A stretch of 64,000 nucleotides of DNA from Limonium bicolor (taxonomy: Eukaryota; Streptophyta; Magnoliopsida; Caryophyllales; Plumbaginaceae). Below are positions 1-64,000 of the stretch, one piece after another. How positions within the stretch are numbered: the first letter of the stretch is position 1; every line of letters begins with the position of its first letter. Location of the stretch: contig CM041780.1 in assembly GCA_023374045.1 (NCBI GenBank), positions 38,021,030 through 38,085,029 on the forward strand, written 5' to 3'. A program made the position numbers and the translations under genes. The notes under the pieces are model-generated. The model saw only the letters and a list, made by a program, of their open reading frames with translations. It was not told the origin of the DNA and did not search any database.

Positions 1-1254
1 TATGGAGCACCTAAAGCACAAAGGTGGGAAATTAAGGTAAAAGACTTTATTGAGTTCACAAACATCCAGAAAATATCTGTGGGCACACCGGTCTTACGAC
101 AAAGGACCCTAAGGTCCACGGCCCCTTGGGCAACAACCAAATAATCTTCACAAACACCCGCGAGCACACTAGTCTAATGACAAAGGACTCTAAGGTCCAC
201 GACCCCTTGGGTACCATCACATAATCTGCACAACACCCGCAGGCACACCGGTCTTATGACAAAGAACTCTAAGGTCCACAACCCCTTGGGTACCATCCAC
301 ATCAATAAGCTCAAGTAAAGCATATAATTCTTAGGTGATATTTATAGCTTATGATATTATTTAAGCCTTCAGGAATATCACCTTTCTTAAGATCCATTCA
401 TATCATATTTGTACAATATATAATTCATGTATTAAGTATATATAAATATACTTGTATCATTTGCATATGCATACATATAATTATTGTGTGCATCTAAATC
501 TCTATGGTCCTCTAACCATTAATCACGTGTTCCTTATGTGAGTTTTATCTACTATGTTGTTGTTAGTACACATCACACAGAGGTCAAGAGTATATAGATA
601 CAAACATATAGAACAACACAATAAACCATATTTCTTGCATTTATCTTATTGGTCGTTCAAACAACTCATAACACACAAGCTAAGGTAGACCTCGGTAACA
701 CATAGGTTACAAGAAGCCATACCGTACATCGACGAAAGAGACAAACGTGTAGTCTCGCGCCCGTCCTATAATCTCTTAGATCTAGAATATGATGCAAAGT
801 ATTAATACTCTATAATCTATTTCACTATCTTTTGAAATGACTAATCCCTTGTAATCAACCTCGATATTTGTCACTCGTAATTGTTCGGGTTTTTACTTAA
901 AGTATACGGATCCGGAATTAGCTAGATTATCTTCTAACGTTGTTAGTAATTAACTTGTTGTACAACTAATTCATCCTCAGTGTTATACTCTTGTCATTTA
1001 CCTCCTTTAATCATATGTACATATATACACTCATATAGATTTCATTTACTATATGGTGTTAATTTATTTGACCTTAACTATTAATGGGCTTTGGACTTAT
1101 AATTCCCATGTAATTAATAAGTTGGTCAACTTGACCCCATTGGTCAACTTAGTTAATTAGGTCAGCGTGGTCAACACACTAATTGGTCAACATAGTCGAC
1201 ACTTATAAGTTCCTTACAAATTCTTAGGTTTAATAACCTCTCTACTTGACAACC
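1..1254 (-). mobile_element. A0: left part of an old family-A-like LTR
   Basis: No open reading frame of note. Around 640-730 the order of motifs (cacacaagc, then a run like acctcggtaacac, then aagaagccataccgtac) matches the same stretch of the LTR at 45800-45860. This suggests an old LTR of the giant-LTR family in the same orientation. It is cut at 1254 by the Ogre-like element and appears to resume at 36039. The start of the LTR lies outside the window. The assignment is inferred from short motif order only. Confidence 0.45.
84..298. repeat. 80-bp tandem repeat, about 2.7 copies
   Basis: Units start at 84, 165 and 244. Each begins cacac(c/t)(g/a)gtct and contains ctaaggtccac and ccccttggg. 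The copies differ by scattered substitutions, so the array is not very recent. It lies within the A0 remnant and has no coding potential. Confidence 0.8.
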
Positions 1255-1687
1255 TGTGAGCCTCGATTTTAGACCATATCCTATGTTGATTAAAGTTGAT
1301 TGGGATCTAATCGGGTTTTAGGTCCGCTTATAACCTAAGATTAATAACTATGTCATAAAACAATAATTATTAAAACCTAAGCTAGCTCACTGGAACCTAT
1401 TATGAGTCGCCACCTAATTTTAACCTAGATTAAATTAGGAAAAGAGAGTTCGGGTTCGGGGGCTTGGTATTCGACTTATTTAGGGTTCAAATTACTTTCA
1501 TTACCCCTCCTAGGTTGTTTTTCCTCTACTTAGTTTATTTACGGCTTTCTACAAAGTTGTTTTTAACCTAGGGGCGCGCTTCTGTTTTTTTTTTGTTTTT
1601 TAGTGTTTTTTGACAGAAAATTAAAGTGAAATTAAAAGCTACCTAAACTAGGGTTTCGGAGGCAGAATTAGGTCAAATTTTTATTAT

Positions 1688-1944
1688 GTCCGTAGCCACG
1701 AACCTAATGTCCGAGACCACGGACCCCAATTGAATTAAATGATTTCGAAAACAGAACAAAAATAAAAACGCAAACTTGAAAGGTCCGGGGCCACGGACAG
1801 GGTGTCCGTGGGCCCGAACATGTATTGACAGAAACCCTAACATTTGAAAAATTGAAAAATATAAAATCCCGCCACCGTCTGTGGGTGTCCGTGGTCACAG
1901 ACAACCCGTCCGTGGTCCCGGACAATGAGTTCGAGGTCACGGAC
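1688..1944. repeat. OGR dyad cluster, left LTR
   Basis: Eight or so imperfect palindromes of GTCCG...CGGAC type are packed into about 260 bp, most of them 16 bp long. Some arms have lost symmetry through C-to-T/G-to-A changes compared with the copy at 34665-34921. Confidence 0.75.
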
Positions 1945-2537
1945 AACCCACTGACAGTGGGTTTTTGATGGTTACCGAAGGTGTTTTGAGCTCAAAATTT
2001 ATGGGTGTGTAGCCTGAAAGATTATAAACACTTTAGTAATTGAAAGAACTCAATTTGAAGTCAAAATTAATACGAAACTTAGCAAACAAGTAACAAGGCA
2101 GTAGCTAAAACAATTAGCGATACAAAAGCGAAAAAGAGTTAGTTTGAGCCCAAATTTTGAGGCAAGACAGATAATATCGTGGAGAATTGGGAAAGTGGAA
2201 TTTCTACCGGTTTTACCTTCGGGTTCACAATGATTCTTCACACCGGGATTCGTTGAGTGCTCTATTGATGGCAGAACTGAAAGGTTTTTGAACCAAGCTT
2301 CTGGTTGTTGGTTGTTCTTGCTGTTCTTCACGTTTTGGTGGTGTTTTGTGGGGTTTTGATGATTAGTGGTGCCTTGGGGATTGGAAAACGAGTTTAGATG
2401 GTGATTTCGGGGGATTTTCAGTATGATTCGGGTGGCTGGGTGTTGAAAAACGTGAGAGAGAGAGAGAAGGCTGTGCTTTCTGACTCCCTAGGGTTCTTGA
2501 GCTTGTGAGATTCTGATTTTATCAAAAAACCTATCCT

Positions 2538-2545
2538 CTTATATA
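2538..2545 (-). promoter_or_regulatory. TATA box in OGR 3' LTR
   Basis: The minus strand reads TATATAAG in a GC-poor setting about 510 bp from the LTR's 5' end. The other LTR has ATATAAGG at the corresponding place. Confidence 0.55.
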
Positions 2546-3057
2546 GACTTTCTTAAAGATAAAGAAAATCTAGTAAAAGTAAGATTTTTTGATATTTTAA
2601 TTAAATGACTCCCCAAAGAAATTTTGCTGTGAAATTTTAACCACATGTCAAGGATGGCAATTATGAATTTTCTGAAGTGGAATCTAATTTTTTAAATGTT
2701 GGAATATTTTTAAATTGAATTTCTCGTCAGATTCAATCAGAAATTGCTTGGAAATTATTGGAAATTCGAAAAATCAAAATTCCAACGCCATTATGCTTAG
2801 AATGTCATCCTCTATCATGGGTTAAAACATCAAAGCATTTCAAGCTGATTTGGGCATCTTTTGGAGGAGAGAGAAAGCCTATAGGAGGTCTCGGGAGCCT
2901 TAAGAATTACGAAAACGCCCCTGACAATGACGAAACTGCTCCTCATGCCCTGGAATGCGCCGAACGAGCCAGAATCTCTCATTACTCGATTAAATGCCCC
3001 TCACAACACCAAAACCTTGTAGACCCTAACCAGGGGGTCAAAATTTTGGGTATAACA

Positions 3058-3073
3058 GATTGCCCCCCGTCAA
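3058..3073 (-). other. OGR polypurine tract
   Basis: The minus strand reads GACGGGGGGCAATC immediately before the LTR start TGTTATACCC. This is the expected place and composition for the plus-strand primer. Confidence 0.75.
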
Positions 3074-3180
3074 CTGGACTTTGTAATGGATGTGAAAAGT
3101 CTGATTGATGCTTGAGTGATGCCCCAAAATTTTAGATTCCACAGGATTCCCTGTGTTGTGCGAAACCGCATTGACCACGC

Positions 3181-3442
3181 CCAGCTATTCGGAGGCGCTG
3201 ACTACCTAAGCAACAAAACGTTGTCGAGCTGTTCTAAGGCGCTGACTTCCTATAAGTGAAAATGTGTCAAGCTATTCTAAGGCGCTGACTACCTAGGCGA
3301 CGAGAATGAAATAATGTCAAGCGGTTGTAAGGTGTTGACTACCTATAATACATGAAATGATGTCAAACTATTCTAAGGCGCTGACTACCTGTAATGAATG
3401 AAACGATGCAATGTCAAGCGATTCTAAGGCGTTGACTACCTA
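3181..3442 (-). repeat. Tandem array 1 in OGR 3' region (about 45-65 bp unit)
   Basis: About five to six diverged units share (g/t)ctattctaaggcgctgactacct. Unit length varies, with AT-rich linkers between the cores. It is non-coding and lies between pro and the 3' LTR in the element's own direction, a region known to generate satellite-like arrays in Tat-lineage elements. Confidence 0.75.
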
Positions 3443-3850
3443 GGATGTGAAAACTGTATGCAAATACAAGAATGCTGAAATGCTAACGATGCTAATGATG
3501 CTGATGCTGATGATGATGCGGATGATGCTCGGATGCTTCTGGGGACCGAAACCCGTGCCAATGCTCCTGGCTGGACCCAATGTGGACTTATTGCCATCGC
3601 CCCCCAAGCCGGTGTGCAGGGATAACTCCTGGTAAAAACCCTGGGGACTTATTGCCTTTGCCCACCATTCATTGATCCCAAAAATAAGTTGACATCGCAA
3701 AAGGAGGATTTATTGCCATCACCTCGCCAATTTTCTGTCGCCAGGTCTTGTGACGCGCCTGGATAATGCAACTAGGTCTTATGACGAGCCTATATGAATG
3801 AGATGAATGCAATGTGTTTGATGAGAGTGGGTAAACTAAAAGGTAATGCA
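3443..3850 (-). other. OGR 3' region between arrays 1 and 2
   Basis: Short low-complexity stretch (gatgctgatgatgatg near 3490-3530) plus unique sequence. One stray copy of the 30-bp array unit begins near 3772. No gene is seen. Confidence 0.5.
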
Positions 3851-4219
3851 CCTAGGTCTTATGACGAGCCCAAAGGAATGGTTCTAGGTCTTATGACGAG
3901 CCTAAAGATGGTTCTAGGTCTTATGACGAGCCTAAAGATGGTTCTAGGTCTTATGACGAGCCTAAAGATGGTTCTAGGTCTTATGACGAGCCTAAAGATA
4001 GGATCTAGGTCTTATGACGAGCTTAAGGACAGTTCTAGGTCTTATGACGAGCCTAAGGATGGTTCTAGGTCTTATGACGAGCCTAAGGATGGTTCTAGGT
4101 CTTATGATGAGCCTATGGGTGGATCTAGGTCTTATGACGAGCCTAAGGATGGATCTAGGTCTTACGACGAGCCTAAGGAAGGATCTAGGTCTTATGACGA
4201 GCCTAAGGATAGTTTTAAG
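3851..4219 (-). repeat. Tandem array 2 in OGR 3' region: 30-bp unit, about 12 copies
   Basis: The unit core is ctaggtcttatgacgagcct followed by a variable 10-bp end. Copies start about every 30 bp, with two 31-bp units. Because 30 is divisible by three, the array produces long spurious ORFs with SYDEPK repeats on the plus strand. These are not taken as a gene, because the frame shifts at the 31-bp units and the element reads on the minus strand. Confidence 0.92.
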
Positions 4220-4281
4220 TGAAAATGTGTTAGGTGCATGATGAATGTAGAAGGACTAAGGGTTATGGCAAACCTGGAGAT

Positions 4282-4561
4282 GGTAGGGCTCATGACAGGC
4301 CTGTGGGTGTTTAAATGTGAAGGAAGGGCTTAGGACGGGCCTGAGGATGTTTGAAAGTGGAGGAAGGGCTTAGGACGGGCCTGTGGATATTTGAATGTGG
4401 AGGTAGGGCTTAGGACGGGCCTGAGGATGTTTGAATGTGGAGGTAGGGCTTAGGACGGGCCTGAGGATGTTTGAAAGTGGAGGAAGGGCTTAGGACGGGC
4501 CTGTGGATATTTGAATGTGGAGGTAGGGCTTAGGACGGGCCTGAGGAAATTTGATGTGGAG
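4282..4561 (-). repeat. Tandem array 3 in OGR 3' region: 40-bp unit, left part
   Basis: Seven units of about 40 bp share agggcttaggacgggcctg and gtgga. The array is interrupted by the solo LTR at 4562 and resumes at 9102 with about four more units. Confidence 0.92.
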
Positions 4562-4918
4562 TGTAACACCCCAACTAACAACACACTTAACAACAAACTG
4601 CCGCGGAAAACATACTTCATCACATTACTCAACTCGTTGGTGTTACACGCCGTTAACCACCCACGTGGCTAACAAGGCTAATACATATATATTGTATCAG
4701 TCTGATGGACTAGATTCCCGAGCATCTACACATTACTATCCCTTTCCATTAACAACAATCAACATACACAAACATTCCAAACTGTACCGAGTATTTTCAA
4801 ACTAATGCCGACAACAATTTTGGTCTTACTACACCTACGATACATAAACAATTTAAATGGCTACCCATGTACAACGACTACCCCGTCCTACTCTCGAACG
4901 GCTTCCAGCTCCTTGTAC

Positions 4919-4963
4919 CTGAAATAGGAAAGAGAAGAAAGGGTGGCCCCCAAGGGGCTCAGC
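4919..4963 (-). promoter_or_regulatory. Hairpin plus splice-acceptor-like site in A1
   Basis: On the minus strand GAGCCCCTTGGGGGC is followed by a pyrimidine tract ending TTCCTATTTCAG and then GTAC. It looks like a 3' splice site near the 3' end of the LTR. All other copies of the family have a comparable arrangement. Confidence 0.5.
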
Positions 4964-6434
4964 ACCTTTGCTAGTATGGTAATCCCACAGCCCGCATGCT
5001 ACCGGGCCATACACAACTATTTGTCGTCTTAGCATGCGGTTGATTACATTTAAATCATGCATGTACACCAATAACACAAAACACAGTACAATCCACAACA
5101 GTGGTCACGACAAATACAAACAACACATCCACACCTAATAAATCACTCTTTGTGTTCTTTGACCGTAGAGTGTTTCTCCTCTAATGGAGCTATTTCCTCA
5201 ATAGACGACACTTACCCACTAATCGGGTTATCCATAAACGCCTCTTACTATAAACTGGGATTCGTGTCCATGATCCACATACTCCACATTTTAACAACAT
5301 ATATCATCACATCACAATAAGCATTGCAGTACATCAATAACACATAACATAACGGGTACTGATCTCTTTAGGAACCGCCCCAAACATAGTTAGTTCACTA
5401 GGAGAGCCTAGAGGATGCTGTCAAACTCTTGCTAAGCTCGTTTACATAACTCGTTACCGTCCTGTTAGACGAACGAATAACTTAACATAAAGATGGATCG
5501 GATATAGTGATCCGAACACAACATACATAATCCCCAACAGACGTGAGTCAAGAGCCTTGGTCAAACTCAGGGGTGATCGAAGACCAATGAAGGAATACAA
5601 CCAACAGAGAGGAAGCTGAAGAAACTGTATACAACAACTCCCAAACAACGCGCGACCAGAACTACCGGATTCCTCACCTCCCATAACATATAAATATTCA
5701 CAAATAAAGACTCCGCTGTGGAACCTATCACATCAGCACACAGTACAGTACTACAACTGAGTTAATCACATAAAGGAGGGTCATACATTTACAGCAACAT
5801 CACACACAACATCACACAACTAACTCATGCATAGCCGCGGTTAGAACGTTCCTTAGATTGGAAACGTTATTACCGGATACCGTTCTCTTACGTTCACCTA
5901 ATAATGGTTAACTAGCCCTTTCATGCGCATTCGAGGTTACCAGTATCGGTACGCAACGCATAACAACAAAACGACTGTAAACTCGTTTCATGATTTATCT
6001 TATAACGTGGCAAACATATAGAAAAACACATTGGCATACAAGCCGGTGTAATCCGGTAGGACACAGGTTGCAAGAAAACCATACCTGTCACCGCAGGGAA
6101 TTACTTTACCGGGTGTTCTCACGCTCCTCGACTCACACTTATTCCTCATGTCTTACTCTTGAACCACTATTTACATGTGAAATGGTTCAATTAATATTAA
6201 GGTGTTACGGTAGGTACATAATTGCTATTCCCGTACTTACCCCGTTATCCCGTTATTTCGGTTTAACTTTGTGTACTTAAACTCACAACTTTCCCAACCA
6301 CTTCCAACACTTGTTTATACTTCTTAGGACCTTTAAAAATCACCAAACAAGGCCTTAACAACATCCAAAACCATTACCCATCAATCCACCACCTTTAGAA
6401 CACTTTAAAACACATTTTAGGCCATTTTTGGTCT

Positions 6435-6601
6435 GGTCCGGGACTTGGTCCGGACCCAAGGTCCCGGACCACCTCTGGAAATTATCTCGGCTTGTTTTTG
6501 GCATTGGTCCTGGACTTAAGTCCCGGACCAATTCCAGCATTCACTCTCGGCATGTTTTTATGGGTGGTCCGGGTACCTATACAAGGGCTAGGTCCCGGAC
6601 C
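6435..6601. repeat. Hairpin array in A1 (36, 24 and 36 bp)
   Basis: Hairpins lie at 6435-6470, 6506-6529 and 6566-6601. All have arms GGTCC(G/T)GG.../...CCCGGACC. The first has a 10-bp stem enclosing a loop that contains the perfect palindrome GGTCCGGACC. The second is exactly 12 bp shorter than the other two. Confidence 0.85.
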
Positions 6602-9101
6602 ATGTTAATAACTTGTCAAAACATCATTTTTCAACCCCTAATCTAACCTTAAACCTTACCTAATCATTCCATAATCTTTCCACATGTTTCCTACATGTTT
6701 AAACACCTTAAAATAAGCACTAAACCTTCTTAAACCATCACTAACTTGTTACTCAATTTCTTACAACAATTCCTAACACTTATAACATTTTTCCTTAGAT
6801 TTCTAAGTGGTATATTATGCCTACAATATCACTAACCAAAGTGTGCTTCCACACCAAGGTAACTACTCCTAAAGCATCATTTTGCATCACCCTCATCCCC
6901 TTTACACACACTCCTCAAGTCTTTCCCACAAGTTCATAGTTAAACCTTCACAAGGCATTACACTTCCATTGTTCACCAAACTTTGCACAAGACTTTACCA
7001 CACCTCCACTATGACCTTGGTGTATCTAGAAATCATCCATTAGTTCTCTAAATCTCCAAGACTATGCCCAAGACATCTTAACACTTAAGAACACCTTAAT
7101 TCACTTTCTTTCATCATCTTAACACTCAACAATTCCTAGTATAATCTTGGTCACCAAACATCATTTTGGACACCTAAAACTCCTTGTTCATTAACCAAAT
7201 TTTGACATAGTTTCTCTTGTATTACCCTACACCAAAACACATAATTTTTCACCTTAATATAACCAAGAACCCTTATTCACTTAATACACACAAACATATT
7301 GTTTTTCATCCTTTAACCATCCAAGACACTCATCTTCACAAATAATGTTCTTTACACACATCTAAATCCTTAAACTACACTACATCGCAATATAGTGCAT
7401 AAACTTAAATTGCTTGGCTCTTAGGCCCTTAGATAACGTTAAACTTAAACACTGAATCTCCACATTTAATTGCCTTCAACCTGCGAATACACACAATAAT
7501 GCTCCCATGTCTTTTTAGTCCACCTTGTGGATAGTTTTCTAGCTCATTTCCCATTGGCTCTTTAAGTCATTTATTAAGCAAATATAGCTCAATATCCTAG
7601 TACAATAAACCACATTAAGAGAGGTCATTTACCTCTTTGTTTTCCATGCTTTCTCACTTGTTTTCTCTTGTTTTTCTTGATTGAAAATCGGCAAGGAACT
7701 TTAATCACTTGTCAACCTTCTAACCAATACACATATAAGGGTAATGAGCATTAAATTTAATACCCAAACTCATAATTAAACCCTAGGTTTACATAAGTGT
7801 CTTAAAACACTAAAATTTGATGATTACCTTTGGAATTTGAAAGAGAACTTGGATAAGTAGTAAGATAGGACTCCTCCTAGTCCATTGGAAATCAATTCAA
7901 GCTAAATGAAGAACAAGAAAATACACCATTAAAGGGATAATTTTCGGCCATATATGAAAATGAAGGGAACATGGATTTTCTTTGATCTTTATTACCTCAA
8001 AACAAAGGAGAACAACAATATGCAAGAAGATGAGCTTTTCCCCCTTCAATGGAGATTCTTCATGGCACCAAAATGGGGTTCTTGAAGATTCGAAAGGATA
8101 GAAGTGAAGAGCTTGGTCTAACTAAGACAAATATGGTCTTAGAATTTGATTTGGAGCATTAATGAACATTTGGTGAGCAATTGAAGTTAGAGAAGAGAGG
8201 GGCTGTAGCAAGCTCGGTTCTGGTTGGGAGAATAGAGGAAGAACACGGTGGGAAGGCAAGGAAATGAAGAAGAGAGGTGAGAGGTTTCACTTTTGCAAGA
8301 TATTTAAGCTTAAAAGCAAATAGTAACTTTACTTTATTTCTTTTTCTTTTCTTTAGTTGGATGACTAGGTTGGTGACTCCCCACCTTAAAAAACGTGGCC
8401 CCTTCAATATATAACATATATATGGCCTTTGTTGACCAATTAAACAACTTATGTTAACTTATAACTTAAACTAGCACATTTTGAGCACTATTCACAAAAC
8501 AAGGCACATATTTGTGAAATTTTTGATTTCCCATTGATTTAGACTTCCTAATGTGATACTAAATAGTACACATGTTAATTAAAGAGTAATGATGGACATT
8601 TAGCCACTCAAAACCCATTTACAAGACAATTTTTCAAAAATGTGCTTTAAGATTCCTTAAAGCACATTTTGTGTTTTAACTTGTTTTCAAGCTTGGTTTT
8701 CTTTGGTAATTGGTTTAATATGTTCATTAACATATAAATAAGGTCTTGGTAGGCTCTTAGAGTCTAAACCAAGGTTACCCTAAGCTTAGAGCACATTTTT
8801 GCTCTTATCGGCTTTAAGGTATTTTCTTGTGTTTTGTTTGGTTTAACTGTCTACCAAAGTTTCCTAAGGACTTAATTAGCCTTGCTAAATCATAATTGAA
8901 TGTTATTTAGTCTTGGTAGGCTCTTTAGGTACCAACCAAGTTCACTCCAAGCTTAGAGCATGTTTTTGCTCAAACTGTGTTTTAGTGCTTTATCGTTTTT
9001 ACTATGGTTTAAATTGTACACTAATGTATCTAAGGCACTTTTTAGCCTTAATATACCATGGTTTAACATTTAAACAACATATCAAGGTTTGGGGTATTTC
9101 A

Positions 9102-9241
9102 TGGAGGTAGGGCTTAGGACGAGCCTAAGGAAATTTGATGTGGAGGTAGGGCTTAGGACGGGCCTGAGGAAATTTGATGTGGAGTTAGGGCTTAGGACGG
9201 GCCTGAGGAAATTTAAAGTGGAGGTAGGGCTTAGGACGGGC
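9102..9241 (-). repeat. Tandem array 3, right part
   Basis: This continues the 40-bp array after the A1 insertion. The first 5 bp (TGGAG) are the target-site duplication. Units at about 9107, 9147, 9186 and 9226 carry the same agggcttaggacg(g/a)gcct core. Confidence 0.9.
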
Positions 9242-9413
9242 CTATGTGATATGAGGAGGGTTTGATCCTTTGGGTTTCGGGTTTTTAGGCCTCAATCGGT
9301 GTCGTTGTTGCAATTGTTGGGACCAACAATTGCCCCCAGTATTTTTCCTTGAGGTGATTTGAGTTTTCAGGGCTTCATGGCAATCGAACGGAACGATCGA
9401 TTACCCCCAGCAT
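9242..9413 (-). other. OGR 3' region next to the ATH insertion
   Basis: Non-coding. The minus strand has two PPT-like runs, near 9333-9343 (CTGGGGGCAATTG) and 9399-9412 (GCTGGGGGTAATC), similar to the true OGR PPT. The last five bases, AGCAT, are the ATH target-site duplication. Confidence 0.6.
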
Positions 9414-9600
9414 TGATAAGTGTCCAAATGAGCATGTTTTATGGGTGTATTTCATATATTATATTAACACTTTTCTTGCTCATTTCTCCCTTTGGTTAGT
9501 TTTCCTCTAGTTTATGTTTTATTGGTTATCTTACAGATTTATTGGTTAAACATGAGGAAAACCAAGCTAGGAGCAAAGTAGACGAAGAGACGAACGCATA
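9414..9600 (+). repeat. ATH 5' LTR, first part
   Basis: The first 187 bp match 27685-27871 almost exactly. The LTR is cut by A2; the GCATA at 9596-9600 is duplicated at 23585-23589. Confidence 0.93.
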
Positions 9601-10049
9601 TGTAACACCCCTACCGGTAATCTCACCATTTCTCTTAACCCGTCTCCATTATCAATGCACCAGCAGCGGAAATTCTAATACAACCGGGGGTGAAACAATG
9701 CCGTTAGCCACTCGCGTGACTAACAAGGCTAATTCCAAACAACAATACAACACACTATCGGTCTGATGGGTCTTTACCGAGTACACTACACAAACGATGC
9801 TTCCTTTACTTAAACAATTCTCAAGTCAATACAACCTTTAACACCACAATGTACAATACAATAACCATTCAGTACTATACCGAGTATCTACAATTCCCAA
9901 GTTTATCGATGACCCTTCGGTCTTACAACCCACAATACATAAACAATTCCCTTAACAACTACCCATATCAATAACAACCCCGTCCTACTCTCGAATGGTG
10001 TCCGGCTTAGCTGACAGACTCTTACAGTGTTCATATTCACCTCGGGTAC

Positions 10050-10084
10050 CTGCACACTAAAAACGTTCCCCCTAGGGGGTCAGC
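10050..10084 (-). promoter_or_regulatory. Hairpin plus splice-acceptor-like site, A2 3' LTR
   Basis: On the minus strand GCTGACCCCCTAGGGGG is followed by AACGTTTTTAGTGTGCAG then GTACC. The pyrimidine tract is weaker than in A1. The right LTR has the same arrangement at 19528-19560. Confidence 0.4.
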
Positions 10085-11744
10085 TTACGCTGAATATGAC
10101 TTCCGCATACCCCGCGTACTAGTGAGGGTACGCCGACTAATTGGCCGAGAGCATGCAGTTCATTTTAGTTCAAACAACATGCAATACAACAATACATCAT
10201 ATATGTACATTCACATCACACTCCACATTCAATCCAGGAATACAATCCACACAGATATCACATCCAGCTTGTTAAGTTCAGCTATCTTATTCTTCAGCCT
10301 TGAGAGACCGTATCTCAAGTGAGTTTCACTCTCGTTAATTACCAACTTTCTATCTCCACCGGGTAGTTTACTTGACTCCTAGATCATTGGACACTCCCGG
10401 TCCCGATCTAGTTTCTTAATTATTCTACTCTTGAATTATATTAGGTGAAGCCTCAAAGGCCTCCGGGTAGAGGCATGTATAAGTCTCACCTCCGGGCTTT
10501 TATAATCTCAATACGGGATTAGAAACATTCTCTCATGTTCCCCTTTCCTATCCCATAATACCCAGCTTACCTCTTTAGACGGGCAAGCTCTTCCGGTCTT
10601 ACTCCAGTCGGGCACCACTATGTGGCACACAGCCCCGCAGGGCACCACTATGTGGCACACGGCCCGGTAACAAGGGAGTTCGACCACGGATTTGGAAACA
10701 TACGCTCTGTTGCTTCCTCTTCCTTGCACGCGTGACTCACAATCCCCCTAACCCAGCTCTCGGGTTAGTAACAATAGGTACTCATATATAAATACATATA
10801 TAAACATTAGTCAGCCGCATCTTTCTCGATGCTATCATACAACTTAGGAGATTTTCCCATCTCGTTGTATCTGCCGATTTTAAGGGTCGCCCCTACACCT
10901 CCGTTACTTAGGAACTATATTCGTTTTCTAACATTGAGTCACATCCTTGCATAGGAGGTCGACTATTGAAATTAAGGACGTTCACTAGCCTCGTGTGTCG
11001 CTTGTTCTCATTTTGAGTCAATTCTTAAGTTTGGTTTATCGTGTCCGTTGATTGATGGTTTTCGTGTGTTATCTCGTCTTGGTTCGATAGCTTAGTGGGT
11101 CTCCATGTTTTCGTTGATTCACAACCGGACTCCTTCTACGAGTCACTACTCAAACAAGACTCACTATGAGTAGCACTACAATACACATTCAACATTCAAC
11201 AATTCATTCATATTCACATTCCATGAATTATACAAACTTCTTTGCAAATTACAAACCAATCAAGCAACAATACTACACAAGCACCATCAAGTGCAAACAA
11301 TCCGATTCGTGCATTTATCTTGTTAGGTGATCACACAATCAAACAAGCACACAAATCGGGGTAACCAAGTTAGGATACAGAGCATGAGGAAATCATACCT
11401 TACACCATGGTTTTACTTTACCGGGTCGCCTTATGTCCCTTGGTTCACATTTGTTCCTCAAATCTTACTCTTGATTCACTGATAATATTTTAGACATCTC
11501 CATTAATTTAAAACACCACGGTATGTAGACTAGTACTCCCGTAATTAACCCCGTTAGCCCATTATTCTTTGGTTCACTTAAGTGTTCTTAATCTCACAAC
11601 TCTTCAATCACTCCTCAAACCTGTTTACACTTCTTAGGGCCATTAAAGTTCACCAAACAACTCCTAAACATCACCTAAAACCAATACCATTCAATTCCCC
11701 ATCATTAGCCACCTTTAAAACACATTCTGGTAAAATTTTAGCAT

Positions 11745-11912
11745 GGTCCGGGTCTACAAACCCGGACCAAGTCCGGAAATAAGTTTCTGCCTATTTTTAT
11801 GTGTGGTCCGGGTTTGTGTCTTGGTTTACAAACCCGGACCACCCCCTGAAATGAGTTTCTGTCCTGTTTTTGCTATGGTCCGGGTTTGCGTACCGATTTG
11901 CAAACCCGGACC
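11745..11912. repeat. Hairpin array, A2 3' LTR (24, 36, 36 bp)
   Basis: Hairpins at 11745-11768, 11805-11840 and 11877-11912, with arms GGTCCGGGT.../...ACCCGGACC. The third has a perfect 13-bp stem. The first is 12 bp shorter than its counterpart in the other LTR. Confidence 0.88.
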
Positions 11913-13515
11913 ACCTCTGGAACTGTCAAAATTTACAGTTTTCCACCAGTTTTCAACCCCTAATTCACCTCTAATCATTTCCTAACCTTTCTACATGTTT
12001 CCTACATGTTTAAATACCCTAAAACATGCTCTAAAACCTCTTCAAAACATTAGTTAAATTCACTACCCAATTCTTGCTCAATTTCCACAGTTTGCATCCT
12101 TACTGTAACAGGTTACTCACTTGTGCATTTCTAAATTCCTTCTTGCTTGTTTCAACCTCTTACCAACCTCACCAAGTCCATAAATGACCATTGTAATTCA
12201 TTCCTACATAAATGCACTTCTAAAACCCAAGTCCAACTCTCATTTCCAAAGTCTTGCACACTAGCTCATTTCCTAGTTTTTCTAAAACATTTCCATACTC
12301 CATTGCTACAGATTTTCACACTCTTCCCCCTAATTCTCTAAATGCCATTTCAAGGCTATCAATCCTCTCCTCTCAACACTACAAACACATAGGTCCTCCC
12401 ATCTCATAAGTCATCTTACAACACTCGTTTTTCTACTAAGATTTCGCCATAACCTCCTCATAATTCTAACATTCTCCAAACCATCAATTCACATCAATTT
12501 ACATTCCTAATCTAGCCACACCCACAAGGGGTCCTACCAGCACACAATATCAATCCCAAGCTCATCAAAATTCCATAAAACACAATATACAACAATAGCT
12601 CAAACTTTAAATACAATGGCACTTAGGCCTTAAATCCACACGAGTTCACAATCACCCTCAAATTAAATCAACTACATTAATTCACATTGTTTGGGTTCAT
12701 TATTTAAATTTAACCCATCCCAATTCCTAAAGCAATTAAAATAAACCTTAAGGTAGATTTCTTACCTTAATCCACAAGTTTCTCTTTTGAATTCTCCTCT
12801 TGCTCCTCCTCTCCTCCAAATCGGTCAAGTGGGAATAGAGTTCCCAAACTCCATCCCACATTCAAGTAACACAAGAAATGGATTCAATTAACCACTCAAG
12901 CCCTTAGGAAACTCTAAATCAAATTAAGGGCTTAAAACACAAGGTTAGGGTTTTACCTTTTGAATGTTCAAGAGGGCTTTCACCCATGAATCAAAGGGGA
13001 AACTCCACCACCATTGGAGAGTTGAATTGAAGATCAAAATCAAGAAGAAAACAAGGTGTGAGAGAGAGCCAAAATCGGCTACCAAGGGAGGAAGAGCAAA
13101 CATGAGTTTTTCAATGAAATTTTTACCTTAGAAGAAAGAGGAGACTCCAAGATACAAGATGATGTGCTTTTCTCTTCAAATGGGGAAAACCCATAAAAAT
13201 GAAACTCATCCTTTTCGAATTTTGGAAAGAGAGAAGTGTAGAGCTTGATGAGGGGAACACAAATATGTGTTTTGTTTTTGATTTGGAGCATTTATGTGGC
13301 TTGAGCATGGAAGAGAAGTTGGAGAAGCCATGGGTGTGGGTGGTGAGTTCATGAACGACAGCAACCAGAGGGAGAGAGGAGAAATCGGTGAGGAAGAAAG
13401 AAAGAGAGGAAATAGGAATAGGACAAAGAGAATGAGGACGAGAGAGGGAACAAGGTAGTTTTAGTACCTCTTTCTTTTCTTTCTTTCTTTCTTCCTAGCT
13501 TATTAGTGTGTGTGA

Positions 13516-13530
13516 GGGGGGGGGGGGGGG
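13516..13530. repeat. Poly-G run, A2 3' LTR
   Basis: 15 G residues; the other LTR has 17 G at 23014-23030. It sits between a CTTT-rich stretch and the taatatatta motif. Confidence 0.9.
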
Positions 13531-14084
13531 CTGTTTTAATATATTAAAACCGGCCCACTATTATTTACTGGCTGGAGCGTTTTTCTCTTTTACAGAAAAC
13601 GCTCGTTTATTTACCCGTTTTTGCATATTCACTAACCAGGCCCGTTTTCTGGAATTTTCTCATTCCTTTAATTTAATGGTTATTATACTCCCATAATGTT
13701 TATTTATAGTTATTTGATGAACTATACTTTTTTTACGGGTTCGTTTGACCACTTAAAATCAAGTTCTCGGGTTTTCTCGAAAAACGTGCGCTAAAGCTTT
13801 ATTAGCGTTTTTAATTCGTTTTATGGATCCGTTTTCTTCGGGAATTGTTCACATATATTATTTAGGAGCATTATTAAGCCTTTAAATTCATTTAGTCCCT
13901 ACCCTATTTAAGGTTGTATTTCTCCTAGGGTCGCTTAACGCTCGTTTTAGCATTTTTCGCTCTTTAAGCGTTTTTATCATTTCTTTTGGATTTATTCTTT
14001 TTACCAATATTCATTAGACACTAATAGGCCCTCAATATCGTATTAGAGTAATTTAATCACCCTAATTAAGTTTGGGGTATTTCA

Positions 14085-14101
14085 ATCTACCCCCCTTAAA
14101 G
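14085..14101 (-). other. A2 polypurine tract
   Basis: The minus strand reads CTTTAAGGGGGGTAGAT directly before the LTR start TGAAATACCCC. Just upstream, AACTTTGTGGGGCAAAGT resembles the NFG(D)KS-type end of gypsy pol reading frames. Confidence 0.75.
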
Positions 14102-17100
14102 AACTTTGCCCCACAAAGTTGGTGAGTCTACGATTGTTAGTCATTTAGACATATCGTGTGCCGAGGTTATTATCTCTATAACCCTACAGGCTCAAAGTCA
14201 TTCAAGCCAGTGTATACATACCGGTACACACCAAATCAGTTAACAAGCAATTTAACAACCATGGGTGCCTACCAACACCACACAACATACATCCCAGCAC
14301 CATGCCACGTGCGTACACATCAATACGTCACAAAACAATTTACCCCGTGCACATACCAGTGCAACACAAAACAATTGTCAGCCATGCACATACCGGTGCA
14401 ACACCGAATAACTACCCTAGTGCAATTAAACCGTGTGTACATGCCAGTACAACACAAGCATACAAAACAGTACAATTCCACACTAACCCAATCCATGCTT
14501 ACTGCATTTATCCTTGCAGGATTACTTATGACCACTTATAGGGAGCCTCAAGAATCATTCAACCCCGATGTGATCAGCATCAGTGATGAACAATCTCTCC
14601 ACCCCAATTTGTGCTCCATCTCCCTTGATCACTAGTAAATCAAGTTCGACTTCGCACTTCCATTTCAGACAATCAGGTATTTCAATCATTTACCATTTTC
14701 TATCTTCTTAATCTTTCTAGTCTTGAAAACAAAGCAAAACATCTCCAAGCGATGGAACTCGGTCCATCAATCATCCTCAATTATCTTCAATCGACCACCT
14801 AAGAATTCAATTCCTACTAGGTTCTACGTCAGTTTCGCACCTACTCATAACTTGTTGCTTACTTATCCGCAACTACTTATCTAAGAAATTCAAAGACATA
14901 ATGCCAATTAGTTTTCTATCCTCTTATTCGTTCCCAAATAAAATCGATCAATTCACCTAGGGGGACTCAATTCCCACTAGATTCAACATCGGTTTCATAC
15001 CGATTTATACTCATCCATACCATGTCTAATCCCAAATCGAATACTATGTCTAATCTCGAATAGGCATATATCACCGGGGTTCTCATTCCCCATGGAGTTT
15101 CTCTACTCCATTCACCACAATTCTCTCCCAATTAATACTCCTTTCACTTCAAATTTCACAAATAATCATAGTTTTCCCAGTGAGTGAGTACAAATGTTTA
15201 TGTAACATAAGTACCCATCATCAAAACAATTTATTTTGCGCTATGCGCATAGTAGTTTACGCCCTTACCACGTGAAACGTACACTTCGCGATTTTCGCTC
15301 TACCCCCCTTAAAAAGGGATTACGCCCACGTAATCTACCGTGTGTCAACATTGGACATAGGTCTAAGGCGTTTAGCCGTCACGGAGTAATTCAACTTCCA
15401 AGCGGTCTATTACACAATGTATTCTGGTCAAAGGGTCTTAGCCAATTACTAGTTTAGTCCCTGCACCAAGAATTTCCATTAGAGTTTAATTAACTCTTTA
15501 ACCGGGTTCGGTTCTGGCCTTAAAGGCTTCAAGGCATTGATAATTATCCATTCATTCACTATATGTATTAAACCTTTAGAATTTGGGCCCACTAGCTTTT
15601 GCTGCGCGACCCTGATAACCTAGGGTTTACTTACCCTTCTTGTTATCCTTAATGTGTTATACACTGTCCTTTTATCCCTTTTTATCTTGGGAATAATGTT
15701 TATTAATCAAGCGTGGTATCTCTTACCGTACACGAATTCAATGAGTTACAAGTTTCTTATCCAGTTCTCTGGAATCAATGTACAAACTATTGTGTACTTG
15801 AGTGATTATTCACTTGATTCTCCCGACTTATTGTCGGTTGAGGTTGATCCACTGCTTAATTGTAGTGCTTCCTCTATTACTAGTGGCGTCTGAACTATGC
15901 TCACTCAACTGGTTTTGTACCAGTGTTCTTTACTCGTACAACCTTGCATTTTCCATGCGTCGGTCCATGTGCCATCATCAGTCTCCTTTCTATTCTTACT
16001 ACAATTGTCACCTTCCCAATTTCTAGCTATCCCACTCGATCATTACTGCACAAGTGCAATACCAAAACACTCAGTCCTACAGAGTGCAAAGCGTAAACAC
16101 TTGGCCGTAAATCTCTTATGAGATTAGCAATAGGAATGAATATTGTTTCTTTGTTTCTCGGTCTGTCTACCATCTTTATTCATCAATTATATCTCAATGT
16201 ATGATTTATTCATATGTTCTGGTCGCTTGTTGCGCACCCTGTTCGTATTTGTTTACAACCTTGGTTCCTATGACATCCGCTATTTCATTAGCTTCTGCTC
16301 ATGTTTTACTACCATTTAGGCAATGGTTCACCATTCACTTGGCTGGTTATAGAATATGATATTCTTTTATTTCTCTGAGCTCCTTGAGCATCATTGATTT
16401 CCCACTTCCCTTGCACAAACTGTGTTTCTCTTAACCGATTACTCTTCGGTTCCAACAGTTGCTATAATAGCTTATTTCCATATTGCTTGGCAATACCTGT
16501 ATGCTCAAGCTTCACTACGTTGGTAGTTCTGAAAGGGATATATTTTCGGACTTTTATTGACGGTATCCTTTTCCCTGGGATTTGTATGTTCACCGCTCTT
16601 GCGGTACCACCTTAACGAGGGGTATCTTTACTCGTTGGTTATTAACCATCTTCACTGGTGCCGTTCTTGGCAACTCTCCATATAGTTCACAATGGGTTTT
16701 GTAACCATTGAATTATGTATTATAATAGTTTCTCGGCGTACTAGCTCGTTGCCTAGAGCTTTGCTCATCTTAGGCTGTTCATAAGCATTGCTTCTCCGTA
16801 ATCTGTAAATTGGTTTGGAGGTAACACTGGGCTCCATGACAAGGATCCTTGCATCACGCTTCTGTTCGTTGGATGCCCTTCAAGTGTCTTGGTATTGCTT
16901 GGTACTTTGCAATAATTTAGGGTATCCCCCAGAGTAAGTGGGATCCCTTCGGTGTTCTAACAGAGTGTTCGTTATAGCTCTGGTGCTCTTGTTACGACAC
17001 TTCGTTCAACTATGTTGACTTTGATACCCTTTATGGATTGCTTTGGGTGTTGTTGATTATACATTTACATCCAGCTAACATTTATGAGGATGTTTAATTT

Positions 17101-19059
17101 ACTCCACATTGCGGTTCTGGATTCCAAATTGTCCCATTTGGGGTTATACATCTCCCGTTCTTAGGGTTGGCCACGTGTGTTTCCCTTAAGGTTTTAACCG
17201 GTTTGGTATTTCCCTCAGTGGTGGTCGGTATCCTACGGTACCTTAGATGTTCACCCTGGGTATTTATAGTGGTTGTTCTGGATATCTTATCCCGTTCATT
17301 GAACATTGAGGTGTTCCCGCTAGGCATTTGCCTCACTGTGCTTAGCCCGGTATCCATCCGGCTATTTCCTGCTTTTGTTTCGAATTCTCGAGATATATCC
17401 AATGTCTTTAGTCAATTACTAGTGCTTCTCGTACCTCCTAACTCTTAATCGTTCTTCCGGAGTGTATTCTTGACTCCTTAGCTCGTATGCTAATCTAAGT
17501 TCCTTCGACTGTTTGAGGTGTCCAACTCTTCCGGATTTGTATTCACTTACGGTCCGTAGAACGGGGCTGACTACTCCCCGTGTTTCGTGCACTGCATGTA
17601 TACATACGTGGGGTACCATATTGGTACGTTACCACTTACCTGACTAACTCACAAAAGGGTCTGTCAGGCCCGCATGCTCCTTCGGAGTGCGGTCGTCCCA
17701 CATCCCGTATTTGGGTATACTCGTAGTGCTCGTCACACGCCTAGGTGAAGTATTCTATCATCAACTCCTCTTGTATCATTCTATGATACGCACCGTGATC
17801 TCTGGTTCGGTTTAAAATAGAATCTGAGGTTTAAAAGAAAAGTTGTGGTTTGAAAGAAATTTTAGGTTTTGAAATAGAAAACTTGAGTTTATAGGAAGTT
17901 CTTCATGGCGTTGCCATGTTTGAAGTCTTAACCAAGTCCAGCTTCCCGCTGACTGGTATGTTCGTTAATGTAATGGTCGGGCCGTTAGGCCTTTCCAATG
18001 TTTGGTTCCTCAAGTTCTTAGGATTGGCGATCCTATGATTACTTCCATCTCCATGATGGTGCTTAGTAAGTACTTGTTAGTCATTTAACGTCCTCCAACT
18101 TGTCTTGTTGCTGCTGCACTTGCCTTGGCAAGTGCGCGGGTACGTCGGGTTTTAGGTTACCTTATGCCGGCTGCGGTAATGTTTTCCATCCATACTTGGT
18201 GGTTTTATTGGCTCTTCCATCCATTTCGATCTTAGTGATAAATTCCTGAGTAATCTCTTAGTATTCTTGACAAAGTTGTCAATATTTCGGGGCTTCCCGA
18301 CCTTTGTGGTACTCTGTGTATCTTGTTTCGTTGCCAGTTTCCACACCTTAATGGTGGTTACTAAGGCTTGTTTAATCCTTAGGAACTACGTGGTAGTCCT
18401 GTTAGTGTAAGCTTAATGATTGCTCTCATAGTTGCCCGAACTATGTTATTTGGGTATCACCGCGCTTTGGCGTTGTAGGCTTGGAGTTTATCCAACCTTG
18501 ACGAATTCCTTGATTGGTTTCTGTACCGTTGTTAGTATCATCACGTATTGCAGTCCGCAGACTCTTTTGTCTCGAGTTTTGTTACTCTGCTATTTTGCTT
18601 CACTGCGCAGTTAAGCTTCCCTTCTTGTTGGCTGCGCATGGTTCTCGCGACTGCGAAGCATGTCGCCCCATGGTGCCGCAAATTCCATTATCCTGTATTT
18701 AGGGTTTCTCAATATACTGCCGTTCAGTACGGTATTGTCGTTGAAACGGGAACCGTCTTCAGGATTTCCTGTTCTTGGAATCTACCGTATGATTGGTTCT
18801 TTCTCTTTACAAGTTTGTTTACAACAGCCAGATCGGGTTAACCCGAGTGTGAGAGGTCATTCCATCACTCTGGCGTTCTTTTCCCCAACTTATAACGGGG
18901 TTGCGGAGGGCGGGATTGGTCATGTAGGTATCCAGGTCACACTGGAAGTTCCTATCTAGCGTACCTCACACGCTAACACTCACCCCTTATCCCTAAGTCT
19001 CTAATTCCTAACTCGGCATTCTCCTAGACTCGGTATTTAGACCATCAGAGCGATACTTC
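14102..19059 (-). other. A2 interior: degenerate, non-coding
   Basis: About 5 kb with only short ORFs on both strands and none recognisable. The largest, 14156-14635 on the plus strand, opposes the element and covers a small cata(c)c(a/g)gtgcaacac repeat. Segments resembling A4's interior (for example gaccactt-tagggag near 14530 against 49495, and aactcacaaa-ggtct near 17650 against 57290) show that the interior is conserved between copies despite lacking protein coding. Confidence 0.7.
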
Positions 19060-19071
19060 GCTCTGATACCA
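19060..19071 (-). other. A2 primer-binding site (initiator-Met type)
   Basis: The minus strand reads TGGTATCAGAGC, five bases from the LTR end. This is the tRNA-iMet complement typical of chromoviruses and many Ty3/gypsy elements. Confidence 0.85.
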
Positions 19072-19076
19072 CTTTT

Positions 19077-22000
19077 TGTAACACCCCTACCGGTAATCTC
19101 ACCATTTCTCTTAACCCGTCTCCATTATCAATACACCAGCAGCGGAAATTCTAATACAACCGGGGGTGAAACAATGCCGTTAGCCACTCGCGTGACTAAC
19201 AAGGCTAATTCCAAACAACAATACAACACACTATCGGTCTGATGGGTCTTTACCGAGTACACTACACAAACGATGCTTCCTTTACTTAAACAATTCTCAA
19301 GTCAATACAACCTTTAACACCACAATGTAGCTTAATACAATAACCATTCAGTTACTATATTCCAGTATCTACAATTCCCAGTTTATCGATGACCCTTCGT
19401 CTCAAACCACAATACATAAATACAATTCCCTTAACAACTAACCCATATCATAACAACCCCGTCCTACTCTCGAACGGTGGTCCGGCTTAGCTGAAACTCT
19501 TACAGTGTTCATATTCACCTTGGGTACCTGCACACTAAAACGTTCCCCCTAGGGGTCAGCTTACGCTGATATGACTTCGCATACCCCGCGTACTAGCGAG
19601 GGTAGCCGACTAATTGGTCGAGAGCATGCAGTTCATTTTAGTTCAAACAACATGGCAATACACATACATCATATATGTACATTCACATCACACTCCACAT
19701 TTCAATCCAGGAATACAATCCACACAGATATCACATCCTCCAGCTTGTTAAGTTCAGCTATCTTATTCTTCATCCTTGAGAGACCGTATCTCAGTGAGTT
19801 TCACTTTCGTTAATTACCAACTCTCTATCTCCCATCCCACGGGTAGTTTACTTGACTCCTAGATCATTGGACACTCCCAGTCCCGATCTAGTTTCTTAAT
19901 TATTCTACTCTGAATTCTATAGGTGAAGCCTCAAAGGCCCTCCGGGTAGAGGCATGTATAAGTCTCACCTCCGGGCTTTTATAATCTCAATACGGGATTA
20001 GAAATTCCTCATGTTCCCCTTTCCTAGCCTCCTAATACCCCCAGCTTTACCTCTTTAGACGGGCAAGCTCTGCCGGTCTTACTCCAGTCGGGCACCACTA
20101 TGTGGCACACGGCCCCGCAGGGCACCACTATGTTGCACACGTCCGGTACACAAGGATTTCGACCACGGATTCGGAAACATACGCTCTGTTGCTTCCTCTT
20201 CCTTGCACGCGTGACTCACAATCCCCCTAACCCAGCTCTCGGGTTAGTAACAATAGGTATTCATATATAAATACATATATAAACATTAGTCAGCCGCATC
20301 TTTCTTGATGCTATCATACAACTTAGGAGATTTTCCCATCTCGTTGTATCTGCCGATTTTAAGGGTCGCCCCTACACCTCCGTTACTTAGGAACTATATT
20401 CGTTTTCTAACATTGAGTCACATCCTTGCATAGGAGGTCGACTATTGAAATTAAGGACGTTCACTAGCCTCGTGTGTCACTTGTTCTCATTTTGAGTCAA
20501 TTCTTAAGTTTGGTTTATCGTGTCCGTTGATTGATGGTTTTCGTGTGTTATCTCGTCTTGGTTCGATTGCTTAGTGGGTCTCCATGTTTTCGTTGATTCA
20601 CAACCGGACTCCTTCTACGAGTCACTACTCAAACAAGACTCACTATGAGTAGCACTACAATACACATTCAACATTCAACAATTCATTCATATTCACATTC
20701 CATGAATTATACAAACTTCTTTGCAAATTACAAACCAATCAAGCAACAATACTACACAAGCACCATCAAATGCAAACAATCCGATTCGTGCATTTATCTT
20801 GTTAGGTGATCACACAATCAAACAAGCACACAAATCAGGGTAACCAAGTTAGGATACAGAGCATGAGGAAATCATACCTTACACCATGGTTTTACTTTAC
20901 CGGGTCGCCTTATGTCCCTTGGTTCACATTTGTTCCTCAAATCTTACTCTTGATTCACTGATAATATTTTAGACATCTCCATTAATTTAAAACACCACGG
21001 TATGTAGACTAGTACTCCCGTAATTAACCCCGTTAACCCATTATTCTTTGGTTCACTTAAGTGTTCTTAAACTCACAACTCTTCAATCACTCCTCAAACC
21101 TGTTTACACTTCTTAGGGCCATTAAAGGTCACCAAACAACTCCTAAACATCACCTAAAACCAATACCATTCAATTCCCCATCATTAGCCACCTTTAAAAC
21201 ACATTCTGGTAAAATTTTAGCATGGTCCGGGTTTGTGTCCGGGTCTACAAACCCGGACCAAGTCCGGAAATAAGTTTCTGCCTATTTTTATGTGTGGTCC
21301 GGGTTTGTGTCCGGGTTTACAAACCCGGACCACCCCCTGAAATGAGTTTCTGTCCTGTTTTTGCTATGGTCCGGGTTTGCGTACCGATTTGCAAACCCGG
21401 ACCACCTCTGGAACTGTCAAAATTTACAGTTTTCCACCAGTTTTCAACCCCTAATTCACCTCTAATCATTTCCTAACCTTTCCACATGTTTCCTACATGT
21501 TTAAATACCCTAAAACATGCTCTAAAACCTCTTCAAAACATTAGTTAAATTCACTACCCAAATCTTGCTCAATTTCCACAATTTGCATCCTTACTGTAAC
21601 AGGTTGCTCACTTGTGCATTTCTAAATTCCTTCTTGCTTGTTTCAACCTCTTACCAACCTCACCAAGTCCATAAATGACCATTGCAATTCATTCCTACAT
21701 AAATGCACTTCTAAAACCCAAGTCCAACTCTCATTTCCAAAGTCTTGCACACTAGCTCATTTCCTAGTTTTTCTAAAACATTTCCATACTCCATTGCTAC
21801 AGATTTTCACACTCTACCCCCTAATTCTCTAAATGCCCTTTCAAGGCTATCAATCCTCTCCTCTCAACACTACAAACACCTAGGTCCTCCCATCTCATAA
21901 GTCATCTTACAACACTCGTTTTTCTACTAAGATTTCGCCATAACCTCCCCATAATTCTAACATTCTCCAAACCATCAATTTACATCAATTTACATTCTTA

Positions 22001-23584
22001 ATCTAGCCACACCACAAGGGGTCCTACCAGCACACAATATCAATCCCAAGCTCATCAAAATTCCATAAAACACAATATACCACAATAGCTCAAACTTTAA
22101 ATACAATGGCACTTAGGCCTTAAATCCACACGAGTTCACAATCGCCCTCAAATTAAATCAACTACATTAATTCACATTGTTTGGGTTCATTATTTAAATT
22201 TAACCCATCCCAATTCCTAAAGCAATTAAAATAAACCTTAAGGTAGATTTCTTACCTTAATCCACAAGTTTCTCTTTTGAATTCTCCTCTTGCTCCTTCT
22301 CTCCTCCAAATCGGTCAAGTGGGATAGAGTTACCAAACTCCATCCCACATTCAAGTAACACAAGAAATGGATTCAATTAACCACTCAAGCCCTTAGGAAA
22401 CTCTAAATCAAATTAAGGGCTTAAAACACAAGGTTAGGGTTTTACCTTTTGAATGTTCAAGAGGGCTTTCACCCATGAATCAAAGGGGAAACTCCACCAC
22501 CATTGGAGAGTTGAATTGAAGCTCAAAATCAAGAAGAAAACAAGGTGTGAGAGAGAGCCAAAATTGGCTACCAAGGGAGGAAGAGCAAACATGAGTTTTT
22601 CAATGAAATTTTTACCTTAGAAGAAAGAGGAGACTCCAAGCTACAAGATGATGTGATTTTCTCTTCAAATGGGGAAAACCCATAAAAATGAAACTCATCC
22701 TTTTTGAATTTTGGAAAGAGAGAAGTGTAGAGCTTGATGAGGGGAACACACATATGTGTTTTGTTTTTGATTTGGAGCATTTATATGGCTTAAGCATGGA
22801 AGAGAAGTTGGAGAAGCCATGGGTGTGGGTGGTGAGTTCATGAACGACAGCAACCAGAGGGAGAGAGGATAAATCGGTGAGGAAGAAAGAAAGAGAGGAA
22901 AGAGAAGAGGGAAAAAGAAGAAATGGAGGAGAGAGAGGGAAAAAGGTAGTTTAGTACCCTTTTGCTTTTTCTTTTCTTTCTTTTTTTTCTTCCTTGATTA
23001 TTAGTGTGTGTGAGGGGGGGGGGGGGGGGGCTGTTTTAATATATTAAAACCGGCCCACTATGTATGTACTGGCTGGAGCGTTTTTCGTCTTTTACAGAAA
23101 ACGCTCGTTTATTTACCCGGTTTTACACTATTCACTAACCAGGCCCGTTTTCTGGAATTTTCTCATTCCTTTAATTTTAATGGTTATTATACTCCCATTA
23201 ATGTTTATTTGAAGTTATTTGATGAACTATATTTTTTTTACGGGTTCGTTTGACCACTTAAAATCACGTTCTCGGGTTTTCTCGAAAAACGTGCGCTAAA
23301 GCTTTATTAGCGTTTTTAATTCGTTTTATGGATCCGTTTTCTTCGGGAATTGTTCACATATATTATTTTAGGCATTATTAAGCCTTTAAATTCATTTAGT
23401 ACCCTATTTAAGGTTGTATTTCTCCTAGGGTCGCTTAACGCTCGTTTTAGCGTTTTTCGCTCTTTAAACGTTTTTATCATTTCTTTTGGATTTATTCTTT
23501 TTACCAAAATTCATTAGACACTAATAGGCCCTCAATATCGTATTAGAGTAATTTAATCACCGTAATTAAGTTTGGGGTATTTCA
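19077..23584 (-). repeat. A2 5' LTR (4508 bp)
   Basis: Partner of 9601-14084, joined to the PBS by ctttt. The stretch 19321-20170 carries a dense cluster of single-base indels against its partner, while the following 2.5 kb differs very little. Confidence 0.93.
21224..21403. repeat. Hairpin array, A2 5' LTR (36, 36, 36 bp)
   Basis: Hairpins at 21224-21259, 21296-21331 and 21368-21403, spaced exactly 72 bp. All have perfect 13-bp stems (GGTCCGGGTTTG(T/C)) and 10-nt loops. The spacers are also 36 bp and mutually similar (ctgaaatgagtttctg...), so the unit is 72 bp. Confidence 0.9.
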
Positions 23585-23648
23585 GCATAGGCGCAGACGG
23601 ATCTCAAATCGGAGCTGAAACGAACATTTTAGAAGAAAACCAGTTTTC

Positions 23649-23990
23649 GTCCGGACCAGTGTGGTCCGGACGGTGGTTCGGACAGTTTAAAAACCCGTCT
23701 GTGGCATGACCGGGTAAATAAGGCCGGACAAGGGTGTGTCCGTAGCGCGTCCGCGGATAAAAGGGCGGACAAAAACGCACCGTCCGAACCAAACTGGTCC
23801 GGACAGTGGTTCGGACGCGACAAAATGAAGGACCGTGTTACGTCCGTGGAATTAAGGCAGGACGCAAAGCAAGGGACAACATGTCCGTGGAAAAATGGGC
23901 GGACAAGGGACAAGCATGTCCGTGGAATTATGGCCGGACAGAGGACAGACAGAGAATAAAAGCCATGCTGTCCGTGGATAAATGACCGGA
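23649..23990. repeat. GTCCG/CGGAC hairpin cluster, ATH 5' LTR
   Basis: Two strong hairpins (23649-23683, 23782-23816; 35 bp from GTCCG to CGGAC) have about 10-bp stems and a loop holding the palindrome GTCCGGAC. They are followed by shorter modules of 22 or 33 bp such as GTCCGTGG...GGCGGAC. The cluster ends about 200 bp upstream of the TATA box. Confidence 0.8.
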
Positions 23991-24200
23991 CGAAAACAAG
24001 GACACGTCTAAATGCAACCCAGATCCAGAATAATTGACGCGCCAACCGTCTTCCCCGTTTTTCTTGCGGCGCCTGCAAACATATCTACGGCGCCTGCAAA
24101 CATATCTATCTACCCATTAGCCATATCAGGCGCCACCCCACTGCACTCCTTAAATTCCTCAAGCATTGTCGCAGCCTGTCTTCTTCCTCCTCCTTTCTTC

Positions 24201-24207
24201 TATAAAA
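24201..24207 (+). promoter_or_regulatory. TATA box, ATH 5' LTR
   Basis: TATAAAA follows a pyrimidine-rich stretch (cttcctcctcctttcttc), a typical plant core promoter. Repeated at 28472-28478 in the other LTR. Confidence 0.7.
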
Positions 24208-25485
24208 CCCACGCTCCTTCTGCTCAAATAAATCATCCCTTCCTGAATCCAAAGTTCACCACCGTTCATCAAGCCACGACCATCGACCACAACACAAACC
24301 ACACCTACGATCCATTCCATCTTCTTATCCCCCACTTCTCCATTTTATTTTTATTCTTCATTCCACCACTCAGCAGAAGCACGATAAGAAGATGAGAAGA
24401 GAAGGAGCTGGAGCAGAAGCGAGTCGCAGTCCCGTCTCCTCCAGCAGTCTCCAAAATAATGGCTATCTCTGCTTTCTTTTTATTTCTGTTAATGTCTGAG
24501 TAATTTTTATTCGTATCCTAGGATGGGGTTTTACCCCAAATAATTCAGACTTATTTATAATACCAAATTTGCTTATAAATATTTGTTCTGTCTCTCTAAA
24601 TTATTAAATGCTTAAGAACTGATCATTTTTATGCATTTACGGTTTCTCTTATTTCAATGATTTTGTAAATCTGAGAATAGACCACAAAGAGAGACAAACG
24701 TTAGATATTATCTCCTTGATTAGCAGATAAATTCCATCGCTGTTATTAAAATATTTCTTGTTTAATGCTAATTAACGATTTTAGACTTTTTCTGATTGTA
24801 AAAAGTCTAATGAATTAATTAAGAGTTGTCCTTATCTATTATTTAGGAAGGCCACAAGATAAATTCTTAAACAGACAAATAGAGCAAATTAGGATTATAA
24901 TTAATGTCTGTACTTAAATCAATATTTATCACCTGTTTCACTTATTAAACTTGTTTTAATTCCTTTCAACAAATACTGTTAAATGCTTTACGCGACAAAC
25001 TACTGCATTTTTACGGTAACTATCAACATATGATTTTGAGATAGTCAAAGTACCACAAAGGAATAAACCTTGGTATTTACACTCCGGATTAAGCAGGAAA
25101 ATACTGAGGCTATTACTAAGAGTTCGTAACTGACACTTATTAACTCTAATAGACAATAAATAATTGAGACATGGTTATAAATTTGTTTAAGTAATTTAGG
25201 CAATTCCCCGCTATCCTAGGATACCTTTTTCCATCCATTCAATACACTACAGTTTTATTTAAGCTTTTAATTATTTTTATTCTCCCAACACCAAGATTGC
25301 CACCGGTTAAACCCCCTTTTTATAATTTATGCACTTTTATTTATCTTCTTGTACATTTACTAACTTGATAATTAATTAGATAGTTGCGAAGTCTCTGTGG
25401 ATACGACCTTGTTGTACTACAATGATTGGGTTCACTGCTCATAAGTAGCAAGATAGTTTAACTACTATTTTGCCCACCAAGTTTT

Positions 25486-25503
25486 TGGCGCCGTTGCCGG
25501 GGA
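25486..25503 (+). other. ATH primer-binding site (tRNA-Asp type)
   Basis: TGGCGCCGTTGCCGGGGA, six bases after the LTR end, is complementary to the 3' end of a plant tRNA-Asp type primer and is the usual Athila PBS. Confidence 0.85.
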
Positions 25504-25614
25504 CTTCGGTCCAACTATCTGGTTTATTATCTGTTTAGTTTTTCTTTTATTTCCATTATTTGCCCCTTTTGTGTATAAAGTTTTGTTTCTTTTTTTTAAG
25601 GGTACTTAATTCTG

Positions 25615-25884
25615 ATGGATGGTCACTACGATCAAGCAGGAAGTTGGTATGGTTACCCCTATGGCACAGAGAACTACAATCAATGGAGTGTATGTCAAAG
25701 GTGCGGAGAGTACCATGAAAGCCCCCAATGTTCAGACCCAAATGCTGAATTGAGAGCTCTCTTGGAGGATTTCAAGTCATCTCTCAAGCCTATCCCCATC
25801 TTTGTGTGCCGAGAGTGTGGAGGAGACCATGAAAGTTCCCATTGTCCTATGGTTGCAATAGAGAGAGAGACAACGCCATTTTGA
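25615..25884 (+). pseudogene. ATH gag-like fragment with two zinc knuckles
   Basis: 89 codons starting 112 bp after the PBS. Two knuckles of form C-x2-C-x3-H-x4-C are visible: CQRCGEYHESPQC near residues 24-36 and CRECGGDHESSHC near 65-77, separated by about 28 residues. Such short CCHC motifs occur in plant retrotransposon capsid-type proteins and would bind RNA. The frame stops at 25882-25884 just after a GA-rich run (25859-25871). The acidic ORF from 25842 then continues in another frame, so the two were probably one protein broken by a length change in that run. Length is far below an Athila gag. Confidence 0.6.
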
Positions 25885-26465
25885 GGGAAATAATGGCAAA
25901 TTTTACCTCAAAGTCTGAAATGATCCAGCAAAGAACGCTAGATCAGGTCGAACACATGGAACAACCGGTTCAACAACTGAATGAAGTGGTTCACGAGGAG
26001 GAACAACCTGCTGAGGACGTCTACATCCTCAAAATTGAGGAGGAGGATCCAACCAACTTTGATCTTCGTCTGGAGGATCAAGGCCTTCCCCATGTAAGCA
26101 ACAATGTTGTAAGGTGGAAGCATAAAGTTCACCCACTAAGTGTGGAGGCCACCTTCCCTTTTGATCCCGGACTAGAGATAGAAGACAAAGTCCACCCCAG
26201 AGCCCTCCCTGCACCACTCATTGAAGATAAGGATGTCTTCGTCCTTAATTTTGAAGAGGAGGCTCCACCAAAATTTGATCCCCGCACCAAGGATCAACCA
26301 TCTCAACACTTCCACCTGAATAAAGATCGGTGGAGCTTGCACTTCTACATTCTAAGTGTTGAGATAACATTTCCTTTTTATCCGGGTGGTTTTTCAACAA
26401 TGCATGATGACCGTCCCACCCACCCGTTGAAGCCAACTTCAACGTTCATATTCGATCCAGGCTGA
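25842..26465 (+). pseudogene. ATH acidic repeat ORF (continuation of the gag-like fragment)
   Basis: About 207 codons in the frame that follows the GA-run break. The likely native join lies near 25859-25872, since no good ATG precedes it in this frame. After a region of charged and Gln-rich residues there are two diverged modules of about 65 residues. Each has an EEE-x-P-x2-FD pattern, a DQ, an RW, and ends LSVE-x-TFPF-x-PG. A third partial PG-ending copy closes the ORF. The family is not recognised and no catalytic motif is seen. It is probably a structural or vestigial protein of a non-autonomous element; it stops well before the PPT. Confidence 0.5.
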
Positions 26466-27668
26466 TTTCATGGTGGTAGCGTCTAGCCAAAGACTTTAAA
26501 GAAGGGCAGCTTTCCGAGAGGCAACCCGGATGAACTTTTCTTCTATTTTTCTTTTATGTTCTTTTAATTTTCAGGTTCTCTTTAAATTTTGTTTTTGCTA
26601 ACTCTTAACCCCGTTTGTAGTATGGTTGCTTCTAGTGTCTTATGCAGGTGCAACTTCATGTCTACACCGCAACCAAGCTACGCTACTTGAGGCTGAAGCT
26701 CAAGTGTGGGGGAACTCCTTTAACGCTAGCAAAAATAATCTCAGGGGAGTACCAGTTTTTTCAATTATGCTTTTATTTTGCTAAATTCTGCTATGGAGAG
26801 CTTCTGTGATAAAATGCCTATTTGTGACCTTTGTGTTTTCTCTATTTTATCTACTTACCGAAAAGGTCTTCTGAAACTTTCCCTTGTTTTTCTGGTGAAC
26901 AATGAGGACATTGTTCAATTTAAGTGTGGGGGTGAGTGCCCTTTTCGGTGACATTTTGTGCTTAAAATGCTTAATCTCTCTACTTATCTCGCGTTTGTCC
27001 AAATTCAATATCGTGGACCCTTTATATGTGGGTTGTTCTCTTTAAGAATAAATACTGTTATGAATTGTGGGATAAATGGTACAAAAATTTTAAATTTTGA
27101 TTGCTTTTGAGGAGCATTTTTATGCGGTGTGACCAAATGATCTGCAATGGTTGGATTTTTATCACTCAGGGGTTCTGTCTGTCTTCTCTCTTAGGGATTG
27201 CTAAGGGGTGCTTCTCTGTCTAAAATATATATACAAAAAATAAATACGGGACTTGCGAGACACCATTGGTAACCAACAAAGAGAATTGAGTGTTCTTAAA
27301 TACAAAGGCTTGATGCCTACATATTATCTTCTCATCTCTTATGCAAAAGTGAAACAAATGCATAAATCTATTTTTCCTTTTATTTTCTCCTCAATGCCCA
27401 TTCTTGAGAGAAGTTGGCCGTGGTAAAAGTTCTCAAAGTCACCTTAACTAAGAAGCATTGAAGTACTCCGGATCATACCCGAAACTCTAATTTTTATTTT
27501 TACCCTAAGCACACCTGTGCCACTAGCAGTTGATGGATCACACTCCTCGAAAAGTTTAAAGATCATGTACTGTTCACCTCTTTATCCTACCCTTCATAAT
27601 AATATTTGTTAGTATTGAGCATTCCCTACTTGCTTGGGTACATGGTTTTGCTTGAGGACAAGCAAAAA
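26466..27668 (+). other. ATH non-coding interior
   Basis: AT-rich, with no ORF of interest. tcaagtgtgggggaa (near 26700), ttaagtgtgggggtg (near 26920) and the final PPT share the G-run core aagtgtggggg, so there are two internal PPT-like copies. No RT, integrase or envelope-like region is found. Confidence 0.6.
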
Positions 27669-27684
27669 GGTAAGTGTGGGGGTG
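27669..27684 (+). other. ATH polypurine tract
   Basis: GGTAAGTGTGGGGGTG directly abuts the LTR start TGATAAG. Confidence 0.75.
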
Positions 27685-27931
27685 TGATAAGTGTCCAAAT
27701 GAGCATGTTTTATGGGTGTATTTCATATATTATATTAACACTTTTCTTGCTCATTTCTCTACTTTGGTTAGTTTTCCTCTAGTTTATGTTTTATTGGTTA
27801 TCTTACAGATTTATTGGTTAAACATGAGGAAAACCAAGCTAGGAGCAAAGTAGACGAAGAGACGAACGCATAGGCGTAGACGGATCTCAAATCGAAGCTG
27901 AAACGAACATTTTAGAAGAAAACCAGTTTTC

Positions 27932-28262
27932 GTCCAGACCAGTGTGGTCCGGACAGTTTAAAAACCCGTCCGTGGCATGACCGGGTAAATAAGGCCGTAC
28001 AAGGGTGTGTCCGTAGCGCGTCCGCGGATAAAAGGGCGGACAAAAACGCACCGTCCGAACCACACTGGTCCAGACAGTGGTTCGGACGCGACAAAATGAA
28101 GGACCGTGTTACGTCCGTGGAATTAAGGCAGGACACAAAGCAAGGGACAACATGTCCGTGGAAAAATGGGCAGACAAGGGACAAGCATGTCCGTGGAATT
28201 ATGGCCGGACAGAGGACGGACAGAGAATAAATGCCATGCTGTCCGTGGATAAATGACCGGAC
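27932..28262. repeat. GTCCG/CGGAC hairpin cluster, ATH 3' LTR
   Basis: Counterpart of 23649-23990. The first hairpin (27932-27954) is 23 bp instead of 35, a clean 12-bp difference. The second (28053-28087) is 35 bp. Confidence 0.8.
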
Positions 28263-28471
28263 AGAAACAAGGACACATCTAAATGCAACCCAGATCTAGA
28301 ATAATTGACGCGCCGACCGTCTTCCCCGTTTTTCTTGCGGCGCCTGCAAACATATCTACGGCGCCTGCAAACATATCTATCTACCCATCAGCCATATCAG
28401 GCGCCGCCCCACTGCACTCCTTAAATTCCTCACGCGTTGTCGCAGCCTGTCTTCTTCCTCCTCCTTTCTTC

Positions 28472-28478
28472 TATAAAA
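28472..28478 (+). promoter_or_regulatory. TATA box, ATH 3' LTR
   Basis: TATAAAA in the same context as 24201-24207. Confidence 0.7.
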
Positions 28479-29755
28479 CCCACGCTCCTTCCGCTCAAAT
28501 AAATCATCCCTTCCTGAATCCAAAGTTCACCACCGTTCATCAAACCACGACCATCGACCACAACACAAACCACACCTACGATCCATTCCATCTTCTTATC
28601 CCCCACTTCTCCATTTTATTTTTATTCTTCATTCCACCACTCAGCAGAAGCACGATAAGAAGAAGAGAAGAGAAGGAGCTGGAGCAGAAGCGAGTCGCAG
28701 TCCCGTCTCCTCCAACAGTCTCCAAAATAATGGCTATCTCTGCTTTCTTTTTATTTCTGTTAATGTTTGAGTAATTTTTATTCGTATCCTAGGATGGGGT
28801 TTTACCCCAAATAATTCAGACTTATTTATAATACCAAGTTTGCTTATAAATATTTGTTCTGTCTCTCTAAATTATTAAATGCTTAAGAACTAATCATTTT
28901 TATGCATTTACGGTTTCTCTTATTTCAATGATTTTGTAAATCTGAGAATAGACCACAAAGAGAGACAAACGTTAGATATTATCTCCTTGATTAGCAGATA
29001 AAATCCATCACTGTTATTAAAAGAATTCTTGTTTAATGCTAATTAATGATTTTAGACTTTTTCTGATTGTAAAAAGTCTAATGAATTAATTAAGAGTTGT
29101 CCTTATCTATGATTTAGGAAGGCCACAAGATAAATTCTTAAACAGACAAATAGAGCAAATTAGGATTATAATTAATGTCTGTACTTAAATCAATATTTAT
29201 CACCTGTCTCACTTATTAAACTTGTTTTAATTCCTTTAAACAAATATTGTTAAATGCTTTACGCGACAAACTACTGCATTTTTATGGTAACTATCAACAT
29301 ATGATTTTGAGATAGTCAAAGTACCACAAAGGAATAAACCTTGGTATTTACACTCCGGATTGAGCAGGAAAATACTGAGGCTATTACTAAGAGTTCGTAA
29401 CTAACACTTATTAACTCTAATAGACAATAAATAATTGAGACATGGTTATAAATTTGTTTAAGTAATTTAAGCAATTCCCCCGCTATCCTAGGATACCTTT
29501 TTCCATCCATTCAATACACTACAGTTTTATTTAAGCTTTTAATTATTTTTATTCTCCCAACACCAAGATTGCCACCGGCTAAACCCCTTTTTATAATTTA
29601 TGCACTTTTATTTATCTTCTTGTACATTTACTAACTTGATAATTAATTAGATAGTTGTGAAGTCTCTGTGGATACGACCTTGTTGTACTACAATGATTGG
29701 GTTCACTGCTCATAAGTAGCAAGATTGTTTAACTACTATTTTGCCCACCAAGCAT

Positions 29756-31400
29756 TTTCTTTGATTAATTGCGCAAGAACAAATCTCATCCTCACAGGGT
29801 CAAGGTTTATTTTGATGTGGTGCCTTCTATCCTACACTCAAAGTGTTTGATGTTTGCACTCGTGCCCTCCTGTTGGTCAAGACATCTCAACCATTGAATT
29901 TGACATTTGTTAGATTTACGCGTTCAACCTGTTACTTTCACGTGATTGGATACACAACTACTAAGTCGGAAGTTTTTTAAGCTTACAACGTGGCTATGAG
30001 GTGTGATGAAAGACAAAGGGATGATGGAGGAATGTTTAGGATATGTGGAGCTATAAGGGTGACCAAAGCTGCAACTTGCACCTTCTCCTGGACTTGTCTT
30101 CTTTGTCTTGAAGTCGTTTGGCTACTTTGTGATGACTTCGCTTGGGAACTTTTGGGTGCTCCTTACACCTTCTTTCTTTTTTCTGATTTTGGATTTCTTC
30201 GAGGCTTTTCAAGTTTGCCTTTCTTTGAATCTCTTTTCCTTCGGGGTTCTTGTGTTTCCCAGTTGTGAACTTTGTGAGCCGTTTTTGATGTTAGCTCATT
30301 TGGATCCTGTGCCGCGTTGGGACCATTTGCGGATCGCTTCGTCATGCTGGTAGCAGTTTTGCTTCTTTGGACTTGTGAAGTTGCTGTTCGGAAGTCGGGC
30401 TCCTTGCTTCCTTTGGTCACCGGGTTGGTTGTTCATCATTGGCTGGCCTATTTTGTGAAGTTGGTGGCGTTGAAAAAGAGAATGTATATGAAAGGCTCAA
30501 CGGGGGTGCCTAGGGTTAATGTCAGGGTTCACAAGCTTTTTGGCTGTGTGGTGCTGTACCTAGGTGCTTCGTCATCCCTAATAGTTGTGTATCCGTTCTT
30601 TGTTACTTTTCATAGGTTTTAAGCGTAAATTTATAAATTATCTCCTTCGGTTGAAGTCATGCCGTTTACCTTACCCTTGAATGTGACCTCTCTAGAGTCA
30701 TGTAAAAATGACACGCTCGTTCTCTCTTGGTTTTGCCACTCAAGACGCTCTCACGCAATGTTCGCTCAAAGACTTGTTCACGCGCTTAAAGAAATAATCA
30801 TCTTCGGTCTTAAACTCAGATTGCCCCCAGCATTGTTGTGGGGTTTACTTAGCAAACCTTTTGGATACCCAAGTTATTTGTGGAGGGTGATTGCATGTGT
30901 GACGGTAAACGATGGTGGTGAGCGGTGATGGGGTGATTGCTGAATGATTTATTTTTGTTCTTTTGGCGGCGGCAGTCTTGGTTTAAGCTTTGGTGAAGTG
31001 GTGGAAATAACGGGATGTTGTGTGGTGATTGTAATGGAGGTGGTGAATGCTTGGATGGGAAAGTGATTTTGTACAAGAGGTTTCGGGAAAAAACGAAGGT
31101 TTCTCCTTTTGTATGTTTGCAGACATGCTTTGTGTGAGAGAGAGTTTTTCCCTTTTTCTTTTCTTCCTCTTCTTTTTTTTGCACATGAACAAATATATAA
31201 ACATTAAAACATGAATAAAGAAGAAATTTTTTTGATAACCAAAAGAAGTAACAATGACATCGAGTACCAACTAAATAGGAGAGACAGCTAAACTAACTAT
31301 GGTAAGAAAGAAACTATGTAAAACAACCAAAGGAAAATAACAATGGCTCCTAATGACCCCAAAGCGGGAAGTAAATGGCTAACTACCCCTAACCTACGAC
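29756..31400 (-). other. OGR 3' region, part adjoining the protein-coding region
   Basis: No recognisable protein on either strand. Plus-strand ORFs near 29990-30930 have no family features and oppose the element. In Ogre/Tat elements RT, RNase H and integrase would follow protease here; they are absent. A PPT-like run (minus TGCTGGGGGCAATC) occurs near 30823-30836. Confidence 0.55.
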
Positions 31401-31856
31401 CTATTCTTCAAGGAACATCCAATCGGGCATCGCTTCCTCCTCTACCACTCTTACCGTATCCTGTAAACATAGAGAACATGAGCATATGAGCAAAGATGAT
31501 AGTTCAATTGCTGAAATGAAAGATGGGTCCATTAACGCACCGAGTCCTTGACGACCAGGATTCGCCGCCGGAGACAGGACGTCCGGGATTCCATGAAGAT
31601 CCTTGCCAAGACCCTTACCCTCTTGATAGCCATACTTCTCCATGATAACCTTCCCTGGCCCAACTTTGAGTTTCTGAAGAGAAGTTGGGTCAGATTGCTC
31701 TAGTACAACGCTGAACCTGTTTTGATGGGACGAACCCTCCTCCTCAACCATGCAAACAGGCAACTCCTTCTGATGCGGTTCACCCCTAATGACATGAACC
31801 TTTCCGTCTCTTTTGAACTTCAAACACTGATGCACCGTAGAAGGGACGACCTTCAA
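31401..31856 (-). pseudogene. OGR G-patch-like domain downstream of protease
   Basis: 151 codons. After a start resembling the post-protease linker of Tat polyproteins (STVHQCLKFKRDGKV...IRG), residues about 65-107 (plus-strand coordinates about 31536-31664) fit a G-patch. A GPGK..M-x-K-Y-GY-x-EG stretch is followed by KGLGK, then GIP and finally GRQGLGA. G-patch domains are glycine-rich RNA-binding modules, known next to protease in betaretroviruses and seen in some plant gypsy proteins. Here it is separated from the protease frame by a frameshift. Downstream the ORF loses recognisable features, and no RT follows. Confidence 0.6.
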
Positions 31857-31859
31857 ATC

Positions 31860-32640
31860 TTAAAGGAAATCCCGTCCCAAAATCAGATTGAAAGAATGGA
31901 GAATTTGCAGAACCAAGAACTTCACTGGATGAATAACCGTCCCAAACTTGAGTGGAAGATCTAGTAGGCCGAAGACATGTCTTGGGTTGTCGTCATACCC
32001 TCGTAAAACTATTTGGCAAGACTCAAACTTGTCGTAACCCATACCCTCTGCCACTTTCAGAGGACATAATGCTGACGTCTGCTCCTGTGTCAATGAGGAC
32101 CTTTGACACCTTGAAGGCCCCGCACCAAACAGTAATATACAATGCTTTTCCTGAGTGTTCGGAGATCTCGCTATCGTGAAAACCAATCTCCTCTTCCTGC
32201 TTTTGCCAAAGAGCCGCGACCATCCTTTCCGGGGCTAAACTTTCCTCTGGCACTCCCAAATGTTTGGCAATGGCCCGTCGGTGCTCTGGTGAGATCGTAA
32301 GCAAAGACCAGATTGCCATGGGGATGGTTGTTGCCTTCAGCTTTTGAAGCAATTCTCGTTCACCTGGGATCTCTTCAGCCACCGGGGGAGACAACATTCG
32401 CTCTTCCCCTTGCGACGGCTTTTCAGGTGATCCGTAGTGCCTGCCCGACCGGGTAATGTGAGCATTTGCTGGAACAAAGCTAACCGTGGATGTGGGCTTC
32501 CGTCCTGCCCCACGTGCCGGCTTTTTGTCATCCCAGAAAACAGTAAAGGCAGCACACTGAACTTCGGATTCTGAAGTCTCGAGGTCATCCAAACGCTGAT
32601 ATCCCTGATCGATGAGGTCCTGGATCCGGTGTCTCAGCAC
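31860..32640 (-). pseudogene. OGR protease region, frameshifted
   Basis: Two overlapping minus frames. The first (32023-32640, 205 codons) starts with RHRIQDLIDQGYQ, the tail of gag. It carries a linker rich in Pro and charged residues, an EHRRAIAKHL stretch, EEIGFHDSEI, then ALYITVWC and the catalytic LIDTGAD at residues 182-188 (Asp184). The second (31860-32186) holds the flap and C-terminal half, ending NLILGRDFL. The order matches Ogre/Tat protease; most Tat members have DNGS rather than DTGAD at the active site. The shift between frames lies inside the overlap 32023-32186, so no complete enzyme is encoded. Confidence 0.7.
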
Positions 32641-33320
32641 TTTGCAATCATTGGTATCATGCCCCGATAGCTGATGGTACCTGCAAAATTGACTAAGCCT
32701 ACTCCCTTTCGTGTCTCTCCATGGTGAGGAATGAGCGGTCGTATTAGCCCTTCGCCCTGCAGCTCCTCAAAGGCCTGGCTTAAGGAACAACCGATGGGTG
32801 TGAATTCCCTTTCGGCTTTGTGGGGATGCTCCGATACTGGGGTTGCAATCTGGATTTCTCCTTCTTGGGCCAATAACAAAATTTTAGACTTCAAATTACG
32901 ACAATTATCCGTGGAGTGGCCCGTGAGTAGGTGGAAACGATAGAACTGCTTGGGGTATGCCCCTAGATGCCGCCCGCGGAACCGCGGGGCTTTGAGTTGG
33001 ACTAACCTCCGCCCTAGAAGTACTCTCAGAATCTGACTCTGCGGCTGCTGCAGATCTACAATGGGCACCTGTGCGGCCTGCTCTTGTTGCGGTTCCTGGT
33101 TCTCCGGTGACTTGACCCCGTTTTCATTGGGGGCCAAATCTAAAGGGATGATTTCCCCGAGAGTATGAATGAGAGCTCTCGCTTCCCTTGCAGCCGACAT
33201 AAATCCTGAGCTTAGCTCTTCCAAAGCACTCATATGGACAAATTCTAATTCGGCTAGTTTCCCTATCAAGTCCACAAGCTCAGCGAGCTGAGTACTTCGA
33301 TCATTAACTCCAGACGACAT
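32634..33320 (-). pseudogene. OGR gag C-terminal region
   Basis: 228 codons. The N-terminal 55 residues look helical (LAELVDLIGKLAELEF), followed by a Gln/Pro-rich linker. Residues 126-140 (FYRFH...GHSTDNC) look like a C-x2-H-x4-GH-x4-C knuckle whose first Cys is now Tyr. Then comes FTPIG...AFEELQGEGLIRPLIP, characteristic of Ogre/Tat gag. The following intact knuckle (FCRYH...GHDTNDC) is read in another frame at about 32635-32700, so a frameshift lies near 32700. The usual large capsid N-terminus is missing. Confidence 0.65.
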
Positions 33321-34211
33321 CCTAGCTGCGAAGGGTGTTGCCTATTTTAAACAAGAAAACAAGTCAGCATTGCGGGAGTGAGACTGGGACTAAACATAGA
33401 AACACAGGCCGAAAATTAGTGCGCTGCAATGAATACCGGACCCTAAAATTTTGGAAGAGTCTGCCCTGGACTAAACTTTTGGGTTGCTGGGTACGTTGGT
33501 CTTACGAGTGGGTATCACAAGAATCAGGCTCGTAACAAGAATCATCCTAAAGGATTTTTTTGATCTTGGGGTGATAGAAGTATTTGGACTATCAGAACCC
33601 TTTAAATGTTTCATCTGGGCTAGAAGAGATTGAAGGACTGATACAGATACTGGGCCTGAGGTCCGGGAGAAAAAGAACATATGCACAAAAGTCTTTGATA
33701 AGGAGGTGATGCAAATGTCCTCACAAAATGACTCAGTCCAACGGGTACGGATCGATCCAGAGAGGTGCTTGGGGCGCGGGCCCAGGTCACCACAAAGGAA
33801 TAGGGCTTGCACGCTATTCTCTTTGGGCTTCCCCACTTTTTCACATCACCTAAAGGTATGCGTCTACGATCGGGTCTTTGACTGACCAAACAATGGGCTA
33901 GGTAAGGGTACTGCCAGGAAAATGCTTGGGGCTAAAGCCCAGGTATTAAGGGGGTGTGGTTAGACGACACCCTCCTCGTTTCCCCCACTTATTCACATCA
34001 CCTAAAAGGTGTGAGTCCCTGACAGGGGACCCTCAAGCGGGTCCCGGAGTGAAATTGGTTTGCGGGGACCCTCGCTCTCATATGATGCAAGGGTGCAAAA
34101 ATTAAAGCGCGCACAAAAGTAAATAAACAATGTAATAAAAGCCATAAATAAACATTTTTCAAGTTAACCCCCTCTTTCTTAAAATTAAACAAGTTAAAAT
34201 TAAGAATATCA
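33321..34211 (-). other. OGR 5' leader
   Basis: 890 bp between PBS and gag, with no recognisable gene. It contains a diverged direct duplication: gcttgggg...gcccaggt followed by cccca-ttt-tcacatcacctaaa occurs at about 33768-33855 and 33924-34012. Confidence 0.5.
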
Positions 34212-34229
34212 TCCCCAGCAGAGTCGCCA
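34212..34229 (-). other. OGR primer-binding site (tRNA-Arg type)
   Basis: The minus strand reads TGGCGACTCTGCTGGGGA, three bases from the LTR end. It matches the complement of the 3' end of a plant tRNA-Arg, the primer characteristic of Ogre elements. Confidence 0.85.
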
Positions 34230-34664
34230 GTCTGCGAGCCTCGATTTTAAACCCTATCCTATGTTTATTAAAGTTGATTGGGATCTAATCGGGTTTTAGG
34301 TCCGCTTATAACCTAAGATTAATAACTATGTCATAAAACAATAATTATTAAAACCTAAGCTAGCTCACTGGAACCTATTATGAGTCGCCACCTAATTTTA
34401 ACCTAGATCAAATTAGGAAAGGAGAGTTCGGGTTCGGGGGCTTGGTATTCGACTTATTTAGGGTTCAAATTACTTTCATTACCCTTCCTAGGTCATTTTT
34501 CCTCTACTTGGTTTATTTACGGCTTTCTACAAAGTTGTTTTTAACCTAGGGGCGCGCTTCTGTTTTTTTTGTTTTTTTAGTGTTTTTTGACAGAAAATTA
34601 AAGTGAAATTAAAAGCTACCCAAACTAGGGTTTCGGAGGCAGAATTAGGTCAAATTTTTATTAC

Positions 34665-34921
34665 GTCCGTAGCCACGGACCTAATGTCCGAGACCACGGA
34701 CCCCAATTGAATTAAATGATTTCGAAAACAGTTAAAAAATAAAAACGCAAACTTGAAAGGTCCGGGGCCACAGACAGGGTGTCCGTGGGCCCGAACATGT
34801 ATTGACAGAAACCCTAAAATTTGAAAAATTGAAAAATATAAAATCCCGCCACCGTCCGTGGGTGTCCGTGGTCATGGACAACCCGTCCGTGGTCCCGGAC
34901 AATGAGTCCGAGGTCACGGAC
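34665..34921. repeat. OGR dyad cluster, right LTR
   Basis: 16-bp near-palindromes start at 34665, 34686, 34760, 34781, 34864, 34885 and 34906. The last three are exactly 21 bp apart. The best is GTCCGAGGTCACGGAC. The cluster lies 600-850 bp downstream of the TATA box, so it should be transcribed. Confidence 0.8.
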
Positions 34922-35512
34922 AACCCACAGACAGTGGGTTTTTGATGATTCCCGAAGGTGTTTTGAGCTCAAATTTTATGGGTGTGTAGCCTGAAAGATT
35001 ATAAACACGTTAGTAATTGAAAGAACTCAATTTGAAGTCAAAATTAATACGAAACTTAGCAAACAAGTAACAAGGCAGTAGCTAAAACAATTAGCGATAC
35101 AGAAGCGAAAAAGAGTTAGTTTGAGCCCAAATTTTGAGGCAAGACAGATAATATCGTGGAGAATTGGGAAAGTGGAATTTCTACCTGTTTTACCTTCGGG
35201 TTCACAATGATTCTTCACACCGGGATTCGTTGAGTGCTCCGTTGATGGCAGAACCGAAAGGTTTTCGAACTAAGCTTCTGGTTGTTGGTTGTTCTTGCTG
35301 TTCTTCATGTTTTGGTGGTGTTTTTGTGGGGTATTGATGATTATTGGTGCCTTGGGGATTGGAAAACGAGTTTAGATGGTGATTTCGGGGGATTTTTGGT
35401 ATGATTCGGGTGGCCAGGTGTTGGAAAACGTGAGAGAGAGAGAAGGTTGTTCTTTCTGACTCCCTAGGGTTCTTGAGCTTGTGAGATTCTGATTTGATCA
35501 AAAAACCTATCC

Positions 35513-35520
35513 CCTTATAT
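35513..35520 (-). promoter_or_regulatory. TATA box in OGR 5' LTR
   Basis: The minus strand reads ATATAAGG, at the same LTR position as the TATATAAG of the partner LTR. Transcription would run leftward through the dyad cluster at 34665-34921 and then gag. Confidence 0.5.
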
Positions 35521-36038
35521 TGACTTTCTTAAAGATAAAGAAAATCTAGTAAAAGTAAGATTTTTTGATATTTTAATTAAATGACTTCCCAAAGGAATTT
35601 CGCTGTGAAATTTTAACCACATGTCAAGATGGCAATTATGAATTTTCTGAAGTGGAATCGAATTTTTTAAATGTTGGAATATTTTTAAATTGAATTTCTC
35701 GTCAGATTCAGTCAGAAATTGCTAGAAAATTATTGGAAATTCGAAAAATCAAAATTCCAACGCCATTATGCTTAAAATGTCATCCTTTATCATGGGTTAA
35801 AATATCAAAGCATTTCAAGCTGATTTGGGCATCTTTTGGAGGAGAGAGAAAGCCTATAGGAGGTCTCAGGAGCCTTAAGAATTACGAAAACGTCCCTGAC
35901 AATGACGAAACTGCTCCTCATGTGCTGGAATGCGCCGAACGAGCCAGAATCTCTCATTACTCGATTAAATGCCCCTCACAACACCAAAACCTTGTAGACC
36001 CTAACCAGGGGGGTCAAAATTTTGGGTATAACACAACC

Positions 36039-37791
36039 TTTTAACCATTTATGTACGGTTGGTATACAACTTTAAACCTTATGTTAATGACTTAGGTTCA
36101 TTCCTTAATCATTCTCATACATAATTACATCCCCAAATCTTAGTATATAATTCAACATATTCCAAATTCTTTTATTTCATGTGGATTATAACACTCCTTA
36201 AGTTCCTCCCAACCTAACATATACATTAAGATCTTTACACTTAATGTATTATTATGCAGTCCTCATCGTATCCCAAACTTCACCCTTAACTCTCAAAATA
36301 TTCATCCATAATCCAATTTTATCTAACTCTACACTTTGCTACCAAATATTTACCTAACTTTACAATTTTCTTCCAATCATATATTGATCTTTTAACTTCA
36401 ACTTCTAACTTAATTATTTCTATGTTTGAATCGCAATCCTTCACATTATCAACCAGCCCCTAATCTGCCAAATTCTGATTTTGACCATACACTTTTCATA
36501 TTTATCGTTTGACCCTCATAAATTTCCTAAGCTTACATTTGAACATTAGATTTAATCATCTTTTAATTTCAATCCTTTAATAAATTAATTCCAAATTCTC
36601 CCTCAAACTTTGAAAAATCCCAAACACACCCATTCTGCTTATTTTGGCTTACAACCCAATCTCTCTCAAATTTATGGTGTTACCCTACAAGTTCTATAAA
36701 CTTACAAATATACTATAATTCTTAATTAACTTATATTTTCAATCATTTCTTTCTTAATTTAGGTCAACACCCTAATCCAACCTAGGTTGACCGTAATTAT
36801 TTTGTCTTACACCATATTTTCCAGAAATTACAATTTAGACCCCAATATTTTCTAAACTTTACAAATTACTCCCAAATCTTACTTTAACTTATATTTTCCA
36901 TTCCTAACCCAACTAAAGCCTAAATTTTGGCTATATTCATACTTAACACTCCAACCTTTATTTCCTTTACATTAACCAACCTTTCTTTTTAATCCTTTAT
37001 TTACCGAATCATGTCATAAACTCCTAATCACATTTTTTTACCAAAGTTTGTCCTAAACTCCTTCCAAAAACTTACTAATTTTCTTAGATATTTTTCCACC
37101 ATAATTTTATAGCCTTTTAATTACTCCAACATCCCTCAAACTACTAGATATTTACACTTCACTTTTGAGAGCATTAAAACACCAAAATGCTCATAAACTA
37201 GCCTAAAATTTTGGCCAAAGTATTAAGTCATATTATACACTTCTAATACATAAAAATGTCTATTTTAAAAAGTTTATTTTTGGAAAAATTCATACCCTAC
37301 TTCCCAAGTTTTGGTTATTACATTCTAGCGACTAAAACTTTGTAACGATGATATTTAAGTCCTTAAGTCATTAGTTAACTTAGCCTAATGTTTCAATGTG
37401 GGTTTATATTAATTCCTAGGTCAAATTAGACCATTTTTCAAGGATCATTTTTGGCCACAAATTAAACACCACATTGAACCACTCAAAACATAGAAATAAG
37501 TCTTAAGGTTTGGACATTAACCTTAATGCTCCAAAGCAAGACTTTTTGTTCTTTTATTCTCCTCAAATTTCCGTCCTATTATTACATAAGGGGAACATTA
37601 AATTTCTGAACAAATCCAAGGGTTTATTGATAAACTTAAGTACCACCGTCTTAGCTTAAAATCTTACCCTTCCTAAGGTTGATTTTTGAGTTTTTCAACC
37701 TTGTTTCTCTTTGATTTTCTGCCAAGCGCCCAAGGAGTTTTGGAGATTCCATTCGGCCACAATAAGAAGGAAAAAGGATGGATAAATGTTA
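36039..37791 (-). mobile_element. A0: right part of the old family-A-like LTR
   Basis: AT- and pyrimidine-rich, no ORF. Its composition and some motifs (ttttctgccaagcgcccaagg near 37720, attcggccac near 37751) resemble the distal half of family-A LTRs. It continues 1-1254 after removal of OGR and ends where A3 begins (37792). Confidence 0.4.
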
Positions 37792-40532
37792 TGAAATACC
37801 CCAAACCTAATTATGCTAAGTAAACATCAAGTTATGATGTAATAAGGCTAAAACATGCCTTAGAAACATTGGTAGACGATTTAAACCAAGTAAAACACAA
37901 GAAAACACCATAAGGGTAATTTAATCAAAAATGTGCACTAAGCTTGGAGTGACTTTTATTAGCACCCAAATATCATTCTAAGACCTTATTAACATGCTAA
38001 TGGACATGTTAAATCAATTACCAAAGAAAACCAAGCTTAAAAACTAGCTAAAACACAAAATGTGCTTTAAGACTCCTTAAAGCACCTTTTTGATAAATTG
38101 TCTTAGAAATGGGTTTTGAGTGGCTAAATGCCCATGACTACACCTTAATCAACATGAGTACTAATTAGTATCACATTAGGAAGCCTAAATCAATGGGAAA
38201 TCAAAAATTTCACAAATTTGTGCACTAATTTGTGAATAGTGCCAAATAGTACCTAGTTTAAGCTTTAGTCAACATAAGTCAATAAGTTGGTCAACCAAGA
38301 CCATAAATACCTCATTAGTAAGGGGCGAGGGGGAGGGGGCGGTTTTAAATGGTGAGTCACCATAAGGAGCCAGCACATTAAGGAAAAGAAGAGGAAATGA
38401 GAGAATAGTACTATTTACCTTTTAAAAGAGAAATATCTTCACTTAAGCCTACCTCTCTCCTCTCTTCTTCATTTCTCTTCTTCACCAACATTTTCTTCTT
38501 CCCCTCTCTGTTTCAAAACCGTTCCAAGCAGCATCCATGGCACCACCACCTTCAATTGCTCACCATATACTCATTTTAGCTCCAAATTAAAAAGTGAGCA
38601 TAAATTATTCTTAGTTGGAGCAAGACCTTCCTTTATATCTTTTCAAATCCATCAAAGCTCAAGTTTGTTTCCCTGAGAAAACTCCATTGATGGAGGAAAA
38701 TCAAGTTTGAAGAGCTCTTTTGGTTCTTCATTCATCCAAGGTAATGAAAGTGAAAGAAAAATCAACTTTCCATCATTTTTTCTACATGACCAAAAATTAT
38801 CTTCTCATGGGATCTTGTTTTATCCCTTGAACTAGCTTATTTTCATTCTCCAAGGACTAGTGGAGGTCCTTCTGGATTCATACCCAAGTCTATCTTGAGG
38901 CTTCAAAGGTAATCATCCACTTTTAAGCTTTAAAACACACATTTTAACCTAAGGATGAGTTCTATAAGTTTAGGCATATTTCTTAGTGCTCATTAGATTA
39001 TTTGAATGTGAATTAGAACATTGGCAAGGGAATTAAAGTTCATTGCCGAAAGTCAAGCAAGAAAATCCAAGGAGGAAAGTGTGAAAAGCTTGGAAAAATA
39101 AGGTAAATGTTTTACCTAATGATGGTTTAAGATTTTAAGGGATGAGGTTTAGATAAGTACTAATGTAGCTTAAAGCTTACATTATGTAATGGGTTATATA
39201 ACCTAGGAAAAAGAATTTGAACAAGTTTGTGAACTTGTGACTAAGGATCAAATGGGAAATGAGTTAGTAAGATAAGTATAAGGTGAATTATGAGAACGCT
39301 TCTATTGCTAGGGGAGCATTGTTGTGTGTATTTGCAGGTTGAAAGCTTTTATATGTGGGAAATTCAGTGTTTAAGTTGAGCCATGTCATTTAAGAGCCTT
39401 AGTGCTATGCAATTTAAGATTATTGCACTATATTGAGTTTATTATGAATGAGTTGATTTGGGTGAGAAATATGATGAGGAAAAGATTTGATGTGTGTGAG
39501 ATGATTGAATGGGAAAAACCATGCATATGGGCATGATAATATACTAGAGAAGCTATGGCGAAATTTGAGTAGAAAACAAAGTGTTTAAGTGGTGGTTGTG
39601 AATTAATATGACCTAGGATTTACTAGGAACCATTAAAAAGAATTTGAGTGGAAATGAGTTAACAAAGGTGTTCTTGAGAATTGGAATGACCTAGAGTAGT
39701 CTAGGAGGAATTAGAGGATTGGTGGGCGTATTAAACACACCAAGGTCATGGTATGAGGAGTGTTGAGACTTGAGCAAAAATCTGTAGGAAATGATGATAA
39801 TACTTTGAGATGATTTAGGTATGAACTAGAGAATATAACAATGAGGATTTTAGGTAGCTTGTGTAAGTGGTGAAGATGCTAGCGGTGGATTAATAAGGTT
39901 ATAGTTTGGGTGGTAATGAGTGGACTTGGGTGATGGAAGTGAAAATTGTAGGAGAATGTTGTAAATTGTCAAGGAAATGACTAGGAATGTATAAGAGGGT
40001 ATGATCATGAGAATGGTGGGTAAATTGAGAAAAGGAGATGGGAATGTCTAAGGAGGGTGTAGTATGGTCAAGGTAAAGAAGAAGAAGGTTAAGGTGCTAA
40101 GAGGATGGAAAGAAATGTATAGGTATGTTCAAGAGTTTAGGAGTGATGAGTAACAAATGGAAAGGAGAGAGATTTGTGCATGGAGATGCAAGATAGCCTT
40201 GGAAAGTTTATCAAAGGAAAGATGGATGAATAATGATGTTTGAGGAGTAGTTATATTGGTTGAAAGGAAACACTATGGTTAGTTGAAGTTTAGGCAAAAA
40301 TTAACATGTTGTAAGTGTAAGGAATTAAGTTATAAGTGTTAAGAGTTTAGTAAGAACTTGAATAATGATCAAGGAATTTGGAGGTGATTTGAACCATGAA
40401 TTAGGAGGATTTTAAGTGCTAAAATGGTGTTAGAACATGTGTGAATACATGGGGAAAGATTAGAAGATGATTGGGCAAAGGAACAAGTGGAGAATGAAGT
40501 TCAAAACTGTAAAATTTAATTGTTTAAAGTGT

Positions 40533-40713
40533 GGTCCGGGACTTGGTCCTTGGATAAAGTCCCGGACCAGCACCAAAAACCTGCCGAGAATCTGTTTCAG
40601 AGGTGGTCCGGGACCTAGGCTAGGTGCAACGACCCGGACCACCCTATAAAATGAAGCTTAGAGTGATCAGACACATTGGTCCGGGACCTTAGGTCCGGAC
40701 CATGTCCCGGACC
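40533..40713. repeat. Hairpin array in A3 (36, 36, 36 bp)
   Basis: Hairpins at 40533-40568, 40605-40640 and 40678-40713, with arms GGTCCGGGAC.../...(G)(T/A)CCCGGACC. The first has a 12-bp stem. The third has a 10-bp stem and the palindrome GGTCCGGACC in its loop. Confidence 0.88.
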
Positions 40714-42003
40714 AGGCTATTTTACAAAGGAAATGTGTTTTTTAGGTGGTAAATGAAGGGGCTTGTTAGGTAATGCTAATATAAGGTTGTTAAGAGTTGT
40801 TTGGTGGAATTTGATGGCCATTGGAGGTGTGAACAAGGGTGAGGTAAATAAGAAGTAAATAACATAAGTGGTTAAGCTTGAAATACAATGATTTAGTGGT
40901 ATTTAGTTGGAGTTGATTAGTGATGATATGAGTTATGTTAACTAAAAGAAATTAACCATCCAATTCGATCAATGTTTTAGGGTTTGAGAATTTGGACTCC
41001 GGAGGAGAGTAAGCAACCGAACGACCAACGGTGAATAGTATGGTTTTCTTGTGACCTGCTTGCTAACGAGGTGTCCCTCGGCTTGTGTGCTATTTGTTTA
41101 TGTGTGCCGACTAAACAAGATAAAGTATGCAACCGGAATATTATGTTTGTTGTGTGATTGTGATGCACTAACACAACTTTACCTTGAGAACTTACTAACT
41201 AATGTTTAGTAAACAATGGTGTGAGATTAAGGAACACTCCCTAGCATTGTTTAATTAGTAACCGAAAGAGGCTAACTAACAAACATTGACTTTGAGGCTT
41301 CCACTAACTGGAACTTGGGGGGGGGGGGAGTGAGGAATCCGGAATCATTCTGGCACATGTGTATTAGGGGAGGTCAGTATCCTTATCAAGTCCCGACTTC
41401 CAAATATGACTTGTCTTTGGACTCGTCGCCAAGAGTCGACATATAGACTCGACCTCCTCAGACTTCTTGTTTTAGGAGGGAGGCATACTGAGATGGTGTG
41501 GTGGGATCTACCTAAATCCCAACTAATTCTAACAAATATATTTTATGTAAACCAATGGAGCTGATAACTTATTGGTTAGGGTTACTTGACCTGACAAGAT
41601 AAACAATGAGTTAAGGAACAACCATTCTAATTAAAGAATGGTTGACTTAACTGAGATAAGAACTGAGATAAGATTTGAGATAAGATTTGAGATAAAGTAC
41701 AACCAATTCAAATTAAAGAACGGTTGGTACATTGAGACTGAGATAAGGACTAAGACTGAGGTAGGGTAAGAATGGACTGAGATTAAGAGGTATAATATTT
41801 TAAGGAGTTAAAAGATTAACTCACTAATTAAGGGAACGCTTTTAAGTCGTTCTTTGTGTGTGAACCATGTGTGTTCAAATGTGGCTTGTTGTTTATTGCA
41901 CTTTTATTTATATTGTGCATCTAATCAATCTCCATGCTATCGATAATTAGTCGTTGTAGCCCCGTTAGCTTGGGGGCCATGAGAGAATCGTACCAGCAAA
42001 GGT

Positions 42004-42040
42004 GCTGACCCCCTCGGGGGCTACTGTTTATATTTTGCAG
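42004..42040 (+). promoter_or_regulatory. Hairpin plus splice-acceptor-like site in A3
   Basis: GCTGACCCCCTCGGGGGC is followed by TACTGTTTATATTTTGCAG and GTGAATG, about 370 bp before the LTR end. It is the plus-strand version of the arrangement in A1, A2, A4 and A5. Confidence 0.5.
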
Positions 42041-42413
42041 GTGAATGACAGAAGACGACAGTCCTGAGAGTAGGATTGGGTAGAATTACTTCAGGTTGTC
42101 TTCTTTTAGTTGTACGAGTTGTGCATGTACACTCGTTTAGTGAATGGTATGAGATGTTAGTAAGTTGTATAGGATGTAAGGAGATTGTAAGATTGTTATG
42201 TAATTGGTTAAGGCTTGTAAGTACTAATGTTCGGTATATTCGGGTCCATCAGACCGTAGCTAGATCTTGGAGAATTTAGTATGTCTAGTTGGTCACGTGG
42301 GTGACTAACGACGGTAACACCAAATGTTGTAAGAAATCCGCTGCAAAGTTAATATAAGTGAATGGAGGTTTATGAGATAAGTATGGATTTATGAGTTGGG
42401 ATGTTACAAAAAG

Positions 42414-42424
42414 TGGTATCAGAG
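42414..42424 (+). other. A3 primer-binding site (initiator-Met type)
   Basis: TGGTATCAGAG, five bases (aaaag) after the LTR end. Confidence 0.82.
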
Positions 42425-44590
42425 AATAGTTACGCTCTGATGACAGGAATTACCGAACTTAGGAGAGTACTGAGGTTGAGTTTGAGTTATGGGTTAAGGG
42501 TTGAGAGATAGAGCGAGAGGTGCGTTAGTTAGGACTTCCCTGTGTTTACCGGATATCCATAGTACCTAAACCCGCCCTTCACATCGATCCCTTACTTGAA
42601 ATACGGGGAACAAACGCCAGAGAGAAGAAAGCCTTCTCTTACTCGGGAAAACCCGATCTGGTAGTTAGTTAATAGTAAGCAATACGGGAAGCACATCGTT
42701 ATACAACAGTTTACGAAAACTTGGAGGTTTTAATTGGAGCGCAATAGTGAAACAGGCGCTGCCAACAGAATTCTACCAATAAGAGAACGGTAATTACCGG
42801 CAACATGGGTCGACATGCTACGCAGTCGAGATACCCCGCCATACCAATAATAAGAAAAGCACTACGAGTGCAATGGAGAGGAAAAGAGAGCAACAAGAAT
42901 GCCGGACAGTAGTCCGAAGGAGAATAACAGTGGGATAATATGAATCCATAACATGAGAGCTAAGATTACTGGAAAGTCCAGTTAGAAACGGGAACTCCAA
43001 ACCCCAAACAATGAGGAAGGTTACAAACCTGCCCGACATAGCGCAGACGATGGTAAAAACTCACACAAATTGTATACCGAGTTAGGACTACACGTAGTGC
43101 CTGAAGGAGAATCATTACTTAGTAACCACGACAAAATGTGTGGAGACGGGAGCGAGGATTAAGACACAAGTAAGTAACTAGGGGTTCCCTCAGAAAGAGG
43201 AACACCCTGATAAATGACAGCACTGTCAAACCAACCAGGAAACTGCGGGATGGCTAGTTATCCAAAATAAGAGAACATTGAAGGAGTCCCGAGGACTGCC
43301 AAAGATATAGAAATTAGGTGGAAGTACCACTACTGACGCGCACAGTACCGGTAGCCCATCTTGCATGGCACACTTGCCATAGCAAGTGCTACCACGGTTA
43401 AGCTACACGAAAATCCATCATGGCGAGATAGTAGAACGCTACAGTCGTAATACATATTAATACCGGATTGTAAATCCATAAGAACAAGAGGATAAGACCT
43501 TGGAAAGGCTTGTCGGCCTGACCATGATAAGATGAGTTGACACACCGGTCAGGAGGGAGCTGAACTTGGACGGAATACTAATGATATAAAATTTTAGCAA
43601 CAGTACAACCTACTACTACTACAACAACAACAACCGACAGTGCGGGTAAGAACTCCAATCTAGAACCTTGAGGAGAGGAACCTAAGAGATCGCTCAACAA
43701 TCCGAACAAAACACTATGTAAGCAATAACATACAAGGAATCTATTTTAAGATACCATTGAGACTGTCGACACAACGTCTTCCAACAAGAACAGGATAAGA
43801 CTCCCAGAATGATCACTAAGAATACCAGTAATAAACATTCTTCATTGAAGATGTTGGTAAACCCCGGAAACAGGGACAGAGGAAGTAAACTTAAGTTATA
43901 ACCTACTAAGGATTAAAGACATACAATCCTGACAGAGGGAAGCTCAGAGGACTACCCCACAGAGAGGGCACAGTCAAGCCGAACAAATTGATTAACGACA
44001 GTTAGTACTGTTGCCTAACTCATTAACACCCAAGTATGATTAATCATCAACGGGTGGCGTAGTCAACGAGAGTTGAACAAAGCGTTGAGATGGAATTACA
44101 TGATAGCCTAGATAAATATCCAACTTAGACACCGTAAGGCAGATGCTTAATACGAACTGATCAGTAATTGTTAAAAGGTGCAAGTATATGAAAACGACAG
44201 AATTGTCACAGATACTCGTTAACGCCAGATTACCTGAACGAACTTCCATAGCGGGAAGCAGGATGCAGCAACGTACCATGAGACCCGATACTACATTTAA
44301 TATGTAACCTAATGGTGGATAGTATTTAAAGAACCAGAAACTTTTGAGGATAACCTACAGATGAGTAAGAGTACAAGTAATGAACTGAGACATTAAGCAC
44401 TAAGAGCCTACGAGCCAAGGATGTTAACACATCAGAGCTCGAGGCGCAGGAAGGCATAAGAAGACTAATTTAAGCTATGAACGAACTACAATTCGTAGAT
44501 ATTAACGGTTACAACACCTATAACTTAGATTGTTGAAGAATTGCCAGGAAAGGGTACCAATGAGAATATTGAGATAATGCTATTGACAAG
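42425..44590 (+). other. A3 interior, non-coding
   Basis: No long ORF in the element's direction. Segments match the reverse complement of A2's interior (cacttgcca-agcaagtg near 43370 against about 18115; aacgccagag near 42611 against about 18870), in the expected order from the PBS. Confidence 0.65.
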
Positions 44591-47500
44591 TGTAACACCC
44601 CAACTCACAAATACATAGTCATCTCATAAACCTCCATTTACTTAACTCAACATTACAGCGGAATCCTTACAACAGTCGGTGTTACCGCCGTCAGTCACCC
44701 ACATGACTAACTAGGCATACTAAATACTCCAAGATCTAGCTACGGTCTGATGGACCCGAATATACCGAACATTAGTACATACAAGCCTTAACCAATTACA
44801 TAACACTCTTACAAACTCCTTACATCCTATAGAACTTACTAACATCTCATACCATTTACTAAACGAGTGTACATACACAACTCGTACAACTAAAAGAAGA
44901 CAACCCGAAGTAAATCTACCCGATCCTACTCTCAGGACTGTCGTCTTCTGTCATTCACCTGCAAAATATAAATAGTAGCCCTCGAGGGGGTCAGCACCTT
45001 TGCTGGTACGATCCTCTCATGGCCCCCAAGCTAACGTGGCTACGACGACTAATTGTCGATAGCATGGAGGTTGATTAGATACACAACATAAATAAGAAGT
45101 GCATTAAACAATAAGCCACATTCATGTGAACAATCACAACTCAAAGGATTGAACGACTTAATAAGTGTTCGTTAGGTAAGTGAGTTAGTGTTTTAACTCT
45201 TTAAATTGAGGAACATTCAATTCTCATCTCAGATCTCATCTCAAACATGTGAACCGTTCTTTAATTAGATTCGGTTATACTTAGTCCATTGTTTATTTTT
45301 GTTGGGTCAAAAGTAACCCTAGCCAGCGGCCGAGAACTGCGTTGGTTCAATAAACAATAATTCTCAAATTAGTTGGGATTTAGGTAGATCCCACCACACC
45401 ATCTTAATATTGCCTCCCACCTTGAACTGTAACCCAAGGTGGCTGAGTCGACATTTGACTCTAGGCATCAAGTCCGTAGACAAGCTCAAATGGAAGCCGG
45501 CGCTAATAAAAGGTAACCGACCTCCCCTTAACACATGCATGACCGAACCATTCCGGATTCCTCACTCCCCCCAAGTTCTAGTTAGTAGAAGTCTCAAGAC
45601 AATGTTTGTTGGTTATACCTCTTTCGTTTATTAGCAAACTAATATTAGGAAGTGTTCCTTATTCTCACACAATTCTTTACTAAACATTGTTAGCAAGTTC
45701 ACAAAGGTAAGTTGTGTTAGTTTCAAACAATACACAACAAGTCAATAAACCGGTTGTATGCTTTATCTTGTTTAGTCGGCACACATAAACAAATAGCACA
45801 CAAGCCGAGGGACACCTCGTTAGCAAGCAGGTCACAAGAAAACCATACCGTACACCGTCAGTTGTTCGGTTGCTTACTCTCTTCCGGAGTCCAAATACTC
45901 AAGTCCTAAAACATTCATTCAATTTAGGTTGTTAATTACTTTCAATCAACCTAACTTACTTAGCCCCTAACAATCTCCATCTAACGAACACTAAGTTCTT
46001 ATAAACTTAACCTTAAACACTTAAAACCATTTTACTTAACTTAATCTCTTAAGTCCTTACATGGTTATCTTTCCAATCATCATCACTCTTCTAATGGTGG
46101 ACCACTAAGTCATTGTAATTTAAACTTAATCATATAAGTTAATCACTTCGCATTACACCTCATACTTGTTTACACTTTTTAAGGCCTTTACATGTCATTA
46201 AACAAGGCCTAAACAACATCTAAAACCGTTACCATCCAATCCCCCATCATTAGAAGCTTTAAAACAATTTTTTTCTTTTTCTCTGCACTGGACCGCCCCT
46301 CTTGGGTGGTCCCAGGGGCGGTCCCAACCAGAGGCTAGTTTTCTTGCAGAATTCGCCTGGACCTCCCCATAGGGGCGGTCCACAGCAGAACCCATTTTTC
46401 AAAGTGTTTCTCTTCTCATTTTGAACTCTAAATTCACCCCAATCTTTTCCTAATCATTTCTCATGTTTCCCCACATGTTTTAACATCATTTTAGCACCTC
46501 AAAACCCTCTTAAACCATCCAACAATCTCCTTAAACATTTACTCAAATTCTTACTAAATTCTTAACACTTAACACTTCGTTCTTTACACTTCCAACTTGT
46601 AATTTTCTCCAATCTTCTTCTAACCTCTCTACATGCATCCCAACATGTTCTGACACCATTTAAACACCTTATAACCTCTCTTCATTGCTTACAACTCCAT
46701 TACACATCCACCCAAATATTGTAATTTGTTTACACTTAAAACCTTGGACATTCTTACTTTTGTTTTCCTTATTACACCTCCTCACACAACTTCCCTTCCC
46801 TTACACTTTCTACTCATCCTTTCAAAGCTTGCACCTACCTAAGCTTTTCTAGCCATCCTCTTAACATTCATCTTGACCATGCTAAATCCTTCTTAAACCA
46901 CTTTCATCTCATCACTCAAATCCACTCAATACCATAAAGGTTACACAAACTAGATCATACCTAAATCATCACAAGGCATTGTATATCATTTCCTACAAAT
47001 TTTTGCTCAAGTCTTAACATTCCTTATATCATGATCTTGGTGTGTTTAATACACCCACCTAACCTCTAAATCCTCCTAGGTCACTCTACGTCATTCTAAT
47101 CCTCAAGAACACCTTTGTTAACTCATTTCACTCAAATTTCCTTTAATGACTCCTAGTAGATCCTAGGTCATATTAATTCACAACAACCACTTAAACACTT
47201 TGTTTTCTACTCAAATTTTTCCATAGCTCCTCTAGTATATTATCATGCCCATATGCATGGTTTTTCTCATTCAATCATCTCACACACATCAAATCCTTTT
47301 CTCATAATATTTCTCACTCAAATTAACCCATTCATAACAAACTTAATATAGTGCAATAATCTTAACTTGCTTAGCACTAAGGCTCTTAAATGACATGGCT
47401 CTTAGGCCCTTAAATGACTTAAACTTAAACACTGAATTTCCCACATATAAAAGCTTTCAACCTGTAAATACACACAACAATGCTCCCATAACAATATAAG

Positions 47501-48993
47501 TGTTCTCATAATTCACCTTATACTAATCTTACTAACTCATTCCCATTGGCTCCTTAGTCACAAGTTCAAAAGCTTGTTTAAATTCTTTTTCCTAGGTTAT
47601 ACAACCCGTTACTTAATGTAAGCTTTAACCTACATATAATACTTATCTAAATCTCATCCCTTAAAACCTTAAACCACCATTAGGTAAAACATTTACCTTG
47701 TTTTTCCAAGCTTTTCACACTTTTCTCCTTGGATTTCCTTGCTTGATTTTCGACAATGACTTTAATTCCCTTGCCAATGTTCAATTCACATTCAAATAAT
47801 CTAATGAGCACTAAGCAATATGCCTAAACTCATGGAACTCATTCTTAGGTTAAAATGTGTGTTAAGGTATTTAAAAATAGATATTTACCTTGGAGTTTCA
47901 AGGTGGGCTTGGTAGTGAATCAATGAGGACCTCCTCTAGCCCTTTAGATATTGGAAACAAGCTAATTCAAAGCATAAACAAGACCCCATGAGAAGTGAAT
48001 TTTCGGACATGGGTGAAAAATGAAGGAAAGTTGATTTTTCTTTCACTTTCATTACCTTGGATGAATGGAGAACCAAAAGAGCTCTTCAAACTTGATTTTC
48101 CTCCATCAATGGAGTTTTATCATGGCACCAAACTTGAGCTTTGAAGGATTTGAAAGATAGAAAGGAAGGTCTTGCTCCAACTAAGAATAATCTATGCTCA
48201 CTTTTTGATTTGGAGCTAAAATGAGTATTTGGTGGACATTTGAAGATGGAGCATGAATGGAGGCAGCACTCACGGTTTTAGAGCAGGGAAGAAGAAGAGG
48301 AATTGGTGGAATAAGAAGAAAATGAAGAAGATAGGAGAGAGGTAGGTTAAAAGGTGAGATATTTTCTTTTTAAAGTAAATACTTCATTTTCACTTTACTT
48401 CTTCTTCTTTTATTATTTGATGAAGCCTATGGTGACTCATCCCCTTAAAAACCGTTCCCCCCTTAGTAGTTAGGATATTTATGGTCTTGAATGACCAACT
48501 TATTGACTTATGTTGACTAAAGCTTAAACTAGGCACTATTTGGCACTATTCATGAATTAGTGCACAAATTTGTGATAATTTTGGTTTCCCATTGATTTAG
48601 GCTTCCTAATGTGATACTAATTAGTACACATGTTGATTAAGGTGTAATCATGGGCATTTAGCCACTCAAAACCCATTTCTAAGACAATTTCTTATAAAGG
48701 TGCTTTAAGGAGTCTTAAAGCACATTTTGTGTTTAAGCTTGTTTTTGAGCTTGGTTTTCTTTGGTAATTGATTTAAAATGTCCATTAGCATGTTAATAAG
48801 GTCTTATAATGATATTTGGGTGCTAATCAAAGTCACTCCAAGCTTAGAGCACATTTTTGCTTAAATTACCCTTATGGCGTTTCCTTGTGTTTTATTTGGT
48901 TTAAATTGTCTACCAATGTTTCTAAGGCATGTTTTAGCCTTATTACATCATAACGTGATGTTTAATTAGCATACTTAGGTTTGGGGTATTTCA
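44591..48993 (-). repeat. A4 3' LTR (4403 bp)
   Basis: TGTAACACCCC to GGGGTATTTCA. With A3 it forms an inverted repeat with 4.5-kb arms around a 2.2-kb spacer. An acceptor-like site is at 44959-44995 (minus GCTGACCCCCTCGAGGGC...TTTTGCAG, then GTG). Its hairpins (46290-46381) have a sequence unlike the other copies. Confidence 0.88.
46290..46381. repeat. Divergent hairpin array in A4 (35 and 23 bp)
   Basis: 46290-46324 has a perfect 11-bp stem GGACCGCCCCT/AGGGGCGGTCC. 46359-46381 is a shorter version with one stem mismatch. They sit at the same LTR position as the GGTCCGGG hairpins of A1-A3 but with different stem sequence. The length step is again 12 bp. Confidence 0.85.
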
Positions 48994-49011
48994 ATCTACC
49001 GCCCTTAAAAG
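48994..49011 (-). other. A4 polypurine tract
   Basis: The minus strand reads CTTTTAAGGGCGGTAGAT before TGAAATACCCC; one C interrupts the G run. Confidence 0.7.
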
Positions 49012-50668
49012 ACTTTTGTCCCCAAAGTTCACATGCATCTTATTTTATTAGAATACATGGCTTATCTCATTCCATAGATCATATAGATCATAATTATATG
49101 TACTTAAAATTATTAACTCCTCAGGTCTGTCATATACTTCTACTCAAGTATCACATAACATGCTTAAGCATGTATAGCACTCAAAATTCCCTTTGTTCCT
49201 TTGAAGGTTAAAACAATCACATAATTTTCATCGTATTCTCCCATGTCAACCTTCCGTAGACAAAGGCACATTTGTCCTCGCCTTCATGGGCTAGAATACA
49301 AAACAACTCTGTTCTCCCCATGTCACCGGTCCGAAGACAAAGGCTCATGCGTCCTCGACTTCATGGGCGAGACTCAGTAAAAAGGAAATCCTTTTTACGA
49401 GGTCAAGTGAGGAATAATTCCTCTAATTGAAATTACAATCAACTCCAATTTCATTTTATCCTAATGCCTATATCCTTAGCGTGATTTAATTGTGACCACT
49501 TGTAGGGAGTTTCAGGAATCATCCTACCCTGATGTGATCAGCATCAGTGTTGAACTATCCTTCCACCCCAATTTGTGTTCGGTTTCCCTTGATCCCTAGA
49601 AAATCAAGTTCCACCTCCCACGTCATTTTCAAACATCAAATAATTCACTCATTTCCAATTTTCTATCTTTTTAGTATTTCTAATCGTAATCAATACATCT
49701 CCAAGGTGTGGGCTCAGCCCATCAAACATTCCAAGTTCATCTCTTAGTAATGACCTCAGCACTCTCATTCCTACTAAGTTCTATATTAGTATCATACCAA
49801 TTCTCACCATCTTATACCTCCTAGCATTACTATTTCCTACCTCATACCCATATCGAATGATATCTCATAGTGTTATCTTATTCTTATATCACACATAGTT
49901 TCATATCGACTCATATCTTAACTTGTACTCACACCGGAGTTAACAAGATAGGTACTTAATATGTATGGTATTCGCATCTTCTGTGCGCAATAACCATAAT
50001 TTATCTCAAAATGTTTATGTAAAACAAATTCTCAAGTTCTTTTGTGCTATGCACACCGTAGTTTACGTACTTAGTACATAAACATACGCTAAGCGGTTTT
50101 CACTCTACCCCCCTTAAAATGGATTACACCCACGTAATCAACATTATATCATCCTTGAACATAGGTTCAAGATGTCTAATTCTCACCAAGCATTCTAGCT
50201 TTCATGTCATCTATCTCACTTATAATTCGATCAGAGGGTCATAACTATGTTAATGGCTTAGTCTCTGTATCGAGGATTCTTAACGGTATTTATACCATTT
50301 TCTTAACTTAGTTTGGTCTTAACTCAAAGGTACAGATCTGCTAGCTTCCGCTGCGCGACTCGGATAATCTTAGGCTTAACTGCATTTGTTATCCTTCATA
50401 GTATTGTATATTCTTCTACCTCCTTACAGTTTAGAAATATTGGTCTCTCTATGGACGCGTGTTGTCTTTAATTATACACGGCCTTAATGAGTTGTAACTC
50501 GTCTATCCATTCTCCCTGAAAATCTAACGTTCATACTCTTAGTGTTCTCTCAAGTATCTAAATCGTTCTTTCCAACTGACCTTTGGTCTGAGGATGACCC
50601 TTAATCTGAAACTACTGTTTAGTGCTTATTGCGCTTTACAGTCTTATCCTTAACTTCTTAAGTCATGT
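49012..50668 (-). other. A4 interior, left part
   Basis: Non-coding. Similar to 14102-15700 of A2 (for example tctacccccc-ttaaaa-ggattac near 50104 and 15300; gctgcgcgac near 50350 and 15600). Ends with TSD CATGT of B1. Confidence 0.65.
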
Positions 50669-53439
50669 TGTAACGACCCCAAAACCACCCTGGTTGAGAG
50701 ACCGTTACACGCCGCGCGCTTATTACCTAAGACACGCAAGGCTACACTATCGAAACCCCAAAATAGAACTAATGCTCATATATTACCAAATAAAAGATTA
50801 CAACATGTCTATACAATACACAGGCGGAAGCCAGACTGAAATACAAAGCATAATCTAATTACAACTGGGCACCAAGGCCAAACAAGCTGAATACAAAACT
50901 CAAATGCCAAGACAAAAAGTTGAAACTGAATCTCCAAGCACGAACTAAAACCTGCAAATCAGACGGAGATAGGGGTGAGCAAAACTATTGCTCAGCAGGT
51001 GATAAACTTCATCAGCTGAGCATGCTCAAAACAGATACTGAACATACATATTTATACATATACAAAAGCGCTTAGCCAGAGCAAAATCAGAGATAAAGCG
51101 GAAGTCTTTCAAGTAGACAGAAGTCTAAAACACCAGGAGCTAAGCGGTGGTCAAAACATACACTTAATAGCATAAGGTAAACTGAAGCTGAAAGCTTGAC
51201 GAAATCAGAAGCTTAACAAACTCAAAAAGCTTAAACACAATCAGAAGCTTAGCAAAATTAGAAGCTTAGCAAAATCCAGAACTTAGCAGGAGACAGTAAG
51301 CACACAGCAGACCGTCTCAAATCAAATACAGATAGAGAGCAGACGAAACAGAGCGTTTATAAAGCAGAAATACCCAGCAGACAGAAAGCACACAACAGTC
51401 CGTCGACGTTTGGAAACAGACAGAGCATACAGAAACAGATCACTTAGTAAACCAGAGGCTTTCAGAAGACAGAAAGCACATAGCAGTCTGTCAGAAATCA
51501 GAAACAGATAGAGCTAACAAAAACAGAACTCTTAACAATCAGAAGTGGGACACTAGCACCAAGCATAGCACTCAGAAAGGGTCGAAGACCCATAGATCTA
51601 ACAGATCCCTCGACAACGCAGAAATGACCCGAAGGCCAAAGGGTTCGTCAACTCCACAGAACAGATTGGGCATGACCCACACTCAGAATGACGTCTACAT
51701 GGTATACCACAGAATAGCTCGACCCAGCCATTCACGGCTCAGAAATAAAGTAACTAGGTCCCAAAATAGAGGCTTAATCCAAACAGATCGAAGCTTAATA
51801 CAGAGCAGAGCGGAAGTCTTAACCAGGTCAGAACAGAAAGCGAAAGCTTAGCAAAATCAGAGAAGGAGCTTACCAACGGAAAGCCTTAGCAAAACAGAAG
51901 TCGAACCCGACTAGTAAATACGAAAGCAAAACTGAAGTCAAAGATTGGATCACATTTCCAGAGCAAATTAGGAATCAAAGGCTTATCAGAGACCCCAAAA
52001 TCTGGAAACACTTAAACACATGCCAAAACACATGAAAACAGATAGCACTCGGAAAGAGGAATCCAACGCCGCAAACGGCACTCAAAACGGAGCTCAGACG
52101 AAGAAGTTATGGTCAAATCAGAGAGGTGTCCGAACTTGTGTCCGGACGTCGAAGTTCGGACACAGGTCGAGACTCAGAAACCAGAGATTGTCAAATGTCC
52201 GAACTTGTGTCCGGACATCAAGGTTCGGACACAAGTCGAGATGAAAACAGATAGGGAATTTCAGAGTGTCCGAACATCGAAGCTCGGACCGATGTTCGGA
52301 CGGGTTCCACGGGAAAAAGTTACGCGGAGTGTCCGAACATCAATGTTCGGACTGATGTTCGGACATACCCCGAGTTTGAAAATACAAAAGCTCAAAACAT
52401 GCTGTCCGAACTTAGAAGTTAGGACAGATGTTCGGACAGCACGAAATCAGAAGAACAGAGGCTACGAACAGATCAGAAAAATTATCCAAACTTCACCAAA
52501 CCTTGCCAAAGAATTACCCACACCAAATCAGACATAAATACAGGAAAACCACGAGGTTTTAGCCACTCAAAAACGCAAACACACTGCATTAAATCTCACA
52601 CACAAATCAATGAACAATCCTTATAAATCCCAAATCAGCGGCACTCAGAAATCACAAAACAGAGGGAGATTTACAGATGCAGATTCACCATCGTTAAAGC
52701 AATACTTACATAACCAAAATACGCGAATCAAAACACTACCCACGGGGTTTTAACGCATTAGAAACGTAAATCAGAAATCACCCAAATCATCACAAATCAG
52801 AGTCAAATAAATATATGCGGAAACATTGACCGAAACCCCCGTGGGTGAACACACACAACTGAATCCATCTACCACCTACCTCACATCCGTAGCTATGCCA
52901 TCTCTGCGGACTCTACGAATCGCCTTCCCGAATCTCCAGTCAAATGATAATCCCTCGAATTGAACCGCTCCCAAAATACAAAATCAGAATTAGAAAAGAG
53001 AAGAGGAAGCCTTAATGGAGAAGAGAACCAATCTACAATCCAACCTGATTGACGACCGACGGACGAACACAATTCCATCTATAGACCTCCAGCGATTACA
53101 ATTGAAAGAAATTGAAGAAGAGGATGAGCAAAGGGATGAGGGTTTGAGAGCGATGAAACTGTCGTGCATAGATGTCAGGAAAGTGGAAGGAGAGAAATAA
53201 CGTGAATAGGAGTAGGAAGAGAGAAGGGAAATAAATTATAGAATTAAGAAGTCCCTTCCCTAACAAATAAATAAATAAATGATAGAAGCATGCTATTTCT
53301 AATTCTCCTTCCTCCAGCTATGACAATAATATTTAAGGAATGCCATAAACTCTCTAGTATAAGGTACAAATTAATCCGAACTCCCTTTGCGAATCAGAAG
53401 GAATATGATAAAATAAAAAAAAAATTCTGGGGCATAACA
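50669..53439 (-). repeat. B1 3' LTR (2771 bp)
   Basis: Contains five hairpins (52127-52438) and an acceptor-like site (minus GTCTGATTTGCAG then GTTTTAG, AG at 50952-50953). This is preceded by a 7-bp stem GCTCAGC/GCTGAGC at 50990-51021. A TATA-like tataattta on the minus strand lies near 53231-53240. Confidence 0.92.
52127..52438. repeat. Hairpin array, B1 3' LTR (five modules of 36 bp)
   Basis: Hairpins at 52127-52162, 52196-52231, 52267-52302, 52330-52365 and 52403-52438, spaced 63-73 bp. Arms are TGTCCGAAC.../...GTTCGGAC. The first has stem TGTCCGAACTT/AAGTTCGGACA and a loop holding GTCCGGAC, a perfect palindrome; the third and fourth have 11- and 12-bp stems. A 142-codon ORF through the array is incidental. 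Confidence 0.9.
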
Positions 53440-53480
53440 ACATACCCCCCTTAAAAAGAATTTCGTCCTTGAAATTCGAC
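53440..53480 (-). pseudogene. B1 polypurine tract and pol C-terminal remnant
   Basis: On the minus strand the codons V-E-F-Q-G-R-N-S-F-stop (53480 down to 53451) run into AAGGGGGGTATGT and then the LTR. A short EF-x-G-R-N-S-type end beside the PPT is usual for Tekay/Del and related chromovirus pol. The rest of gag-pol is deleted. Confidence 0.6.
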
Positions 53481-54253
53481 GAAACCCAGAATGTGAACAA
53501 ATGCACTTCTAGTGCCAGAAAACAATGAACACTCACAAGGCCAACACTCAGGACTTACTGCTGATTGACTGACAGAATGAGAAACAGAAGATTACTAACA
53601 CATAGCTTTGAGGCACAGAAGGGAACACTCACAAAGCTAACACTCAGAATACACTGGTTAACTTGCTGACAGAGGAAACAAAGTAGATGATCACTAAAGG
53701 CTCAGCACAAAGGCACAGAAAGAACACTCACTCATTTCAGAAGCTCTAACCTCGAAGAGCCAACACTCAAGTTTACTGGTCAACTTACTGACAGAAGAGG
53801 CGGAACAAAAGATCGATAACTCTCAGCCCAAAAGCACAGGAACTCTCTTAGAATTTGTCCTTACCCAAAGGACCAAGCACACTCAAAAGCTCACACCAGA
53901 ACAACAATATATAACATACAAGCCCAGCACATAAACCAAGCCCACAACTGAAGCACACATCACTGGCAAACCAGAACTCACCTTCGATCATCCTTTTCCA
54001 AAGGACCCGACTCCCTCAGACCCAGACTCAGACTCAAACACAGCAAATACACTGACAGACACTACGCTTCCGCTGCGCTACTCTGATAGTGGACAACCAC
54101 AGAGCAGACACGTTCTACAGACTCCAGGCATCAATCAAATCAAGTAGTAGATAGTAGACAATTCACGCAGAAGCAAACACATAGCACATCACAAGCAATG
54201 ACACGGAAGCGTAGACATGCAGACACCCAACAAATCCCAACGAAAGCCAAACC
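53481..54253 (-). other. B1 interior, non-coding
   Basis: Contains a loose repeat of ca-aagctaacactcaga-ttactggt-aacttactgacaga (53540-53800). tccgctgcgctactctgatag near 54070 recalls a motif in family A interiors. No protein. Confidence 0.55.
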
Positions 54254-54267
54254 TGGCTCTGATACCA
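54254..54267 (-). other. B1 primer-binding site (initiator-Met type)
   Basis: Minus TGGTATCAGAGCCA, five bases from the LTR end. The following aggtttggctttc is shared with B2. Confidence 0.87.
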
Positions 54268-54272
54268 CTAAA

Positions 54273-57031
54273 TGTAACGACCCCAAAACCACCCTGGTTG
54301 AGAGACCGTTACACGCCGCGCGCTTATTACCTAAGACACGCAAGGCTACACTATCGAAACCCCAAAATAGAACTAATGCTCATATATTACCAAATAAAAG
54401 ATTACAACATGTCTTTATAATACACAGGCGGAAGCCAGACTGAAATACAAAGCATAATCTAATTACAACTGGGCACCAAGGCCAAACAAGCTGAATACAA
54501 AACTCAAATGCCAAGACAAAAAGTTGAAACTGAATCTCCAAGCACGAACTAAAACCTACAAATCAGACGGAGATAGGGGTGAGCAAAACTATTGCTCAGC
54601 AGATGATAAACTTCATCAGCTGAGCATGCTCAAAACAGATACTGAACATACATATTTATACATATACAAAAGCGCTTAGCCAGAGCAAAATCAGAGATAA
54701 AGCGGAAGTCTTTCAAATAGACAGAAGTCTAAAACCCAGGAGCTAAGCGGTGGTCAAAACATACACTTAATAGCATAAGGTAAACTGAAGCTGAAAGCTT
54801 GATGAAATCAGAAGCTTAACAAACTCAAAAAGCTTAAACACAATCAGAAGCTTAGCAAAATCAGAAGCTTAGCAAAATTCAGAACTTAGCAGAAGACAGT
54901 AAGCACACAGCAGACCGTCTCAAATCAAATACAGATAGAGAGCAGACGAAACAGAGCGCTTATAAAGCAGAAATACCCAGCAGACAGAAAGCACACAGCA
55001 GTCCGTCGATCTTTGGAAACAGACAGAGCAGACAGAAACAAATCACTTAGTAAACTAGAGGCTTTCAGAAGACAGAAAGCACATAGCAGTCTGTCAGAAA
55101 TCAGAAACAGATAGAGCTAACAGAAAACAGAACTCTTAACAATCAGAAGTGGGACACTAGCACCAACCATAGCACTCAGAAAGGGTCGAAGACCCATGGA
55201 TCTAACAGATCCCTCGACAACGTAGAAATGACCCGAAGGCCAAAGGGTTCGTCAACCCCACAGAACAGATTGGGCATGACCCACACTCAGAATGACGTCT
55301 ACATGGTATACCATGGAATAGCTCGACCCAGCCATTCACGGCTCAGAAACAAAGTAACTAGGTCCCAAAATAGAGGCTTAATCCAAACAGATCGAAGCTT
55401 AATACAGAGCAGAGCGGAAGTCTTAACCAGGTCAGAACAGAAAGCAAAAGCTTAGCAAAATCAGAGAAGGAGCTTACCAACGGAAAGCCTTAGCGAAACA
55501 GAAGTCGAACCCGACTAGTAAATACGAAAGCAAAACTGAAGTCAAAGATTGTATCACATTTCCAGAGCAAATTAGGAATCAAAGGCTTATCAGAGACCCC
55601 AAAATCAGGAAACACATAAACACATGCCAAAACACATGAAAACAGATAGCACTCCGAAAGAGGAATCCAATGCCGCAAACGACACTCAAAATGGAGCTCA
55701 GATGAAGAAGTTATGGTCAAATCAGAGAGGTGTCCGAACTTGTGTCCGGACGTCGAAGTTCGGACACAGGTCGAGACTCAGAAACCAGAGATTGTCAAAT
55801 GTCCGAACTTGTGTCCGGACATCAAGGTTCGGACACAAGTCAAGATGAAAACAGATAGGGAATTTCAGAGTGTCCGAACATCGAAGCTCGGACCGATGTT
55901 CGGACGGGTTCCACGGGAAAAAGTTACGCGGAGTGTCCGAACATCAATGTTCGGACATACCCCGAGTTTGAAAATACAAAAGCTCAAAACATGCTGTCCG
56001 AACTTAGAAGTTAGGACAGATGTTCGGACAGCACGAAATCAGAAGAACAGAGGCTACGAACAGATCAGAAAAATTATCCAAACTTCACCAAACCTTGCCA
56101 AAGAATTACCCACACCAAATCAGACATAAATACAGGAAAACCACGAGGTTTTAGCCACTCAAAAACGCAAACACACTGCATTAAATCTCACACACAAATC
56201 AATGAACAATCATTATAAATCCCAAATCAGCGGCACTCAGAAATCACAAAACAGAGGGAGATTTACAGATGTAGATTCACCATCGTTAAAGCAATACTTA
56301 CATAACCAAAATACGCGAATCAAAACACTACCCACGGGGTTTTAACGCATTAGAAACGTAAATCAGAAATCACCCAAATCATCACAAATCAGAGTCAAAT
56401 AAACATATGCGGAAACATTGACCGAAACCCCCGTGGGTGAACACACACAACTGAATCCATCTACCACCTACCTCACATCCGTAGCTAAGGCATCTCTGCG
56501 GACTCTACGAATCGCCTTCCCGAATCTCCAGTCAAATGATAATCCCTCGAATTGAACCGCTCCCGAAATACAAAATCAGAATTAGAAAAGAGAAGTGGAA
56601 GCCTTAATGGAGAAGAGAACCAATCTACAATCCAACCTGATTGACGACGGACGGACGAACACAATTCCATCTATAGACCTCCAGCGATTACAATTGAAAG
56701 AAATTGAAGAAGAGGATGAGCAAAGGGATGAGGGTTTGAGAGCGATGAAACTGTCATGGATAGATGTCAGGAAAGTGGAAGGAGAGAAATAACGTGAATA
56801 GGAGTAGGAAGAGAGAAGGGAAATAAATTATAGAATTAAGAAGTCCCTTCCCTAACAAATAAATAAATAAATGATAGAAGCATGCTATTTCTAATTCTCC
56901 TTCCTCCAGCTATGACAATAATATTTAAGGAATGTCATAAACTCTCTAGTATAAGGTACAAATTAATCCGAACTCCCTTTGCGAATCAGAAGGAATATGA
57001 TAAAATAAAAAAAAAATTCTGGGGCATAACA
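54273..57031 (-). repeat. B1 5' LTR (2759 bp)
   Basis: Partner of 50669-53439. The main length difference is the 12 bp missing from the fourth hairpin (55934-55957). Confidence 0.92.
55731..56030. repeat. Hairpin array, B1 5' LTR (36, 36, 36, 24, 36 bp)
   Basis: Hairpins at 55731-55766, 55800-55835, 55871-55906, 55934-55957 and 55995-56030. The fourth lacks 12 bp between direct repeats atgttcggac. Confidence 0.9.
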
Positions 57032-57036
57032 CATGT

Positions 57037-58381
57037 CCTATGTCTATACTTAATAATCTGTGCTCTTCGCACTTCATAACTCTCAATTATTTGTTCTCTA
57101 ATTCCTTGTGTCGTTGGTTCAACTAAGTTCCTACCCTTTAACTATTATGGTAGTAGCTGCTCTTGTCCGATCTTGCGTTATTGACCGTGATGCGGAGTCG
57201 ACTACTTCCCGTGTTCCTTACACCACTCATCTACATGCATGGGTACCTTACTGGTACATTACTACTTACCCGACTAACTCACAAATGAGTCTAACAGGCC
57301 TGCAACCCCCTATGGGGTGCAGTCGTCCCACGTCTCGTTTTAGTAAACTCGTAGTGTCCGTCACACGTTAGTTATTGCTAATTATGAAGTATTCTGGTGT
57401 CGATCTCCTCTTTCATCGTTCCATAATAACACCTATTGTTCATCTTGAACTTAATCAAGGGAAATTCATTTATTGTGTTCTTGGGTATGGTATGCTCTAG
57501 CTCCTTTCTGTATTCCGTATTGACTCGATCTCTTAGTAACTGACGTCTCTTTCCATAGAGCCTCTTATCTTGTTTCTCATATTTGCTCTACTAGGAATGC
57601 ACTTCCAGTTCCTTAAGGAATGGGTAGTGTGCTTCCTGTGAAATCTTATCTCACTAGGTCTAGACTACTGGCATCAATGCACAGTTCGTCTACCATCTTA
57701 TTTCCTTACTCATATTGGTTTCTGCTCATAAATCTAATTGCCTCAGTGTCAATATTTGACGACTTATGTATGATGGTCGCTTTACTGCGCACCATGACTC
57801 ATTCCTCTTATATAGGTATTGTCCTCACGACCTCTGCTACCGTGGTAGTTTTCCTTATTCTACTGCCCATTGATGGTGCAGTTACTCAATTGTTTATTCT
57901 GATGTCTTATCTTATACTCAATCCCTTCTTTGTGTAAACACACTGGGAATTCTCTAATTTCGGTGTATGGCGGTTGCCGTACCGTGTTGTAATTTTGTTA
58001 TCTCTTAATATGAAGGTGTTCTGCATCAATCTTAGGTTTGTAAGAGGCTTATTTCTCTCACATTCTTTCATCCCTTATGATGTTATTTACCATGTAATTT
58101 AACCGGTTACTGAAGAAGTCATCCATTGAATCACAAGCTCTTCTGAGCATTGGTCACTTAACGTGCCATACTGTGCACTCATAATGTTTATCTCTGACGA
58201 TTACTGATTCTTAATCCCCGGTGTTGGATATGAGGCCTGTCTATGCAGCCTCCCTTATTACTCAAGTGTAACTGGCATGTTCTAAGGTATTCTCAAGGTT
58301 TACAGTTTCCATTCTCTAACAAAATCGTATTGTATCTCTAACAAGTGAAAGCCCTTATTGAGGGGTTTTATTCCCACTCAT
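57037..58381 (-). other. A4 interior, right part
   Basis: Continues A2-like interior (ccgactaactcacaaa near 57280 against ctgactaactcacaaa near 17640). Short ORFs only. Ends at the A5 insertion (preceding bases CTCAT). Confidence 0.6.
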
Positions 58382-59552
58382 TGTAACACCCCTAATACGC
58401 ACTTAACAATACTTGTAATCGCAGCGGAATTTTACAACTAAATAATAACTAAACGATTTGGTGCTAAAACGCCGTTAACCACCCACGTGGTCAACAAGGC
58501 AGAATAAATACGAGTGTACCGGTCTGATGATCAGACTCCCGAGCATAGAACTAATAACCATTAATACATAAACATAATACCGAGTTTGTAACTACATCCA
58601 TAAACATATTTGTACATCACAAACTGACAACGGCCGTCACTGTACTACAACGGTACCAAAATATATTGCCACGGGAGCACAGGCGCATCCCGGGCTTAAC
58701 ATCCAAAAATAATCAAAAGTAATCCTACATCCTAGAGTCTAAAGCCATTCTGCTTCTTCGATCCTCATCCTGCAGTAAAAGAAATATGGAGCCCCCGAGG
58801 GGGTCAGCAACCCTTGGCTGGTATGGTTAACGCGCAGCCCATCGGCTACCGGGATACGCGCAACTAATTGTCATGATGACATGGCATTATTTTTAACACA
58901 TTTATCATATACATATATCACAACATGAGTATTGTACACAACATCACACATAACATACAAGAACAATTCCTTTTAGGAAGTGAACCAATACAATTAGTTC
59001 CCATGGAGAGCCTAGAGAATGTTGCCATACTCATGCTAAGCTCGTTACATAACTCGTTACCATCCTATTAGATAGAACGGATAACTTAACACAAGGTGCC
59101 TCGGATATAGTGACCCAAGTACACCGAACAACACATAGTATGCCCCTGTGGCCCGACGTGAGTCAGTAAAATAGCCTTGGTTAAGCTAAAGGGAAGGTTG
59201 GTAACCAAATTGGAAAACAACCATAACATACAAAGAGAATCGAACCGGTTATGACATCGACTCCCATACTCACACGCGTGGCCGGAACAGACCGGACTCC
59301 TCACTTCCCCCGTTAGCACTTGTTAGAAGTTCAACATTGAACTCAATGAACCAATCACACACAATAGGTTAAGTCTTGTTAGACATACACAAGGGAAGAG
59401 AGAGTCACACTCAACAATACAATAATATTTAACAACTGTAAACTCATTACATGACTTAAATCTTACAAGGTCATAAACACACAGAAAAACAAACAACACA
59501 CAAGCCGGTGTAAACCGGTAGGCAACAGACTGCAAGAAAACCATACCTTGGT
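58382..59552 (-). mobile_element. A5: partial giant LTR, cut by B2
   Basis: Begins TGTAACACCCC and follows A1 closely in motif order (cgccgttaaccacccacgtgg, ggtctgatg, gactcccgagca). It stops after ggttaccatacc-type sequence at 59552, where B2 starts. An acceptor-like site with hairpin GCCCCCGAGGGGGTCAGC is at 58770-58808. The remainder should lie beyond B2. Confidence 0.75.
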
Positions 59553-60509
59553 TGTTATAACCCGTCATTCATATCTTATATTATATCAGTTGCAATGTTG
59601 TTCTAAGTTGGATTATTTATTCCTTGCTGTCAGTGGGACCTGATCGGCATTCCTTTAAATGGCAAGGGTAGGAAGGTCTTTGCATAAAACAATTAAGGTA
59701 ATTGTTTTACTAGTTAATAAGGAGAAGGGTTCCTTATTTTCTTTCCTTACATTTTCTAATTATTTTACATCACGTCAGTTCATTGGTGAGGAGCGTTCTC
59801 GATCGTGGTTTGAACGACAGTTTTCTCCCTTCCCTTCTCTCTCTCTAATTCCTCCTCTGCTGAAACGGTGAATGATCTACTGCAATCTGGTTGGAATCTC
59901 TGCTGCTGTGTAATCCGTTGTCCGCCTTCAGGTTTGGTTCTCGAAATTCAGTATAGTAATTAGAGCAAGTTCCTCTCCTCTGCAGTTTCTGATTTTGGAT
60001 GATTGTTGTGATGAACTCAGTGATTGTGCTCTGCGTTTGGATTCGTGTTCTGTGTGTGGCTGTGCTCTGCGAATTGCTGGAGGTCCTGCACACTCGATTT
60101 CAGGTTTGTGGTGCAGAAAGTTATACAGTTTTGAGTTTCCGAATTCTAGGTTTCCTTCGAATGTTTTCTGATTTCTGGGCTTTAATTGTGGAACTCAGTG
60201 GCTGTTGTTCTGTATCGATTGTGGTTCTGGGTGGTTGGGCTCTGCTGTCTGATTCGGGATTTGTCTGCTAATTGAGGTAGATGGTTACTCGATTCAGTTT
60301 GGAAGTTCAGCCATGGGGATTGCAACGGTTCTGTCTTGTGTGTGATTTCTGTTTGTGATGTCTGTTTGGTTGCGTTTTGGAATGGTTAAACCCCCATGGT
60401 TTCCTGTTTTAATGTCTGATTTGGTGTGTGTGCTTAATTGGCAATTCGTGGTATCGAATTGTGTTGTTTTTCTGCTCTGTTCGTCTTCTGAAATTTGCAG
60501 TTTTCGCAC

Positions 60510-60545
60510 TGTCCGAACTTCTGTCCGAGCTTTGAAGTTCGGACA
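60510..60545. repeat. Single 36-bp hairpin in B2 LTR
   Basis: Arms TGTCCGAACTT/AAGTTCGGACA enclose ctgtccgagctttg. Same length and arms as the first B1 hairpin, but the loop palindrome is changed (GTCCGAGC). Confidence 0.85.
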
Positions 60546-60697
60546 GTGCGTTTTGCCTTTCTGTTTAAGTGTTCTGACTGTTTCTGATATGGGAACCCCT
60601 TGTGTTCCACTCTGTTCCTGTTTCTGAAAGCTTCTGGATATTGAGAATTGTGGATAAAATGCTTATCTTCTCCTTCTTCTGTTTTCAATTGTTTTGA

Positions 60698-60775
60698 GCG
60701 ACCTTACTGATGACGGTCGCTGCTTACTGGGCATAGTTGTGTGCTTATTCCCCTACTTCTAACATTTTTTTGCAG
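60698..60775 (+). promoter_or_regulatory. Hairpin plus splice-acceptor-like site in B2 LTR
   Basis: Stem GCGACC/GGTCGC (60698-60720), then a branch-point-like TTCTAAC (60757-60763), a T-rich tract and TTTGCAG (AG at 60774-60775). This is the best acceptor in the window. No donor was assigned with confidence; aattgag/gtagat near 60275 is one candidate. Confidence 0.5.
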
Positions 60776-61088
60776 ATTGATCAGCGAGGATCATCTTGAG
60801 TTCTGGAGCTATAGTGTTTAGCTTTTGTTGTTCATTCAGTTTGATATTTTGAGATGTTGTAGCCTCCGGGCCTTACACTTTTGACTTCTGTTTCTGACTC
60901 GGTTACGTATTTGGGATTTTGGTATTTGCTTTCGCTGTATTTGAATACATTGGTTTACAATGTTTATGAAAACTTTGTTTTGGGCCTTTATTGCATTTGA
61001 GTGTTTTAGAGCCTTGCGTTATTAGGTAGTAATACGCGGCGTGTAGCACCCTTAACTCTTAGGCCGGTTTTCGGGGTGTTACATTTAG

Positions 61089-61102
61089 TGGTATCAGAGC
61101 CA
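61089..61102 (+). other. B2 primer-binding site (initiator-Met type)
   Basis: TGGTATCAGAGCCA, five bases (tttag) after the LTR end. Confidence 0.88.
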
Positions 61103-61214
61103 GGTTTGGCTTTCTTTGGTGTCTGTGGGTGTGTTTGCTTGTGTGAGAGTTAGATGTGACAGTGGTTGACAGTATGAGTCAGTTCTGACAAGTTTTGGGT
61201 TTGGGTATCTCAGA

Positions 61215-61793
61215 ATGCCTCCTCGTAGGACACCAGTGACCCCTCAGGGAGATGCTGCAGATGCAGTGCAGCAGTTTGTGACGCAGTTGATGCAGACGAT
61301 GGCTGCAGCTGCTGGGGGAGCTGGTGGAGGAGCTGGTGGTGCAGGCCCAGCAGGGGCGAATGCAGTGGGAGGCCGAGTCCGAGCACTCCAGGAGTTCATG
61401 AAGCTAAAGCCGCCTTCCTTCGACGGCTGTGGCGACCCTCAGGAGGCGAGCCATTGGATTACTGAGGTCGAGGACCTGCTGAGAGTGATGGGGTCGGAGG
61501 ACGACCAGAAGGTGGACTTCGCCACGTTCCTCTTTAAGGGGGAGGCGAAGGAGTGGTGGCGCATGGTGATGGGTAGGCATCCCCAGCCTTGGACCTGGGA
61601 TCAGTTCTGCGTAGAGTTCAACAAGCAGTTCTATCCGGACGTCTACAAGGACCAGAAAATCAATGAGTACAACCGGCTGCGTCAGGGGAGAGATATGACC
61701 GTAGAGGAGTACGTGAGGAAGTTTGTGACCCTTCGAAGTATGCTCCGGAGCCAGATGAGCACAGGAAGGCTCGTAAGTTTGAGAGCGTATTGA
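61215..61793 (+). pseudogene. gag: B2 gag (capsid), frameshifted
   Basis: Forms the virus-like particle around the element's RNA. It starts at the first ATG after the PBS, with MPPRRTPV, typical of plant gypsy gag. Residues 31-50 are Gly/Ala-rich low complexity. From about residue 62 the retrotransposon gag domain is clear: FMKLKPPSFDG, HWITEVEDLL, FKGEAKEWW, WDQFCVEFNKQFYPD, and EYVRKFVTL near residue 165-173. About residue 173 (61729-61733) the frame is lost: the expected continuation is read one frame over, consistent with a one-base deletion. The protein then ends after about 20 unrelated residues at 61793. It could be a real mutation or a sequencing error. Confidence 0.85.
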
Positions 61794-64000
61794 GACCCGA
61801 CATCAGGTCCGCGGTGACACCACTTCGTCACCGGACCTTCAGAGATGTGGCGGATGTCGCCCTGCTGGTAGAGGCTGACATCAGGGGCAGACAGGCGGGC
61901 AAGGACCATAAAGGGAAGAGGCGTGCTGAGGAGCCTCAGAAGAAGGAGGCTGCTCCTCCTCAGAAGAAGCAGTCCTATGAAGACCGTCGGGGAGCTTCTT
62001 CATCTTCGTCAGCTGGGGCGAAGTGTGCGTCTTGTGGTCACTCCCATCTTGGTAGGGAGTGCTACAAGAAGACTGGTGCCTGCTTTAAGTGTGGGTCGAT
62101 GGAGCACCGGATTGCTCAGTGCCCTCAGGCATCCGGTAGAGGCTCAGGAGATAGAGGCACCGGTTCGGATTCAGGGGCGAGGTCCGATCAGAAGAAGCCT
62201 CAGACTCAGGCCCGGATTTATGCTATGGCTGGAGAGCGTGATCGAGCTGGTGATCGCGTCATCTCAGGTATTCTCCAGTTCCATTCTCGAGATGTATTTT
62301 GTCTGTTTGACTCTGGAGCTGCGCATTCCTTTGTCTGCTATGATTTGTTGGGTGATCTTGGATTGACCGCTATGTCTAGTGAGGTAGATCTATGTGTGAG
62401 TAGTCCGTTAGGTGGGGTTGCCCCTTGTGTGCTGGATTCTGTGTGTAAGGCTTGTCCCATAGTAGTTAGGGACAAGACCTTCTTTGCTGACCTCATCCCG
62501 ATGCGGATGACCTGTTTTGATGTGATCCTGGGCATGGATTGGCTAGCAGAGCACCATGCCCATATACATTGTGCAGCGAGGAAAGTAGTGTTCGACTTGC
62601 CAGACGGGACTCGCTTTGCTTTCTCTGGGAATGCAGTTCCCTGTGCGCCTGTGATTGTGTCAGCGATGCAGGCAGCCAGTTTCTTGAGGAAGGGCTGCCA
62701 GGGGTTCTTGTGCTATCTGCCAGAGGTGCGTGAGGGATCTAGCTTGGAGAGCATCCCGATTGTCAGAGAGTTTCCTGAGGTCTTCCAGGACGACGTGCCC
62801 GGACTTCCACCAGTACGTGAGGTAGAGTTCACGATCGATTTAGCGCCAGAGACTCAGCCCATCTCTAGGGCCCCTTACCGTATGAGTCCGGTGGAGTTGA
62901 AGGAGCTGAAGGTCCAGCTTCAGGAGCTGGTAGATACGGGCTTCATACGCCCTAGTGTTTCGCCTTGGGGAGCGCCAGTGCTGTTTGTGAAGAAGAAGGA
63001 TGGGACCTTCCGTTTGTGCATCGACTATAGAGAGCTGAACAAGGTGACCATCAAGAATCGATATCCCCTTCCGCGCATAGATGATTTGTTTGACCAGTTG
63101 GTGGGCGCCACGGTGTTCTCGAAGATAGATCTTCGTTCGGGCTACCATCAGTTGAGGATTAAGGCCGAAGATGTGCCTAAGTCCGCCTTTAGGACTTGTT
63201 ATGGCCATTACGAGTTCCTAGTCATGCCGTTTGGTCTGACTAATGCTCCCTCAGTATTCATGGACATGATGAACCGGGTTTTCAAACCCTATCTGGATCA
63301 GTTTGTGGTGGTCTTCATAGATGATATCTTGGTGTACTCCAAGAGCGCAGAGGAGCATGAGGAGCATCTGAGGATCGTTTTGCAGACACTTAAGGATCGT
63401 GAGTTGTATGCTAAGTTGAAGAAGTGTGACTTCTGGCTTGATCGCGTAGTTTTCTTGGGACATGTGGTCTCGAAGGACGGTATCTTAGTGGATCTTGAGA
63501 AGATTAGAGCTGTGATGGAGTGGGCGAGGCCCACGAATGTTGCTGAGATTCATAGTTTCCTTGGGTTAGCTGGGTACTACAGGAAGTTCGTTGAGGGGTT
63601 TTCTAAGATTGTATCCCCGCTGACCCGTCTGTTGAGGAAGGAGATCAAGTATGAGTGGAGCGAGGCTTGCGAGCAGAGCTTCCTAGAGATTAAGAAGAGG
63701 CTGACGACAGCACCGATTCTGACCTTGCCATCTGGGACCGAGGGATTCGAGGTCTTCTGTGATGCGTCCCATAAGGGACTAGGATGTGTTTTGATGCAGC
63801 AGGGTAAGGTAGTGGCTTATGGCTCCCGACAGCTTAAGCCTTATGAGAAGAACTACCCTACCCACGATCTGGAGTTGGCAGCTGTAGTGTTCGCGCTTAA
63901 GATTTGGAGGCATTATCTGTATGGAGCGTCGTGTAAGGTTTACACGGACCACAAGAGTCTCAAGTATTTGTTCACTCAGAAGGAGCTGAACTTGAGACAG
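61733..64000 (+). CDS. pol: B2 gag end and pol (protease, RT, RNase H), open to window edge
   Basis: 756 codons without a stop, in the frame that takes over where gag shifts, so they are probably part of one gag-pol polyprotein. Basic Lys/Arg/Ser linker, then knuckles [13 protein letters not shown] (residues 98-110) and [14 protein letters not shown] (117-130). The protease active site FDSGA is at 192-196. [22 protein letters not shown] from about 428, [18 protein letters not shown], and FIDD catalytic box at 528-531 (63314-63325). RNase H: FCDAS (Asp677), Glu714 and YTDH (Asp739). It copies element RNA into DNA in the cytoplasmic particle; integrase follows outside the window. The [17 protein letters not shown] tether fits Tekay/Del. 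GC content is well above the surrounding LTR DNA. Confidence 0.92.

Follow-up and report, generated by a model that had tools for sequence, protein, structure and literature searches.

Arrays of inverted GTCCG/CGGAC half-sites at fixed spans in LTR retrotransposons of Limonium bicolor, and their possible recognition by a DNA-binding protein

Several LTR retrotransposons in a 64,000-nucleotide stretch of the Limonium bicolor genome (contig CM041780.1, positions 38,021,030 to 38,085,029; hereafter the window) carry, inside their LTRs, short inverted repeats that start with GTCCG, end with CGGAC and recur at the same few lengths. This raises the question of whether these repeats reflect base composition, an RNA structure, a by-product of mutation, the exchange of sequence between elements, or sites read by a protein. 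The LARD-like element B1 illustrates the arrays. It lies on the minus strand, and its LTRs, which are 97.9% identical, occupy positions 50669-53439 (the low-end copy, which is the 3' LTR in the sense of the element) and 54273-57031 (the 5' LTR), with a PBS at 54256 on the minus strand that we take to be of the iMet type. The low-end LTR contains an array (52128-52437) of five 34-bp hairpins, starting at 52128, 52197, 52268, 52331 and 52404, four of which include an inner 22-bp pair. In the array of the partner LTR (55732-56029) four dyads measure 34 bp and the fifth 22 bp, so that B1 has nine 34-bp dyads over its two LTRs. A preliminary description of this DNA gave the hairpin lengths of the A and B families as 36 and 24 bp; these are the spans of 34 and 22 bp that we obtain when measuring from pentamer to pentamer, the former measure adding one flanking base on each side.

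Firstly, neither composition nor confinement to this locus, the two explanations against which the hairpins had to be weighed, accounts for the dyads. In the 2.92 Gb of the genome, GTCCG...CGGAC pairs are present 243,734 times at a span of 34 bp, 172,829 times at 22 bp and 30,995 times at 33 bp; a comparison span of 30 bp gives 1,404 pairs, and about 1,196 pairs per span are expected from pentamer frequencies in a placed sample of 208 kb. Controls with reversed letters gave 386, 225 and 530 matches at spans of 34, 22 and 30 bp, respectively. The placed sample combines 16 10-kb loci taken at fixed coordinates with 16 3-kb loci, which were hand-picked from a random list to spread over the chromosomes. 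In its 10-kb loci, GTCCG ranks first among all 1,024 pentamers in convergent pairing, with 79 pairs versus 2.76 expected; divergent pairs number 22 over the same spans (10-44) and against the same expectation, with no divergent span above 7. A motif-blind scan of the same 160 kb for inverted repeats (stem of at least 9, GC of at least 40%) found GTCCG in 34 of 80 repeats, whereas three dinucleotide shuffles yielded 8, 12 and 6 inverted repeats, none of them with GTCCG. Direct repeats of GTCCG in 160 kb show a short-distance peak at 12 bp (24 cases, compared with only 6 at 11 bp) and a second peak of 15 at 73 bp that comes from the unit period. Further spans found in arrays are 8/20 and 14/26 bp, as well as 16 bp in an Ogre-like element, and the largest array among the matches listed, C1 613361-613816, has seven 34-bp dyads. 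Span counts, pentamer rank and shuffle scan thus all exceed expectation, and the length-restricted layout of dyads in several LTR lineages is a real, genome-wide observation, far above chance.

Within the window, the arrays are found in several types of element. The A-family element A2, on the minus strand, has LTRs of 96.2% identity at 9601-14084 (low end) and 19077-23584 (5' in the sense of the element), and its PBS at 19060, minus strand, is presumably of the iMet type. Its array at 21225-21402 holds three 34-bp hairpins with a period of 72 bp and the low-end copy (11746-11911) one 22-bp and two 34-bp dyads, which makes five 34-bp dyads over both LTRs. A partial copy, A1, has an array at 6436-6600, and another A-family array (40534-40712, including position 40678, formerly given as A3) has three 34-bp dyads with a period of 72-73 bp; the PBS of this copy, at 42414 on the plus strand, we also take to be iMet-type. 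Lengths of 35/23 had been attributed, without coordinates, to a copy A4; the equivalent spans, 33/21, are absent from all A-type arrays of the window. In an alignment of the A family, with a mean column identity of 69%, the pentamers are nearly invariant, a conservation due in part to ascertainment, as the motif itself served to find the loci. The C element, which has a B-related LTR and is coding, carries a single 34-bp hairpin (60511-60544) with an outwardly extended stem, 545-578 bp upstream of a PBS at 61089. Its gag ORF (61215-61793, plus strand) encodes a Ty3-type capsid, with Pfam matches over 61170-61790 to Retrotrans_gag (1.3e-18) and Ty3_capsid (5e-10).

Two other elements complete the set, with spans (35/23 bp and 16 bp, respectively) that agree with those first described. 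The Athila-like element, on the plus strand, has a 5' LTR whose portion to the right of the A2 insertion spans 23585-25481, followed by what is presumably a PBS at 25485 (plus strand), and a 3' LTR at 27868-29752. The array in the former (23649-23991; copy in the 3' LTR at 27947-28262) has, besides stem dyads of 35/23 bp (23649 and 23782), 22-bp dyads that lack a stem (23749, 23883, 23918 and 23970), and no dyad with a span of 34. The Ogre-like element, on the minus strand, has LTRs at 1254-3057 (low end) and 34232-36033 (5' in the sense of the element), a PBS at 34213, minus strand, that we assume to be Arg-type, and a G-patch domain (31404-31859) in its internal region; its 16-bp dyads follow each other in 21-bp tandem steps at 1688-1944 and, in the partner LTR, at 34665-34921.

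The hairpins had been assigned to unrelated families. This stands for the Athila-like and Ogre-like elements, although the latter lacks the 22/34 spans, but not for A, B and C, which we count as one lineage because A and B have similar LTR ends and the primer-site word is common to all three; this grouping was made from sequence likeness. B1 and C can also be aligned over the array region (73%), as can parts of A and C. Common descent therefore explains the sharing within this lineage. The same likeness would be expected if recombination or template switching had carried one ancestral array from one LTR lineage to another, with later divergence. However, the Athila-like element has the pentamer and the 22/34-type spans in common with A and B and the Ogre-like element the pentamer only, and the lineages are unlike in the sequence of the arms, the inner spans and the unit period (about 72, 21 and 41 bp), so that we consider exchange of this kind decidedly unlikely. 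Horizontal spread of a module, as proposed at first, is not needed either, because the arm sequences next to the common pentamer differ between lineages.

Secondly, the arms contain more order than the pentamers alone. A and B dyads have stems of 10-12 bp with covarying arms, and at the non-conserved positions 9, 11 and -2 the arms match in 463 cases versus 410 +/- 9 after permutation, which a plain array of half-sites does not predict. Within arrays, B alone, when oriented, gave 262 matches versus 247 +/- 3.9, with none of 3,000 permutations as high, whereas the test over all families with strict de-duplication was not significant (351 versus 345 +/- 4.3). In the A-family alignment further pair types were, unlike in the other measures, not above shuffles (15 versus 16.6). 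The all-family set comprised 72 of the 100 34-bp matches listed, repeats and near-repeats having been omitted by eye, and rows L001, L003 and L005 were excluded from the within-array test over all families, as rows of the 34-bp list represent them; rows L002, L004 and L008 were left out as overlaps of L001, L003 and L007, and de-duplication thresholds were 3 or 4 mismatches. In the placed sample plus the window, 17 dyads of span 34 are stemmed and 2 are stemless. Stemless pairs in the same material are commonest at 22 bp (7 of 32, several of which are inner parts of 34-bp dyads), followed by 26 bp (5 of 32). The stem test of 22-bp dyads used 58 of the 100 matches listed, chosen in the same manner; a GTCCGC...GCGGAC class makes up 8 of the 25 distinct dyads from unclassified places, and beyond the motif its members pair at 8 of 32 positions, as expected by chance.

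Thirdly, the arrays change in units of an arm. Each of the three LTR pairs in the window that have 22/34-type arrays differs by one gain or loss of 12 bp, always within a dyad. The partner LTRs lack the A2 arm at 21225-21236 (the corresponding place being 11746), the Athila-like segment at 23667-23678 and the B1 arm at 52343-52354; in the last case the 34-bp dyad at 52331 is represented in the partner by a 22-bp dyad (55935-55956). No other indel of at least 8 bp is present among the 48 indels of the four LTR pairs of the window, and the Ogre-like pair shows no 12-bp change. The gain or loss of a 12-bp arm between the LTRs of one element is thus one way in which arrays change. These events fit the view that the dyads are a mutational by-product, in which reverse transcription or replication creates and maintains palindromes through hairpin-templated slippage and the correction of one arm from the other. 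The palindromes would then be amplified with the elements, no reader being involved. That arms match beyond the family consensus, also within B arrays, points in the same direction, and amplification of transposons would provide the high copy number. On the other hand, this explanation accounts neither for the recurrence of the same pentamer and spans with different arms nor for stemless dyads at exactly 22 bp. Moreover, the 12-bp change was seen in none of five further alignments, of which three are clean array pairs (L061/L062, L063/L064 and the L011 pair, the last alone established as two LTRs of one element) and two are less clean (L001/L003 and L020). We consider it unlikely, though worth serious attention, that mutation alone produced the arrays.

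The retroviral dimer initiation signal consists of a stem and a self-complementary loop, and the hairpins had been likened to such kissing-loop signals. The palindromic GTCCGGAC on which the analogy was based is indeed present, at 6448, 23649, 23664, 23797, 40693, 52140 and 52209. However, a palindromic loop is found in a minority of copies (8 of the 40 distinct hairpins of span 34), and 17 of 80 arms start or end with GTCCGGAC. In addition, the six arrays located relative to a PBS precede it by 0.4-2.3 kb, within the LTR, and do not lie between PBS and gag. A wobble bias is also absent: 57 oriented hairpins contain 18 G.U and 20 A.C mismatches, which is no excess of G.U in the sense strand. 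For this count and for the third half-site, the family of L051 and the strand of the copy at 6436 were assigned by hand, and the strands of other loci came from blastn to window LTRs, the matches including the arrays themselves. Together with the stemless dyads at 22 bp, these results led us to set the analogy aside, and we regard dimerisation signals of the retroviral type as most implausible.

A broader reading at the RNA level, proposed earlier for the palindromes of maize Sireviruses, is that LTR transcripts form hairpins that give rise to siRNAs or otherwise function as RNA. The B1 partner array folds far better than its shuffles, as RNA (z of -10.6) and also as DNA (z of -13.2), and nearly all span-34 dyads are stemmed. 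A loop, though, does not require a fixed gap of 24 bp, stemless dyads exist, the mismatch counts show no wobble excess, and the stems, at 10-14 bp, are short for a Dicer substrate. The window has no match to an Rfam family at gathering score and no tRNA gene. In maize, palindrome clusters of Sireviruses attract small RNAs (Bousios 2016, as cited in PMC10760457), but, according to the same paper, Ty3/RLG elements of maize generally have no obvious structure peak. We therefore judge a role as RNA structure to be very unlikely.

As for position in the LTR, the best TATA match of the Athila-like element and of B1 is downstream of the array, and both arrays coincide with CpG peaks, which suggests that the arrays are probably located in U3. 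Outside these two elements this placement is unproven: the best TATA match of A2 is upstream of the array (10.9 bits, versus 10.8 for a downstream match), that of the copy at 40534 is inside the array, and the Ogre-like and C elements gave no TATA match. The description of the hairpins as the most GC-rich spots of their LTRs applies to B1 and the Athila-like and Ogre-like elements, and not to A2, where another stretch of the LTR is richer.

The reading that we favor, with about even confidence, is that the arrays are cis-regulatory LTR repeats forming a docking site for one putative protein that binds double-stranded DNA. Inverted half-sites would be clustered at a span of 22 bp, with a third half-site 12 bp farther out extending the span to 34 bp, and the putative reader, a single sequence-specific protein encoded by the host or by a transposon, would dock as an oligomer whose step is 12 bp. 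The half-site may have been kept by different lineages, or they may have converged on it. Arrays would expand and contract through the duplication of units, which measure about 72 bp in A and B, and through single 12-bp arm changes. The longer complementarity between the arms of A and B dyads may form a second layer, maintained by selection for symmetry or by hairpin-templated correction of one arm from the other. That stemless dyads keep the 22-bp span counts in favor of docking on double-stranded DNA. Likewise, the third half-site in B lies on either side equally (18 and 19 cases), as expected for a double-stranded target. Against docking, span-34 dyads are nearly all stemmed, and the third half-site of A dyads favors one side, with 8 cases versus 2 and another 3 undecided. 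The reader and its regulatory function are what we infer from this geometry.

The statement that no such module had been described needs correction. The closest known system is formed by the CGG-CCG palindromes in the LTRs of Sireviruses (Ty1/copia), whose repeated-motif (RM) boxes are CG-rich and clustered in LTRs, where they are reported to lie upstream of the TATA box and to form CpG islands (Bousios et al. 2010, PMC2829016). Several of the 13 RM boxes given there have CGGAC/GTCCG halves, as in HOPIE CGGACCGTCCG, Usier GTCGGACGTCCGAC and OPIE-2 CACCGGACTGTCCGGTG, and PMC10760457 also describes such palindromes. The dyads studied here are likewise clustered, with three to five of 34 bp in the full A and B arrays of the window, both LTR copies being counted, and one in C; the published count is at least 8 RM boxes per element, one LTR being counted (PMC2829016). 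RM boxes have the order CGG...CCG and a length of 10-20 bp, and the same paper reports them as specific to Sireviruses, with none in the classic retrotransposons that it studied. The dyads of the window have the order CCG...CGG and spans of 22 and 34 bp, with a third half-site 12 bp away, and their hosts show Ty3-type gag (C), Athila-like or Ogre-like (G-patch) features. A position in U3, upstream of TATA and on a CpG island, fits the Athila-like element and B1, is ambiguous for A2 and the copy at 40534, and lacks a TATA match in the Ogre-like and C elements. A palindrome of maize LTRs and Helitrons, CACCGGACNNNGTCCGGTG, predicted to form hairpins (Martin et al. 2023, PMC10760457), has the same half-site and, as reported there, occurs across unrelated transposon classes (Copia, Helitron) of one genome; it differs in its divergent order and short dyad. 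In sugar beet, a 50-bp palindromic motif flanking BvMSat05 (PMC2820488) has convergent GTCCG...CGGAC with complementary arms, at a different span (25 by our own count); it lies beside a minisatellite, and the passages on it make no LTR assignment. Among the literature matches listed for GTCCGGAC alone (title and start of abstract) none concerned plant LTRs, and no paper combining TCCGGA, a LOB domain and DAP-seq was found. A precedent for a protein reader exists in VANDAL DNA transposons, whose VANC anti-silencing proteins read arrays of short motifs in non-coding transposon DNA; the elements studied here are LTR elements, and their reader is putative.

The fixed geometry of the half-sites, with about 240,000 sites of span 34 and 170,000 of span 22 in one genome and with dyads in several LTR lineages, is a strong and testable sign of one factor common to retrotransposons, and the spans supply an exact spacing code for binding assays. 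With it, palindromic LTR boxes would no longer be limited to Sireviruses but would include Ty3-type, Athila-like and Ogre-like elements. Tentatively, and as something possible rather than probable, one putative factor encoded by the host or by a retrotransposon may read a 12-bp lattice on whose geometry LTR lineages have converged, with hundreds of thousands of sites serving activation or anti-silencing. If this were true, the presence of the half-site in Sireviruses of grasses and in Helitrons of maize would suggest a conserved plant factor.

The LTR elements in the window, which comes from a 2.92-Gb assembly with eight large chromosomes, are nested. Orientation was taken from the primer site: elements A2 (LTRs 9601-14084 and 19077-23584), B1 (50669-53439 and 54273-57031) and the Ogre-like OGR (1254-3057 and 34232-36033) lie on the minus strand, and the Athila-like ATH (23585-25481 and 27868-29752, the first LTR being interrupted by A2) and C, a coding element towards the right end, on the plus strand. 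Partial A copies are also present. The tRNA labels of the primer sites and the clade labels of the elements are those we presume. Since A and B have similar LTR ends and the primer-site word is identical in A, B and C, we count these families as what is probably a single lineage. Every one of the five LTR families contains convergent GTCCG...CGGAC pairs (dyads) of restricted span, counted pentamer to pentamer. The spans are 22 and 34 bp for families A, B and C; ATH has 22, 23 and 35 bp, and OGR 16 and 37 bp.

The fixed-length architecture noted in the preliminary description is real, genome-wide and non-random. Base composition predicts about 1,196 pairs per span genome-wide; counted at any location, there are 243,734 at span 34 (386 for the reversed-letter control), 172,829 at span 22 (225), 30,995 at span 33 (388) and 1,404 at span 30 (530). 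A span-30 pair occurs at 61807-61836, immediately downstream of the C-element gag ORF, and many of the span-30 matches among those listed are near-identical to it, so that this count partly reflects such repeats. The composite GTCCGGAC-N4-GTCCG occurs 12,935 times on both strands, versus 13 for its control. In 16 placed 10-kb loci sampled from the genome, GTCCG headed the ranking of all 1,024 pentamers by convergent pairing at spans of 10-44 (79 pairs versus 2.76 expected); divergent pairs (22) likewise exceeded this expectation, with at most 7 at any single span. A convergent pair at any span up to 69 was present in 9 of these loci. When 16 placed 3-kb loci are included, pairs with a span of 14, 16, 22, 26 or 34 occur in 11 of 32 loci, and those with a span of 22, 23, 33, 34 or 35 in 7 of 32. 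Furthermore, a motif-blind scan found GTCCG in 34 of 80 inverted repeats, and in none of those from three shuffles.

At short distances, the prevailing separation of same-direction half-sites is 12 bp (24 cases in 160 kb, versus 6 at 11 bp), and hence the dyad spans form the ladders 8/20, 14/26 and 22/34. The array unit accounts for another peak, at 69-73 bp (49 cases in total); for A and B the repeat unit measures about 63-74 bp, for OGR 21 bp and for the sampled locus L019 about 41 bp. In element sense, the third half-site of the longer dyads lies on the left or right in 18 and 19 cases in B, 3 and 4 in ATH, and 2 and 8 in A, where 3 were undecided. Alignments of the two LTRs of window elements contained 48 indels, three of them of 12 bp. 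A2, ATH and B1 each have one of these three, in every case inside a dyad, and no other indel among the 48 reached 8 bp. In A2 and B1 the 12-bp indel interconverts the 34-bp and 22-bp dyads. None of five further alignments, of which only that of L011 concerns an evident LTR pair, had a 12-bp change. Thus, arm gain or loss is recurrent, not universal, and generates part of the span ladder.

Complementary arms of 10-12 bp extend the dyad in A and B. Among 74 distinct hairpins, arm matches at positions -2, -1 and 6-12 numbered 463, versus 410 +/- 9 when permuted within families (0 of 3,000 permutations reached 463); arm agreement therefore exceeds the family consensus, most of the signal coming from positions 9, 11 and -2. 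When eight A-family arrays were aligned, pairing held in 90.1% of cells versus 81.0% in shuffles, and the covariation score was 0.224 versus 0.095; the number of further pair types was not above shuffles, and, because the double changes mostly trace to one subfamily split, independent covariation events are few. Within arrays, arm covariation showed no significant excess when all families were pooled under strict de-duplication; the excess was significant in B arrays alone. The B1 array has a folding z of -10.6 as RNA and -13.2 as DNA. In the placed sample and window, 34-bp dyads are stemmed in 17 cases and stemless in 2, so the stem may matter for this form.

Other dyads have no stem. A GTCCGC...GCGGAC class in unclassified places keeps the exact 22-bp span, with 8 of 32 positions pairing beyond the shared letters, and ATH contains stemless 22-bp dyads at 23749, 23918 and 23970. 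Among stemless pairs of the placed sample and window, 22 bp is the commonest span (7 of 32, some of which belong to the interior of a 34-bp dyad); 26 bp accounts for a further 5.

The hairpins had been proposed to be retroviral-type kissing-loop dimerisation signals, a reading that our results do not support. Firstly, selection on sense RNA would tolerate G.U more than A.C, and the mismatches in 57 oriented hairpins comprise 18 G.U and 20 A.C. Secondly, only 8 of 40 distinct hairpins have a self-complementary loop. Thirdly, where a primer site could be assigned (six arrays), the array lies inside the LTR, 436-2,331 bp upstream of that site. The stemless 22-bp dyads also argue against a role at the RNA level, although the 34-bp dyads, nearly always stemmed, point the other way. 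Nor would an RNA loop account for the exact spacing, since a loop needs no exact gap length. GTCCGGAC stands at the start or end of 17 of 80 arms. In ATH and B1 the array lies upstream of the best TATA match, which suggests that these arrays sit in U3. In A2 the best match (10.9 bits) is upstream of the array and another (10.8 bits) downstream; in the A copy at 40534 the best lies inside the array, and the OGR and C LTRs have no TATA match.

The inverted-repeat scan also returned GACCG/CGGTC- or CCGCC-type stems in place of GTCCG, at 46290-46324 in the window and, in sampled loci, at L018 2121-2145, L010 7328-7365 and L021 1894-1950, 8105-8139 and 8234-8257; judging from these stems, a related CCG/CGG core may be in use in other families. 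Span-14 and span-26 arrays (GTCCGGATCCGGAC, GTCCGTATACGGAC) occur in L009 (1489-2109), L019 (2423-5312, in steps of about 41 bp), L012 and L021 (7656-7862); blastn against the reference LTRs from the window gave no match for those of L009 and L019. A separate GC-rich array of dense CGGGTC/CGGGTGA-type inverted repeats occupies L023 3620-4167, and an apparent satellite, with tandem units about 90% identical, lies at L058 2090-3000 in the placed sample.

Palindromic LTR boxes are already known, and the Limonium dyads are a variant of them. Sirevirus (Ty1/copia) LTRs of several plants contain clusters of palindromic boxes built on a CGG-CCG core; the boxes lie upstream of the TATA box and form CpG islands, and some have CGGAC and GTCCG halves, the half-sites of the Limonium dyads (PMC2829016). 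Among palindromes in structured regions of maize Copia elements, CACCGGACNNNGTCCGGTG is the most frequent (42.9%), as it is in Helitrons, whereas maize Ty3 elements are generally without an obvious structure peak (PMC10760457), and a convergent GTCCG...CGGAC palindrome adjoins a minisatellite in sugar beet (PMC2820488). LTR structure has been reviewed (PMC3601003) and nesting into palindromes studied (PMC6911290). Convergent dyads of fixed span were not among the features described for Ty3-type, Athila-like or Ogre-like LTRs in the literature covered, which took in few subscription papers.

Because the pentamer is invariant, the spacing exact, and the dyads persist without stems, the simplest account is that a protein docks on double-stranded dyads at a 12-bp step, both the protein and its function being our inference. 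Since the arms covary, this account needs an added layer: selection might favour symmetry, or one arm might be corrected with the other as template.
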